From Actinobacteria bacterium 69-20 (GTDB lineage: Bacteria; Actinomycetota; Actinomycetes; Mycobacteriales; Nakamurellaceae), in contig MKSW01000022.1 of NCBI GenBank assembly GCA_001897425.1, positions 1-49,652 of the forward strand: 49,652 nucleotides of DNA, in the 5' to 3' direction. The notes under the pieces are model-generated. The model saw nothing but the letters and a program-made list of their open reading frames with translations, searched no databases and was not told the DNA's origin. A program made the translations under genes and the position numbers. Positions 1-49,652 of the stretch are shown here, one piece after another (within the stretch, counting starts at the first letter, position 1; each line of letters begins with the position of its first letter).

Positions 1-1
1 G

Positions 2-184
2 GCGGGTGGGGCACGACTCGCGGTACGGACGATCACGCTCGACTTCGGGGCACTCGCGGCGCTGGCAGAACTGATGGGTGTTTCCGCGGTGGAGTGCCGC
101 CGGATCCTCGCCCAAGCGGGCATAATCCCACAGGACGGGCCCGACACCGGAACATCGTCATACCCGCCCGCCGCAGTCGGATAG
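2..184 (+). CDS. C-terminal end of a truncated unknown protein
   Basis: The second forward frame is open from the window edge to TAG at 182-184 and gives about 60 residues with actinobacterial codon bias. The stretch AELMGVSAVECRRILAQAGI (about residues 22-41 of the fragment) has the alternating hydrophobic pattern and central Gly-Val-Ser of a helix-turn-helix, so a DNA-binding C-terminus is possible. It is followed by a short polar Gly/Pro/Ser tail. The 5' part lies outside the window, so no family can be assigned. The other frames of this region read as Arg/Gly-rich shadows. Confidence 0.45.
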   Translation, partial: AGGARLAVRTITLDFGALAALAELMGVSAVECRRILAQAGIIPQDGPDTGTSSYPPAAVG

Positions 185-205
185 AACGCTCGCTGCTTGC
201 GGCGG

Positions 206-257
206 GAGTGTGCATGGAACTGGGACTTTTCGCCCAGAATGCTGCTGCATTCACACT
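206..257 (-). repeat. 52-bp structured repeat, copy 1 (reverse orientation)
   Basis: Read on the minus strand this 52-bp block matches the blocks at 309-360 and 49471-49522 with no gaps (37 of 52 positions identical to the 49471 copy). It begins with AGTGTG, contains GCAGCATTCTG and GTCCC, and ends with GCACACTC. The ends can pair (AGTGTGAATG with CATGCACACT, one mismatch), and an inner hairpin CTGGG/CCCAG is possible. It lies in the non-coding stretch between the truncated first gene and ygfZ. Confidence 0.7.
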
Positions 258-308
258 TCTGGGGGTCGTACCCAGCGGCGAGAACACCCCCTCGCGGGCC
301 GTACCAAG

Positions 309-360
309 GGTGTGAGTCCTGCAGCAGAATACCCGAATTGTCCCGGTCCTATACACACTC
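309..360 (+). repeat. 52-bp structured repeat, copy 2
   Basis: This copy is identical at 41 of 52 positions to the copy at 49471-49522, with shared blocks GGTGTG, TCCTGCAGCA, TTGTCCCGGT and ACACACTC. It is inverted relative to the copy at 206-257, 51 bp away, so the pair could fold as one large cruciform. The spacer carries a short hairpin (CTGGG/CCCAG around 259-278). Nothing else is recognised between 185 and 438. Confidence 0.7.
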
Positions 361-438
361 GACGTCGCCGAGTCGAACACCGCCTGCCCTCGGCCACCGG
401 CAACGCCATGGTCCCCATGATGCCCCCTCCGCGCAGTG

Positions 439-1533
439 CTACCGCCTGCGGAGGTCCGCGAACGTGCGGCGGTCGACCTGGAATCGCGGCCTGTCGACGA
501 CCGCATCGTCGGGGTCCACCATGGCGTCGACGTCGCCGGCCAGCAGCGGGACTCCGGGCCCGATTGTGCGCTTCACCAACGCGAGCGCGATCGGCCCGTT
601 CTCCCAGTGCTGCGCGACGGTGCCGACGCGGCCCACCGTCTTGCCGTCCTTCGTGGTCACGAGATCGCCTGTGACGGGCAGGCTGTCGCCCGATCCGTCC
701 AGGTTCAGCAGCACCAGCCGGCGCGGCGGGAGGCCGACGTTGTCCACCTTGGCCACCGTCTCCTGCCCGCGGTAGCAGCCCTTGTGCAGATGTACCGCCG
801 AAGCCAGCCACGGCGTCTCGTTCGGGATGGTGCGGGCATCGTTGTCGACTCCGAATCGCGGTCGCCGCGCCGCGATGCGGAGCGCGTCCGCCGCCCACGT
901 CCCGGCCGGCGTCGCACCCGCATCGATCAGTTGCTGCGCTACCGCGCCGAACGCGTTCCGAGACACCGTCAGCGCCACCCGGTCGTCGTATGCCCGAACC
1001 AGAACCCCTGCAGCCCAGCCTGTCTCGACACGTGCCACCCGCGAAGCGGCGATCGCCGTCATACCCGAAAACGCTGCCGAAAGATCTGCCGCACCCGCAC
1101 CGGCCACCGTCAGCGACGCGAAATCCGCCGTCATATCAGCGATCTCAACATCGGCGCGAAAGCGCATGGAGCGCAAGAACTCTGCCAGCGGCGCCGCGCA
1201 GCCCGGCTCGGTCCGCAGCCACACCGTGCCGCCGATCTCGCACGCGTCCGCCCAATGCTCGACATGTCCCTGCGGCGAGAGCCATAGCGCCTCGGTCGCG
1301 TCCCCGTCTGCCAAACCGGCGAAGTCCTGCGACGCGAGCGCGTGCAACCAGGTCAGCCGATCCGCGCCGGTCACCGTGAGCAGGCCACCGGTCCAGCCAT
1401 CGAAGAGCACCGGACCGCGCGACGCCGCACGCTGTTCGCGCAGCGGATCCCCGTAGTGCCAGGCGAGTTCGGGGTCGGCCGGCGAGGCGACGGCCCCGCG
1501 CCGGGTGAGCAGCGGCGAAGGAACGAATGTCAC
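439..1533 (-). CDS. ygfZ: YgfZ/GcvT-like folate-binding protein
   Basis: This is a tetrahydrofolate-binding protein of the GcvT-like YgfZ/IBA57 family, which helps maintain iron-sulfur cluster enzymes such as MiaB. The family signature K-G-C-Y-R-G-Q-E is present near residue 250, followed by a C-terminal beta-barrel region rich in short hydrophobic strands. The length of about 364 residues fits actinobacterial members. I chose the GTG at 1533 (protein beginning [13 protein letters not shown]). An upstream GTG at 1599 would extend it by 22 residues but would overlap the divergent coaA start. No strong ribosome-binding site decides between them. The gene is transcribed divergently from coaA with about 59 bp between starts. 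Confidence 0.88.
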
Positions 1534-1592
1534 ACCGTCATGGTAGGTGGGGCGGTAGAGACCCTCACGATCGTGCGGCAGAATCGTCCCAT

Positions 1593-2588
1593 ATGGCACA
1601 GAACACGACGGAGGTCAACCCGGCGCCCCTGTGGACCGGGCTGCCCGGTGGGGTGACGCCGTACGTGGACCTCGGCCGCAGCGAATGGTCGGCGCTCGCG
1701 GAGTCCACGCCGCTGCCGCTCTCCGAGGCGGAGCTGGCGCGCCTCGCGGGTCTCGGCGACCCCATCGACCTGCACGAGGTCGCCACCGTCTATCTGCCGC
1801 TCTCCCGGCTGCTCAACCTGTTCTCCGCCGGGACGGGCATGCTGCACACCGTCACGTCCACGTTCCTGCGGGAGCGCTCCGCGCGTACCCCGTTCGTGAT
1901 CGGCGTGGCCGGCTCGGTCGCGGTGGGCAAGTCCACCACGGCGCGCGTGCTGCGGGAGCTGCTGGCGCGCTGGCCGGACACCCCGCGCGTCGAGCTGGTG
2001 ACCACCGACGGCTTCCTGTACCCGAATGCGGTGCTGCAGGAGCGGGACATCATGCACCGCAAGGGTTTTCCGGAATCCTACGACCGGCGCGCGCTGCTGC
2101 GGTTCATGGCGGCCGTGAAGTCCGGCGCCGGCGAGGTTGAGGCCCCGAAGTACGACCATCTCACCTACGACATCCTCCCCGACGAGAAGATTCTGGTGCA
2201 CAAACCCGATGTGCTCATCGTCGAGGGGCTGAACGTGCTGCAGCCGGCGCGGTTGGATGACGGCGCGGAGGTCGCCAGCGCTCTCGCTGTGTCGGACTTC
2301 TTCGACTTCTCCATCTACGTGGACGCAGCAGAACCCGATATCCGGCAATGGTTCGTGCGCCGCTTCCTGCACCTGCGCGAGACGGCGTTCGCCGATCCCG
2401 ACTCGTTCTTCCACCGCTACTCCGTGCTTACCGACGAGCAGGCGATCGCCACCGCCACCGAGGTGTGGACGCAGATCAACGAGCCGAACCTGATCCAGAA
2501 CATCTTGCCGACGCGTGGCCGGGCGCACTTGGTGCTCAGCAAGGGCGCGGATCACGCCGTCACCAACGTGCGCCTGCGCAAGCTCTAG
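1593..2588 (+). CDS. coaA: Type I pantothenate kinase
   Basis: CoaA phosphorylates pantothenate with ATP in the first committed step of coenzyme A synthesis in the cytoplasm. The 331-residue product begins at ATG 1593. It has the P-loop [10 protein letters not shown] around residues 107-116, a downstream T-T-D-G-F-L-Y segment and the conserved K-G-F-P-E-S-Y-D segment typical of bacterial type I PanK. Length and domain order match the family end to end. It is divergent from ygfZ and convergent with the permease gene ending at 2622. A 10-bp tandem repeat fills the gap downstream. Confidence 0.96.
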
Positions 2589-2590
2589 GC

Positions 2591-2618
2591 GACCCGGAGC
2601 GACCCGGAACGACCCGGG
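2591..2618. repeat. Three tandem GACCCGG-type 10-bp units between convergent genes
   Basis: Three near-identical units (GACCCGGAGC, GACCCGGAAC, GACCCGGGCG) fill the gap between the coaA stop and the stop of the convergent permease gene. No uridine tract or clean hairpin is present, so a terminator role is only possible. Confidence 0.5.
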
Positions 2619-2621
2619 CGG

Positions 2622-3524
2622 TCACCCCTTCACGGCGCCGGCACTCGCCCCGCGGATGAAATACCGCTGGAAGACGAAGAACACGACCGCGGTCGGGATC
2701 GTCATCAACAGCGCCGCGGCCAGTTTCAGCGGGAACTGGTTCCCGGCACCCAACTGTCCGCTGAGCAGCGACGCGACCCCGGTGGTCAGCGTGTTCAGTT
2801 GCGGGCTGCCCCGGGCGACCAGGAAGTACGAGAACTCGTTCCATGATCCCTGGAACGAGAGGATCGTCAGCGTGATGACGGCGGGCCGGGCCATCGGCAG
2901 CACCACCGACCAGAACAGCCGGAACGTGCCCGCGCTGTCGATGCGCGCCGCCTCCTCCACCTCCACCGGGATCGAGATGAAGAACTGCCGCATGATGAAA
3001 ACCCCTGCGGCGTCGGCCAACAGCGGGATGATCATGCCGTAGTAGGTGTCGTACATGTGCAGTTGCACCAGCACCAGGTACTTCGGGATCAGCAGCACCA
3101 CGCCGGGTACCGCCATGACGGCGATGATCGCCCCGTTGATCGCCCTGCGGCCCATGAAGTGCAGTCGGGCCAGCGCGTAGCCGGCCAGCGAATCGAAGAA
3201 CACCCGCCCGACCGTGACGAACAGCGCGACCACTACCGAGTTGGTGAACCACCGGGGGAAGTTGACGCCCTCGAGTTGGGAGAACGACTCCTGTGTGGTC
3301 CAGGTGCTCGGGACCAGGCTCAGCGGGTGCGCGGTGGCGTCCGCGCCGGTCTTGAACGAGGTCGCGATCTCGATGAGGAACGGATAGATGTAGATCAGCG
3401 CGAACAGGATGAGCACGGCGTACGCGATGACGATCTTGATGACGCGCCCGGCGAGAGGCGGCCTCGGTCCGGTCGTCAGCGGCGCCAGCGGGGCGCGCGG
3501 CGGGGTGGCGACGGCGGTGCTCAT
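2622..3524 (-). CDS. Carbohydrate ABC transporter permease, MalG type
   Basis: This is an inner-membrane permease of the binding-protein-dependent sugar importer family (MalG/CUT1). The 300 residues start with a Pro-rich cytoplasmic tail and a first membrane segment (about residues 30-50). Further hydrophobic segments follow, and the EAA loop E-E-A-A-R-I-D-S-A-G near residue 190 is where the transporter ATPase docks. The start ATG at 3524 lies inside the second copy of a 20-bp tandem duplication that also carries its ribosome-binding site (GGAGG). It follows the MalF-type gene by 17 bp in the same operon. The transported sugar is unknown, but the adjacent debranching enzyme and phosphoglucomutase make an alpha-glucoside or maltodextrin likely. 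Confidence 0.93.
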   Translation of the reverse strand: MSTAVATPPRAPLAPLTTGPRPPLAGRVIKIVIAYAVLILFALIYIYPFLIEIATSFKTGADATAHPLSLVPSTWTTQESFSQLEGVNFPRWFTNSVVVALFVTVGRVFFDSLAGYALARLHFMGRRAINGAIIAVMAVPGVVLLIPKYLVLVQLHMYDTYYGMIIPLLADAAGVFIMRQFFISIPVEVEEAARIDSAGTFRLFWSVVLPMARPAVITLTILSFQGSWNEFSYFLVARGSPQLNTLTTGVASLLSGQLGAGNQFPLKLAAALLMTIPTAVVFFVFQRYFIRGASAGAVKG

Positions 3525-3556
3525 CGGGAACCTCCGGTGCTCATCGGGAACCTCCG
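3517..3556. repeat. Perfect 20-bp tandem duplication at the permease junction
   Basis: The 20-bp unit GTGCTCATCGGGAACCTCCG occurs twice head to tail. On the minus strand each unit holds a GGAGG ribosome-binding site and an ATGAGCAC start. The upstream copy ends the MalF-type gene (ATGA) and the downstream copy starts the MalG-type gene. Removing one copy would restore a direct ATGA stop/start overlap. Confidence 0.9.
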
Positions 3557-4662
3557 GTGCTCGACGCGGCCATCGTCGTGTTCTCGGTGCCGGCCGGCGC
3601 GGCCGTGCCGAACCGTCGCCTGCGGGGCAGCGTCTTGCGTTCCCGCATCACGATCCGCTGGATGATCGTCATCACCACGATGATCGCGAACAGGATGAAC
3701 GCGATCGCCGCGCCCTGTCCCCATTTGAAGTCGCCGAACGCCGCCTGGTAGGACAGGAATGCCGGTGTGAGCGTGGTCTTCGCCGGCCCGCCCTGGCCCG
3801 TCAGATAGATCTGGTCGAAGACCTGCCAGGTTCCGATCAGCCCGAGGGTGATCACCAGGAACAGGGTCGGACGCAACGCTGGGATGGTCACGCTGCGGAA
3901 GATCTGCCACCGCGTCGCACCGTCGACGGTCGCGGCCTCCACCACGTCGTCCGGAACGTCCTGGAGCGCGGCGAGGAACATCAGCATGAACGTGCCGCCG
4001 GTCGTCCACACGGCCAGGATGATCAGCGCGCACATCGCCACGCTCGGGCCGGAAAGCCAGTCGTACCAAGACATTCCGAGGAAGCCGTGGCTCGTCAGCC
4101 AGCCCGGCGGATTGTCGGTGTTCACGATGTGCAACCCGGAAAGGATGAGCCGCAGCACACCCCGCGGATCGTTGAACCAGTTCGGCCCGTGGATGCCGAA
4201 CCAGCTGAGGATCTGGTTGACCACGCCGGTGCCGGTGAACATGAACAGGAATACCGTCACGATCGCCACCGAACTGGTGACGGACGGGAAGTAGAAGGCG
4301 GTGCGGAAGAAGCCCTTGCCTTTGAGCCGGCGAGCGTTGAGGATCGTCGCGAGGAAGAGCGCCAGCACTGTTTGGATCGGGACCACGAGGATCACGTAGT
4401 ACAGGTTGTTGCGCAACGACGCCCCGAGGTCCTGCTGGGACAGGCCGGGTTTCACGAGCAGCGTCTCGTAGTTCGATGCCCCGATGAAGCTGGCATTCAG
4501 CGGTGACCCCTTGCCGCTCCAGTCGGAGATCGATACCCAGATCGCCACGATGATCGGCAGCAGCAGGAAAAGCCCGAGGATCACGACCACCGGCGTGATG
4601 AAGAGCCAGCCGGCGATCCCCTCGCGGCCGCGGATTCCGCCACGGCTCCTTGTCGCGCTCAT
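3541..4662 (-). CDS. Carbohydrate ABC transporter permease, MalF type
   Basis: This is the partner inner-membrane permease of the CUT1 sugar importer. It has about 373 residues from ATG 4662, which is preceded by GGGGAGG at good spacing. An N-terminal hydrophobic segment (G-W-L-F-I-T-P-V-V-V-I-L-G-L-F-L-L-L) is followed by a periplasmic stretch and several membrane segments. The EAA loop reads E-A-A-T-V-D-G-A-T-R-W-Q-I-F. The tail is basic, then Ser/Gly-rich. It is longer than many MalF-like permeases because of an extra loop (about residues 165-215) rich in Trp, Asn and Pro. Order binding protein, MalF, MalG is the usual CUT1 order. Confidence 0.93.
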   Translation of the reverse strand: MSATRSRGGIRGREGIAGWLFITPVVVILGLFLLLPIIVAIWVSISDWSGKGSPLNASFIGASNYETLLVKPGLSQQDLGASLRNNLYYVILVVPIQTVLALFLATILNARRLKGKGFFRTAFYFPSVTSSVAIVTVFLFMFTGTGVVNQILSWFGIHGPNWFNDPRGVLRLILSGLHIVNTDNPPGWLTSHGFLGMSWYDWLSGPSVAMCALIILAVWTTGGTFMLMFLAALQDVPDDVVEAATVDGATRWQIFRSVTIPALRPTLFLVITLGLIGTWQVFDQIYLTGQGGPAKTTLTPAFLSYQAAFGDFKWGQGAAIAFILFAIIVVMTIIQRIVMRERKTLPRRRRFGTAAPAGTENTTMAASSTGGSR

Positions 4663-4706
4663 GTCGTCGCCTCCCCGGTTGCCTCGCACGTCGTGGGGGT
4701 ACTGGG

Positions 4707-4749
4707 GGCCATCGGCGGCCGGGTGCGCTTGGCCCGGCCGCCGATGGCC
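4707..4749 (-). terminator. 17-bp-stem hairpin between binding-protein and permease genes
   Basis: GGCCATCGGCGGCCGGG at 4707-4723 is perfectly complementary to 4733-4749, with a 9-nt loop. It lies between the stop of the solute-binding protein gene and the MalF-type start. No uridine tract follows in the direction of transcription. It most likely acts as an attenuator or 3' stabiliser that leaves binding-protein mRNA more abundant than permease mRNA, as in other sugar importer operons. Confidence 0.75.
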
Positions 4750-4754
4750 ACCCG

Positions 4755-6143
4755 TCAACTACCGCCCAATGCGGACTGCATGTTCGTCTGCACCGAGTTC
4801 AGGATCGTCTTCGGATCGCCGGTGGCCAGACTGCCGAGCTGCGAATCGAAATCGGCCAGTACCTGGGCGACGCCCGGGGCCGAGACGACGCCCTTCGCAT
4901 ACGCGATGCCGTCCACGAACACCTTGTTGTCCGGGAACTGCTGCAGGTACTCGGCCTGGGCCGACTGCACCGACGGGATCACCCCGAATGCCTTGGCGAA
5001 GCCCATCTCCACGGACGGCTGGGTCAGGTACTCGACCAGGTTGAGCGCTTGGTCGTGGTTCTTGGACGCCGCCGAGATCGCCCAGCAGTTGGTGAACACC
5101 AGGGTTCCCTTGGTGCCCGTCGGCCCGGCCGGCAGCGGCACGATCTTGTACTTGATGTTCGGGTAGTCGCTCTTCAGGGCGCCGAACATCCACGGCCCCT
5201 CGATCGTCATCGCCGACTTGTTCGTGCCGAACGCCTCGCCGCCCCAGCCGGTGTTCAGGTCGGACGACCATTTCATCGCGCCGTCGGTGAGCATCTTCTT
5301 CACGAAGGTCAGCGCCGCGATGTTCTGCTCGGAGTTCACGGTGGCCGCGGTGCCCGCGTCATTGACCAGGTATCCGCCGTTCTGCACGAAGAAGGCGTCC
5401 ACGCGATCCCGCGTCGGCGAGAGTGCGAGACCCACTCGGCCGCCGGTGGAGAGCTTCTTCGCCACCGCGTCGAGCTGGTCCCAGGTGGTGGGGATGTCCG
5501 CGTCGGTGAGCCCGGCCGCAGTCCAGTCGGCGGTGTTGATCCACAGCGCGAGCGTCGACTGGTCCTTCGGCGCGCAGTACAGCTGGCCGTTGTAGGTGAA
5601 CGATTTCACCAGCGCCGGGTAGAAGTCCGACTTGTTGGGCAGCTGGTCGCCGTACGACCACAGGTCGCCGGCCTTCGCGTAGGTGCCGAGCTTGCTCGGG
5701 TCCATGTAGAACAGGTCCGGTGGCGTGTTCGACGAGAAGCCTTGCGCCAGTTGCTGATCCAGGTTCGAAGCCGGGGTGACCTCGACGGTCGAACCCGTCT
5801 GCTTTCCCCAGTCGGCGGTGGCCGCCTTGAGTGCGTCCGTCTCGGAGGTGCCCGACGATCCGAACAGGATCGTCAGCTTCGCCTTCGGCATGCCGGCCGG
5901 CGCGGTCCACGAGCTGCCCGCCGATCCCGACTCGGTGCCGCTGCTGCTCTGGGACGAGGTCTCGCTGCCGGTCGACGATTCACTCTGGGTGGGCGACTGG
6001 CTGCTCTGCGACGACGAGGATGACGAGGATGACGATGTGCTCGTGCCCTGGCCGGTTCCGCTGCTCCCGCACGCGGCACTGACGACAAGGACCGCCCCGA
6101 TGGTGGCTGCCAGGGCCACTCGGGACATTCGGCGTGGTGACAT
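4755..6143 (-). CDS. Sugar ABC transporter solute-binding lipoprotein
   Basis: This extracellular lipid-anchored binding protein delivers a sugar to the adjacent permeases. It begins at ATG 6143 with AAGGAG upstream. A signal peptide ends in the lipobox S-A-A-C (Cys25). A linker made almost entirely of Ser, Thr, Gln and Gly (about residues 26-70) leads to a family 1 extracellular binding domain: L-T-I-L-F-G-S-S-G, then W-S-Y-G-D-Q-L-P, then Y-C-A-P-K-D-Q-S-T-L-A-L-W-I-N. The total of 462 residues fits the family. The Ser-rich linker presumably spans the wall. It is the first structural gene after the LacI-type regulator on the same strand. Confidence 0.94.
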   Translation of the reverse strand: MSPRRMSRVALAATIGAVLVVSAACGSSGTGQGTSTSSSSSSSSSQSSQSPTQSESSTGSETSSQSSSGTESGSAGSSWTAPAGMPKAKLTILFGSSGTSETDALKAATADWGKQTGSTVEVTPASNLDQQLAQGFSSNTPPDLFYMDPSKLGTYAKAGDLWSYGDQLPNKSDFYPALVKSFTYNGQLYCAPKDQSTLALWINTADWTAAGLTDADIPTTWDQLDAVAKKLSTGGRVGLALSPTRDRVDAFFVQNGGYLVNDAGTAATVNSEQNIAALTFVKKMLTDGAMKWSSDLNTGWGGEAFGTNKSAMTIEGPWMFGALKSDYPNIKYKIVPLPAGPTGTKGTLVFTNCWAISAASKNHDQALNLVEYLTQPSVEMGFAKAFGVIPSVQSAQAEYLQQFPDNKVFVDGIAYAKGVVSAPGVAQVLADFDSQLGSLATGDPKTILNSVQTNMQSALGGS

Positions 6144-6214
6144 GGTCTTTGCTCCTTGGTCTTCCGGTGTTCTTTTGTTAACGGGCCATTCCGTGTGCTG
6201 GTCGGGTATCGGCC

Positions 6215-7249
6215 TCACCTCGCACCGGATGACGCCCGGACGACCAGGCTCGGTGTGAGGAGTACCCGTTCGGGCGGCCGGCCATCGGCCGACGAGTCCA
6301 GGATCGTGGTGATCAGCCGGATGCAGGCCGAGGCCACCTCTGCCAGCGGCTGGTTCACCGAACTGAGGCCGGCCACCTGGGCGAGGTCGGTGTCGTCGAA
6401 TCCCACCACGGCGACGTCTTGGCCCACTTTCCGTCCGTGGGCGGCGATCTCGGCCATGGCCGCGAGTGCCAGCACGTCGGACACGCACACCAGCGCGGTG
6501 ATCGTCGGGTCGTTCAGCAGTTCCGCGGCCGCGGCCCGGCCCTGCGTGAGGTCGTTGCTGCTGCGCGCGAGCCGGTCGGGCGCCAGCCCGGCCGCCGTCA
6601 TCGCCGATTCCCAGCCGGCCTGCCGATCGTCACCCACACCGGGCCCCGCCGGCCAGCCGAGGAAGCCGATCTGCCGGTGGCCTGCGGCGACGAGGTGGTC
6701 GGTCGCCGCGCGGGTACCGGCCGCCCCGTCGACATCGACCCACGGGTGGTGGCCGGACCCGTCCCAAGGTCGGCCGAACGTCACGCACGGAATGCCGCGT
6801 TCGGCGAGGTGCGAGGTTCGCTGGTCACCGGGATGGGTGGAGGTCAGGACGAAACCGTCGACATCCCACCGGTCGGCGAGCTCCGAATACGCCGCGATCT
6901 CGGCCTCGTCGTCCTGTGCCGTGTACAGCATGATCCGGTAGTCGCGGTCGGTCGCTGCGTCGGTGAGCGCGTGCAGGAAGCGGTCGAAGACGCCGTCGCC
7001 CGGACTGGCCTCCACGCGGAGCGCGAGCACCTGCGAACGGCGGGTGCGAAGTTGGCGCGCCGCCCGGTGCGGCCGGTATCCGAGTTCGCGCACCGCCGCC
7101 TGCACCCGCGCGGCCGTGTCGGAACGAACCAGCTGCGGGGAGTTGAGCACGTTCGACACCGTCTGCGGGGACACCCCGGCCCGAGCGGCCACGGAACTCA
7201 GCGTGGCGCGGCCCGTCGGCCCGTGCCGATCGGCCGTGGAACCGGCCAT
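6215..7249 (-). CDS. LacI-family transcriptional regulator
   Basis: The 344-residue protein has an N-terminal LacI helix-turn-helix (T-L-S-S-V-A-A-R-A-G-V-S-P-Q-T-V-S-N-V-L-N, about residues 16-36), a hinge helix and a periplasmic-binding-like sensor domain ending L-L-T-P-S-L-V-V-R-A-S-S. It starts at ATG 7249. It sits between the minus-strand transporter genes and the divergent debranching-enzyme gene. Two similar operator-like dyads in the shared intergenic region suggest that it represses both arms and itself until a sugar ligand binds. The effector cannot be read from sequence. Confidence 0.94.
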   Translation of the reverse strand: MAGSTADRHGPTGRATLSSVAARAGVSPQTVSNVLNSPQLVRSDTAARVQAAVRELGYRPHRAARQLRTRRSQVLALRVEASPGDGVFDRFLHALTDAATDRDYRIMLYTAQDDEAEIAAYSELADRWDVDGFVLTSTHPGDQRTSHLAERGIPCVTFGRPWDGSGHHPWVDVDGAAGTRAATDHLVAAGHRQIGFLGWPAGPGVGDDRQAGWESAMTAAGLAPDRLARSSNDLTQGRAAAAELLNDPTITALVCVSDVLALAAMAEIAAHGRKVGQDVAVVGFDDTDLAQVAGLSSVNQPLAEVASACIRLITTILDSSADGRPPERVLLTPSLVVRASSGAR

Positions 7250-7292
7250 GACGTCCTCCCGCGGTGGTGGGTGTCAGCCCCTGATAGAAGCC

Positions 7293-7306
7293 TTAGATCG
7301 TTCCAA
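7293..7306. promoter_or_regulatory. Candidate LacI-type operator, weaker copy
   Basis: TTAGATCGTTCCAA matches the stronger site at 7322-7340 in its GATCGTTC core and flanking TT/AA. It is nearer the regulator gene, where it could mediate autorepression. A surrounding CTGAT/ATCAG dyad (7281-7285 and 7306-7310) is also present. Confidence 0.5.
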
Positions 7307-7321
7307 TCAGGTCGCAAACCA

Positions 7322-7340
7322 CATTTGGATCGTTCAAATG
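7322..7340. promoter_or_regulatory. Candidate LacI-type operator over the debranching-gene promoter
   Basis: CATTTGGATCGTTCAAATG is a 19-bp dyad with 8 of 9 outer base pairs symmetric except one G/T step. It shares GATCGTTC with the site at 7293. Its TTGGAT (7325-7330) can serve as -35 for a -10 TAGTGT at 7349-7354 (18-bp spacer), so a bound repressor would block the plus-strand promoter. Confidence 0.65.
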
Positions 7341-7354
7341 ATGGGTCGTAGTGT
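7325..7354 (+). promoter_or_regulatory. Candidate promoter for the debranching-enzyme gene
   Basis: The -35 TTGGAT (7325-7330) and -10 TAGTGT (7349-7354) are separated by 18 bp, and the start codon is at 7400. The overlap with the operator dyad supports the assignment, although neither hexamer is a strong match. Confidence 0.4.
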
Positions 7355-7399
7355 GGTACGGGTCGGAAGCCCTGTCAAGACGTGCGTCAAGGAGATCCC

Positions 7400-9457
7400 A
7401 TGCCCGATGCCGCCCGTCAGCCGCTCCTGCACGATCTGGTGACCTGCGTCGCCGCGCCGACCACGGTCCTGTCCGCTCCGGACGGGCAGATCCGCGCCAC
7501 CGGCGCGCACGGCGCGCTGATCGCCGATGTCCGGGTGATCTCCCGGGCCGAGCTCACCGTCGATGGTGCGGAACCGGAGCCGGTCGCCGGGATCTCCACC
7601 GGACCCGGTGCCGCCGAATTCATCGGTCTGGTGCGGTCGTTGGGCGATCCCATCGCAGACCCCACGGTGTGGGTGCGTCGCGCGCGGACCGCCGCCCCGG
7701 ACGGATGCTCCGAGACCGTCACCCTCGTCAACGCCACCGACCATGACGTCGACGCCCTGGTAGAGATCCGGCTCTCCGCGGACCTCGCCGGCATTGAGAT
7801 CGTCAAGACCGGTGGTTCGGGATCGCCCGTCCCGTTCCGGGCCTGCGGCGCCGGGTTCGAACTGGACCATGCCGCGCTGTCCGCGTCGATCCTCGCGGAC
7901 GCGGCCGACGCGGCGGAAGCGGCCGTCACCGACGACGGCGGCCTGCTGCGCTGGCGTGTCACCGTTCCCCGGCGGGGCGAACACGCCGTCACCTGGTCGG
8001 TCCGCGCGGCCGACCCGCAGGCCGCGGTGGTAGCCGCGCCCCGCCCGGCGCAGTTCGCCGCGCCCGGCATCGTCGCGGACGACCGGCGGCTCGCACCCTT
8101 CGTGGCCCGCGCCGTGGCGGATCTCGCGGCGCTGCGCATGGCCACGGCCACCGATCCGGAAAGTCAGTTCCTCGCCGCCGGTTCGCCCTGGTACCTCACG
8201 CTTTTCGGGCGGGATTCGCTTTGGGCGGCCCGGATGCTGCTGCCGCTCGGCACGGACATCGCCGAGGGCACGCTGCGCACCCTGGCCGCGCGGCAGGGGA
8301 CCGCTGTGGACTCCGCCACCGCCGAGGAGCCCGGGAAGATCCTGCACGAGCTGCGCCGCGCCGAGTTCGCCTTTGCCGACATCGCCCTGCCCCCCGTCTA
8401 CTACGGCACCGTGGACGCGACGCCGCTGTGGATCTGCCTGCTGGCCGACGCGTGGCGGTGGGGGATGAGTGAATCCGTTGTGGCGCAACTCTTACCGGCT
8501 GCGGAACGCGCCCTCGCATGGATGGTCGACTTCGGGGACAGCGACGGCGACACCTTCGTCGAGTACGTGGACCGGACCGGGCGCGGGCTCGCCAACCAGG
8601 GCTGGAAGGACTCCGGCGATTCGGTCCGGTTCGCCGACGGGCGGATCGCCGCCGGCCCGATCGCGCTCGCCGAGGTGCAGGGCTACGTGCATGAGGCCGC
8701 GCTGGCCGGCGCCGACCTGCTCGATGCGTTCGGCCGGCCGGGCGCCGACCGCTGGCGCGAATTCGCCCAGGCGCTCGCCACCAAGTTCCGCGAGCAGTTC
8801 TGGGTCGCCGACGAACGCGGCCCGTACCCCGCGATGGCGTTGGACGGCGACAAGCGGCCGGTCGATGCCGTCGCCTCCAATATGGGCCACCTGCTGTCCA
8901 GCGGAATGCTCACGCCGGACGAGGCATCGCTGATCGCCGACCGACTCGTGCACCCGTCCATGTCCACCGGGTTCGGATTGCGCACGATGAGCAGCGATTC
9001 CGGCGGATACTCTCCGCTCAGCTACCACTGCGGCTCGGTATGGCCGCACGACACCGCCATCGCCGTACACGGTCTGGGCCGCGCCGGGTTCACGGACCAG
9101 GCTGCGGAGCTGGCCGAGGGCCTCCTGGCTGCCGGCGCCGCCTTCGGCGACCGGCTGCCCGAGCTGTTCGGCGGATTCGACCGCGCGGACCTGCCCGTCC
9201 CGGTGCCGTACCCGGCCGCATGCCGCCCGCAGGCGTGGTCGGCCGCCGCCGCCGTCGTCACCCTCCAGGCGCTGCTCGGGCTCGAAGCCGACGTCCCGAA
9301 CTCCCGCCTGCGGCTGCGGCCGAGCCGCCGGATCGGCGCGCTGTCCGTCTCCGGCCTGCGCATCGCGGGCCGTCATCTGGCCGTTTCCGTCGCCGCCGAT
9401 GGCACCTGCGCCGCCGAGGTCGACGGCGGTGGCATCCGCGTCGACACCCCTCGCTGA
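7400..9457 (+). CDS. Amylo-alpha-1,6-glucosidase / glycogen debranching-like enzyme
   Basis: This is a 685-residue cytoplasmic glycosidase of the kind annotated as glycogen debranching N-terminal domain plus (alpha/alpha)6 catalytic domain. The N-terminal beta-sandwich (about residues 10-190) reads L-I-A-D-V-R-V-I-S-R. The barrel holds S-P-W-Y-L-T-L-F-G-R-D-S-L-W near residue 263 and later N-Q-G-W-K-D-S-G-D and C-G-S-V-W-P-H-D, likely catalytic-cleft segments. The start ATG 7400 has AAGGAG six bases upstream. The gene is divergent from the LacI regulator and is followed by pgm, so imported alpha-glucans would be trimmed and the glucose phosphates fed to central metabolism. Substrate specificity is inferred. 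Confidence 0.9.
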   Translation: MPDAARQPLLHDLVTCVAAPTTVLSAPDGQIRATGAHGALIADVRVISRAELTVDGAEPEPVAGISTGPGAAEFIGLVRSLGDPIADPTVWVRRARTAAPDGCSETVTLVNATDHDVDALVEIRLSADLAGIEIVKTGGSGSPVPFRACGAGFELDHAALSASILADAADAAEAAVTDDGGLLRWRVTVPRRGEHAVTWSVRAADPQAAVVAAPRPAQFAAPGIVADDRRLAPFVARAVADLAALRMATATDPESQFLAAGSPWYLTLFGRDSLWAARMLLPLGTDIAEGTLRTLAARQGTAVDSATAEEPGKILHELRRAEFAFADIALPPVYYGTVDATPLWICLLADAWRWGMSESVVAQLLPAAERALAWMVDFGDSDGDTFVEYVDRTGRGLANQGWKDSGDSVRFADGRIAAGPIALAEVQGYVHEAALAGADLLDAFGRPGADRWREFAQALATKFREQFWVADERGPYPAMALDGDKRPVDAVASNMGHLLSSGMLTPDEASLIADRLVHPSMSTGFGLRTMSSDSGGYSPLSYHCGSVWPHDTAIAVHGLGRAGFTDQAAELAEGLLAAGAAFGDRLPELFGGFDRADLPVPVPYPAACRPQAWSAAAAVVTLQALLGLEADVPNSRLRLRPSRRIGALSVSGLRIAGRHLAVSVAADGTCAAEVDGGGIRVDTPR

Positions 9458-9481
9458 CCGGACTGACCGGACTTTCGGGGC

Positions 9482-9498
9482 ACCGGGCTCGACCCGGT
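9482..9498 (+). terminator. Small hairpin between debranching gene and pgm
   Basis: ACCGGG (9482-9487) pairs with CCCGGT (9493-9498) around a 5-nt loop. There is no uridine tract, so it may be a weak terminator or only a processing structure ahead of pgm. Confidence 0.35.
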
Positions 9499-9524
9499 AG
9501 ACCCGCGGGCTGTTCAATAGGCCC

Positions 9525-11162
9525 ATGCACCCCCGCGCCGGCACGCCCGCCACCGAAGCCGACCTCGTCGATGTGGACGCATTGCTCGCCGCCTATGACG
9601 ACGTTCATCCCGATGCCTCCGTCCCGGAGCAGCGGGTCGTCTTCGGCACCTCCGGCCATCGCGGTTCGAGCCTGGACGGCGCGTTCAACCGTGACCACAT
9701 CCTCGCGATCACCCAGGCGATCTGCGAGTACCGGGCGACGCAGGGCACCGACGGGCCGCTGTTCCTCGGGCTGGACACCCATGCGCTGTCCGCGCCCGCC
9801 GCCGCCACCGCGCTGGAGGTGCTGGCCGCCAACAACGTCACCGTGCTGCTCGATTCCGAGGACGGCTACACACCGACACCCGCTGTGTCGCATGCGATTT
9901 TGAAGGCGAACCGGGATCGGACCGACCGGCTCGCCGACGGGATCGTCGTCACCCCTAGCCACAACCCGCCCCGTGACGGCGGTTTCAAGTACAACCCGCC
10001 CACCGGCGGCCCCGCGGACACCGACGCCACCACCTGGATCGCCGACCGGGCCAACGCGCTGCTCGAAGCGAAACTGCAAGGCGTGCAACGAATTCCGTAT
10101 TCGGCTGCCAGAGATGCCGATACCACCGGCTACTACGACTTCCTCGGCTCCTATGTGGGCGATCTCGACTCGGTCGTCGATATCGACGCGATCCGCGGCG
10201 CCGGTGTGCGTATCGGAGCCGACCCACTCGGCGGCGCGTCGGTGCACTATTGGCGGGAGATCGCCGACCGGCTGGATCTCGACCTGACCGTGGTCAACCC
10301 GACGGTCGACCCGCGCTGGGCGTTCATGACGCTCGACTGGGACGGCAAGATCCGGATGGACTGTTCGTCGCCCTATGCCATGGCATCCTTGGTGTCTCGC
10401 CGCGACGAGTACCAGATCGCCACCGGCAACGACGCGGACGCGGACCGCCACGGCATCGTCACCCCGGACGCCGGGCTGATGAATCCGAACCACTACCTCG
10501 CGGTCGCGATCGACTACCTGTTCACGCACCGGCCCGACTGGGGCACCGACGTGGCCGTCGGCAAGACGCTGGTCTCCTCGGCCATCATCGACCGTGTTGT
10601 GGCCGGGCTGGGCCGCCGCCTTGTCGAGGTACCGGTCGGCTTCAAGTGGTTCGTGCCGGGCCTGCTCGACGGATCGATCGGATTCGGCGGGGAGGAGTCC
10701 GCCGGCGGCTCGTTCCTGCGGCGGCGCGGGCGGGTGTGGTCCACCGACAAGGACGGGATCATCTGCGATCTGCTGGCGTCCGAGATCACCGCGGTGACGG
10801 GGATGACGCCCTCCCAGCGCCATGCCCAGCTCGCGCAGCGATACGGATCGTCCGCCTACGCCCGGATCGACGCCCCCGCCACCCGCGAGCAGAAGGCGCG
10901 CCTGAAGAACCTGTCGCCGGACGACGTCACCGCAGATCACCTCGCCGGCGAGCCGATCACGGCCACGCTCGTCAACGCCCCCGGCAACGGCGCCGCGATC
11001 GGCGGGCTGAAGGTGCAGACCGCGAACGCCTGGTTCGCGGCCAGGCCCTCCGGCACCGAGGACGTGTACAAGATCTACGCCGAGTCCTTCTGTGGCGCAG
11101 AGCATCTCGCGCAGGTGCAGGCGGATGCCCAGCAGCTCGTCGCGGCCGTGCTGGATCGATGA
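9525..11162 (+). CDS. pgm: Phosphoglucomutase (alpha-D-glucose phosphate-specific)
   Basis: Pgm interconverts glucose 1-phosphate and glucose 6-phosphate in the cytoplasm. The 545-residue product has the phosphoserine loop T-P-S-H-N-P-P (about residue 142), the metal-binding loop [10 protein letters not shown] (about residue 301), the sugar-binding G-G-E-E-S-A-G segment and the C-terminal phosphate-binding R-P-S-G-T-E segment. All four domains are therefore intact, and the length equals the classical Pgm family. It follows the debranching enzyme by 67 bp on the same strand. Confidence 0.97.
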
Positions 11163-11197
11163 TGTCACGACCGAGCCCCGGGGCGGGGAGGTAAGCG

Positions 11198-11905
11198 GTG
11201 CACGGCACCTTGTGGATAGGCGCGCTCGTGATGCTCCGTGACTTGCGCGAGAAGGTCTTCATCAGCCGCGTCGAGTCCGTCGGCCATGGCAGCCTGACCG
11301 TCGCGAAACCCATGGGCGTGCCGGCCGCATACCCCTACCCGATCGGCACCCGGTTCGACGTGCTGTGGACGGGTCCGACGGGGCTGCACGTCCTGCCCGC
11401 CAACCTGACCGCGACGCGCGCCGAGGCGCCCGTGCTGCTCTGGGAACTCGCTGCGGCCGCCGAGCCGTGGGTGGAGCAGCGGCGCGAGTTCGCCCGCGTG
11501 CCCGTCTTCGGCAGGGTGGCGATGTGGCCGGCTGGTGATGTCGACTACGGAGATGACGAGCCCGGCGATGACGGGTCCATGGTCGACCCCTCGGCTCTTG
11601 CCTCCGCACGGCGCGGGTACCTCGTGGACATATCGGAGGCCGCGATCGCGGCCAGCATGTGGTCGACTCCGGAGGATCCGCTGCTGGCCGCGGGCACCGG
11701 CGTCGGGTGCTCGTTCACCGCGCGCGGCGAGGTGTTTCGCCGCGCGGGCCGAGTGCACAGCGCGCGGGCGAGCGTCCAAGACGGCGAGATGTGGGTCGTG
11801 ATCCAGTTGACGCAGAGCGAACGGCAAGCGAAGGCGTTGCGGCGCCAGGTTTTTGCCGCGCAGGTGGATATGCGCCGCGCCCTGCGCCGGGGGAGCGAAC
11901 CCTAA
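11198..11905 (+). CDS. PilZ-like domain protein with degenerate c-di-GMP motif
   Basis: The 235-residue protein starts at GTG 11198. A small N-terminal beta-barrel-like region (about 1-95) resembles the YcgR/flagellar-brake type. It is followed by R-R-E-F-A-R-V-P-V (about residues 97-105), the RxxxR motif of PilZ domains. The second PilZ signature, normally D/N-x-S-x-x-G, appears as D-I-S-E-A-A, so the glycine is lost. An acidic insert (D-Y-G-D-D-E-P-G-D-D-G) separates the two motifs. The C-terminus is basic and probably helical. The role may be c-di-GMP sensing or a PilZ scaffold that no longer binds the nucleotide. Its stop overlaps the stop of the convergent FABP gene. Confidence 0.65.
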   Translation: MHGTLWIGALVMLRDLREKVFISRVESVGHGSLTVAKPMGVPAAYPYPIGTRFDVLWTGPTGLHVLPANLTATRAEAPVLLWELAAAAEPWVEQRREFARVPVFGRVAMWPAGDVDYGDDEPGDDGSMVDPSALASARRGYLVDISEAAIAASMWSTPEDPLLAAGTGVGCSFTARGEVFRRAGRVHSARASVQDGEMWVVIQLTQSERQAKALRRQVFAAQVDMRRALRRGSEP

Positions 11906-12546
11906 CCCGCGATCCGATCCAGCGCCGCCGAGGCGTACGGCGCGAGCTCCGCATCGGCCAGCGCCCGCTCCTCGACGTAGGCCAGCTTCCCGTCGCCGGT
12001 GATGCCGTACAGCCGGGTCGCGCCGATCACCGCCGGGCCGGACGGCGTGCGCCACACGGCGTCTGTCGACAGTGCCCAGCTGGTCAGTGATTCGGCGCGC
12101 CCGTAGAACACCTCGATCCGGCCCTCGGCGTGCGTCAGCAGCAGTTCGATCGTGCCGTCGGCCTGCGGCCGCAGCCAGCCGACCTCGCGCGCCCCGGGTC
12201 CGCTTGCTGCACCGTCGGCGCCCAGCGACCACATCACCGACTCGAAGCGCAGGAACGCGCGGCCGTCGTGCGACACGGTGATCTGCTGCCCGAACTGCGG
12301 TGCGCGCTCGCCCGGATCGTTGCCGAATCTGCCGGTGCCGCGCCAGATCCCGACCATCGGCAGCAGAGCCAGGCACGCGGAGTCGATCTCCGGACCGAGC
12401 CGCACGTTCGCCGTGTCGGCCGGCACAGGCAGCGACGGCACTGAGTCGATGTTCACCTCGCGGGTGCCTGCCGCGCGCGCCGCCGCATCCGCCACGGCCC
12501 GATCCCCGGAGGTCGTCATCCCCGGTGTTTCCGGCAACTCAGCCAT
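11902..12546 (-). CDS. FABP/nitrobindin-like heme-binding beta-barrel protein
   Basis: This member of the THAP4/nitrobindin (FABP-like, DUF1794) family is a ten-stranded barrel that in relatives binds heme and handles nitrogen oxides. The signature G-I-W-R-G-T-G-R-F-G occurs near residue 70, followed by regularly spaced beta strands (Q-I-T-V-S-H-D-G-R-A-F-L-R-F-E-S) and the late R-L-Y-G-I-T-G-D-G-K-L-A-Y-V. The N-terminal 45 residues are an extra disordered extension. I prefer ATG 12546 because GAGG lies eight bases upstream. A GTG at 12555 would overlap the stop of the preceding 36-codon gene as GTGA. Confidence 0.85.
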   Translation of the reverse strand: MAELPETPGMTTSGDRAVADAAARAAGTREVNIDSVPSLPVPADTANVRLGPEIDSACLALLPMVGIWRGTGRFGNDPGERAPQFGQQITVSHDGRAFLRFESVMWSLGADGAASGPGAREVGWLRPQADGTIELLLTHAEGRIEVFYGRAESLTSWALSTDAVWRTPSGPAVIGATRLYGITGDGKLAYVEERALADAELAPYASAALDRIAG

Positions 12547-12551
12547 CCCCG

Positions 12552-12662
12552 TCACCTCGAACTGCGGAAGACGCGATACGTGCCGTACCCGGCGACCGCA
12601 GCCAGCACCATCGCTCCCAGGATCAGCAGGAGGGCCAGCGCGATGTCCACGCAGACCACCAT
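12552..12662 (-). CDS. Predicted 36-aa single-span membrane peptide
   Basis: This short reading frame from ATG 12662 encodes one strongly hydrophobic helix (V-D-I-A-L-A-L-L-L-I-L-G-A-M-V-L-A-A-V-A) followed by a basic tail G-T-Y-R-V-F-R-S-S-R. This is the layout of a small membrane peptide with a cytoplasmic C-terminus. The stop is next to, or overlaps, the FABP start, so the two are probably co-transcribed. No good ribosome-binding site is seen. A downstream GTG at 12650 is an alternative start. No family is recognised and the peptide could be spurious. Confidence 0.45.
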   Translation of the reverse strand: MVVCVDIALALLLILGAMVLAAVAGYGTYRVFRSSR

Positions 12663-12695
12663 AACGGCCAGCGGCCGACTACCGTGGCAGACACC

Positions 12696-13607
12696 ATGAC
12701 GGATATCCCCAGCGACGTGACGATCGGCCCGTGGCGGCGCGGCCTTGACGAGGGGCAGACGGCCGCCGCGCAGGCCCTGTTCGCCCGCGTTCGCGCGCAC
12801 GACAGCCTCGCCCCGGAGACCCCGCCCGGCGGCGACACCGATGTGTTACCAGCGCATGTCGCAGGCGCCCTGGTCGGCCTGGCCTATCGCCGGGGCGCCG
12901 ATCCCGCCGAACTCTACGTGGATCCGGCGTATCGCGGCCGCGGCATCGGCCGCGAGTTGGCCCGCGCGACCGTCGCTGACATCACCCGGCCGAGCGGCAT
13001 CTGGGCGCACGGAACGCTGCCCGTCGCAAGGCATCTCGCCGCCGCGTTCGGCGCGGTGCCGACCCGGGAGCTGAGGCAGCTGCGCCGCTCCGTCGAATCC
13101 CTGCGGGCAACGCCGCTGCCGGTCGACCTGCCGTCGGGTGTCGGCATCCGCACGTTCCGGCCCGGCGTGGACGACGACGCGTTCCTTGCCGTCAACGCTC
13201 GCGCCTTCGCCTGGCATCCGGAGCAGGGCCGTCTCGACGCGGCCGGGCTGCGGGCGGAGATGGCGCAGCCGTGGTTCGATCCGGCCGGGTTCTTCCTCGC
13301 GGTCACGAAGGGAAACACGGCCGGCACCATAAACACAGTCGGCACGGTCCTCGGCTTCCACTGGACCAAGGTGCACCGCGAGGAGACGCCGCCGCTGGGC
13401 GAGGTCTACGTCCTAGGCGTCGACCCGTCGTCGCCCATCAAACATCTCGGAACCCCGCTCACCGCAACGGGTCTCAACCACCTTGCCGCCCGCGGCATCG
13501 ACACCGTGCTGCTGTACGTCGAAGGCGACAATGAACGCGCCGTGAACCTCTACCGCCGCTTCGGTTTTGCCGACTACGCGGTCGACACCGTCTATGCCGC
13601 ACCATGA
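12696..13607 (+). CDS. mshD: Mycothiol synthase (two GNAT domains)
   Basis: MshD acetylates Cys-GlcN-inositol with acetyl-CoA in the last step of mycothiol synthesis, the actinobacterial low-molecular-weight thiol. The 303-residue protein has two GNAT folds. The N-terminal one includes Y-R-G-R-G-I-G-R-E-L-A (about residues 78-88). The C-terminal one has G-F-H-W-T-K-V-H, then G-E-V-Y-V-L-G-V-D-P-S, then L-L-Y-V-E-G-D-N-E-R-A, the pattern characteristic of MshD. Start ATG 12696 follows a TACCGT -10-like hexamer by about 10 bases, so the mRNA may be nearly leaderless. Confidence 0.95.
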   Translation: MTDIPSDVTIGPWRRGLDEGQTAAAQALFARVRAHDSLAPETPPGGDTDVLPAHVAGALVGLAYRRGADPAELYVDPAYRGRGIGRELARATVADITRPSGIWAHGTLPVARHLAAAFGAVPTRELRQLRRSVESLRATPLPVDLPSGVGIRTFRPGVDDDAFLAVNARAFAWHPEQGRLDAAGLRAEMAQPWFDPAGFFLAVTKGNTAGTINTVGTVLGFHWTKVHREETPPLGEVYVLGVDPSSPIKHLGTPLTATGLNHLAARGIDTVLLYVEGDNERAVNLYRRFGFADYAVDTVYAAP

Positions 13608-13655
13608 ACCGGTAGACCGCTCCCGAGCGTCAGTGACGGATCAGTGGTAGGCAGC

Positions 13656-15881
13656 TCAGATGCACCCGGCGTCTCCGGCGTTCACCGACGTCAGGTCGGA
13701 AGACGCGAACGTCGGGCCGGTCGTGGTTGTCGGGGTCGTCATGAGGCTCGAGGTCACGGAGGTCGCGGAGGTCGTCGATGGCGCCGGCTCCGAGCTCGCC
13801 GCCGGCGTCGTCACGATCGTGGACACCACCGTCGACACCACCGGCTTTGCGGTCGTGGACAGCGCGGCGGGCACCGGTGCGCCCACCGACACCGCGCGAA
13901 CCGTCCCGCCGAACGACGAGCCGAGCATCAGCCGCACCTTCGAGCCGAGGCCGCCCTTCTCGACCAGGGTCGCCCCCGGCACCGCCGCCGCCACCGTCAC
14001 GGCCGCAGCACGGTTGCCCGCCGAATACTCCACGGTGATCCCGCGCTGATTCTGCCCGCTGAGCAGCAACAGGTCCGGCCCGGTCAGCCGGAAGCCCAAC
14101 GGCACCAACGCGTTCATGGCCTGGTTCGCGACCCCGCCGCGTCCGGCCACGTTCACCACCTGCAGGTTGACATCGCGCGGCGCCACCGAAAGCATTTGCG
14201 GCACCACCGGTGTCGACGTCACCAGCTGCGTCACGAGCTGGGTCACCGGGGTGGGTGACGCGCTTGGTGACGTGATCGTCGGCCCAGTGGTCGGCCCCGT
14301 CGTCGACCCAGTGGTCGACGCCGTGGCAGGACCCGTCGTCGAAGACGGCGCGAGGCCCCCCGTCACCTCCCCCGGCAGCAGTTGGTCGCGCTGCAGCGCC
14401 TGCCAGATCAGCTCCGCGTTCGGCGCCGGGTCCAGCGCCACGCCATTGGCATCCGGCACGGTGGGCAGCGTGAAGAACGTGACGTGGCTCGGGTCGAGAT
14501 GGCCGAGCGACTGGGCGATCTCGATCAGGTCGTCCAGCGTCACATTGTCGGTCTGCACGTTCTTCACCACCGCCTGCAGCACCGAATCGAGCTTCACCGG
14601 GTTCAGCAGCACGCCCGCCGAGGTCATCTGCCGCAGGATCGTGGACAGCACCTTCTGCTGTCGCTTGATGCGCGCGAGGTCGGATGTGTTGTCGCCCTGC
14701 ACCTTTCGCGCTCGCACCAGGTTCAGCGCCTGCACCCCGTTGATGTGCTGCTCGCCGGCCACCGGCAGCACCGTGCCGAGTTGCGCGTCGACGATCGGCC
14801 GGCACGCGTCGACCTCGATCCCGCCCAACGCGTTCACGATCGCGGCGAATCCGGAGAAGTCGATCACCATCATCCGGTCGATGCGCAGCCCCGTCAGCTC
14901 CTGCACCGCCTTGACGGTGCATGCCGGGCCGCCGGCCGCGTACGTCGCATTGATGCGCCAGGTCGTATACGGCGACGTGTAGTCCTGGTCGAGCACCTGC
15001 CCCGTCTTGTAATCCCACGCCTTGCACGTCGGCGCCGGCACATACATATCACGCGGAATCGACACCACCGTCACGTGCGACCGATCCGCCGACAGGTGCG
15101 CGACCATGATCACGTCCGAGCCGCCTGGATCCGTGTTCGCCCCGCCCAGCTTCGCGTCCGCCGCTTTCGCGCGCGTGTCTGACCCGAGGATCAGAATGTT
15201 CTCCGCCGCATAGGTTTTCGCCGCCTGCGCCGTCGTCACGGCCGCTCCCGGCGCCCCTGGGCCGGTGCTCGGAGCCGTCGTCGGGGCGATATTCGAATCG
15301 TTCGGGTCGAGGGCCGAGATCTGGTTGCCCCTGAGCGTCGCGTCGGCGCGCGCCTTGATCACGTACGCGGTCCCCGACACCACGAGCAGCAGCACCGCCA
15401 GCGCCGCGACCAGTGCGCGTCCGGTGATCGCCCAGCCACGGTCGGTGCGATCGATGGGCGGGGGAGCGGCGACCGGAACAACGTCAGCGGTGTCACCCGT
15501 GTCCGATGGCGCTTCGTTACCGGGTATGACGCTGTTCTCGGGCGGGGCCATGTCCCCAGCCGATACGTCCGGGGCCGGTTCACTACCCAGGTCACCGCTG
15601 GGGTCGCTGCTCGGTTGACTACCAGAGTCGTTACTCAGTGCGGCAATGAGCTCGCTCGCCGGGATCACGGTGGTCGCATCGGGATCGCTTGCTGTCGCAG
15701 CGGTCTCCTCCGGCGCACGGCGCCGTCGATGCGGTTCGGCGACTGCGCTGGCGTCCTGCAGCCGCGCGATCAACTCCTGCGCACTCATGCCGGTGTCGGA
15801 ATCCGGCTCGTCCGCCCATAGCCTCGGGCGTTCCCATGGGGCCGACGGTTCGTCAGGGCCGTCTGCTCCGCCTGTGCTCAC
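13656..15881 (-). CDS. LytR-CpsA-Psr (LCP) family protein with LytR_C domain
   Basis: LCP proteins attach glycopolymers such as arabinogalactan or teichoic acids to peptidoglycan. The start GTG 15881 has AGGAGG ten bases upstream. The order is a disordered cytoplasmic tail of about 145 residues, one membrane segment (L-V-A-A-L-A-V-L-L-L-V-V-S-G, about 150-170), then the LCP domain. That domain has S-I-P-R-D-M-Y-V, I-N-A-T-Y-A-A-G-G, V-I-D-F-S-G-F-A-A-I-V-N-A-L-G-G and L-V-R-A-R-K-V-Q-G-D. A Thr/Ser/Pro linker leads to a LytR_C domain (about 565-640) and a long Thr/Ser/Val-rich tail. At 741 residues it is large for the family owing to the tails. It acts outside the membrane. Confidence 0.95.
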   Translation of the reverse strand: MSTGGADGPDEPSAPWERPRLWADEPDSDTGMSAQELIARLQDASAVAEPHRRRRAPEETAATASDPDATTVIPASELIAALSNDSGSQPSSDPSGDLGSEPAPDVSAGDMAPPENSVIPGNEAPSDTGDTADVVPVAAPPPIDRTDRGWAITGRALVAALAVLLLVVSGTAYVIKARADATLRGNQISALDPNDSNIAPTTAPSTGPGAPGAAVTTAQAAKTYAAENILILGSDTRAKAADAKLGGANTDPGGSDVIMVAHLSADRSHVTVVSIPRDMYVPAPTCKAWDYKTGQVLDQDYTSPYTTWRINATYAAGGPACTVKAVQELTGLRIDRMMVIDFSGFAAIVNALGGIEVDACRPIVDAQLGTVLPVAGEQHINGVQALNLVRARKVQGDNTSDLARIKRQQKVLSTILRQMTSAGVLLNPVKLDSVLQAVVKNVQTDNVTLDDLIEIAQSLGHLDPSHVTFFTLPTVPDANGVALDPAPNAELIWQALQRDQLLPGEVTGGLAPSSTTGPATASTTGSTTGPTTGPTITSPSASPTPVTQLVTQLVTSTPVVPQMLSVAPRDVNLQVVNVAGRGGVANQAMNALVPLGFRLTGPDLLLLSGQNQRGITVEYSAGNRAAAVTVAAAVPGATLVEKGGLGSKVRLMLGSSFGGTVRAVSVGAPVPAALSTTAKPVVSTVVSTIVTTPAASSEPAPSTTSATSVTSSLMTTPTTTTGPTFASSDLTSVNAGDAGCI

Positions 15882-15964
15882 TGCCTCGAATCCTCCTGGT
15901 GGTGCGACGCCACAATGCCGCGACGGCGGCGCGATCGTATGGCGCGATGGTACGGCCCACGCCG

Positions 15965-16411
15965 TCAGGAGACGCACAGGGCAGCAGTCCGCGCCACCCC
16001 GGCGGTCACCCACAGTCGCAGGGTCGTCAGGTCGGACCCGGTGATGCGCCCGTTCGTGTAGATCGTGATGTACGCAGGTAACAGATAGTCGGTACCGCCC
16101 GCGGCGAGACGCATATCACGGTACGCGGGGTCGAAGGCCAGCGTGGTCGTCGCCACCGGGCACGCGCGTTGGTCGGCGCTCTGGTCCGACGTCACCAGCC
16201 GGTCGAGCACCGCGCGCTGCGCGGCGACGGGTCCGCCGGCCGTCGCGTTGATCTCGTCGACGGCGGCGCGGATGGCCTGCCCCGCGGGCGAATCCGCGAG
16301 CGCGAGGGAAGCGGGCGTGGTGACCGGGGGAGCGTGCGACACCGTGCTCGTGCATCCGGATGCGAATGCCGCGGCCAGCAGTAGGGGCGCCAGCGCGAGC
16401 GCCGGCTTCAC
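15965..16411 (-). CDS. Small secreted lipoprotein of unknown function
   Basis: The 148-residue product starts at GTG 16411, which overlaps the stop of the upstream dus gene as GTGA, indicating translational coupling. A signal peptide (A-L-A-L-A-P-L-L-L-A-A-A-F-A-S-G-C) ends in a lipobox Cys near residue 20. The mature part has two helices with Ala and Asp, then Y-L-L-P-A-Y-I-T-I-Y, and two further Cys (one near the C-terminus, A-A-L-C-V-S) that may form a disulfide. I recognise no family. The neighbouring LCP gene downstream suggests an envelope role. Confidence 0.8.
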   Translation of the reverse strand: MKPALALAPLLLAAAFASGCTSTVSHAPPVTTPASLALADSPAGQAIRAAVDEINATAGGPVAAQRAVLDRLVTSDQSADQRACPVATTTLAFDPAYRDMRLAAGGTDYLLPAYITIYTNGRITGSDLTTLRLWVTAGVARTAALCVS

Positions 16412-17586
16412 CCGCCGTTCCCATCGATCTCGGCGCCCTCCGGAACGGCGAGATCGTCCGGGTCGTCGAGCCAGCCATACGGCAGGTGCACGCGGCGCTG
16501 CGGTCCGCCCTGCCGTCCACGCGGACCCTCCGCCGCCTCGGGGAACGGCTGCGATAGGTCCAGCTGCGCCGTCAGATCCTCGAGTTCGGCGAGCGACGAC
16601 ACCATGCCGAGCGCGCGTCGTAGCTCCGATCCGGCGGCGAAACCCTTGAGATACCAGGCGATGTGCTTGCGCAGGTCCCGCATTCCGCGATCGGCGCCCA
16701 TCTCCTCGCAGAGCAGCTCCGCGTGCCGGATCATGATCTCGACAATGCCGGCAAGCCGCGGCGGCTCGGGCACCGCCCGGCCGTCGAACATCGCGGCGAG
16801 TTCCGCGAAGAGCCACGGCCTGCCCTGGCAGCCGCGTCCCACCACCACACCGTCGCAGCCGGTCGCCTCGATCATCTCCAGCGCCTCCGACGCCCGGAAA
16901 ATGTCGCCGTTGCCGAGCACCGGGATGGACGTGACCGCGCCCTTGAGCTCGGCGATCGCGTCCCAGTCCGCCCGGCCCGAATAGTGCTGCTGCGCCGTGC
17001 GCGCGTGCAGGCCGATCGCCGAGACCCCCGCCTGCTCCGCGATCCGGCCCGCTTCCACGAACGTCCGATGGTCCTCATCGATACCGATCCGCATCTTGAT
17101 GGTCACCGGGATGTTCGCGCGCGATGCCTCGGACACCGCCGCCCGCAGGATCGCCTCGAACAGCCGCCGCTTGTACGGCAACGCCGCGCCGCCGCCCTTC
17201 CTGGTCACCTTGGGCACCGGGCAGCCGAAGTTCAGGTCGATGTGGTCGGCGAGATCCTCGTCCGCCACCATCCGTACCGCCGCGCTCACCACCGCTGGGT
17301 CGATGCCGTAGAGCTGCAGCGAGCGTGGGTACTCGCCCGGCGAGAAGCGAATCATGGCCATGGTTTTCGGGTTGCGGGCCACCAGCGCCTGAGTCGTCGT
17401 CATCTCGCACACGTAGAGCCCGCCCGCGCAGGCTGTAACATTCCCCCCGGCTCCGCCGCCGAGTTCACGACACAACTGCCGGAACGACCGGTTGGTGACC
17501 CCCGCCATCGGCGCCAGCTCCACCGGCGGCCAGATGTCGTACTGGCCGATCTTCAGCCCTGGGTTCGGAGTCGCCACACGGCTCAT
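16408..17586 (-). CDS. dusB: tRNA-dihydrouridine synthase, DusB family
   Basis: This FMN-dependent enzyme reduces uridines in tRNA to dihydrouridine. The 392-residue product starts at ATG 17586 and opens with V-E-L-A-P-M-A-G-V-T-N-R-S-F-R (flavin-binding strand). The catalytic-cysteine segment is N-F-G-C-P-V-P-K-V-T-R-K-G. Later come V-T-I-K-M-R-I-G, G-L-H-A-R-T and the phosphate-binding G-R-G-C-Q-G-R-P-W-L-F. A helical RNA-binding C-terminus follows. It is divergent from the YbaK-like gene with 27 bp between starts and is coupled to the downstream lipoprotein gene. Confidence 0.95.
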   Translation of the reverse strand: MSRVATPNPGLKIGQYDIWPPVELAPMAGVTNRSFRQLCRELGGGAGGNVTACAGGLYVCEMTTTQALVARNPKTMAMIRFSPGEYPRSLQLYGIDPAVVSAAVRMVADEDLADHIDLNFGCPVPKVTRKGGGAALPYKRRLFEAILRAAVSEASRANIPVTIKMRIGIDEDHRTFVEAGRIAEQAGVSAIGLHARTAQQHYSGRADWDAIAELKGAVTSIPVLGNGDIFRASEALEMIEATGCDGVVVGRGCQGRPWLFAELAAMFDGRAVPEPPRLAGIVEIMIRHAELLCEEMGADRGMRDLRKHIAWYLKGFAAGSELRRALGMVSSLAELEDLTAQLDLSQPFPEAAEGPRGRQGGPQRRVHLPYGWLDDPDDLAVPEGAEIDGNGG

Positions 17587-17613
17587 TGTTCCAGGTATGG
17601 CAGTGTTCCTGGC

Positions 17614-18183
17614 ATGACGGTTTTTCGCACGACTTTGTCCGCAGACTGGTTCTCCGCGTTCGACCTCGCCCCCGCCGCCGACCGCCCCGACCTGCTCGCC
17701 CCGACGGTGAACGCCGCCCTTGCCGCGCTGCCCGCCGACGTCGCCGTCCTTGCCACACCCATCGACCCCGACCTCGCCGACACCGCAGCGTTCTGCGCGC
17801 ACTACGGCGTCCCGGAGGCGGCCAGTGCCAACTGCGTCATCACCCTCGGTAAACGCGCCGGCGAGGAGCGCTTCGCCGCCGTGATCGTGCTGGCCACCAC
17901 CCGCGCCGACATCAATACAGCGGTCCGCAAACACGTTGACGTGCGCAAGATCTCGTTCGCTCCCATGGACACCGCGACCGGCCTCACGCAGATGGAGTAC
18001 GGCGGCATCACCCCCATCGGCCTGCCTCCGGACTGGCCCATCCTGATCGACACCGCCGTTACCGCCGCCGGCCCCGTGGTCATCGGTTCCGGCCGTCGCG
18101 CCTCCAAGATCGTCATCGACGGCGCCGACCTCGCCGCCCTGCCCAACGCCGCCGTTATCGAGGGCCTCGCTCACCCATTCTGA
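17614..18183 (+). CDS. YbaK/EbsC-type aminoacyl-tRNA deacylase
   Basis: Proteins of this family hydrolyse misacylated tRNAs. The 189-residue product starts at ATG 17614. The family core is visible as A-N-C-V-I-T-L-G-K-R, then A-A-V-I-V-L-A-T-T-R-A-D, V-R-K-H-V-D-V-R-K-I-S-F-A-P, G-G-I-T-P-I-G-L-P-P-D-W-P-I-L-I-D and the final V-I-G-S-G-R-R-A-S-K-I. The N-terminal 70 residues are an extension over minimal YbaK. It lies divergent from dus, so both face tRNA quality, with a near-direct repeat (TGTTCC-A/T-GG) in the 27-bp gap. Confidence 0.85.
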   Translation: MTVFRTTLSADWFSAFDLAPAADRPDLLAPTVNAALAALPADVAVLATPIDPDLADTAAFCAHYGVPEAASANCVITLGKRAGEERFAAVIVLATTRADINTAVRKHVDVRKISFAPMDTATGLTQMEYGGITPIGLPPDWPILIDTAVTAAGPVVIGSGRRASKIVIDGADLAALPNAAVIEGLAHPF

Positions 18184-18204
18184 CGCCCCCGGCGGCCGAC
18201 CGTC

Positions 18205-18522
18205 TCACGGAGCCGCCGTATCGGCCAGAGCGGCTTCGGACACCGGGCGCCGGAGCAGATCCGTTGAGAAGACGTCGACGTCACGCCCCAGGATGCGCCG
18301 GAACTCGTCGTTCAGGCCGCCGACCCGGAAGAGGATATTTCCGTCTTTCGGATCAAGGTCTACCAGGATGTCGATGTCGCTGCTCTGCGTCGCATCGCCG
18401 CGAGCGACCGAGCCGAACAGCCGCGGGTTCGTCGCCCCGTACTTGTGCATCACTGCGTCGAGTTCGCGGCGGTGCGCGGCAATCAGCTCGCGCAAAGCAC
18501 GGCTCGTCGGCGTCATGCCCAT
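18205..18522 (-). CDS. MNT-type nucleotidyltransferase (MntA-like), orphan
   Basis: The 105-residue protein carries the minimal nucleotidyltransferase signature G-S-V-A-R-G-D-A, followed by D-I-D-I-L-V-D-L-D, with both catalytic aspartates intact. Family members act as antitoxins that AMPylate a HEPN-domain partner. No HEPN gene is adjacent here: the next genes are a convergent YbaK-like deacylase and a divergent VapBC pair. A TACCCT hexamer six bases before the ATG suggests a leaderless transcript. Confidence 0.85.
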   Translation of the reverse strand: MGMTPTSRALRELIAAHRRELDAVMHKYGATNPRLFGSVARGDATQSSDIDILVDLDPKDGNILFRVGGLNDEFRRILGRDVDVFSTDLLRRPVSEAALADTAAP

Positions 18523-18561
18523 GGCACCAGGGTAGCCTCAGCCCATCTGTACCCGCGCCGC

Positions 18562-18590
18562 TACACTGTTCACGTCATCATGTGATGACG
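18562..18590 (+). promoter_or_regulatory. vapBC promoter -10 with adjacent operator palindrome
   Basis: A -10 TACACT (18562-18567) is followed directly by CGTCATCA-TG-TGATGACG (18573-18590), an 18-bp inverted repeat with 8-bp perfect arms. VapB antitoxins normally autorepress by binding such palindromes near the start site, so this is the likely VapBC operator. Confidence 0.65.
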
Positions 18591-18618
18591 GAATCCGTGC
18601 GGATGGGAGCGCCGAGAG

Positions 18619-18810
18619 ATGCGGACGACGGTGACTCTGGACGATGCCCAGCTGGCGGCTGCGCACGAACTGACTGGGATTGCCGGCACATCCGCCCTGC
18701 TCGGCGAGGCCTTGACGGCGCTCATCGAACGAGAGAGCGCGCACCGGTTGGCCCTGCTGGGCGGCAGTCAACCGGATCTCGTGGTGCCCCCGCGACGCAG
18801 GTCCGCGTGA
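18619..18810 (+). CDS. vapB: VapB-type antitoxin
   Basis: The 63-residue protein begins M-R-T-T-V-T-L-D-D, the N-terminal strand of a ribbon-helix-helix fold, followed by two helices with A-L-L-G-E-A-L-T-A-L-I-E-R-E. It resembles the DUF2191 VapB group. The C-terminal tail is Pro/Arg-rich and probably wraps the toxin active site. The gene overlaps vapC by 4 bp and lies just downstream of the palindrome at 18573-18590. Confidence 0.85.
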   Translation: MRTTVTLDDAQLAAAHELTGIAGTSALLGEALTALIERESAHRLALLGGSQPDLVVPPRRRSA

Positions 18811-19181
18811 TACTCGCGGACACGTCGGTATGGATAACCCACTTCCGAAGCGGCGACGCCGATCTCGCGCGGGCGTTGCGGCGCAGCAATGTCCGTTCCC
18901 ACCCATGGATCATCGGTGAACTGGCCATGGGCAACTTGACCGATCGTCAACGCACGTTGACGGACCTGCGTCGATTGCCGCCGTCCGTGGTGGCCACGGT
19001 GGATGAGATCGGGTCCTTCGTCGAGCGCAATGCCCTGTTCGGCCGGGGCATCGGCTTTGTCGATGCGGGTCTGCTCGCCGCGACGGCGCTCACTTCCGGC
19101 ACGAGGCTGTGGACGACGGATCGTCGGCTGCAGTCTGTCGCCCGGGATCTCGGATTGGCGGCGGATTCTGCCGCCGACTGA
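18807..19181 (+). CDS. vapC: VapC-type PIN-domain ribonuclease toxin
   Basis: The start GTG 18807 overlaps the vapB stop (GTGA). The 124-residue PIN domain has the first acidic residue in I-L-A-D-T-S-V-W-I, a glutamate in I-I-G-E-L-A-M-G, and the third and fourth acidic positions in G-F-V-D-A-G-L-L-A and L-W-T-T-D-R-R-L. All four metal-binding positions are kept, so the toxin should be active. VapC toxins cleave tRNA or rRNA. Confidence 0.93.
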   Translation: MILADTSVWITHFRSGDADLARALRRSNVRSHPWIIGELAMGNLTDRQRTLTDLRRLPPSVVATVDEIGSFVERNALFGRGIGFVDAGLLAATALTSGTRLWTTDRRLQSVARDLGLAADSAAD

Positions 19182-19216
19182 TCTGCGCCGCCGCCGCGCG
19201 ACTGATCCGCCGCGCC

Positions 19217-20167
19217 TCACCCCACCCGCGGCCGCACCTGCTCACCGACCAGCGCCAGATGCTCCAGATCTGACAGATCCAACACCTGTAGGTACATGCG
19301 CTGTACCCCGGCCGCCGCGAAACGCTCCAGCTTCGCGATCACCTCGGGAACCGTTCCCGCGATTCCGTTCTCGCGGAGTTCGGCCGCCTCCCGCCCGATC
19401 GCGGCCGCTCGGCGCGCGAACTCCGCCTCCGTCTGTCCGCAGCACAGCACCTGCGCCACCGAATAGGTCAGCTCGCCCGCCTCCCGCCCGGCCGCCTCGC
19501 ACGCCGCGCGGACGCGCGCGAACTGCACCACCGATGTCTCCAGATCGCTGAACGCGATGTTGAACTCGTCCGCGAACCTGGCCGCTAGTGCCGGCGTGCG
19601 CTTCGGCCCGTGCCCACCGACGATGATCGGTACCCGGGGTGCGCCGTTTCGCCCGCGCTGCACCGGTTTCGGCAATCCGGGCGCGCCGTCTAGCTGGAAA
19701 TGCTTGCCGTGGAACGAGAATGACTCGCCCGCGGGCGCGGCCCACAGCCCGGTGAGGATCTCCAGCTGCTCCTCGAGTCGGTCGAAGCGCTCACCGAATC
19801 CGGCACCGAAGTCGATGCCGTAGGCGCGGTGCTCCTCCTCGTACCATCCGGCGCCGAGCCCGAGTTCCAGTCGTCCGCCGGAGATGTCGTCGATGTTCGC
19901 CGCCGCGATGGCTAGCATCGACGGATGCCGGAACGTCGCCGACGTGAGCAGTGTGCCGAGCCGGATCCCGGGTACCTGCGCCGCGATCGCCGCCAGCGTC
20001 ACGTAGGCGTCCGACGGGCCCGGCAGCCCGGACGCGGAGCCCATCGCGAGGATGTGATCCGACCGGAAGAATGCCGAGAAACCGCCCGCCGCCGTCGCGC
20101 GGGCGACGGCCAGAATGTCGTCATACGAGGCGCCCTGCTGCGGTTCGGTGAAGATGCGCAGATCCAT
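19217..20167 (-). CDS. LLM-class (luciferase-like) oxidoreductase, probably F420-dependent
   Basis: The 316-residue TIM-barrel protein begins M-D-L-R-I-F-T-E-P-Q and carries the family segments S-D-H-I-L-A-M-G, R-L-G-T-L-L-T-S-A-T-F-R-H-P and L-E-L-G-L-G-A-G-W-Y-E-E-E-H, followed by P-I-I-V-G-G-H-G-P-K-R-T. This matches actinobacterial F420-dependent LLM enzymes, although use of FMN cannot be excluded. A TAGGGT hexamer six bases before the ATG suggests a leaderless mRNA. The substrate is unknown. Confidence 0.88.
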   Translation of the reverse strand: MDLRIFTEPQQGASYDDILAVARATAAGGFSAFFRSDHILAMGSASGLPGPSDAYVTLAAIAAQVPGIRLGTLLTSATFRHPSMLAIAAANIDDISGGRLELGLGAGWYEEEHRAYGIDFGAGFGERFDRLEEQLEILTGLWAAPAGESFSFHGKHFQLDGAPGLPKPVQRGRNGAPRVPIIVGGHGPKRTPALAARFADEFNIAFSDLETSVVQFARVRAACEAAGREAGELTYSVAQVLCCGQTEAEFARRAAAIGREAAELRENGIAGTVPEVIAKLERFAAAGVQRMYLQVLDLSDLEHLALVGEQVRPRVG

Positions 20168-20215
20168 GCGTCCACCCTAGGGGCACCCGAGGGTGGCGGA
20201 GTCACCGACCGACTC

Positions 20216-21832
20216 TTACCGCCGCCGAAGCATTTTCAGCGCCCGCAGCGCCGCCGTCATGAACGTCTGATACCGCCGCCCGCGCAGCGGTCCGAACTCC
20301 CCGACCGGCCAGAAGCGTTGCGCCGCAATGGTCTGCGCCCACGTTGACGCCAGCAGGCCCTCCGCCCCGTGCCGCCGCCCCACCCCGGAGGCCTTCACCC
20401 CGCCCATCGGCGAATCCACGGAACCCCATGCGGCGGCATAAGACTCGTTGATGTTCACCGTTCCGGCCGCGAGCCGTCGCGCCACCGACCGGGCGTGCGC
20501 GGCGGACCGCGAGAACACCGACGCGTTCAGTCCGTACGCCGACGCGTTCGCCTTCTCGATGGCTTCCTCGTCCGACGCGACGGGATAGATCGACACCACC
20601 GGCCCGAACGTCTCCTCGCCGAAACACGCGGCCGTTTCCGGCACGTCGGCCAGCACCGTCGGCTCGAAGAAGTACGGCCCCAGGTCCGGCCGATGCGTGC
20701 CGCCCGCCAGCACCGTGGCCCCGTGCGCCACCGCGTCGTCGATGTGGCTCCGGGTCTTGGCCAACTGCGCCTCGTTCACTAAAGACCCCATCTCCGACCG
20801 GAAGTCGTACCCGGCGCCGAGCTTCACCCGCCGCGCAGCGGCGGCGAACCGTTTGGTGAACTCGTCGGCGATGTTCCGGTGCACGTAGATGCGCTCCATC
20901 GACAGGCAGAGCTGCCCGGCGGACGAGAACGACCCGCGCACAGCGCCTTCCACCGCCGCGGCGAGGCGTGCGTCGGCGCACACGATCATCGCGTTCTTCC
21001 CGCCGAGCTCCAGGTCCGCGCGCACCAGCCGCCGCCCGGCCTGCTCGGCGACACGCCGCCCGGTCGCGGTCGAGCCGGTGAACACGACATGGTCGGCCGC
21101 ATCGATCACGGCCGGCCCGACCGTCGCGCCGTCGCCGACCACCACCTGCCAGACTCCGGCGGGAATGCCTGCGGCGAGGGCGATCTCGCGGATCAGCAAG
21201 GTTGTCAGCGCCGTCTGCGAGTCCGGCTTGTGCAGCACCGCATTGCCGGCGACCAGCGCCGGGATAGCGTCGCCCGCGGCGAGCGTCAGCGGATAGTTCC
21301 ACGGCGAGATGATCCCGACGAGCCCGTACGGGTGCCGAAGCTCCACGGTGCGGGTCAGCAGCGGGAACACCCCGTGCCGGCGCCGCGGCGCGAGCACCTT
21401 CGCCGCCGAGAGTCCGTAATACCGCAGCGTATTCGCAATGTCGGCGACCTCTTCGAACGCATCCCCGCGCGCCTTGCCGGATTCCGCCTGGATCACGTCG
21501 CACAGCTCGTCCGCCCGCGCCAGCACCGCGTCGTGCCATCGCAGCAGCGCCGCCGCCCGTACGTGGATACTCGTTGCGGCCCACTGCTTCTGGGCGGTCC
21601 GCGCCAGCCGCGCCGCCTCGGCGACCTGGCCGACGGTGGTGTTCGGCAGGCGCAGCAACACCTCGCCGGAAAACGGCATGCGCACCTCGGTCTCGCCGTC
21701 ATCACCCGAGCCGCCACCCGAGCCGTCGGCCGAATCGCCGCCCGAACCGCGGCGCAGCGCGGAGAGCAGCACCTCGATGCGGTGGTGCGACAGCGATGCG
21801 GGCGGCGACGGGTATGACGCTTTTCCAGCCAT
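20216..21832 (-). CDS. Succinate-semialdehyde dehydrogenase (NADP+)-like aldehyde dehydrogenase
   Basis: The 538-residue ALDH-superfamily enzyme has the general-base segment E-L-G-G-K-N-A-M-I-V and the nucleophile in F-S-S-A-G-Q-L-C-L-S. The NAD(P)-binding I-S-P-W-N-Y-P-L-T segment and F-T-G-S-T-A-T-G-R-R follow the family order. The closest family by eye is actinobacterial succinate-semialdehyde dehydrogenase, which oxidises the aldehyde from GABA or the alternative TCA route to succinate. A Gly/Ser/Asp-rich insert near residues 28-50 is unusual. The start ATG 21832 follows a TAATCG hexamer closely. Confidence 0.9.
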   Translation of the reverse strand: MAGKASYPSPPASLSHHRIEVLLSALRRGSGGDSADGSGGGSGDDGETEVRMPFSGEVLLRLPNTTVGQVAEAARLARTAQKQWAATSIHVRAAALLRWHDAVLARADELCDVIQAESGKARGDAFEEVADIANTLRYYGLSAAKVLAPRRRHGVFPLLTRTVELRHPYGLVGIISPWNYPLTLAAGDAIPALVAGNAVLHKPDSQTALTTLLIREIALAAGIPAGVWQVVVGDGATVGPAVIDAADHVVFTGSTATGRRVAEQAGRRLVRADLELGGKNAMIVCADARLAAAVEGAVRGSFSSAGQLCLSMERIYVHRNIADEFTKRFAAAARRVKLGAGYDFRSEMGSLVNEAQLAKTRSHIDDAVAHGATVLAGGTHRPDLGPYFFEPTVLADVPETAACFGEETFGPVVSIYPVASDEEAIEKANASAYGLNASVFSRSAAHARSVARRLAAGTVNINESYAAAWGSVDSPMGGVKASGVGRRHGAEGLLASTWAQTIAAQRFWPVGEFGPLRGRRYQTFMTAALRALKMLRRR

Positions 21833-21859
21833 ACCCCGATTATCCCAGCGGACGCGCCG

Positions 21860-22786
21860 CTACCCCAGCTGGATGAGCGCGATCCCGGCCACCACACCCG
21901 CCGCGGCCATCAGTTGTCGCGGTGAGAGTCGTTCCGCGAAAAAAAGTGTGCCGATCACCCCGGCGAACAGCACCGACGACTCGCGCAGGGTGGAGACTAT
22001 CGCCAGGCTCGCCCGGTCCTGCGCCCACAGCACGATCGCGTACGCGACGGTGGACGCGAGCCCGCCGGCCAGGCCGAGCAACACCGTCCGCACCCCGCCC
22101 GCCCGCGTCCAGGCCACCAGTTGCCGGGGCCTGGCCAGCAGCGCACACACCGCGATCAACAGCGGCCCCTGCAACATCATCAGCCATGCCGCGTATCCGG
22201 CGGCCGAGCCGGAACTCCGCACGCCCAGCCCGTCCACCAGGCTGTAGGTCGCGATCACCACGCCCGTCGCCACCGCCAGCAGCAGGCCGGCCCGAGAACC
22301 CTTGCCGCGGGCGAAGCGACGCGGCAACCCGACGAGCACAGCCAGACTTCCGACGACGAAAGCGATCCCCACCAACTGCCACACCGCGAGCCGCTCGCCC
22401 AGGAATCCGAGCGAGAAAGCCGTCACCAGAACGGGTGCCGTGCCGCGCGCCAGCGGATACACCTGCCGGAACTCGCCGTGCGCGTAGGCCGCGGTGAGCA
22501 ACAGCAGATAGCCCGTCTGCAGCGCCACGGACGTGATCAGATACGGCCAGCTGGCCGCCGCCGGGACCACCGCGACGAGGCACCACAGCCCGCCGAAGAT
22601 CAGGTACCCCGCGCCCATCAGCGCGCTCGCCACCAGCCGATTGCCGATCGCCTTGGCCGCCGCGTTCCACCCCGCGTGGATGACGGCCGACCCCAGAACG
22701 GCTGCGACCACGGTCGGCGGCAATCCGGTCGATATGCCGGCCGGCAATTCCGCTAGCCGAGCCCACGCAGACACGCCGGATAGCAT
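21860..22786 (-). CDS. EamA/DMT-superfamily transporter
   Basis: The 308-residue integral membrane protein has about ten hydrophobic segments in two homologous halves, as in drug/metabolite transporters of the EamA type. A Y-P-L-A-R-G-T-A-P-V-L-V segment closes the first half, and the second ends E-S-S-V-L-F-A-G-V-I-G-T-L-F-F-A-E-R, the typical motif. The annotated ATG 22786 is only 7 bp from the divergent CDF start, so a start slightly further in (for example GTG 22774) is possible. The substrate is unknown. Confidence 0.88.
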   Translation of the reverse strand: MLSGVSAWARLAELPAGISTGLPPTVVAAVLGSAVIHAGWNAAAKAIGNRLVASALMGAGYLIFGGLWCLVAVVPAAASWPYLITSVALQTGYLLLLTAAYAHGEFRQVYPLARGTAPVLVTAFSLGFLGERLAVWQLVGIAFVVGSLAVLVGLPRRFARGKGSRAGLLLAVATGVVIATYSLVDGLGVRSSGSAAGYAAWLMMLQGPLLIAVCALLARPRQLVAWTRAGGVRTVLLGLAGGLASTVAYAIVLWAQDRASLAIVSTLRESSVLFAGVIGTLFFAERLSPRQLMAAAGVVAGIALIQLG

Positions 22787-22793
22787 CGCAGGC

Positions 22794-23687
22794 GTGCACG
22801 ATCACCCGGTCACCGCATCCGAGCGGCACCGTGGTCGGCTGATCGCCGCGTTCGGCCTCACCGGGTCGTTGTTCGTCGCGGAGCTGGTCGTCGGGCTCAT
22901 CGCGCATTCGCTCGCGGTCGTCGCCGATGCCGGCCATCTGGCCGCGGACATCGTCACCCTCGGCGCCGCGCTCGCCGCCACCCGGATCGCGACCCGGTCG
23001 GACATCTCCGGTCAACGCACGTACGGCCGCTATCGCGCGGAGGTATTCGCCGCCGGCTTCGCCGTCCTGGTCATGCTGGCGGTCGGCGGCGTCGTCATCG
23101 GCGGAGCCGTCTCCCGCGTCGGCCACGAGCCGCACATCGCCACCGGCCCGATGCTGTGGATCGGGATCGCGGGCCTGGCCGTCAACATCGTGGCCGTCCT
23201 GTTGCTGCGGTCCGGCGCGGCCGAGTCGCTCAACCTCAAGGGCGCATATCTCGAGGTGCTCGGCGACGCGGCCGGCAGTGTCGGCGTCATCGCGGCCTCG
23301 CTGTTGATCGCCGGAACACGGTGGCCCGCATGGGATGTCGTCGTCGCGATCGCCATCGGCGCGTTCGTCATGGCCCGCGCGATCGGCCTGGGGCGGTCGG
23401 TCCTGCGGGTGCTCGGGCAGCACGCGCCGCAGGGCATCGACCCGCATCGCCTCGCCGCGGACCTCGAGGCGATCGACGGTGTCGCCGATGTCCACGACGT
23501 CCACCTGTGGGAGCTCACCTCCGGTATGACGGTCGCCACCGCGCACCTTGTCGCGACCGACACCGCCGATCACCACACGGTTCTCGACGCCGCGCGCGAC
23601 CTGCTCGCGCACACCTACGACATCGAACACGCCACCCTGCAGATCGAGCCGCGCGACCACACTTCCTGTCGGCACTTGAATTGGTAG
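22794..23687 (+). CDS. Cation diffusion facilitator (CDF) metal exporter
   Basis: The 297-residue proton-coupled metal antiporter has six membrane segments and a C-terminal cytoplasmic ferredoxin-like domain (D-V-H-D-V-H-L-W-E-L-T-S-G). The TM2 site reads D-A-G-H-L-A-A-D (HxxxD). The TM5 site reads Y-L-E-V-L-G-D-A-A-G-S, where zinc transporters usually have H-V-L-G-D, so Glu replaces His. The tail ends C-R-H-L-N-W. GTG 22794 follows TAGCAT by seven bases, suggesting a leaderless start. Confidence 0.92.
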   Translation: MHDHPVTASERHRGRLIAAFGLTGSLFVAELVVGLIAHSLAVVADAGHLAADIVTLGAALAATRIATRSDISGQRTYGRYRAEVFAAGFAVLVMLAVGGVVIGGAVSRVGHEPHIATGPMLWIGIAGLAVNIVAVLLLRSGAAESLNLKGAYLEVLGDAAGSVGVIAASLLIAGTRWPAWDVVVAIAIGAFVMARAIGLGRSVLRVLGQHAPQGIDPHRLAADLEAIDGVADVHDVHLWELTSGMTVATAHLVATDTADHHTVLDAARDLLAHTYDIEHATLQIEPRDHTSCRHLNW

Positions 23688-23696
23688 GCTCACCCC

Positions 23697-24227
23697 GTGC
23701 TCCGCCGGGCCCTCGTGGCCGCAATGCTGATCGCCGTCATGTCCGTGACGGCGTCCTGCTCGTGGGTGTCCGGGCTTTTCGGGCATCATTACGCGTCCAA
23801 ACCCACCTCCGTATCGGTCTTCGATGCGACGGTGGGCGATTGTTTCGTGGCGCCGGCCGACGTGAAGGCCGAACTCGCGGACCTGTCCAAGGTGCCGTGC
23901 GATGTCGCGCATCAGCAGGAGCTCTTCGCCAAGCTCGACTACCAGCCGGCCGGCAGCACTGCCGGCAATGCAGGCACCACCACTGGCGCCGGCCTCGCCG
24001 ACGCCTATCCCGGAGACGCGGTGCTGGACAAGTTCGCCCAGGGTGCCTGCGCCGAGAAGTACACCGGGTACGTCGGTATCGCCTATCCGGACTCCGGCTT
24101 GTGGTTGACGTATCTGCTGCCGTCGGCGCGCAGTTGGCAGCAGGGCGCCGACCGCCAGATCCTGTGTTTCGTCACCACGACGGCCGGTGGGTCGTTGACC
24201 AAGTCGGTGAAGGGGTCGAAGCTGTAG
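23697..24227 (+). CDS. Small lipoprotein, septum-formation-like domain
   Basis: The 176-residue product begins with a signal peptide and lipobox (S-V-T-A-S-C, Cys about residue 21). The mature region has the pattern F-D-A-T-V-G-D-C-F followed by V-P-C-D-V-A-H-Q-Q-E, and later Cys at A-C-A-E-K and I-L-C-F. This resembles the 'septum formation' extracellular domain of actinobacterial membrane proteins (paired cysteines, D-C-F, C-x-x-x-H-x-x-E). TAGGCT lies seven bases before the GTG, a leaderless signature. It lies just before the injection-system genes but has its own promoter. Confidence 0.75.
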   Translation: MLRRALVAAMLIAVMSVTASCSWVSGLFGHHYASKPTSVSVFDATVGDCFVAPADVKAELADLSKVPCDVAHQQELFAKLDYQPAGSTAGNAGTTTGAGLADAYPGDAVLDKFAQGACAEKYTGYVGIAYPDSGLWLTYLLPSARSWQQGADRQILCFVTTTAGGSLTKSVKGSKL

Positions 24228-24276
24228 GAGCCGGCGGCCGATGGACTGTCGGCAGTCAACCGAGGGAGCATGCAGT

Positions 24277-24663
24277 ATGCCCAATCCCGTGGTCACCGGC
24301 GCGACACTGGCCTGCACGTTCGGCATGGCACCGTCCACCATGAACGTGATCCGCCCGAACGTCCTGGTCGAGAGCCGGCCCGCCGGCACCATCATGGACA
24401 TGGCGCCGGTCGCCAACATCCCGCCGTTCGGTATGTGTCAGTCGCTGGCCAATCCCACCGTCGCCGCCGCCACGGCTGCTGCCCTGGGCACCCTCACCCC
24501 GATGCCGTGCGTGCCGGTGATCGTCGGCCCGTGGGCGCCGGGCGCGCCGACCACCGTCGTCGGCGGGTCACCCATGCTCACCGCCGGGTCCCAGCTGCAC
24601 TGCGCGTACGGCGGCGTGATCTCGGTCGTCGTGCCGGGGTCGACCACGACACAAGCCTCATAG
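24277..24663 (+). CDS. PAAR-like protein (DUF4280), putative CIS spike tip
   Basis: The 128-residue protein is built of short glycine-rich turns with repeated P-x-x-V-G-G-type hairpins: T-G-A-T-L-A-C-T-F-G-M-A-P-S, then V-P-V-I-V-G-P-W-A-P-G, then V-V-G-G-S-P-M-L-T-A-G-S-Q-L-H-C-A-Y-G-G. This is the DUF4280 PAAR-like fold that caps the spike of contractile injection systems. Several Cys and His could bind a metal at the tip. The start ATG 24277 has GAGGGAG upstream. It heads the CIS cluster but is separated from the sheath gene by a small hairpin and a promoter-like region. Confidence 0.85.
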   Translation: MPNPVVTGATLACTFGMAPSTMNVIRPNVLVESRPAGTIMDMAPVANIPPFGMCQSLANPTVAAATAAALGTLTPMPCVPVIVGPWAPGAPTTVVGGSPMLTAGSQLHCAYGGVISVVVPGSTTTQAS

Positions 24664-24679
24664 CGCGTCATAGCGCGCT
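24662..24679 (+). terminator. Small hairpin after the PAAR-like gene
   Basis: AGCGCG (24662-24667) pairs with CGCGCT (24674-24679) around TCATAG and is followed by TTTGTT, a weak intrinsic terminator layout that would partly separate the tip gene from the sheath transcript. Confidence 0.45.
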
Positions 24680-24682
24680 TTG

Positions 24683-24767
24683 TTGAAAATCTGTCACGAA
24701 ATAGACGTAGGGCTATTCCCTCTTGCCGCTGCGAGTGACATGATCGCTGGGAGTCACTCTTCGTGAC
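24683..24767 (+). promoter_or_regulatory. Sheath-gene leader with promoter-like box and repeated GTCAC/GTGAC half-sites
   Basis: A TTGAAA (24683-24688) could be a -35, but its best -10 (TAGGGC at 24708) is 19 bp away and weak. Downstream, GAGTGAC (24733-24739) pairs with GTCACTC (24753-24759), while GTCAC (24753-24757) can alternatively pair with GTGAC (24763-24767). A further GTCAC is at 24693-24697. The arrangement suits either a repressor operator or two mutually exclusive RNA hairpins controlling the structural genes. Confidence 0.45.
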
Positions 24768-24797
24768 ACCTCCAGGTTGCAATCCGTAGGAGCGGGA

Positions 24798-26372
24798 ATG
24801 CCAAACTATGCCGCACCAGGCGTATACGTCGAGGAAGTTCCGTCGTCCGAAAAGTCGTTGACCGCGGCGCCGACCGCGATCGCCGCTTTCGTCGGGTTCA
24901 CCGAGAAGGCGCCGACGGACGATCCGAACGATCCGGAGGGTCTTGCCCCCCGCCTCGTCACCAGCTGGACCCAGTACGAACAGCTCTACGGCAGCTTCTG
25001 CGCGGGTGCCGTGCTGCCGCTGTCGGTCTACGGATACTTCGCGAACGGCGGCTCGATCGCCTACATCGTGCGGATCCCCAACACCGCGCCGTCCGGCCAG
25101 CCGTCGCGCCTCGAACTGCCCGCGCCGGACCGCGCACTCGGCCTGCCGATCGCGGTGGAGAGCATCGAGCCGGATGCCGACATCTCCATCGTCGTCGAGA
25201 CCAACGAAGATGCCGGCGGCGCCGATGACGAGCCGAACCCGTTCAACATCACGGTCCGTTCCGGCGGGACCGAGGTCGAATCCTTCGAGAACCTGACCCT
25301 CGGCAAGGGCGACCGCAACGCCGCAACGGTGATCAACAAGACGTCCACCAAGATCAAGGTTGAGGTCCTGCTGGACGAGACGGCCGATCTCGCCGGCCAG
25401 ATCGAGATCGTCAAGCCGGGCATTTACTCGCTGGCCAAGGCCGCGCCGACGCCGGTGCCGGTCAACGGCCGCAAGTTCGCCGGTTCTGCCTCGGCACGCC
25501 AGGGCATCAACGGCCTTGCCGTCGCGGAGGACGTCACCATGGTGATCGTCCCGGATCTCGTCACCGCCGCCACCAAGGAGGACGGCTCGATCGACCTCGG
25601 CCTGTGGAAGTCGGTGCAGACCACGCTGATCAGCCATTGCGAGCAGAACGGCAACCGCATGGCGGTGCTCGACTCCCCGCCCGGAATGAACCCGCAGCAG
25701 GTCAAGGAATGGCGCAGCGATGTGGCCATGTACGACTCCGCCTTCGCCGCGTTCTACTACCCGTGGATCAAGGTCGAGAACCCGATCGGCACCAACGGCG
25801 ACGCCGAGGTGGTCATCCCGCCGAGCGGCCACGTCGCCGGCGTGTGGGCCCGCACCGACGACACCCGCGGGGTGTGGAAGGCGCCGGCCAACGACACCAT
25901 CCGCGGCGTCCTGGATGTCGAGTACGCCGTCACCCAGAACGAGCAGGGCCTGCTCAACCCCATGGGCATCAACTGCATTCGCCCGTTCGGCACCCGCGGC
26001 ATCCGCATCTGGGGTGCGCGCACCCTGTCGTCCGATTCGGATTGGCGCTACATCAACGTGCGCCGGCTGTTCAACATGATCGAGACGACGGTGGCGCAGG
26101 GAACCCAGTACGCCGTCTTCGAGCCGAACGACATGAAGCTGTGGGAAGGCGTCAAGCGCACGCTCGACGGGTTCCTTCGTGGACTGTGGAGCCTGGGTGC
26201 CCTGTTCGGCGCCTCCGCCGATCAGGCCTACTACGTCAAGTGCGACGCCGAGACCAACCCACCGGAATCCATCGACCAGGGCCTGATGGTGTGCGAGGTC
26301 GGTATCGCTCCGGTCAAACCGGCCGAGTTCGTCGTCTTCCGCATCGCCCAACACAAGCAGACCGCGAGCTGA
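24798..26372 (+). CDS. Contractile injection system tail sheath protein
   Basis: The sheath surrounds the inner tube and contracts to drive it through a target membrane. The 524-residue protein starts M-P-N-Y-A-A-P-G-V-Y-V-E-E-V-P-S, the classic sheath N-terminus, continues I-A-A-F-V-G-F-T-E-K-A-P, and ends with the conserved sheath C-terminal region (W-R-Y-I-N-V-R-R-L-F-N-M-I-E, then F-E-P-N-D-M-K-L-W). Start ATG 24798 has GGAG upstream. The region between (about residues 110-250) is the variable surface domain. It is the second gene of the cluster, followed 47 bp later by the first tube gene. Confidence 0.96.
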   Translation: MPNYAAPGVYVEEVPSSEKSLTAAPTAIAAFVGFTEKAPTDDPNDPEGLAPRLVTSWTQYEQLYGSFCAGAVLPLSVYGYFANGGSIAYIVRIPNTAPSGQPSRLELPAPDRALGLPIAVESIEPDADISIVVETNEDAGGADDEPNPFNITVRSGGTEVESFENLTLGKGDRNAATVINKTSTKIKVEVLLDETADLAGQIEIVKPGIYSLAKAAPTPVPVNGRKFAGSASARQGINGLAVAEDVTMVIVPDLVTAATKEDGSIDLGLWKSVQTTLISHCEQNGNRMAVLDSPPGMNPQQVKEWRSDVAMYDSAFAAFYYPWIKVENPIGTNGDAEVVIPPSGHVAGVWARTDDTRGVWKAPANDTIRGVLDVEYAVTQNEQGLLNPMGINCIRPFGTRGIRIWGARTLSSDSDWRYINVRRLFNMIETTVAQGTQYAVFEPNDMKLWEGVKRTLDGFLRGLWSLGALFGASADQAYYVKCDAETNPPESIDQGLMVCEVGIAPVKPAEFVVFRIAQHKQTAS

Positions 26373-26419
26373 CGGACCGGCTCGTCTTCCGACTGGCACG
26401 CACATAAGGAGCGCAACAC

Positions 26420-26896
26420 ATGCCCAACTTCCTGCAGGAAGACACCCTGATCGCCCAGAACTTCTTCCTGGAGATCAAGGGCGAGATCATCACCTACCTC
26501 TCCGGCGTGTCCGGCTTGGACATTGCGATGGAGGTCGCCGAGGTGGTCCAGGCGGCGCCGGACGGCAAGAAGGTGATCCGAAAGATGCTCGGCACCCACA
26601 TCAAGCCGCCGGACCTTTCGCTGACCCGAGTGGCCCCGACGGACATGGGGAAGGACGCCATGTGGGGCTGGTTCAACGAGATCTATAACAAGGGCATGCC
26701 GGTGGGGAACCGCGGGTCGGAGCGCAAGGACGGCTCCATCGTGATCTACGACTCCACCGGTGCCGAGGTCGCGCGGTTCAACTTCTACAACGGCTGGCCG
26801 TCGAAGATCGCCACGGACCAGCTGTCGGTGGACTCCAACGACCCCGTCAAGGAGACCATCACCCTGACGATCGAACGGCTTGAGCGCACGAAGTGA
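26420..26896 (+). CDS. CIS inner tube protein 1 (gp19-like)
   Basis: The 158-residue protein has the tube fold of the T4 gp19/Hcp-like family: N-F-F-L-E-I-K-G-E-I-I-T-Y-L-S-G-V-S-G-L near the start, then a loop with D-G-K-K-V-I-R-K-M-L-G-T-H-I-K-P-P-D and the closing beta strands F-N-F-Y-N-G-W-P-S-K-I. AAGGAG precedes ATG 26420. Its stop overlaps the next start (GTGA). It is the Afp1/Pvc1-type major tube or first tube variant. Confidence 0.94.
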   Translation: MPNFLQEDTLIAQNFFLEIKGEIITYLSGVSGLDIAMEVAEVVQAAPDGKKVIRKMLGTHIKPPDLSLTRVAPTDMGKDAMWGWFNEIYNKGMPVGNRGSERKDGSIVIYDSTGAEVARFNFYNGWPSKIATDQLSVDSNDPVKETITLTIERLERTK

Positions 26897-27384
26897 GTCT
26901 TCGCACCGAATACGAGTTCACGCTGCCCCGCGGCTATGTCGATGCCGCGGGCAGCGTGCATAAGAAGGGTGTCATGCGGCTGGCGACGGCCCGCGACGAG
27001 TTGGAGCCGCTGCGCCATCCGACCGTCTCCGGGCCGGACGATCCGCGACTCACGCTGATGATTCTCGCGCGCGTCGTCACCAAGCTCGGCGACGTCCCGA
27101 TGATCACGGTCAATGAGATCGAGGGGTTGTTCGCCGCGGACCTCGCCTTCCTGCAAGACTTCTACGGGGTGATCAACTTCGGCACCCAGGAGGAGTACGA
27201 GGCGTTGCTGGCGGCGCAGGCCGAGGCGGGCCCGGTCGTCGGGGAGCGACCGGACACCGACGGTGTTGCCCGCGAGACCGAGGATTCCGGCGCCGGTGAC
27301 GGGGAGGCTGAGAGCAGCGACGTCGCCGAGCCCGGTCCGGCGGTGCGGACGCGGGTGCAGGAAGTCCCCCGCAGTAAGAACTGA
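26893..27384 (+). CDS. Phage tail assembly chaperone-like protein
   Basis: The 163-residue product starts at GTG 26893, overlapping the tube stop. The first 100 residues (T-E-Y-E-F-T-L-P-R-G-Y, K-K-G-V-M-R-L-A-T-A-R-D-E-L, then L-F-A-A-D-L-A-F-L-Q-D-F-Y-G) match the gpE/gp41-type tail assembly chaperones of phage tails and contractile systems. The last 60 residues form an acidic disordered tail. It would keep tube or measure protein soluble before assembly. Confidence 0.82.
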   Translation: MSLRTEYEFTLPRGYVDAAGSVHKKGVMRLATARDELEPLRHPTVSGPDDPRLTLMILARVVTKLGDVPMITVNEIEGLFAADLAFLQDFYGVINFGTQEEYEALLAAQAEAGPVVGERPDTDGVARETEDSGAGDGEAESSDVAEPGPAVRTRVQEVPRSKN

Positions 27385-27435
27385 GCGGGCGGCGGGTGCG
27401 GTGGCAACCGATGCGGCCGCGGGGAAAGCACAGCG

Positions 27436-27609
27436 GTGAAGCGATATCCGGTCGATGCGTTGTGGCAGGAGATTGCGTATCTGGCGTACCACCTGCATTG
27501 GCCGCTCGACGACATCCTCGATCTCGAGCACATGGATCGGGTGACGCTGATCCGGGCGGTCGTGTCGTTGAACCAGCGAGCATGGGAGGCTGCGCGTGAC
27601 TTCGCCTAG
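27436..27609 (+). CDS. 57-aa small CIS protein (DUF6760-like)
   Basis: This short gene starts at GTG 27436 and ends at TAG 27607-27609, overlapping the second tube gene by 14 bp. The peptide V-K-R-Y-P-V-D-A-L-W-Q-E-I-A-Y-L-A-Y-H-L continues H-W-P-L-D-D-I-L-D-L-E-H and ends in an amphipathic helix. This matches the small proteins found at this place in actinobacterial and cyanobacterial contractile systems and recalls the second tail-assembly chaperone (GT-like) of phages. Its position after the chaperone supports that role. Confidence 0.75.
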   Translation: MKRYPVDALWQEIAYLAYHLHWPLDDILDLEHMDRVTLIRAVVSLNQRAWEAARDFA

Positions 27610-28075
27610 TCAACTCACGCCGCTCGGCGGCGACGGCCAGGTCGGCAGTAACTTCCTACTCGAGGTCGACGGCGTCGAGATCGGCATGTTCGCCTCCGTG
27701 TCCGGCCTGCAGGTCTCCGTGCAGACGGAGGACCTTGTCGAGGGCGGCCAGAACGGTTACGCCCGAAAGCTTCCCGGCCGCATGGAGTGGCCGAACATCG
27801 TGCTCTCGCGCGGGCTTATCCAGTCGGACAACCTCTTCGACTGGTTCTCCAAGACCTCCGGCGAAGGATTCGCCGCCGCCGGCAACAAGCTCAAGCGGTG
27901 CACCGGTGCCATCACGGCCATCGGGTCCGACGGCTCCCGGATGCGGTCCTGGAACCTCACCGGCTGCTTCCCCGTGCGCTGGAAGGGCCCCGACTTCAAC
28001 GTCACGAGTAGCGACGCGATCTCCGAGGAGCTGGAGATCGCCCACGAGGGATTCCGCAGCTCCACGCAGGCGTAA
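27596..28075 (+). CDS. CIS inner tube protein 2
   Basis: The 159-residue second tube paralog reads S-N-F-L-L-E-V-D-G-V-E-I-G-M-F-A-S-V-S-G-L-Q, close to the first tube but with a longer N-terminus. W-F-S-K-T-S-G-E-G-F and A-I-S-E-E-L-E-I-A-H-E-G-F mark the strand-helix core and the end. In eCIS particles a second tube protein (Afp5-type) forms the ring that joins tube to baseplate. Start GTG 27596 has GGGAGG upstream. Confidence 0.93.
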   Translation: MTSPSQLTPLGGDGQVGSNFLLEVDGVEIGMFASVSGLQVSVQTEDLVEGGQNGYARKLPGRMEWPNIVLSRGLIQSDNLFDWFSKTSGEGFAAAGNKLKRCTGAITAIGSDGSRMRSWNLTGCFPVRWKGPDFNVTSSDAISEELEIAHEGFRSSTQA

Positions 28076-28078
28076 ATC

Positions 28079-31000
28079 ATGGCTGCCGATCAGGGGGACG
28101 CCCGGACCCGGTTGGGCCGGTCCGCCGCCGCGCGGTTCGTCCTGCGCCATCACCCCTCCGGGGGCGTCGCCCGGACGCCCGGCATCGGTATCGTCGCCAG
28201 CGCCGCCCGACGATTCGCTGCCGGTGTCGCCCGCCCCGTCGAGATCCGCCGGCAACTCGCCGGCCCCGGCGAGATCCGGCCCCGCGGCTACGAGCCCGTG
28301 AGTGCCCCCCCGCGCTGGTGGGTCCCTGTCGAGCACGGGCCGACGCATGCACCCGCGCATACGCCCGCACCGGCACACGCCTCCGCGCCGGCACAGACAT
28401 CTCCGGCATTCACCGCTGCCGCCGCGGCGCCAGTGGCTACCCCGGCCTCGACGCCTGCCCCTACACATGCACCGGTGCTAGCGCGCACAATCGCCTCGGC
28501 CACGATGCCCCCGTCCGCCGCGGTGCCCACGCCGACCGCGACGCCAGCCGCGGCGCACGCGCCCGACCTCCGCTCCTGGGGTACGACCGCCGCGTCGATC
28601 GCCAGCACCCCACTTCCCGCGCGCGGCCTGCCCCGCGCCGCCCGGCTCGTTCCCACCGAGAAGACGTACTCCCCAGGCGGTTTCGCCGCCACTATGAGGG
28701 GTGCCCCGATCCCCGTGCGCCGCATGAAGGAGGTCGTCGGCGCCGGCGCCATGACCGGCGTCGGCGCCAGGCTGCAGCCGCCAACCCAACCCCATGCGCA
28801 GCCATCAACGCCAACGCACACACAATCGCCGACCCAGCAGCCGACCCACACGCCCGGCCAGTCGCACGGCCCGGCGAGCACGCAGCCGCACACCGCTGCG
28901 GCCCGGCACGGTTCAGCGGAACCGCCGGGGGTGCCTCCGGGGAGCGGCTCGGCGCACCGGCCGGATGCGGCTGGCGCTGCTCCCCGTATCGCGTCGGCTG
29001 GGCAAACGGTGCCTACCGGGCCTGCAGCGTCCGCAGCGGCCACTCGGTCCGCAGCGGCCACTCAGTCTGCAGTGCCCACTCCACCCGCAGCGCTCACGAG
29101 GCCAGCGGCGGCGACCCCAGCCGGCGCACCCGCAGCGCCCCTAGCGCCTACCCCACCCGCAGGGCTAACCCCGCCCGGCACGTGGCCCGCGTCGACCGGT
29201 CGTTCCACGCGGGCCGCCGTCCGACCACCGAGCCGCGTGAGTCTGCTCCGGCGCGCCTGGGCGGGCGACAGCGGATTCGTCGGACGCCGTGCGCAGATCT
29301 GGCCACCGGCACCGGCCACCGAGCCCCGACCGACCGTGCGCCCCGCGCCGGCTGCGAGCCCCACACGGATCGCAGGATCCGCATCGCCTGCGAGCCCCGC
29401 ACCGACGGCAACGACCGCAAACTCCGCATCGGCGCCTACCCCGACGTCCATCCCGGCCGCACCCACCCCGACGTCCGCGACGTTGCGCCGGTCGCCCGTC
29501 GCGCAGCAACCGAGCCCCCAGAAACCCACCGCGCAGCAACCCGCGGCACAGCAACCCAGCGTGCCCGCACCGACGCCAGCGACCCCCGGCTCGATGCCCG
29601 CCATGTCGCTGCCAGGCGTCTCGCCGAGATCGCTCAGTCATCCCGCCGGAGTTCCCGCCGGTACTCTAGGCGATGCTCAGCCCCCCGCCACGAACGCCGT
29701 TCCGGGCCTAGGCCGAACCGCCGTGGCCGGCACTTCCACGAGTTCTCCTCTGGCGCCTCCTTCCCCGGCGAACGCGTCGAATCCATCGAATCCATCGATG
29801 CCCACGACTCTGGCACAGACCTCCGACAGTGCTCTTGTTACTGCTGGCGCGGCGACATTCGGCCGTTCGTCCCTCCGCACTTCGGTACGCCTACCGGCCC
29901 AGCTGGTGAACGTCATCGTCCGTCGTCAGTTTCGGCCGAATCTGGCCGTCCCGTCCGCACTGCCGCGCGTCGGCACGGCGCTGCCGAGCCCCAGACCTGC
30001 GCAGACAGCGTGGCGAGCCCCGGACGTCGTCCGGACGCGCAATGTCACGGACGCCGCGCCCCGCCCGGCTTTGCTACCTGGGTCGCGGCGCATCGCGGAT
30101 ACCCAGCCGCGGGCATCCGCATCGATCCTGAGATCCGTTGCGACGCCGACATCGCAAGCGCGCATGACGCCCGAGCCGGCTTCGCGCGCAAGGATCTCGG
30201 GCGAAGCTAGGACCGGCGCGCTGCCCGGCGCCCCTACCTATGCCCCGATCCCCGACGCGCAGATCGGCGCCGTCGCAACGTCTCTCGACCGCGCCCCGGG
30301 CAGCATCATCCGCCGATACCGCGCCGCTGTCGGGGACAGCCCACCCGCTTCATCGGCATCGGCGTCCTCTCGGGGTCGCGTCTCGGCACCGAGCATGGCA
30401 CTGGGCGCGGCCCTGACCGCCACGCCGAGCCCGTCCATGCGCACGGCGCTCGCGTCCCCGAGCGCGATCCGGCCGAGGCGGATCGATGACGTTCCCAGGC
30501 CTCCCGCAGGGCCAGCACGCAGTACGAGCCCACGCGAACCAGTCGTGCTCCGCTCCCCACAGCGCGGCAACGCGCCGAGCACCGTGGTGAGCACCGCGGT
30601 GAGCATCCATGACCGCGCTCCGGGCGGCATCATCCGCCGTTACCGCGCAACAATCGGAGCTGGCTCACCGGCCTCATCGACACCCGCTTACTCGCGAGAT
30701 CCCGACGCAGCACAGCGACCGGCACTAGGCCCGATCATGCGCGCAGCACTCTTATCCCCGAGCGCAATCCGGCCGAGCCGGATCGACGACGTTCCCCGGC
30801 CCCCCGCAGGACCGGGCCACAGATCGATGCCACGCGGCCCCGTCATCCGCCGTTCGATGGCCATCCCGGCAACAGGCCGAGCGACAAGCACTACTGCGCC
30901 GCTGCGCCCGGGCGCCGTGGGCAAGGCCGTCACGTCGTCGACTCACTCTGCGCAGCAGCGAATGTCGTCATATTCGATGTCGCCTCGCGGCGCCACCATC

Positions 31001-31609
31001 AGTCCCGCGACGCGGTCGTTGCTAGCCGACGGCGCACCGCGTATTGCCACGCTGCCGCTCATGCCGCAGCCCGATCAGCCATCGAACGCCCCAGTCCCAG
31101 CCACGTCCCGGGGAGCCATCCGCCCGTCCGCCCTCGACCTCATCCGATCGGCCAAACCCGCTCCACCGCTGGGTCTTCCGGTGCCTTCGCCGCCGCCCAC
31201 CGCTGTCGGTGCCGCCGACGAGCAGGTCATCCGGCGCTGGGCCGACGGGAAGGTGCCCGGCCGGTCGGCCACCAGCGGACCCGGACGGACCCCGATGCTC
31301 GGCGCGCACCGGGGCCCCGCGCAACCCGGCCCCGCCCCTGCCGCGACCCCACCCGCCATGATCGGAACACACCGGGGTCCCGCGGGCCCCGCACAACCCG
31401 CCCCTGCCGCGACCCCCGTCGAGAATCCCCAGAACGCTGTCGTTGCAGAATCTCCGGCCGTTCCACCTGCCCATCCCACCCCCGTCCAGTCGCAACTGAC
31501 CTCGCGGGAATGGGACGCGCTCGTCGATGAGGTAACCCGCCGGATCGAGGACCGTATCGCGGTCGAACTCACCCGGCGCGGCCGCCGCTTCATCCCGCGG
31601 ACCATGTGA
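28079..31609 (+). CDS. Giant Pro/Ala/Thr-rich disordered CIS-associated protein (1176 aa)
   Basis: The product sits between tube 2 and the LysM baseplate gene, the place of Afp6-type or cargo genes. It starts three bases after the tube stop. The N-terminal 60 residues are basic and partly helical (S-A-A-A-R-F-V-L-R-H-H-P). Residues about 75-1130 are low-complexity Pro/Ala/Thr/Ser/Arg with almost no hydrophobic core. Four [IV]-I-R-R-[YWS] motifs occur near 743-747, 851-855, 922-926 and 1050-1054. Two tandem repeats share R-A-P-G-x-I-I-R-R-Y-R-A and I-D-D-V-P-R-P-P-A-G-P. The final 37 residues form a helix with S-R-E-W-D-A-L-V-D-E-V, also present in the next small protein. The function is unknown. 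It could be cargo, a lumen-filling or a docking protein. A long helix, as expected of a tape measure, is not predicted. Confidence 0.8.
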   Translation: MAADQGDARTRLGRSAAARFVLRHHPSGGVARTPGIGIVASAARRFAAGVARPVEIRRQLAGPGEIRPRGYEPVSAPPRWWVPVEHGPTHAPAHTPAPAHASAPAQTSPAFTAAAAAPVATPASTPAPTHAPVLARTIASATMPPSAAVPTPTATPAAAHAPDLRSWGTTAASIASTPLPARGLPRAARLVPTEKTYSPGGFAATMRGAPIPVRRMKEVVGAGAMTGVGARLQPPTQPHAQPSTPTHTQSPTQQPTHTPGQSHGPASTQPHTAAARHGSAEPPGVPPGSGSAHRPDAAGAAPRIASAGQTVPTGPAASAAATRSAAATQSAVPTPPAALTRPAAATPAGAPAAPLAPTPPAGLTPPGTWPASTGRSTRAAVRPPSRVSLLRRAWAGDSGFVGRRAQIWPPAPATEPRPTVRPAPAASPTRIAGSASPASPAPTATTANSASAPTPTSIPAAPTPTSATLRRSPVAQQPSPQKPTAQQPAAQQPSVPAPTPATPGSMPAMSLPGVSPRSLSHPAGVPAGTLGDAQPPATNAVPGLGRTAVAGTSTSSPLAPPSPANASNPSNPSMPTTLAQTSDSALVTAGAATFGRSSLRTSVRLPAQLVNVIVRRQFRPNLAVPSALPRVGTALPSPRPAQTAWRAPDVVRTRNVTDAAPRPALLPGSRRIADTQPRASASILRSVATPTSQARMTPEPASRARISGEARTGALPGAPTYAPIPDAQIGAVATSLDRAPGSIIRRYRAAVGDSPPASSASASSRGRVSAPSMALGAALTATPSPSMRTALASPSAIRPRRIDDVPRPPAGPARSTSPREPVVLRSPQRGNAPSTVVSTAVSIHDRAPGGIIRRYRATIGAGSPASSTPAYSRDPDAAQRPALGPIMRAALLSPSAIRPSRIDDVPRPPAGPGHRSMPRGPVIRRSMAIPATGRATSTTAPLRPGAVGKAVTSSTHSAQQRMSSYSMSPRGATISPATRSLLADGAPRIATLPLMPQPDQPSNAPVPATSRGAIRPSALDLIRSAKPAPPLGLPVPSPPPTAVGAADEQVIRRWADGKVPGRSATSGPGRTPMLGAHRGPAQPGPAPAATPPAMIGTHRGPAGPAQPAPAATPVENPQNAVVAESPAVPPAHPTPVQSQLTSREWDALVDEVTRRIEDRIAVELTRRGRRFIPRTM
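30287..30862 (+). repeat. Two tandem repeats inside the giant CIS protein gene
   Basis: Two units (about 30287-30559 and 30611-30862) both encode D-R-A-P-G-x-I-I-R-R-Y-R-A, an alanine/serine stretch, then S-P-S-A-I-R-P-x-R-I-D-D-V-P and R-P-P-A-G-P. The DNA is also similar (GCCGAG, GACGTTCCC blocks), so the duplication is fairly recent. Confidence 0.8.
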
Positions 31610-31616
31610 GCGTGCC

Positions 31617-31790
31617 ATGACTCTTCCGACCAGCGCACTCGAAACCCCGCCCCGCGCCACCGATATCGCGGATTCGCTCACCAGCCGGGAATGGGACGAG
31701 CTCACGGACGAGGTGCTGCGCCGCCTCGAACGCCGGGTCACCGACGACCTCGCCCGCCGCGGCCGCCGAGCCAAGCCGAGGGTGTTATGA
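31617..31790 (+). CDS. 57-aa protein sharing the C-terminal helix of the giant CIS protein
   Basis: The gene runs from ATG 31617 to TGA 31788-31790, eight bases after the giant. The peptide is a short Ala/Thr/Pro head followed by L-T-S-R-E-W-D-E-L-T-D-E-V-L-R-R, L-E-R-R-V and a basic end A-R-R-G-R-R. The core is the same as the end of the preceding protein (L-T-S-R-E-W-D-A-L-V-D-E-V-T-R-R), so both may bind the same partner. No family is recognised. It may regulate or occupy the site on the baseplate used by the giant. Confidence 0.78.
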   Translation: MTLPTSALETPPRATDIADSLTSREWDELTDEVLRRLERRVTDDLARRGRRAKPRVL

Positions 31791-31859
31791 CATGAACGGC
31801 GAAGACATGAACGGCGAGAATACTTGTGTTGCAGGCATTATTCGCGAGAGGAGTGAACC

Positions 31860-32519
31860 ATGGCGCTGACCGACAAGGCCTACCTCATGATCGAGGGCAG
31901 CTCCGAGCGGATTCCGTGCATGTTCAACCCGTCCGAGCTGCAGATCAGCCGGTCGAACTCGTGGGATTCCCCGTCGCTGGCCGGCCAGGGCGTGCAGAAG
32001 GCGCGCTACACCGGCGCCGGCGCCGGATCGATGTCCTTGAACCTGACCTTCGACACCACCGACACCGGCAAGGCCGTCACCACGTACACCGGCAAGTTGA
32101 TGAAGCTGATGGACGTCGACCCCTCGCTGGGCGGCACGGATGAGCAGTCGAACAACGCCCGCCCGCCGTACGTCACGTTCCACTGGGGTGATCTGCATTC
32201 CTTCGAGGCGGTCGTCTCCAACCTGACGCTGCAGTTCACCTACTTCTCATCGACGGGAGTGCCGCTGCGGGCGAAGGTTTCGATGTCGCTGACGCAGTAC
32301 AAGCAGTCCAGCGCGTTTGGCCCGCAGAACCCGACGTCGGGCACGCCGCACCCGCACCGGGTGCATCGCGTTCAACCCGGTGAGACGTTGGATCGCATCT
32401 CCGCCCGCTACTACGGCGACCCCACCCGGTGGCGCCAGATCGCTTCTGCCAACGGCATTACCGATCCGCTTGCGGTGAGATCCGGTACCCTGCTGTCGAT
32501 TCCGCGGACCTCGATATGA
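31860..32519 (+). CDS. CIS baseplate protein with C-terminal LysM domain (Afp7-like)
   Basis: The 219-residue protein starts at ATG 31860 behind GAGAGGAG. The first 160 residues carry the gp53/Afp7-type baseplate fold: F-N-P-S-E-L-Q-I-S-R-S-N-S-W, then L-N-L-T-F-D-T-T-D-T-G-K, then P-P-Y-V-T-F-H-W-G. The last 50 residues form a LysM domain: H-R-V-Q-P-G-E-T-L-D-R-I-S-A-R-Y-Y-G-D. In related particles this clamps the tube to the spike. Its stop overlaps the VgrG-like start (ATGA). Confidence 0.94.
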   Translation: MALTDKAYLMIEGSSERIPCMFNPSELQISRSNSWDSPSLAGQGVQKARYTGAGAGSMSLNLTFDTTDTGKAVTTYTGKLMKLMDVDPSLGGTDEQSNNARPPYVTFHWGDLHSFEAVVSNLTLQFTYFSSTGVPLRAKVSMSLTQYKQSSAFGPQNPTSGTPHPHRVHRVQPGETLDRISARYYGDPTRWRQIASANGITDPLAVRSGTLLSIPRTSI

Positions 32520-34282
32520 CGCCGCCCGCGATCGGAGCGATCGCCCCAGTCATCAAGGTCGCCGGATCGGAGTTGGCGGCTTCGACGCTCAGCGCGCTCA
32601 TCGGCATGACGGTCAGCAGCGGGCTGCGCCTGCCGAGTCGCGCGCGCCTGGACTTCCTCGACGACGGATTCTCGATTAGCGCAGGAACCACGTTCGATCT
32701 CGGCGCGAAGGTGGTGGTGGCAGCGGGCACCACCACCCTGTTCACGGGCGAGATCACCGGTGTGGAACTGGATGTGGACCGCGGTGCGTCGAATCTCCGG
32801 GTCATCGCCGACGACGCCGCCTACAAGATGACGCTCGGCAACAAGACCGTGACCTACGCACAGATGAGCTACTCCGACATCGTGTCGAAGATCGTCGCGG
32901 CGTACGGTCTGACGGCGAGCATTTCCTCGACCGGTGATGTACAGGAATACGTGCTGCAGACGGACAGCGATTTCGGCTTCATCACCGAGATCGCCGACCG
33001 TGTCGGCTACGACTGGTGGGTCGACGGCGGCGGCACGTTCCAGTTCCATCCGATGGGGGCGCAGTCCGATCTCGTTGCGACGCTGACATGGGGATCAGAC
33101 CTCGCGAGTCTTCGGCACTTCACGGTCCGCGCCTCGGCGCTGCACCCCCAGCAGGTCACCGTGAACGGTTGGGATGCTGGGCAGAAGCAACCGCTGACGG
33201 CCCAAAGCCAGTCGGTCGGCACGAAACCCGATGCGTCGCTCGTCACGCCCTACCTGGACGCGTCAAGCCTAGCCTCGTCGAGCAAGGTCACCACGGCGTA
33301 CCGTATGTTCGGCACGCAGGGCGACGGTGCGAAACTGGCGGACAGCGCGGCGATACGGGCGCTGGCCGGGTCGGTCGTCGCGGAGGGCCGCTGCGGGATC
33401 ATCGCGGCGATCGTGGTCGGGAAAAAGGTGTCTATCTCGGATGTCGGACCGGCCTCCGGCACCTACCCCGTCACCGAGGTGGAGCACATCTACAGCGAAA
33501 ACGGTTTCGACACCCGTTTCGTCGCAGGCGATCGCGAGCCGACGTCGTTGGTGGACACGCTCGCCGCGCCGGTCCCGTCCAGCTTCCGACAGGATGCGCT
33601 GGTGATCGGTGTAGTGACGAACCTCGGTGATTCCAATTCTCCGAAGGGCTATATCAAGGTCAAGTACCCGACCCTCGGGAGCCAGATAGAAAGCGCCTGG
33701 GCACGCGTGGTGTCGATGGGTGCGGGATCGTCGCGCGGTATGACGTTCCTCCCGGAGGTCAACGACGAGGTGATCATCGGCTTCGAGGGCGGTGACGTGA
33801 CGCGTCCGCTCGTGCTCGGCGGGTTGTACAGCGGGGCGAGCCCGGCGCTGGACTACGGGACCAAGGACGGTTCTATCGAGAAGCGCCAGATCGTCTCCCG
33901 GCTCGGCCATGTCGTCGAGTTGGGCGACGGCCAGCAGCCGGCGGATCAGCACATCTGGCTCACCCTCGCCGGGGGCGAGCATGCGGTCAAGCTCGGCAAG
34001 GACGGGCTCACCGCGACAGTGCCGTCGGGCGAACCGGTCTCGATCTCAGCAGGCGACACGAAGATCGAGTTCGACAAGCAGGGGAACATCACGCTGTCGG
34101 GCCAGAAGGTGACGATCAAGGCCACGCAGGACGTCGAGATCTCCGGCATGAACGTGAAACTCAAGGCGAACGTCGCCGTGGAGGCCTCGGGCACCCAGGC
34201 GAAGATGTCCGGGTCCGCACAGGCCGAGCTCTCCTCCGGCGGGCAGACATCGGTCAAGGGTTCGATGGTGATGATCAACTGA
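32516..34282 (+). CDS. VgrG-like spike protein (gp27-gp5 fusion, Afp8-like)
   Basis: The 588-residue protein forms the trimeric spike. Residues 1-340 are the gp27-like barrel pair (D-D-A-A-Y-K-M-T-L-G-N-K-T, S-D-F-G-F-I-T-E-I-A-D-R-V-G-Y-D-W-W). Residues about 360-440 form the OB-fold (V-K-Y-P-T-L-G, W-A-R-V-V-S, F-L-P-E-V-N-D-E-V-I-I-G-F). Residues about 500-588 form the repetitive beta-helix (I-T-L-S-G-Q-K-V-T-I-K-A-T). Start ATG 32516 overlaps the LysM stop. No lysozyme domain is present. Confidence 0.95.
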   Translation: MTPPAIGAIAPVIKVAGSELAASTLSALIGMTVSSGLRLPSRARLDFLDDGFSISAGTTFDLGAKVVVAAGTTTLFTGEITGVELDVDRGASNLRVIADDAAYKMTLGNKTVTYAQMSYSDIVSKIVAAYGLTASISSTGDVQEYVLQTDSDFGFITEIADRVGYDWWVDGGGTFQFHPMGAQSDLVATLTWGSDLASLRHFTVRASALHPQQVTVNGWDAGQKQPLTAQSQSVGTKPDASLVTPYLDASSLASSSKVTTAYRMFGTQGDGAKLADSAAIRALAGSVVAEGRCGIIAAIVVGKKVSISDVGPASGTYPVTEVEHIYSENGFDTRFVAGDREPTSLVDTLAAPVPSSFRQDALVIGVVTNLGDSNSPKGYIKVKYPTLGSQIESAWARVVSMGAGSSRGMTFLPEVNDEVIIGFEGGDVTRPLVLGGLYSGASPALDYGTKDGSIEKRQIVSRLGHVVELGDGQQPADQHIWLTLAGGEHAVKLGKDGLTATVPSGEPVSISAGDTKIEFDKQGNITLSGQKVTIKATQDVEISGMNVKLKANVAVEASGTQAKMSGSAQAELSSGGQTSVKGSMVMIN

Positions 34283-34731
34283 TGGACGAGATCATGCTGC
34301 CCACCACCGGTGCGACGCGCCCGGCCGAGTACGACGCGACCTTCATCGGCCGCGGGTTCTACTGGCCGCTTCAGGTCGACCACACCGGGTCGATCCGTAT
34401 GACGGACGGCGCCCCCGACCTGGACCGCTCCATGGCGGTGATCCTCGCTACCGCGCCCGGTGAGCGCGTCATGCGACCCGAGTTCGGTTGCAAGATATGG
34501 GATCTGCTGTTCGAGCCGATCACGGCGAACCTGCTCGGCCTGATGGCGCAGGTGGTCCGCGAGGCGCTGGCCCAGTGGGAGCCGCGGGTGGAGATCGAAG
34601 ATGTCCAACCGGTTCCCGACGACAACGACGCGACCCTCATCCGCATCATGGTCAGTTACCGGGTGAAGGCCACGAACGACCGGCGCAACCTGGTCTACCC
34701 GTTCTATGTGATCCCGCACGAGGAGACCTGA
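34282..34731 (+). CDS. gp25-like baseplate wedge protein (Afp9-like)
   Basis: This 149-residue lysozyme-like fold protein of the gp25/TssE family initiates sheath polymerisation on the wedge. The family stretch G-E-R-V-M-R-P-E-F-G-C-K-I-W-D-L-L-F-E-P is present (about residues 55-74), followed by V-R-E-A-L-A-Q-W-E-P-R-V-E-I. The start overlaps the VgrG-like stop (TGATG). The length is normal. Confidence 0.95.
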   Translation: MDEIMLPTTGATRPAEYDATFIGRGFYWPLQVDHTGSIRMTDGAPDLDRSMAVILATAPGERVMRPEFGCKIWDLLFEPITANLLGLMAQVVREALAQWEPRVEIEDVQPVPDDNDATLIRIMVSYRVKATNDRRNLVYPFYVIPHEET

Positions 34732-34732
34732 G

Positions 34733-36691
34733 ATGGCGCTTCCAGCACCGAATCTGGACGATCGCACGTTCCAGGACATCGTCGACGAGGCGAAGCGACT
34801 CATCCCGCGCTACACGCCGGAGTGGACGAACCATAACCTGTCGGACCCGGGTGTCGCGCTGATCGAGCTCTTCGCGTGGATGAGCGAGACGGTGCTGTAT
34901 CGCCTGAACCAGGTGCCGGACAAGCTCTTTGTGCACTTCCTCAACTTGGTGGGCATCGACCCGTTCCCGCCGTCGGTGGCGACGGTGCCGCTCACCTTCT
35001 GGCTGTCCGCGGTGCAGCCGAACCCGGTCACCGTTCCGGCCGGCATGCAGGTCGCCACGAGTGCCGAGAGCGGCGAGACCGCCGTCGTTTTCACGACTGT
35101 CGACGATCTCGTCATCTCGCAGCCGGTCTTCAAGGCTGCAGCCACCACCGATGTCGCCGGTGAGCGCATCGTCGACGTCACCGAGGATCTGCGTTTCCCC
35201 GGCTCGGACGTGCAATGCTTCACCACCCCGGGGCGGGACGGCCGGTTGGTCCCCGGCGACGCCGTGTTGTTCGGCTTCGAGGCCTCGCTAGCCGGCACGG
35301 CCCTGCGGCTCACGTTCGACGCGCGCGCCGAGGGCCTGGGCGTCGATCCGACGAATCCGCCGCTGGACTGGGAGGTCTGGAACGGCGAGGCGTGGATTCA
35401 GACCGATGTCTACTCGGATTCCACCGGCGGGTTGAACCGGGCCGGTGAGGTTGTCCTCATGGTTCCGTTGGAGCACGAGATCCTCACGCTGGCAGGTATT
35501 CCCGCGTACTGGCTGCGGTGCCGGCTGCTGGCGCCGCTGCCCGGTCAGCCAACGTATCAGGCCTCGCCGCGGGTCGCGTCGCTCGAGGTCGCGGCGCTCG
35601 GCGGTACGGTCACGGCAGAGCACTCCGCGGAGGCGGCCGGGGAGGTGCTGGGCCGGTCGGACGGCAGTCCCGGCCAGGAGTTTCGCGTCAGCCGGTTCCC
35701 GGTGTTGCCCCGGCGGACCGGTGAGACGATCATCGTCACCGACGCAGGCGGGCCGGTCGAATGGACCGAGGTGGAAGACTTCTCGCGGTCCAAGGGCACG
35801 GATCGGCACTTCGTGTGGAACTCGTCCTCCGGCGTGGTGAGTTTCGGGCCGCGAATCCGCTACCCGGACGGCTCGGTTCGTCAGCACGGCCGGATTCCGC
35901 ACGACGGCGCCGAGATCAAGGTGACGGCCTACCGCACCGGCGGTGGCGCGTCCGGCAACGTGGGCGCCCGCACGCTCACCGTGTTGCGTTCGGCGGTGCC
36001 GTATGTCGCGTCGGCCGTCAACCTGCGCCAGGCGACCGGTGGCGTGGACCCGGAGTCCGTGCAGGAGGCCAAACGCCGCGGCCCGCTCACCCTGCGCACC
36101 GGCCAAAGGGCCGTGACCGCACAGGATTTCGAGCGATTGACGTTGGAATCATCGATCGAGGTGGCTCGCGCCCGCTGCTTGCCGTCCGCCGACGGGCGGC
36201 GCGCCGTGCGCGTGCTGGTGGTCCCGCAGGTGCGGACCGATCCGCAGTTGCACCAGCTGGACGACTTCGCCCTGTCCGCCCCGTTGCTCGCGCGGATTTC
36301 GAACCATCTCGACCAGCATCGGCTTGTCGGTTCCGCGATCGAAGTGGGAACGCCTTATTACCAAGGCATTTCAGTGGCGGCCCTGGTGCACGCGCCCGCC
36401 GGTCGCCCGCTCGCCCTGATCCGGCAGCGGGCCGTCGCCCAGCTCACCCGGTACCTGCACCCGCTCACCGGCGGCGCGGACGGCGACGGCTGGTTGTTCG
36501 ACGCGGACGTCAATGCGGCAACGATCACGCAACTGCTGGAGAGCGTCGAGGGCATCGACCGGGTGGATGAGGTGCTGCTCTTCGAATACGACCTGCGCAG
36601 CGGCGCCCGCATCGGCGGCGGGCGCGACGTGATCCGACTGGATGCCCAGTCGCTGTTCCTGTCCGGGCCGCACCGGGTGGTGGTGCGGTGA
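34733..36691 (+). CDS. Putative baseplate assembly protein (gpJ/gp6-like, Afp11-like)
   Basis: The 652-residue protein is the large baseplate wedge component. It starts at ATG 34733, one base after the gp25 stop. The N-terminus Y-T-P-E-W-T-N-H-N-L-S-D-P-G-V-A-L-I-E-L and F-A-W-M-S-E-T-V-L-Y-R-L-N-Q-V-P-D-K match the 'putative baseplate assembly protein' family. The middle beta region (Y-R-T-G-G-G-A-S-G-N-V-G-A) and the end (W-L-F-D-A-D-V-N-A-A-T-I) are typical. It forms the iris ring that holds the spike before firing. Confidence 0.94.
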   Translation: MALPAPNLDDRTFQDIVDEAKRLIPRYTPEWTNHNLSDPGVALIELFAWMSETVLYRLNQVPDKLFVHFLNLVGIDPFPPSVATVPLTFWLSAVQPNPVTVPAGMQVATSAESGETAVVFTTVDDLVISQPVFKAAATTDVAGERIVDVTEDLRFPGSDVQCFTTPGRDGRLVPGDAVLFGFEASLAGTALRLTFDARAEGLGVDPTNPPLDWEVWNGEAWIQTDVYSDSTGGLNRAGEVVLMVPLEHEILTLAGIPAYWLRCRLLAPLPGQPTYQASPRVASLEVAALGGTVTAEHSAEAAGEVLGRSDGSPGQEFRVSRFPVLPRRTGETIIVTDAGGPVEWTEVEDFSRSKGTDRHFVWNSSSGVVSFGPRIRYPDGSVRQHGRIPHDGAEIKVTAYRTGGGASGNVGARTLTVLRSAVPYVASAVNLRQATGGVDPESVQEAKRRGPLTLRTGQRAVTAQDFERLTLESSIEVARARCLPSADGRRAVRVLVVPQVRTDPQLHQLDDFALSAPLLARISNHLDQHRLVGSAIEVGTPYYQGISVAALVHAPAGRPLALIRQRAVAQLTRYLHPLTGGADGDGWLFDADVNAATITQLLESVEGIDRVDEVLLFEYDLRSGARIGGGRDVIRLDAQSLFLSGPHRVVVR

Positions 36692-37380
36692 GCGAGCAGG
36701 GCGAGCGGGTCGGATCGGAGCTCGAGGTGCGTGCCTCGTCCGATCCCATGGTGGTCGAGGGAACGGTCGACCGACCGGCCGACGGAACGGCCGAGAGCCG
36801 CGCCCCCGCGATCACCCGCCGCGACGCGCGCGTCAGCCGTCCGCCACGGCACCCGCTCTGGCTGGTGAACCAGCTGCCGGTGGGCATGCTCAACAGCGAG
36901 TTTTTCGTCCGCTTCGTGTCGATCTTCCAGGAGCTCGCCGAGACCCTGATGGACGGAGCCGACCAGATCGAGCACGTCCCGGACGCCACGGTCACGCCGA
37001 CGCCGCTGCTCGCCTACCTCGCGTCGTGGATCGACGTTCGCACGGTCGACCCGTCGCTGGCGGAGGACGTGCAGCGAGTGATCCTGCGCAGCTCGGCGAA
37101 GGCACTGGCGTTGCGCGGCACCAAGTCTGGACTCGAACAGTACCTGCGGATGCTCTCCGGCGACAAGGCACAGGTCGAGGACGGCGGTGGCGTGTGGGGC
37201 GAGGGCGCCTCACCGGCCGATGTTGCGGAGGTGGCCTGGGTGCGGATGCGCGTCACCGGTACCGGGCACCTGTCCGAGGACGAGTTCGTAGCCCTGGTGC
37301 GCGACGAGATCCCGGCGCATGTCCGGGCGGAATTGTTCGTCGGCGATCGGCGCGTGCTGAGCACCGTCGAGGGACGATAG
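36688..37380 (+). CDS. Phage tail protein I-like protein (baseplate, Afp12-like)
   Basis: The 230-residue product starts at GTG 36688, overlapping the previous stop. It carries an extra disordered head of about 50 residues. The family core is S-E-F-F-V-R-F-V-S-I-F-Q-E-L, then Y-L-A-S-W-I-D, then A-K-A-L-A-L-R-G-T-K-S-G-L-E-Q-Y-L. It is the gpI-type partner of the gpJ-like wedge. No receptor-binding fibre gene follows, which is unusual for an extracellular eCIS. Confidence 0.9.
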   Translation: MSEQGERVGSELEVRASSDPMVVEGTVDRPADGTAESRAPAITRRDARVSRPPRHPLWLVNQLPVGMLNSEFFVRFVSIFQELAETLMDGADQIEHVPDATVTPTPLLAYLASWIDVRTVDPSLAEDVQRVILRSSAKALALRGTKSGLEQYLRMLSGDKAQVEDGGGVWGEGASPADVAEVAWVRMRVTGTGHLSEDEFVALVRDEIPAHVRAELFVGDRRVLSTVEGR

Positions 37381-37394
37381 GGGAGCGGTAGGCG

Positions 37395-38069
37395 ATGGTG
37401 AAGCACGGCGAAACGGGCGGCGAGAATGCCGACACCACAAGCGATATCGAGTATATGAGGCGCCTGCGATCAGACTATCCCGCACCGGCATATCAGCCGA
37501 CCGAGTATGACGCTGCTCCGGGGTCGGACGATGTCCCACCGTATGCGCCTCTCGCGACCACGATCGTGACAGCGCCCCCAGCGCCCCCGGCAACCACGGC
37601 CGTCGCGGCCGTCGCGGCACCCTCTGCGCAGGAGTGGATCAGCTGCCCGGAGTGCGGCGAGGGCGCCATGGTGGACCTCGCGCAGCGCCGTGCCGAGGAC
37701 TTCTGCTCGAACTGCGACTTCCCGCTGTTCTGGGCGAGAAGCGCCGTGGTGCTGATGGCCGGCGACGAGACCGGCGCCTCCCTGCGGCGTCTGCCCGGCA
37801 CGGTCGGCCGCGCGGCCACGGCGTCGGTGGCATGCCCGCACTGCGGGGAGCCCAATTCGCCCGCGGCGGTGAACTGCATCCGCTGCGGCCTGCCGATGGT
37901 CGTCATCGCGCCCGAGCCGGAACCCGAGCTCGTGTATTACGCGCCCGAGCCGGAACCCGAACCCGAGCCTGAGCCGGAACCCGACAACTCGGCGATCTGG
38001 ATCATCGCGATCTGCATGGTCGTGGTGATCCTCGCGGTGGTCCTCACGCTGATCCTGCAGCACCGGTAG
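37395..38069 (+). CDS. Double zinc-ribbon protein with C-terminal membrane anchor
   Basis: The 224-residue protein closes the CIS operon (15 bp after the previous gene, GGGAG upstream). Residues 1-80 are disordered and Pro/Ala/Tyr-rich. Two four-Cys ribbons follow: Cys84/87 with 104/107, and Cys147/150 with 161/164. A run of Glu-Pro dipeptides lies at about 173-196. A single hydrophobic helix (I-W-I-I-A-I-C-M-V-V-V-I-L-A-V-V-L) ends at the basic C-terminus, a tail-anchor with the ribbons in the cytoplasm. No exact family is recognised. By position it could tether or trigger the injection machine at the membrane. Confidence 0.85.
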   Translation: MVKHGETGGENADTTSDIEYMRRLRSDYPAPAYQPTEYDAAPGSDDVPPYAPLATTIVTAPPAPPATTAVAAVAAPSAQEWISCPECGEGAMVDLAQRRAEDFCSNCDFPLFWARSAVVLMAGDETGASLRRLPGTVGRAATASVACPHCGEPNSPAAVNCIRCGLPMVVIAPEPEPELVYYAPEPEPEPEPEPEPDNSAIWIIAICMVVVILAVVLTLILQHR

Positions 38070-38085
38070 GACACACCTGACAGAC

Positions 38086-40566
38086 CTACCCGATCAGCCC
38101 CGCGGCCTGGCTCAGCACCGCCGCGGATACAGTCGCCGGCTGCCCGAGCGCCTGCACGTTGGTGACGGTTCCCGCCTGCGCCTTCAGGAACGCCGCGGAG
38201 GAATCCGGCAGCGCGGTCGCGTCGGACGGCACGAGCAGCAGCGCATTGCCCCACCGCCCGAGATACGGCCCCGCCGTGAGCGCGTCCGGGAACCCGGTCA
38301 CACCGTTCGCGAGCGCCACCGTCGAGCCCGCGAGGCCGAGAGCCGAGCGCGCGAACCCGTTCAGCCGGGCGGCCGTGTCGTACCGGTCGGCGCCGGCGAT
38401 GCGCGAGACGGTCAGGCCCATCGACTGCAGTTGCGACACAACGGATCCCGAGATCCGATCGGTCCCGCCGAGGGCGATCACGTTGCGGATTCCGAGCGAC
38501 TGGAGCGCCGCGGCCACGGACGGGTCGAGTGCGTCGGGAGCCGTGAGCAGTACGGGTAGGTTCAGCGCGGCCGAGACCGGGCCGGCGGACAGCGCGTCCG
38601 CGTTCACCACGCCGGACGCGAGGATGGCGGTGGGGGCGGAGGCGCCGCCGGCGGTCAACGATGCGGACCCGACCCCGCTGCCGAAGTTCACCGTCGCGAT
38701 CTTCGCGGACGTCTGGTACCGGTCCGAGCCGGCAATCCGCGAGACGGTCACGGTGACCCCGCCCGGGTGATAGATGTTCGCGAGCTGTGACGCGACCGCG
38801 TTCGAGACGGAGTCTCCGCTGCCGATGACGTAGATCGTCCGCTCCGTGGACGAGCCCCCGTTGTTCAGGACATCGCAGAGCGTCGCGGCGGTGGAATCCG
38901 GAAGTGCGTCGCCGCGGGTGAGCAGAATCGGGGCGCCGACCCGCCCGGCCAGGTAGCTGGCGGATAGCGCGTCGAACCCGCCCTTGAAGTCCTCGCCGTT
39001 CGCGATCACGATCGCGTTGGTCGCGGTTCCGGACTGCGCTGCCGTGTACGACTCCCCAAGCAGCGACGCCGTCGCGTATCGGTCGGCGCCCGCGACACGC
39101 GGCATCGCCAGGGTCGGCGCCGGCGCGACGCCCTGCCACTGGGTGGCCTGCACGGCGCCGCCCGTCGGAGCGCCGCCCGTGCAGGTACTCGGCGCCGTCC
39201 ACAACGTCCCGTTCCCGGCGACCACGGGCGCGTCGACCTGGTTGGAATCAATCCAGCGTTTCACACCTCCGTAGGTCGCGTAGTGGCCGCCCGCGTACTG
39301 GTGGATCCGCTGGTGCGACGACCAGTACGCGTCGTTGATACCGGGCTGGCTGGCCGTGGACGGAGACTCCTTGGTCAGGTCGATCCAACGGGCCATCCAG
39401 ACCGCGTCGGGCTCGGTGTATCCGGTGCCCCACTGGCTGGCGAGGTCCTTGATCCCCGCGGAGACGCCGCTGTACACACCGGACAGGTACCCCTGCGAGT
39501 GCAGTTGGATCGTCCACGCCTCCAGGAACGCCATCACGGCGGCCCGGCAGGTGGCGATGGTGGTCGGGTCGCTGCTGTAGTAGCCCTCCATGTCGTAGTA
39601 GATGGGCGTGCCCTTGCCCATGCCGAGCGCGTTGAGGGACAGGATCGCGTCGTTCGCGAGCGCCGTGCCCTGCGCGCGGGCCGTCGCGATGTCGGCGCTG
39701 ACCTTCTTCGTGTACGAGGTGCACGGCGCTTGCAGGCCCACGTAGAGCGGCATCAGGCCCCAGCCCATGTTGAGCGTCTGGGCCACCCAGTCCGCGGTCA
39801 GGTTCGATTGCGCGCAGCCGCGGGAGCCGCCGCCGACGTAGATGCCGACTGCCCGGTAGGGGGACGCGAGCCAGGCCCGCATGGTGGAAACCGGTGGGGC
39901 AGAGCAGGCGTCGAACCCGCGGCCCGTGTAGGCGGTGGTGATGATCGTGCCGGTGGCAGTGGCAGCGGCTTGGGTTCCGGCAACCTGGGTCTCCGCGACC
40001 TGGGTGGCGGCCGGCGACTTCGTTGTGGCCACGGAGGCGCCGAATCGCACGGTCGCCGCGATCTGCCTTGCGAGGACATCGTCGGCGCCGGTGGTGATCG
40101 TCACCGCGAGATCCGAGTTGCCGGATATGACGGTGAGGTCGGGCCGGGCCACCGTACCCCCGGTGATGGTCAGGGGGGCACCGACCGGGGCCGGAGTCGC
40201 CGATACGGAGATTTGCACCGTCTCGGTATGGCCCACCAGACGGGACGGGCAGTCCGATTGCGCCGGGTTGCCGAGGTAGACGGCATGCGTGTCGTAGCGG
40301 ACGCAGCCCGTGCTGCCAGCCGCGGTGAAGTCGAAGGTGGGCCACGCGGCGGGGACGGCAAGGCTCACCTCGGCGAGGGACACCGTGTGCCAGCCGGCAG
40401 GCAGTGCCGCCGGGGCGGCTGAGGCAACCGGGGCGGCCGCCCCGATCGCAGAGGCCGCGGACGCCGGCACGGAGGTGACCGCGAGCGCGACGCTCAAGCT
40501 GACAGCGAGCATGGTCACGAGGAATGCACGAGCCCGACGCCGGGCCCGATGGGGCTGTATCGACAT
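38086..40566 (-). CDS. Secreted DUF1906 glycoside-hydrolase-like protein with CWB2 repeats
   Basis: The 826-residue protein starts at ATG 40566. A signal peptide ends near residue 38 (S-V-P-A-S-A-A-S-A). A beta-rich N-domain (about 55-180) and a Thr/Ala/Gln linker precede a DUF1906 TIM-barrel-like domain (about 211-447; G-F-D-A-C-S-A-P-P, P-I-Y-Y-D-M-E-G-Y). This domain is related to Rv2525c-like and GH25-like folds. Three CWB2 repeats follow (about 488-826; R-V-A-G-A-D-R-Y-A-T-A, R-I-A-G-S-D-R-Y, R-I-A-G-A-D-R-Y). It is probably a peptidoglycan-acting enzyme bound to wall polymer. It ends 16 bp from the CIS operon end. Confidence 0.92.
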   Translation of the reverse strand: MSIQPHRARRRARAFLVTMLAVSLSVALAVTSVPASAASAIGAAAPVASAAPAALPAGWHTVSLAEVSLAVPAAWPTFDFTAAGSTGCVRYDTHAVYLGNPAQSDCPSRLVGHTETVQISVSATPAPVGAPLTITGGTVARPDLTVISGNSDLAVTITTGADDVLARQIAATVRFGASVATTKSPAATQVAETQVAGTQAAATATGTIITTAYTGRGFDACSAPPVSTMRAWLASPYRAVGIYVGGGSRGCAQSNLTADWVAQTLNMGWGLMPLYVGLQAPCTSYTKKVSADIATARAQGTALANDAILSLNALGMGKGTPIYYDMEGYYSSDPTTIATCRAAVMAFLEAWTIQLHSQGYLSGVYSGVSAGIKDLASQWGTGYTEPDAVWMARWIDLTKESPSTASQPGINDAYWSSHQRIHQYAGGHYATYGGVKRWIDSNQVDAPVVAGNGTLWTAPSTCTGGAPTGGAVQATQWQGVAPAPTLAMPRVAGADRYATASLLGESYTAAQSGTATNAIVIANGEDFKGGFDALSASYLAGRVGAPILLTRGDALPDSTAATLCDVLNNGGSSTERTIYVIGSGDSVSNAVASQLANIYHPGGVTVTVSRIAGSDRYQTSAKIATVNFGSGVGSASLTAGGASAPTAILASGVVNADALSAGPVSAALNLPVLLTAPDALDPSVAAALQSLGIRNVIALGGTDRISGSVVSQLQSMGLTVSRIAGADRYDTAARLNGFARSALGLAGSTVALANGVTGFPDALTAGPYLGRWGNALLLVPSDATALPDSSAAFLKAQAGTVTNVQALGQPATVSAAVLSQAAGLIG

Positions 40567-40673
40567 GACTCCGCAGCGTAACCGGTGCGGCTGAGTAACT
40601 CGGGCATGTCGCGGCCGGCTGGCGAACCTTTTGCCGAGAATTGGGCACGTGTTGACGCGCCTGCGATCGGGCA

Positions 40674-43203
40674 TCAGAACGGCGGCTCATCGTCGCCTCC
40701 GGGTCCGAGCGCATCTGTGCGGGCATCCGTGCGTGCATCCGTGACGATGCGTCCCACCGCACCGTCGGGAGCCGACCCGAGGCTCGATCCCAGGCACCGC
40801 CCGGGGCGATTGCCGGGTGGCGAAGCCTGTGTCGTCCGCCGATCCGTGGCTCGCAGATCCGTGGATCGACGATCAGCAGCTCGACGATCAGCAGCAACGG
40901 GCGCCGAGGCCGAGTCCGTCCCAGCCGGGTCCGCCCCAGCCGGGAGGGTCAGCACGTGCGGCGACGCGGTCGGGTACCGACGACCGACCGGACTCGTCCA
41001 GACGAGCAGCCCGTCGGGGCCGGGATCGGCGCGCCATGCCGTGAAGGTCTTGGTGCGGTGATGGAAACGACACAAGGTATCGAGATTGCACGGGCAGGTC
41101 GCACCGTAGTCGGGGTCGTCGTACGGGACGCGATGATCGATGTCGCAACGGCGCGCCGCCATTCGACAACCCGGGAACTGGCATGTGCGGTCTCGCGCGG
41201 TGATGTAGTCGGAGACGGCGGCCGGCGGGCGATAGACGGCTCGACCGGCATCAAGCGGCGTGCCGCAGGCCCTGGCCCGGGCCGGATCCTGGCTGTGCAC
41301 GCCGACGAGGTCTGGGGTGCCAGAGCGTTCCTTGCCACCGGCAAGCTCGGTGGAGTCGCCACGTTTGTCGGTGTGCGCGGGTTCGGTGACGTCGGCAAGC
41401 CCGATGGGGTCAATGCGTTCGGTACCGCCGGGCGGATGCAGCCGTGCGGGCCTTATCGACCGCGACCCTGTTCCGGTGACCGGCGGACTCCCGGCGCGCG
41501 CCACCGTCCGGTCGTTCAGGACAAGCGCGCGGACGGTGTCGGCGGAGGCAGCGAGCGCCCGAGCGGTGTCGGCGGTGATCAAGCCGTACCCGGCGAGATC
41601 GCCTGGCACATCGTCGATCCCGGCGAGCGTGCTGGCGTGAACATACACATTCAGACAGACGGGTCGCCGCATCCCGGCCCCAGCGGCGCCGGTGCGGCCC
41701 GCGCGAGCCGCACGAGCGGCATGCAGGTCCACGATCGCGCCCGTCCGTCGGTGCGCCGTCGTACGAGTGTGCACGCGCGCGGCACCGGATGCCGTGTCAG
41801 TGCCCTCGCGAGCGCCAATGCCCGAACCGGCCCGAGCACCCATTCCCGCACCTACGCCGGGAGTCGCATCGGCGCCCTTGTCGACATCAGCATCCGAGCC
41901 CGCTGCTTCGCCCGCACCCGCGCCGACGGCCGATTCCGCGCCCTGCTCCGGATCGGCCCCCGTCCCCGCGCCGGAAGTCGCATCAGCTCCAGCCCCCGCC
42001 GCCTCGCCCTCGCCTGCACCAGCGACGTCGAGACATGCGCTGCCTGTGGTCGCGAGGCTGTCGAAGATGTCCACGAGCACATCTGCCCGAAGCTGAGGCA
42101 ACGTGCGCCCGTCGGCGAGCCCCGCGGACGTTAGCGCGACCGCCACCCCGTCCAGCAGCGCGAACCCCAGCTCGGCCTCGGGCGCACCGAGAAGCGCTGT
42201 GAATACTGCCATGTCGTCGTCGGACTTGGTCACGCCCACACCACGGCCGGCCTTCGCCCGGATGACGCGACGCGCAGCGGATTCGGGGTCAATGGCGATC
42301 GACTCCCGCTTCACCAGATCCCGCAGCACGGATGGGCTGGCGCCGTCCGCGTAGCGGAGGACCCGCTCCTCCACGGTGCGCCGCTGGGCGGCGGAGAGCG
42401 TGGCGGTGCCCTCCGCGATGATCAAGGCCCGGTAGCCGTCGAGATCCCCGGCCTGCTGCGCAGCGAGCGTGGCGGGCAGTTGGTCGACCATGGTCACTGC
42501 GGCTTCCGTCCGCAGCCGTGCGGTGATCGGGGCGATGCGCAGCGCGCAGCCCACTTCGGCCGCCGCCAGGCGAGATGCCTCAGTTTCCAACGCAACTCGC
42601 CAGTGCGGGTGCGACATCAAGGGGGGTGAGGTCGACCTCTCCATCGGCACCGACCGGCAGGTCGGCGGGGAGCTCATCCGGTACCCGCAGCGTCTGCTCA
42701 CGCCGGTTCCCGGGCGACATGCACGAGGCGACGAGTTCGTCGAGCGGCACGGCCACGCCGGGCCTGGCGAACGCCGCGTGCCACCGCTGCCCGAGCGCCT
42801 GGAGCCGCGCGATGAGGCGCGTGGCGGCGACCACTCCGTCCAGGAGCGTGCCGGCCCGGCCATCCCGAGCCAGCGCCTCCGGTGACTGCAGTTCCAGCGC
42901 CTCGAGGACGCGCGCCGCCGCCAGCACGTCCGCGCCGGGTGACGACGCGGAGCCGTACGAGTGCGTCGCGCCCGCAGCGATCTCCTCCTGGAGGCGATCC
43001 TCGGCGGCCGCGAGCACCCAGGCCGGCTCGAATCGGATTGCCTCATCGGCCTCGGCGGCATCGTCAGGGAAATCATCGACAGGGCCATCGACGGCAGGGA
43101 CATCATCGACAGGAACGCCATCGACAGAGGCATCGGCGAGGACAGCGTCATACTCGGGAGGCCCCGCATCCCATCCCGCATCCCACACCGCCGGCGACGA
43201 CAC
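40674..43203 (-). pseudogene. DUF222/13E12-type HNH endonuclease, frameshifted at a C6 tract
   Basis: The gene is read in two frames. From GTG 43203 (AAGGGGGT upstream; GTG 43242 also possible) the DUF222 N-terminus is in one frame and runs to a stop at 42580. The rest continues in the frame skipped by one base, from about 42626 to TGA 40674. The switch falls at CCCCCC on the minus strand (42621-42626). The downstream part has DUF222 helices, a Gly/Ala linker (about 41800-42050) and an intact HNH: F-P-G-C, D-I-D-H-R-V-P-Y, C-N-L-D-T-L-C-R-F-H-H-R-T-K. It is a pseudogene, a sequencing error or a slippery gene. Confidence 0.75.
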
Positions 43204-43695
43204 TGCGGCACCCCCTTCCGACTGGGATCCTCCGACACCCACACCAGGCTCAACACATCAATCGAACACGCGTACTAGTACCAATCAACCATGCTGAACG
43301 GCCCGAGTCAACACCCGGAAGAGTGAATTTCCGCCGCTGAAAATACCCGATCCGAACGTGCGTACGTATCGGATCCATCGCCCGTTCGCGCCGCCTCGGC
43401 CGCCCCGCCGCCGCCATCCGCAAACCGCCCATGACGCTTCCCGCGTCTCGCATCCGCTCGCCGACCACCCATTCCGCACGCCCGCGGCAATCCACACGGC
43501 AACCCCCGCAGCGACGCCCGCGCTCACCTCCCGGCAACGACCGCGGCAACGTCCGCTCCCGGCCGCCCGGTCTGCCGGCGATGCGCCCGTCGCCTAACCT
43601 GAGAGCCACGGCCGGCACGGCTGACGCCCGACCAAGCGAACGCCGACCGGGTGAACGCCCGACCCCGCGAACGCTCGAATCGCGAAGGAGCCCCC
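43204..43695. other. Divergent intergenic region before the first CWB2 gene
   Basis: This 490-bp stretch between the HNH gene and the CWB2 gene holds an inverted repeat GATCCGA-N13-TCGGATC (43349-43375) and a TAACCT -10-like hexamer (43595-43600) with no clear -35. The right half is C-rich, with repeated CGAACGC/CCGACC words. No open frame with plausible coding character is seen. Confidence 0.5.
43349..43375. promoter_or_regulatory. Inverted repeat between HNH and CWB2 genes
   Basis: GATCCGA (43349-43355) and TCGGATC (43369-43375) are perfect 7-bp arms separated by 13 bp. It may be an operator or a small hairpin. The centre itself is not symmetric. Confidence 0.4.
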
Positions 43696-46536
43696 ATGCG
43701 CCCGAGTTTGCGTCCACGTCTGCGCCCGCGCCCTCGGCCCACCGCCCGCACCAAGGCCACCGCCCGCAGCAAGGCCACCGCCTCTACCAGAGCCACCGCC
43801 CGCACCGACGCCACCGCCCGCAGCAGCGCAACTAGCCGCCCCGTCACCAAAGCCGCCACCAGAGCCGCCAGCCCAACTAGCCGCCGCGTCACCAAAGCCG
43901 CCCTCGCGATCGCGACGACCGCCGCCCTCGTCGTCACCACGGCCATCGTCACCACCGCCGTCGGAATCGCAACGGCTCCCGCAGCGAACGCCTTCCAGGA
44001 ACCGGCCGCCCCGGGCTTCCAGGGCGCCGGCCCGGACCTCACCGACATCGTCCGCGCGCAGCCGACGACCGACGCCCCCGCATCGGCCACCTACACCACC
44101 ACCCCGGCGGGCACCGGCCCCGTCCCCGTCCTCGCCTACGGCACCGCAGGCCAACCCCCCACCACCCAAACCGCAAAGAGCATCCAGATCCAGCTCCCCA
44201 TCAAAACCGAGGCCACCGACACCAAGCCCGGCAAGCAGTTCGCCACCTGGCAGCCCGGCGACGAGCTCACCGTCACCCTCCCGCAGGGCATCACCTTCGC
44301 CCAGGCCCCCCATCTCGCCACGAGTGCCCTCACCGATCTCGCCGATCTCGCCACCCAGGCCACCCCGACCAACACCGTCGCCGCAAACCTGGTGGCCGAC
44401 AACGGAAACGCCGTCACCCTGAATCCGCCGGCCACGAGTATGACGCTGTCCTCGGACAAGTCCGTCGCAGTCATCCGGTTCACCAATGCGCAATGGAACA
44501 CCACCGGTACGACAGGCGACCTGAACGCCGCGCCCTGGCTGAACCTCAAGTCCGCGCAATTCACCACCACAGAGACCCCGCCCGCAACGCCCGCAACGCC
44601 CGCAACGCCCGCAACGACCGCCCCGACCGCAACCCCCACCAAACCCGGCTACCTACTCACCCTCTCCGGCATCAAACTCAACGTGAGCACAGACGCCCAG
44701 CCGAACCAAGGAGGCGCCGTCACCGCGATCGTCGCCGGCAACGCCACGAACGGCCTGTACGGAAAGCCCGGCTACTCCACCTACCCCGCGGTCGCCCCCG
44801 CGGCCTGCACCGTCGGAACCGTCGGCGGCACAAGGAATGTCAGCTACGTCGGCGGCGCCACCACGATCGCGTTCCTGCCACCCCTCAGAATGAGCACACA
44901 GCAAACAACCCTGAACGCCACCGACGAGCTGCAACAGCTCCCGCCCACCGCAGCAGCCGAAACCACAAATACAGGCTGGGTCCAAGGCGGCAAGTACCAG
45001 ATCACCGCCGACGTCCTCGACAAAGGCACGACCATAGGCACGGCACTCTTCGACTTCCCCACCCACAGCCCCGCCATCCCCTATCTCGACGCGACCCTCG
45101 GCACCACAAAAGGGCTCACCACCACACCCCTCGCCCCGGTCGCGAACCAATACGGCACCGCCCGCACCACCGCGCTCACCTTCACCGTCACGAAGACCAA
45201 CCCCGCAGCAACAGAAACAGCGATAGCCACCGGGCTAAGGATCGCCGGCTACGTCCCGACCGGCCAAAGCGCAGTAGCTAAGCTCCCGGAGAGTGCAACC
45301 GTCAGGATCTCCGTGACCCCGGATGCGACAACAACCCCGACAACAGCCGTGAATGACGCCTCGACGGAAGGCTGCCTCACCCGCCCCGGCGCCTCGCAGT
45401 TCTCCGCAACCCCGCCGCCGGCCGCCCCCGTCCCCGCAAGCACCACCATCGCGGTCGCCCAGACCGTGAACCGGGTGGGCGGCCTGAACCGGTACGACAC
45501 GGCCGCCCGCCTCGCCCTGCGCCTCGCGGCCGCCAACCCCAACACCACCATCACCGCGATAGTGATCGCGAACGGCGAGAACGCGAAGGGCGGGTTCGAC
45601 GCCCTGAGCGCGAACTACCTGGCGGGACGGGTGGGCGGAACAGCAGGCGCGCCCATCCTGCTCACGGAAGCGAACTCGCTGCCGCGGGAGACCGCCCAGG
45701 CCCTGCGCGCGATCCTGGCGGGCGCCTCGGGGGGTTCGGGCCCGGTCACGCTCTATGTCATGGGGAAGGCCGATTCCGTCTCGGACTCGGTCGTTTCGAG
45801 TATGACGGCGATCGCGCGTTCGGCCCTGGGCGGTGCCGGCGCGGGTGCCGTGTCCGTGGTGCGGGTTTCGGGGAGCGATCGGTATGCCACGAGTGTGCAG
45901 GCCGCGAAGGCGGGCACGGTGTCGAGCGTGAGCTTCGCCGCCGGCTCACCCGCCTATAAGACAGCCATCCTGGCCTCGGGGGTGGTGAACGCGGACGCGC
46001 TGGCCGCGGGGCCGCTGAGTTTCGGCATGGGCCTGCCGGTACTGCTGACGGGGGAGAAGGCCCTGCCGGACACCGTGCTCGGCTTCGTGAAGACCCAGAA
46101 GATCCAGCAGGTGTTCGTGCTGGGCGGCGTGGACCGGATCTCGGTGAACGTCCTGGCGCAACTGCGGGCCGCGGGCGTGGCGGTGGTGAAGCGGATCTCG
46201 GGGGCGAACAGGTACGCGACCTCGGCGGACCTGTACGCGTTTGCGAGACGGCCGGGGTCCACGAGCGCGGCGAACGGGGGAGGGCTGGGCTGGGGGAGCG
46301 GCACGCTCGCCTATGTGGCGAACGGGGTGACGGGCTTCCCGGACGCGCTCGCGGTCGGGCCGCTGGCGGGAAGTGCGGCAGCCCCGCTGCTGACGAACGG
46401 TCCGGCGGTGCTGGACCCGAACCTGAAGACGTTCTTGGCTACTCTGCGTGGCGCGGTGACGGCCGTGGTGGGGCTCGGACAGCCGTCTACGCTCGCTCTG
46501 GGCGTGATAGCGGCGGCGAATTCGGCGGTCGGGTAA
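43696..46536 (+). CDS. CWB2-repeat surface protein 1
   Basis: The 946-residue secreted wall-bound protein starts at ATG 43696 with AAGGAG six bases upstream. It has an unusual long basic N-terminus: five tandem six-residue units (T-A-R-T-K-A, T-A-R-S-K-A and so on, residues about 16-45), then a hydrophobic signal segment cleaved near residue 100 (A-P-A-A-N-A). An N-domain shared with the next gene (D-I-V-R-A, A-T-W-Q-P-G-D-E-L-T-V-T-L-P) leads to three CWB2 repeats (N-R-Y-D-T-A, S-D-R-Y-A-T-S, A-N-R-Y-A-T-S) from about residue 600. It could be a surface-layer component. The codon use is extremely C-ending. Confidence 0.92.
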   Translation: MRPSLRPRLRPRPRPTARTKATARSKATASTRATARTDATARSSATSRPVTKAATRAASPTSRRVTKAALAIATTAALVVTTAIVTTAVGIATAPAANAFQEPAAPGFQGAGPDLTDIVRAQPTTDAPASATYTTTPAGTGPVPVLAYGTAGQPPTTQTAKSIQIQLPIKTEATDTKPGKQFATWQPGDELTVTLPQGITFAQAPHLATSALTDLADLATQATPTNTVAANLVADNGNAVTLNPPATSMTLSSDKSVAVIRFTNAQWNTTGTTGDLNAAPWLNLKSAQFTTTETPPATPATPATPATTAPTATPTKPGYLLTLSGIKLNVSTDAQPNQGGAVTAIVAGNATNGLYGKPGYSTYPAVAPAACTVGTVGGTRNVSYVGGATTIAFLPPLRMSTQQTTLNATDELQQLPPTAAAETTNTGWVQGGKYQITADVLDKGTTIGTALFDFPTHSPAIPYLDATLGTTKGLTTTPLAPVANQYGTARTTALTFTVTKTNPAATETAIATGLRIAGYVPTGQSAVAKLPESATVRISVTPDATTTPTTAVNDASTEGCLTRPGASQFSATPPPAAPVPASTTIAVAQTVNRVGGLNRYDTAARLALRLAAANPNTTITAIVIANGENAKGGFDALSANYLAGRVGGTAGAPILLTEANSLPRETAQALRAILAGASGGSGPVTLYVMGKADSVSDSVVSSMTAIARSALGGAGAGAVSVVRVSGSDRYATSVQAAKAGTVSSVSFAAGSPAYKTAILASGVVNADALAAGPLSFGMGLPVLLTGEKALPDTVLGFVKTQKIQQVFVLGGVDRISVNVLAQLRAAGVAVVKRISGANRYATSADLYAFARRPGSTSAANGGGLGWGSGTLAYVANGVTGFPDALAVGPLAGSAAAPLLTNGPAVLDPNLKTFLATLRGAVTAVVGLGQPSTLALGVIAAANSAVG
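43741..43830 (+). repeat. Five 18-bp tandem units coding a TARxxA repeat
   Basis: Five head-to-tail 18-bp units of the form ACCGCCCGCACCAAGGCC encode Thr-Ala-Arg-x-x-Ala repeats in the extended signal region of the CWB2 protein. Copies differ at a few positions. Confidence 0.85.
44581..44616 (+). repeat. Four perfect 9-bp CCCGCAACG tandem units
   Basis: Four identical units encode a Thr-Pro-Ala repeat in a loop of the CWB2 N-domain. The unit is a multiple of three, so copy-number change would keep the frame. Confidence 0.9.
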
Positions 46537-46799
46537 GCGGTTTCCGGGGCCAGGATGACGGCCTGGGTTTACGGGCTTTTTACCTGCATTTGTGGCGGTT
46601 TTGCTCGCGGCGGGGGGCGTGGGCAGAATTGGGGTTGATTCACTCGTTCGGTGCATCACATCGGAGCGTAGACGAGTTGATCTTCGCGAATTGTGGTCGA
46701 GATAGCCCGACTCGCTACGCTGAATGCGTGAGATGACAGGGTGTCCGTGACACGCTCGTGATGTGGCCCACGGCGCGCCCGGAAAAGACCCTGCGACGC

Positions 46800-46830
46800 T
46801 TGCGTTTCGGGGCGCCACGTGCGATATAGT
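46800..46830 (+). promoter_or_regulatory. Promoter of the second CWB2 gene
   Basis: The -35 TTGCGT (46800-46805) and -10 TATAGT (46825-46830) have a 19-bp spacer. The -10 box is one of the best matches in the window. Between the previous stop (46536) and this promoter the sequence holds only a small GTGTC/GACAC hairpin (46741-46753). Confidence 0.6.
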
Positions 46831-46860
46831 CACACCGGATCGTTCCGATAACGGTCCGTA

Positions 46861-46960
46861 GCGCGTCGCCTTCGGTAAGGCGATCGAAGCTTGCTGAGCG
46901 TTCCTCATGCTCAGCGCGTGCGGGGGCGCGACCTCGCGCACATGCCCTACCAGTAGGAGG
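46861..46960 (+). promoter_or_regulatory. Structured 5' leader with strong Shine-Dalgarno site
   Basis: Downstream of the promoter, hairpins form at 46866-46883 (TCGCCTT/AAGGCGA), 46893-46915 (GCTGAGC/GCTCAGC) and 46918-46941 (GTGCG/CGCAC, or inner CGCGA/TCGCG). CCTAC-CA-GTAGG (46946-46957) overlaps the first bases of AGGAGG (46955-46960), which precedes GTG 46966. The leader may stabilise the mRNA or control translation. Confidence 0.6.
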
Positions 46961-46965
46961 TAGTA

Positions 46966-49287
46966 GTGAATCGAGGAAAAACCGCGCTGAAGCGGGGCGT
47001 CGCAGTAGCTTCGGTTGCAGCGATGGCCATCGCAGGCGCAGTACTTGCCGCCCCCGCGGCGAGTGCGTGGGACGCTACGCACGGTGCAGCTCTCGGTGAC
47101 ATTGTTCGTGCTACGCCTGCCGTTGATGACGCCGCTGGCTACGCGACGGATGGCACGGGTGCCGTGCCAACTCTCGCGGCTGGTGCCAGCAACCAAGCCG
47201 CCAGTGGCGTGCAACTTCAGCTGCCAATCGCAACCAGCGGCACTACTCAGTACGCGACTTGGCGCGCAGGCGAGCAGTTGACCGTGACACTCCCCAGCGG
47301 CGTGACATTTGCGGTGGCCCCAACCGTAACGGTTTCGCCGCTTTCTGATCTTTCGGAACTTGCGAAGAAGGCTGGGCACGCGGGTGCAGGCGCGACAGCT
47401 GCCACTCAGCTTTACAGCAATCAGAATCTGAATAGCACCAACCAGGTCGCGAAGTTGGTCGCTCCGACCTTCACCTCCGCATTGAGTTCGGGCAGCGGAA
47501 CCTTGACTTTGACGATCAAAGCAAACCCGTGGGGCAACACCGACGTTCACGCTGGTGATCAGACATTTGCGACGGCCCCCGCGTTCTTTACAGATTCCGC
47601 GCTTACCACCGCGGCGCCTGGTACAGCTCAGCCCGGGTACGTAGTTTCACTTGATGGCGTCAAGCTGAATGTCGCCTCTAATTACAGCGGGCCTGCTATC
47701 ACCGCATCCGTTGGTGGTGCCAGCTGGAATGGCAGCACTATCGCGACCGATCCGAGTGTCGGCGGTGTGACGACGGTTGGGTTCGTTCCCAACAGCGCCA
47801 CAATTTCAGTTGCGAGCGGATCGTTGGTCAGCGGAGGTGGCGCCCAAGCCATTCCGGACATCACCGTCAAGGAATTGACGCCTGCGGCTTTCGGCAGTGC
47901 GGTCTCAGTTGTGGTCAACGCTCCTGCCGGTGTAGCACTTGACCCCGCTGCACCTGCGCCGACGGTGAAGGTCCTGCGGGACGGCACGATCGCCACGACT
48001 GCCGTTGCAACGGCGACGAAGGTGACGGTTACTTTCACTGGCGATAACACCAAGGACGACAGCTTCGTGATCCAGGGACTCCGTACAACGGCGGTCACTG
48101 CGACTTCGGATGTCAATTTCACTGTCACGTTGCCGACGCCATACACGGCGATCAACAAGAATGCCGCGGGCGCTACTTCCACATTCTCCTTCACACCGAA
48201 TGTGACTTCGGTTCCGTCGAATGCCGTGTCGGTGACCGGCGCGATCCTTGGGCATCGTGTCGCCGGGGTCGATCGGTACGAGACCTCGCGCCTGCTTGTC
48301 AATGATTTCGGTGGGTTCTCGAGCCTCGTCGTCGCTAACGGCGAGCAGTACAAGCTCGGTGTGGACGCGCTCGCGGCCAATTACCTAGCAGGTAAGGTCG
48401 GCGGTCCGATCTTGCTCGTCTCGGCCAATGCAGTCTCGGCCCAGGCGCTCAAGACTATCGCCGACGGATTTGGCGGAACGCTTGGCAAGATCTACGTCAT
48501 GGGTGGTACTGATTCAGTCTCGGCAGCAGTGGCAACGCAGCTCGCGGGTGCGACGAATGCCGCCTCTGGTCAGAACACCATTATCCGAGTTGCGGGTGCC
48601 GACCGGTATGGCACAGCTGCAGATGCCGCTACGTGGGACCTCGCCTGGACGCCGGCGTCCTTCAGCTTCACGTACCTGAAGCCGACCCTTCGGACCGCGT
48701 TCCTGGCATCCGGCCAGAACAACGCCGATGCGATCGCCGCAGGTGCCGTGAGCTACATGGCGGGTATTCCGATGCTGCTGACGACCTCCGGGAGCACCTT
48801 GCCGGCGGCGACCGTCAACGCTCTGAAGGCGTTGCACATTCAGCAGGTGATCATTCTCGGTGGACCGGATCGTGTGTCCACGGCCGTTGAGAAGGGTCTG
48901 GCTAGCCAGGGCATCTTGAACGTGAAGCGAATTGCCGGTTCCGACCGGTACGCAACGGCAGCGGACTTGTACGACTTCGTCTACACGCCGAAGCCGACGA
49001 GCACGGTGACCGCGGGCGGTCTCGGAGTCGCTGGTGGCAACACGGTGTACTTGGCAAACGGTCTGACTGGTTGGCCGGATGCGTTGTCCGCCGGGCCGAT
49101 TGCTGGTGACAACAACGACGCTCTGTTGACCGTTGCGCCGAACATGCTGCCGGACTCCACGTCGGCATTCCTGACCGGATCGCACGCCACAACGTTCCAG
49201 AGCAACGGCGCTAACACCACGGCGCTGGGTCAGCCTGCGACGATTGCGCAGTCGGTGTTGAACGACGCGGTGACTGCGTTGGGCTGA
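46966..49287 (+). CDS. CWB2-repeat surface protein 2 (candidate major surface-layer protein)
   Basis: The 773-residue protein has a standard signal peptide (A-M-A-I-A-G-A-V-L-A-A-P-A-A-S-A, cleavage near 34). An N-domain parallels the upstream paralog (L-G-D-I-V-R-A-T-P, A-T-W-R-A-G-E-Q-L-T-V-T-L-P-S-G-V-T-F). Three CWB2 repeats follow (V-D-R-Y-E-T-S, A-D-R-Y-G-T-A, S-D-R-Y-A-T-A), from about residue 425 to the end. Codon use is clearly less GC-biased, with many GCT, GTT, ACT and GGT codons. With the strong promoter, leader and terminator this suggests very high expression. It lacks the basic repeat head of the paralog. Confidence 0.94.
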   Translation: MNRGKTALKRGVAVASVAAMAIAGAVLAAPAASAWDATHGAALGDIVRATPAVDDAAGYATDGTGAVPTLAAGASNQAASGVQLQLPIATSGTTQYATWRAGEQLTVTLPSGVTFAVAPTVTVSPLSDLSELAKKAGHAGAGATAATQLYSNQNLNSTNQVAKLVAPTFTSALSSGSGTLTLTIKANPWGNTDVHAGDQTFATAPAFFTDSALTTAAPGTAQPGYVVSLDGVKLNVASNYSGPAITASVGGASWNGSTIATDPSVGGVTTVGFVPNSATISVASGSLVSGGGAQAIPDITVKELTPAAFGSAVSVVVNAPAGVALDPAAPAPTVKVLRDGTIATTAVATATKVTVTFTGDNTKDDSFVIQGLRTTAVTATSDVNFTVTLPTPYTAINKNAAGATSTFSFTPNVTSVPSNAVSVTGAILGHRVAGVDRYETSRLLVNDFGGFSSLVVANGEQYKLGVDALAANYLAGKVGGPILLVSANAVSAQALKTIADGFGGTLGKIYVMGGTDSVSAAVATQLAGATNAASGQNTIIRVAGADRYGTAADAATWDLAWTPASFSFTYLKPTLRTAFLASGQNNADAIAAGAVSYMAGIPMLLTTSGSTLPAATVNALKALHIQQVIILGGPDRVSTAVEKGLASQGILNVKRIAGSDRYATAADLYDFVYTPKPTSTVTAGGLGVAGGNTVYLANGLTGWPDALSAGPIAGDNNDALLTVAPNMLPDSTSAFLTGSHATTFQSNGANTTALGQPATIAQSVLNDAVTALG

Positions 49288-49334
49288 TGTCCAGCCAGTG
49301 AGGAGGAGTTGATCCTCTTCATTGCGAAGTAGGT

Positions 49335-49372
49335 GCGGAGCCGGGGAGTGGTGAGCCACTCCCCGGCTCCGC
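49335..49372 (+). terminator. Terminator of the second CWB2 gene
   Basis: GCGGAGCCGGGGAGTGG (49335-49351) pairs perfectly over 17 bp with 49356-49372 around a TGAG loop. No uridine tract follows (GCATTTCC), as is common in high-GC actinobacteria. Confidence 0.88.
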
Positions 49373-49652
49373 GCATTTCCGGCTCGCTCCGCTCGCCTGG
49401 GCAGTGTCGTGCCGCTGGCGCGGCTCGGCTCGCTCCGCTCGCGGGGGCACATTTCGTTCGCCAAACAAAAGGTGTGCATCCTGCAGCATTCTGCCGGGTT
49501 TGTCCCGGTTCTACACACACTCCCCGGCTCCGCGCATTTCCGGCTCGCTCCGCTGGCGCTCCGCTCGCCTGGGCAGTGTCGTGCCGCTGGCGCGGCTCGG
49601 CTCGCTCCGCTAGCGCTCCGCTCGCCTGGGCCGTGTCGTGCCGCTGGCGCGG
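49357..49652. repeat. Direct repeats of GGCTCGCTCCGCT-rich sequence at window end
   Basis: A segment from CACTCCCCGGCTCCGC through CGCATTTCCGGCTCGCTCCG to GTGTCGTGCCGCTGGCGCGG occurs at about 49357-49440 and again at about 49519-49605. A third partial copy of the GCCGTGTCGTGCC part lies at 49629 to the window edge. The repeated unit starts inside the 3' arm of the terminator. No coding sequence is seen here. Confidence 0.75.
49471..49522 (+). repeat. 52-bp structured repeat, copy 3
   Basis: Same length and ends as the copies at 206-257 and 309-360, with 41 of 52 identities to the latter. Its inner hairpin is CCGGG/CCCGG (at about 49494-49508), whereas copy 1 has CTGGG/CCCAG, so a base pair has changed on both sides. 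It lies between the direct repeats at the window end. Confidence 0.75.

What the first reader, a model, noticed from the sequence alone, without database searches (positions are those of the whole stretch)
24277..38069. Compact actinobacterial contractile injection system without visible ATPase, terminator, tape measure or fibre
Sheath, two tubes, chaperone, LysM, VgrG-like, gp25, gpJ and gpI genes form one tight cluster, so a contractile device is certain at family level. Canonical eCIS clusters also carry an AAA+ ATPase (Afp15-type), a tail terminator (Afp16-type), a tape measure (Afp14-type) and usually fibres (Afp13-type), none of which I can find. Lack of fibres fits an intracellular device like the one described in Streptomyces, linked to cell death. 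Either the missing parts lie elsewhere or this is a reduced lineage.
Basis: partly seen in the sequence, partly recalled or inferred. Interest (0 to 1): 0.85.

Follow-up and report, generated by a model that had tools for sequence, protein, structure and literature searches.

The report
Complete contractile injector, split in two
A bacterial spring-loaded protein injector that looked incomplete has its missing parts about 45,000 bases further along the same chromosome piece, and it carries a large, little-noticed gene that may set the injector's length.

Summary
The structural cluster is real: PAAR-like tip, sheath, two tubes, tail chaperone, LysM hub, VgrG, gp25, gpJ, gpI. ATPase and terminator are absent from this cluster but not from the genome. 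The only Pvc16_N terminator lies on the same contig, 71.6 kb from the sheath, next to an AAA+ ATPase, Sco4256-type membrane proteins and eCIS_core genes. In five relatives the two blocks are 125 bp to 25.8 kb apart; here 45.6 kb separate them. So it is a split but complete system of the Streptomyces (subtype IId) kind, not a reduced lineage. Fibre absence is normal for that kind. The gene in the fibre position (37395-38069) is CisA-like but lacks CisA's periplasmic domain. The 1176-aa Pro/Ala-rich ORF at 28079-31609 has counterparts in 67 of 68 assessable loci, including an S. coelicolor-identical one (1379 aa). It sits beside the tail chaperone and shares a C-terminal motif. It is my candidate for the missing IId tape measure: unproven, with a length trend from two genera only, no family match and one awkwardly short case.

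The parts
24277..24663 (+). PAAR-like spike tip (DUF4280)
   Evidence: Pfam PF14107 E 2e-30; also found upstream of the sheath in 6 of 7 type-A relatives, the seventh (G012) being cut by the fetch edge
24798..26372 (+). contractile sheath (Cis2)
   Evidence: PF04984 and PF17482 over cut-off; S. coelicolor CIS sheath 8bky E 3e-135; start ATG 24798 read from the sequence
26420..26896 (+). inner tube (Cis1a-like)
   Evidence: PF06841 E 7e-22
26893..27384 (+). tail assembly chaperone (gpE-like)
   Evidence: phrog_508 tail assembly chaperone E 5.4e-7; no Pfam or NCBIfam match
27436..27609 (+). DUF6760 small protein
   Evidence: PF20546 E 6.7e-7, over cut-off
27596..28075 (+). tube initiator / second tube (Cis1b-like)
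   Evidence: PF06841 E 1e-31
28079..31609 (+). 1176-aa Pro/Ala-rich protein, low in order-promoting residues, with a conserved C-terminal motif; candidate tape measure or lumen protein
   Evidence: slot ORF of at least 450 aa in 67 of 68 assessable loci; dN/dS 0.45 against the sister species; order-promoting residues 0.18 against 0.35-0.37 for gpJ and sheath; no hydrophobic 19-aa window of 1.6 or more
31617..31790 (+). 57-aa ORF carrying a second copy of the same C-terminal motif; in the place where lineage-I clusters have a spike-plug gene (place recalled)
   Evidence: HMM of the motif E 4e-14; a separate copy also in the sister species G014 (E 1e-13), not in the other loci searched; no significant solved relative
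31860..32519 (+). LysM hub protein (Cis7)
   Evidence: PF19266 E 4e-27, PF01476; 9gtp E 2.6e-29
32516..34282 (+). VgrG-like spike (Cis8)
   Evidence: PF04717 E 7e-21, PF05954 E 3.5e-11; start chosen by me from the overlap with the LysM gene
34282..34731 (+). gp25-like wedge (Cis9)
   Evidence: PF04965 E 1e-23
34733..36691 (+). gpJ-like wedge (Cis11)
   Evidence: PF04865; only solved relative at E 0.001 is S. coelicolor 9gtp, E 4e-163
36688..37380 (+). gpI-like wedge (Cis12)
   Evidence: PF09684 E 7e-9
37395..38069 (+). CisA-like membrane adaptor: two zinc ribbons, acidic linker, C-terminal hydrophobic helix, no periplasmic domain
   Evidence: ribbon pieces align with those of Streptomyces CisA (hhalign probability 97.8, E 1.1e-12); 10 residues after the helix window
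38086..49287 (.). start of the 45.6 kb that separate the two CIS blocks (cell-wall-binding-repeat and HNH-type genes, labels by eye)
   Evidence: the second CIS block begins at C22:83710, outside the window

Best explanation
This is the structural half of a complete contractile injection system of the Streptomyces cytoplasmic (subtype IId) kind in a Nakamurella species. It is genetically split into two convergent blocks 45.6 kb apart. Block 1 (window) builds spike, hub, wedges, sheath and tube. Block 2 (C22:83710-116013) supplies the terminator cap, two AAA+ ATPases, three membrane proteins of which two match the Sco4256 type, three eCIS_core proteins and an ADP-ribosyltransferase-like protein. 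Likely working order (inferred from Streptomyces and Photorhabdus work): the particle assembles in the cytoplasm; the ATPase loads cargo; the CisA-like protein brings the baseplate to the inner face of the membrane; contraction ejects the cargo into or through the producer's own membrane. Shown here: gene content, similarity, gene order. Inferred: assembly, loading, recruitment, self-directed action. Separately and with less confidence (about 0.42), the 1176-aa protein is the tape measure that sets tube length.
For: Single terminator hit, on the same contig; ATPase and eCIS_core genes beside it. Structural block and terminator/membrane-protein block are convergent in all 6 type-A genomes that have both on one contig (this genome included), gaps 125, 986, 2742, 8645, 25770 and 45640 bp. 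An ATPase relative exists in 7 of 7 type-A relatives, next to the terminator in 5. The sister species G014 shares the genes beyond the CisA-like gene. Best solved relatives are S. coelicolor CIS proteins. The 952-aa membrane protein matches the S. coelicolor-identical cluster, 32 percent over 185 aa, E 4e-17.
Against: Expression and assembly are untested, and the blocks were never shown to act together. No sheath tree was built, so IId is assigned by similarity. In relatives G008 and G012 the ATPase does not lie beside the terminator but on other contigs, so block 2 is not always kept whole. The genome is a draft (43 contigs, 98 percent complete), though both blocks lie on one 249-kb contig. 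The CisA-like protein lacks the periplasmic domain, so its role may differ.
Confidence: 0.9

Rival explanations
1. The 28079-31609 protein is not a ruler but a disordered cargo, tube filler or cargo anchor held by its C-terminal helix; tube length is set otherwise.
For: Low in order-promoting residues, unlike helical phage tape measures (recalled). In three Deinococcus records the counterpart, or its annotated C-terminal part, is labelled with the effector-core domain DUF4157, as in the Tme effector (PMC11126660, passages). One genome (L091) has only about 185 aa in the slot.
Against: Present in 67 of 68 assessable loci beside the chaperone/DUF6760 pair; absent in the one locus in full view that lacks the pair (L015, Kineosporia).
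Confidence: 0.42
2. A reduced, terminator-less and ATPase-less CIS lineage.
For: None of these genes lies in the cluster in the window.
Against: Terminator, ATPases and eCIS_core genes on the same contig, with the terminator block convergent to the structural block as in relatives.
Confidence: 0.02
3. The large slot ORF is a chance open frame in GC-rich DNA.
For: High GC makes long frames common; the S. clavuligerus annotation leaves it out.
Against: dN/dS 0.36-0.65, and third codon positions the largest class of differences, in 11 of 11 pairs that I chose; a shared C-terminal motif; annotated as a protein in two other Streptomyces records.
Confidence: 0.02
4. The device is secreted and acts on other cells, with a fibre encoded elsewhere.
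For: PMC12923769 (passages) reports many fibre genes in Actinobacteriota eCIS; two more eCIS_core genes lie on another contig.
Against: A CisA-like membrane protein occupies the usual fibre position; sheath and wedge are closest to the fibreless Streptomyces type. I did not search the genome for fibre families.
Confidence: 0.1

Closest known systems
S. coelicolor CIS (CISSc; subtype IId) and the S. lividans SLP
   Same: Closest sheath, hub, wedge and cap proteins; CisA-type gene directly after gpI; Sco4256-type membrane proteins; AAA+ ATPase; no Afp13 fibre and no typical Afp14 (published); the long ORF is present there too (1379-aa open frame).
   Different: Published as one cluster there, two blocks here; tube2 and the long ORF in swapped order; CisA-like protein here lacks the periplasmic domain; a DUF4280 tip is present (the SLP is reported without PAAR, PMC10286715, passage).
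S. davawensis CIS with the tape-measure-related effector Tme (PMC11126660, passages)
   Same: A very large ORF directly before baseplate genes.
   Different: Tme has predicted transmembrane and coiled-coil segments, DUF4157 and a nuclease domain; the window ORF has no Pfam domain over cut-off and no strongly hydrophobic window; coiled coils were not predicted here.
Afp / PVC (lineage I eCIS)
   Same: Overall plan, AAA+ ATPase (Pvc15 type, recalled), Pvc16_N cap, eCIS_core cargo.
   Different: No Afp13 fibre or recognisable Afp14 found in the cluster; one sheath, where Afp and Pvc have several (one search lists Afp2-4, Pvc2-4).
Deinococcus IId-like clusters on plasmids (D. psychrotolerans, D. 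aquaticus, D. taeanensis, D. actinosclerus)
   Same: Long ORF after chaperone and tube2, related C-terminal motif, 1535-1999-aa open frames.
   Different: Baseplate genes in a different order; part labelled DUF4157 in three of the four.

Membership tests
subtype IId contractile injection system | sheath, wedge and cap closest to S. coelicolor CIS proteins | tested here: met
   (gpJ at E 0.001 and terminator at E 0.01 match no other solved protein)
subtype IId contractile injection system | Pvc16_N terminator and AAA+ ATPase encoded with the system | tested here: met
   met at genome level, on the same contig, but not within one cluster
subtype IId contractile injection system | placement in the IId branch of a sheath or wedge tree | not tested
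   no tree was built; similarity only
subtype IId contractile injection system | cytoplasmic particles not released by living cells | not testable with these tools
   needs microscopy
Sco4256 family membrane protein | conserved N-terminal domain followed by a transmembrane helix | tested here: met
   952-aa protein E 4e-17, helix window at 255; 856-aa protein E 5e-9, windows at 276 and 671. The matched S. coelicolor genes are taken as Sco4256-4258 by position. 2641-aa protein: windows at 17 and 244, no direct match to that region
CisA (Sco4242) family | Cys-rich, probably zinc-binding part before the helix; position after gpI | tested here: met
   the compared pieces were cut at C-x2-C patterns, which favours alignment of the cysteines
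CisA (Sco4242) family | conserved periplasmic C-terminal domain after the helix | tested here: not met
   10 residues follow the helix window; so CisA-like, not filed as CisA
tape measure protein | large ORF between tail chaperone and baseplate hub genes | tested here: met
tape measure protein | homology to known tape measure families | tested here: not met
tape measure protein | protein length scales with tube length | tested here: inconclusive
   S. coelicolor 1379 aa (233 nm in situ, 268 nm model, 295 nm in another paper) against 1535-1999 aa in four Deinococcus species and 365 nm in a fifth
Afp/PVC lineage I eCIS | Afp13-type fibre and Afp14-type tape measure | tested here: not met
   none among the cluster genes by Pfam; genome-wide fibre search not done

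The most novel reading that the evidence does not exclude
IId contractile injection systems do have a tape measure: a long, low-order, fast-evolving protein encoded next to the tail chaperone and anchored in the hub by a conserved C-terminal helix. It was overlooked because it matches no family and is left unannotated in some genomes. In the Nakamurella-type branch it goes with a CisA-like anchor stripped to zinc ribbons and a tail helix.
Probability: 0.42. Interest if true: 0.75.

Novelty: new variant of a known kind. Interest (0 to 1): 0.52.

Why it matters
First, cluster-based surveys could score this complete system as fragments: one recent survey groups genes at most five apart (PMC12923769, passage), so some 'reduced' systems in catalogues may be split ones. 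Second, S. coelicolor particles have a uniform length while the tape measure gene is reported absent (PMC12237407, passage). A concrete candidate gene, present in an S. coelicolor-identical cluster, makes that open question testable in a laboratory strain. Third, a CisA-like adaptor without the periplasmic domain suggests which part of CisA a natural group can do without.

Tried and rejected
Reduced lineage: rejected. Chance ORF for 28079-31609: rejected. Link of the 57-aa ORF to a solved spike plug: no significant match. Cross-searches of the two C-terminal HMMs against 28,883 six-frame ORFs are weak: Nakamurella-type against Streptomyces-type gave E 4.5 and 6.9, among chance hits; the other way gave 0.002 for one Deinococcus ORF and 0.17-4.6 for Nakamurella-type ORFs, with an unrelated ORF at 0.5. 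Only the profile-profile comparison supports one family (probability 93.9, E 1.6e-7 for a single comparison). Repeats at the two edges of the 45.6-kb interval: only matches of 32-70 bp between cell-wall-binding-repeat genes, not enough to name a mechanism. The slot pick was flawed by an overlap filter and was replaced. In L117 and L121 the picked frame does not end in the motif; a motif-bearing frame was seen in another reading frame. In my first reading the terminator start was a GTC codon; the first GTG gives 209 aa. Roseiflexus and Calidithermus, with published particle lengths, could not be reached, so the length test rests on two genera.
Full report
WHAT IS IN THE WINDOW. The + strand operon from 24277 to 38069 encodes a DUF4280/PAAR-like tip, sheath, tube, gpE-like tail chaperone, DUF6760 protein, second tube, a 1176-aa Pro/Ala-rich protein, a 57-aa ORF, LysM hub, VgrG, gp25, gpJ, gpI and a zinc-ribbon membrane protein. 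The sheath and the two tubes are the only matches in the genome at E 0.001. The observation of a compact device without ATPase and terminator in this cluster is correct.

WHERE THE MISSING PARTS ARE. A whole-genome search with the terminator family PF14065 gave one hit, on the same contig, at C22:97202-97666 on the minus strand. Fetched DNA shows a second CIS block at about C22:83710-116013. It holds: three membrane proteins of 2641, 952 and 856 aa, minus strand, one after another; the terminator (209 aa from a GTG at 97681); an AAA+ ATPase with winged-helix domain, + strand; an eCIS_core protein of 678 aa; a two-component system; a 497-aa protein matching ADPrib_exo_Tox exactly at its cut-off (23.4 bits); an eCIS_core protein of 677 aa with only sub-threshold ADP-ribosyltransferase matches; an eCIS_core protein of 1019 aa; and a second AAA+ ATPase with winged-helix domain. 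Two further eCIS_core matches lie on contig C33.

WHY THE BLOCKS BELONG TOGETHER. Of 17 genomes of the family, the same 10 have a sheath and a terminator and 7 have neither. Eight carry this CIS type. In 6 of these 8 both blocks are on one contig; in the other 2 (G012, G014) they are on different contigs of fragmented assemblies. In all 6 the blocks are convergent. The distance from the CisA-like gene to the giant membrane-protein frame is 125 bp (G008), 986 (G011), 2742 (G013), 8645 (G003, where that frame is only 865 aa), 25,770 (G010) and 45,640 bp (the window's genome). So the ancestral arrangement was most likely contiguous, and genes accumulated at the convergent junction. An ATPase relative is found in 7 of 7 type-A relatives; it lies next to the terminator in 5 (G003, G010, G011, G013, G014), but in G008 and G012 the matches are on other contigs, so the ATPase gene too has moved in part of the genus. 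The sister species G014 has the same genes beyond the CisA-like gene, so the separation predates the two species on that side. What lies between (sugar and peptide transport, inositol-type metabolism, cell-wall-binding repeats) was labelled by eye only.

RELATION TO KNOWN SYSTEMS. Best solved relatives are S. coelicolor CIS proteins: sheath 8bky E 3e-135, gpJ 9gtp E 4e-163, terminator 9gts E 7e-20, LysM hub 9gtp E 2.6e-29. The papers PMC10066040 and PMC12237407 list these codes. Those papers say that the S. coelicolor and S. venezuelae clusters lack an Afp13-type fibre and a typical Afp14, and that S. coelicolor particles are nevertheless uniform in length, 233 nm in situ and 268 nm in the model (passages). 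PMC10020575 gives an average of 295 nm (passage). It also reports that the ATPase is needed for cell death but not for particle formation, that Sco4256-type proteins have an N-terminal domain, a helix and a further domain, and that the part of Sco4242 before its helix may bind zinc (passages). Its figure of Sco4256 relatives shows filamentous genera except Cyanothece; Nakamurella and Nocardioides, where I find such proteins, would extend that range if they are not mycelial, which is my own knowledge.

THE CISA-LIKE PROTEIN. The gene right after gpI has four C-x2-C pairs, an acidic linker and a C-terminal hydrophobic helix. Its ribbon pieces align with those of Streptomyces-type CisA (hhalign probability 97.8, E 1.1e-12, one comparison, 16 against 19 sequences). 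I had cut these pieces at C-x2-C patterns, which favours the match. Of 32 loci with the long ORF after tube2, the adaptor gene was found in 16; all 16 have only 5-11 residues after the helix window, and in the other 16 it was not found, mostly because the stretch ends too early. Of 35 loci with the ORF before tube2, 17 gave a protein with a helix, and none of these fell in the short-tail class. In the two fully in view (L118, L123) 164 and 161 residues follow; the other long-class proteins were cut by the fetch edge. I infer the same recruiting role without the periplasmic domain. The role is taken from S. coelicolor, where CisA is needed for contraction (PMC12237407, passages).

THE LONG PROTEIN. 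I laid out 97 fetched stretches. Eight had no tube2 and 2 duplicate others (L007, L009); of the remaining 87, 68 were assessable (chaperone or DUF6760 gene, tube2 and LysM gene in view; two Deinococcus loci were admitted without the LysM gene), 7 had tube2 and LysM but no chaperone or DUF6760 gene found, and 12 were cut too short. 67 of 68 have an open frame of at least 450 aa in the slot next to the chaperone pair: 32 after tube2, 35 before tube2; range 542-1999 aa, median 1094. Many loci are Streptomyces and not independent. The exception, L091, has about 185 aa there but keeps the motif (E 0.005). Of the 7, the motif was found in 6 (L076, L101-L103, L109, L111; E 1.6e-19 to 0.022); only L015 (Kineosporia) lacks chaperone, DUF6760 gene and ORF. 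In two of the 67 (L117, L121) the picked frame lacks the motif. All lengths are open frames, stop to stop. The S. coelicolor-identical genome has 1379 aa. S. clavuligerus has 1383 aa, left out of its annotation; two other Streptomyces plasmids annotate a hypothetical protein right after the DUF6760 gene. dN/dS is 0.36-0.65 in 11 pairs that I chose. Order-promoting residues average 0.163 in 66 slot ORFs (two duplicates included, three frames left out), against 0.345-0.367 in gpJ and sheath. The C-terminal 45 residues of the two types align as profiles (probability 93.9, E 1.6e-7).

IS IT A TAPE MEASURE? For: the slot (after chaperone and tube, before hub genes) is that of phage tape measures (general knowledge); conserved end, length-variable middle; largest gene of the window's structural operon. 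Length: S. coelicolor 1379 aa is 5.9 aa per nm at 233 nm, 5.1 at 268, 4.7 at 295. Four Deinococcus species have 1535, 1830, 1850 and 1999 aa, and a fifth, D. aquatilis, has 365 +/- 39 nm particles (PMC12998442, section 23 read): 4.2-5.5 aa per nm. The direction is right, but these are two genera and different species. The D. grandis record has a rearranged frame (1264 aa) and was left out. Against: no family match; composition unlike helical rulers; DUF4157 labels in Deinococcus; the 185-aa case; weak cross-searches; and in the passages I read no paper reports this protein in purified particles. Sle1, a tape-measure-related effector of S. lividans upstream of the sheath, is another gene, and particles without it look normal (PMC13277306, abstract and passages). 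My searches of the held library (on contractile injection with related terms; 74 for SCO4249, one unrelated use; 96 for separate loci; 97 for Nakamurella) listed no paper that I could see naming this ORF or such a split; of the listed papers I read only passages, and no supplements.

VERDICT. An ordinary IId-type parts list, unusual in being split, and carrying what I think is the best candidate for the missing length gauge of this group.

Noticed in passing
C22:114022-116013 (outside the window; L006:5022-7013): A second AAA+ ATPase with the same winged-helix plus AAA layout flanks the effector island; the ATPase found in the G003 stretch is closer to this one than to the first (54 against 44 percent identity).
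   Followed up: partly
G008:C1:378118-380010 and G012:C50, C209, C60: In two relatives the ATPase matches lie on contigs other than those of the CIS blocks.
   Followed up: no
C33:183397-183630 and C33:659305-659538 of the same genome: Two eCIS_core (DUF4157) matches far from the CIS blocks.
   Followed up: no
31617-31790: A stand-alone 57-aa copy of the long protein's C-terminal motif, seen only in this genome and its sister species among the loci searched.
   Followed up: partly
L091 (G428:C2): Slot gene shrunk to about 185 aa although the cluster is otherwise complete; a natural test case for the length idea.
   Followed up: partly
L128 (Deinococcus grandis plasmid) 17651-21442: A tube gene runs in one open frame into the long protein; chaperone, DUF6760 gene and second tube were not found, and a second sheath in pieces lies upstream.
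   Followed up: no
G004, G010, G011, G015: Another CIS with sheath and terminator about 3-13 kb apart: the only one in G004 and G015, an additional one in G010 and G011. In G004, the one looked at, the long ORF lies before tube2 as in Streptomyces.
   Followed up: partly
38086-49287 and C22:82087-83379: Cell-wall-binding-repeat genes (labelled by eye) stand at both edges of the interval that separates the two CIS blocks; only short DNA repeats are shared.
   Followed up: partly
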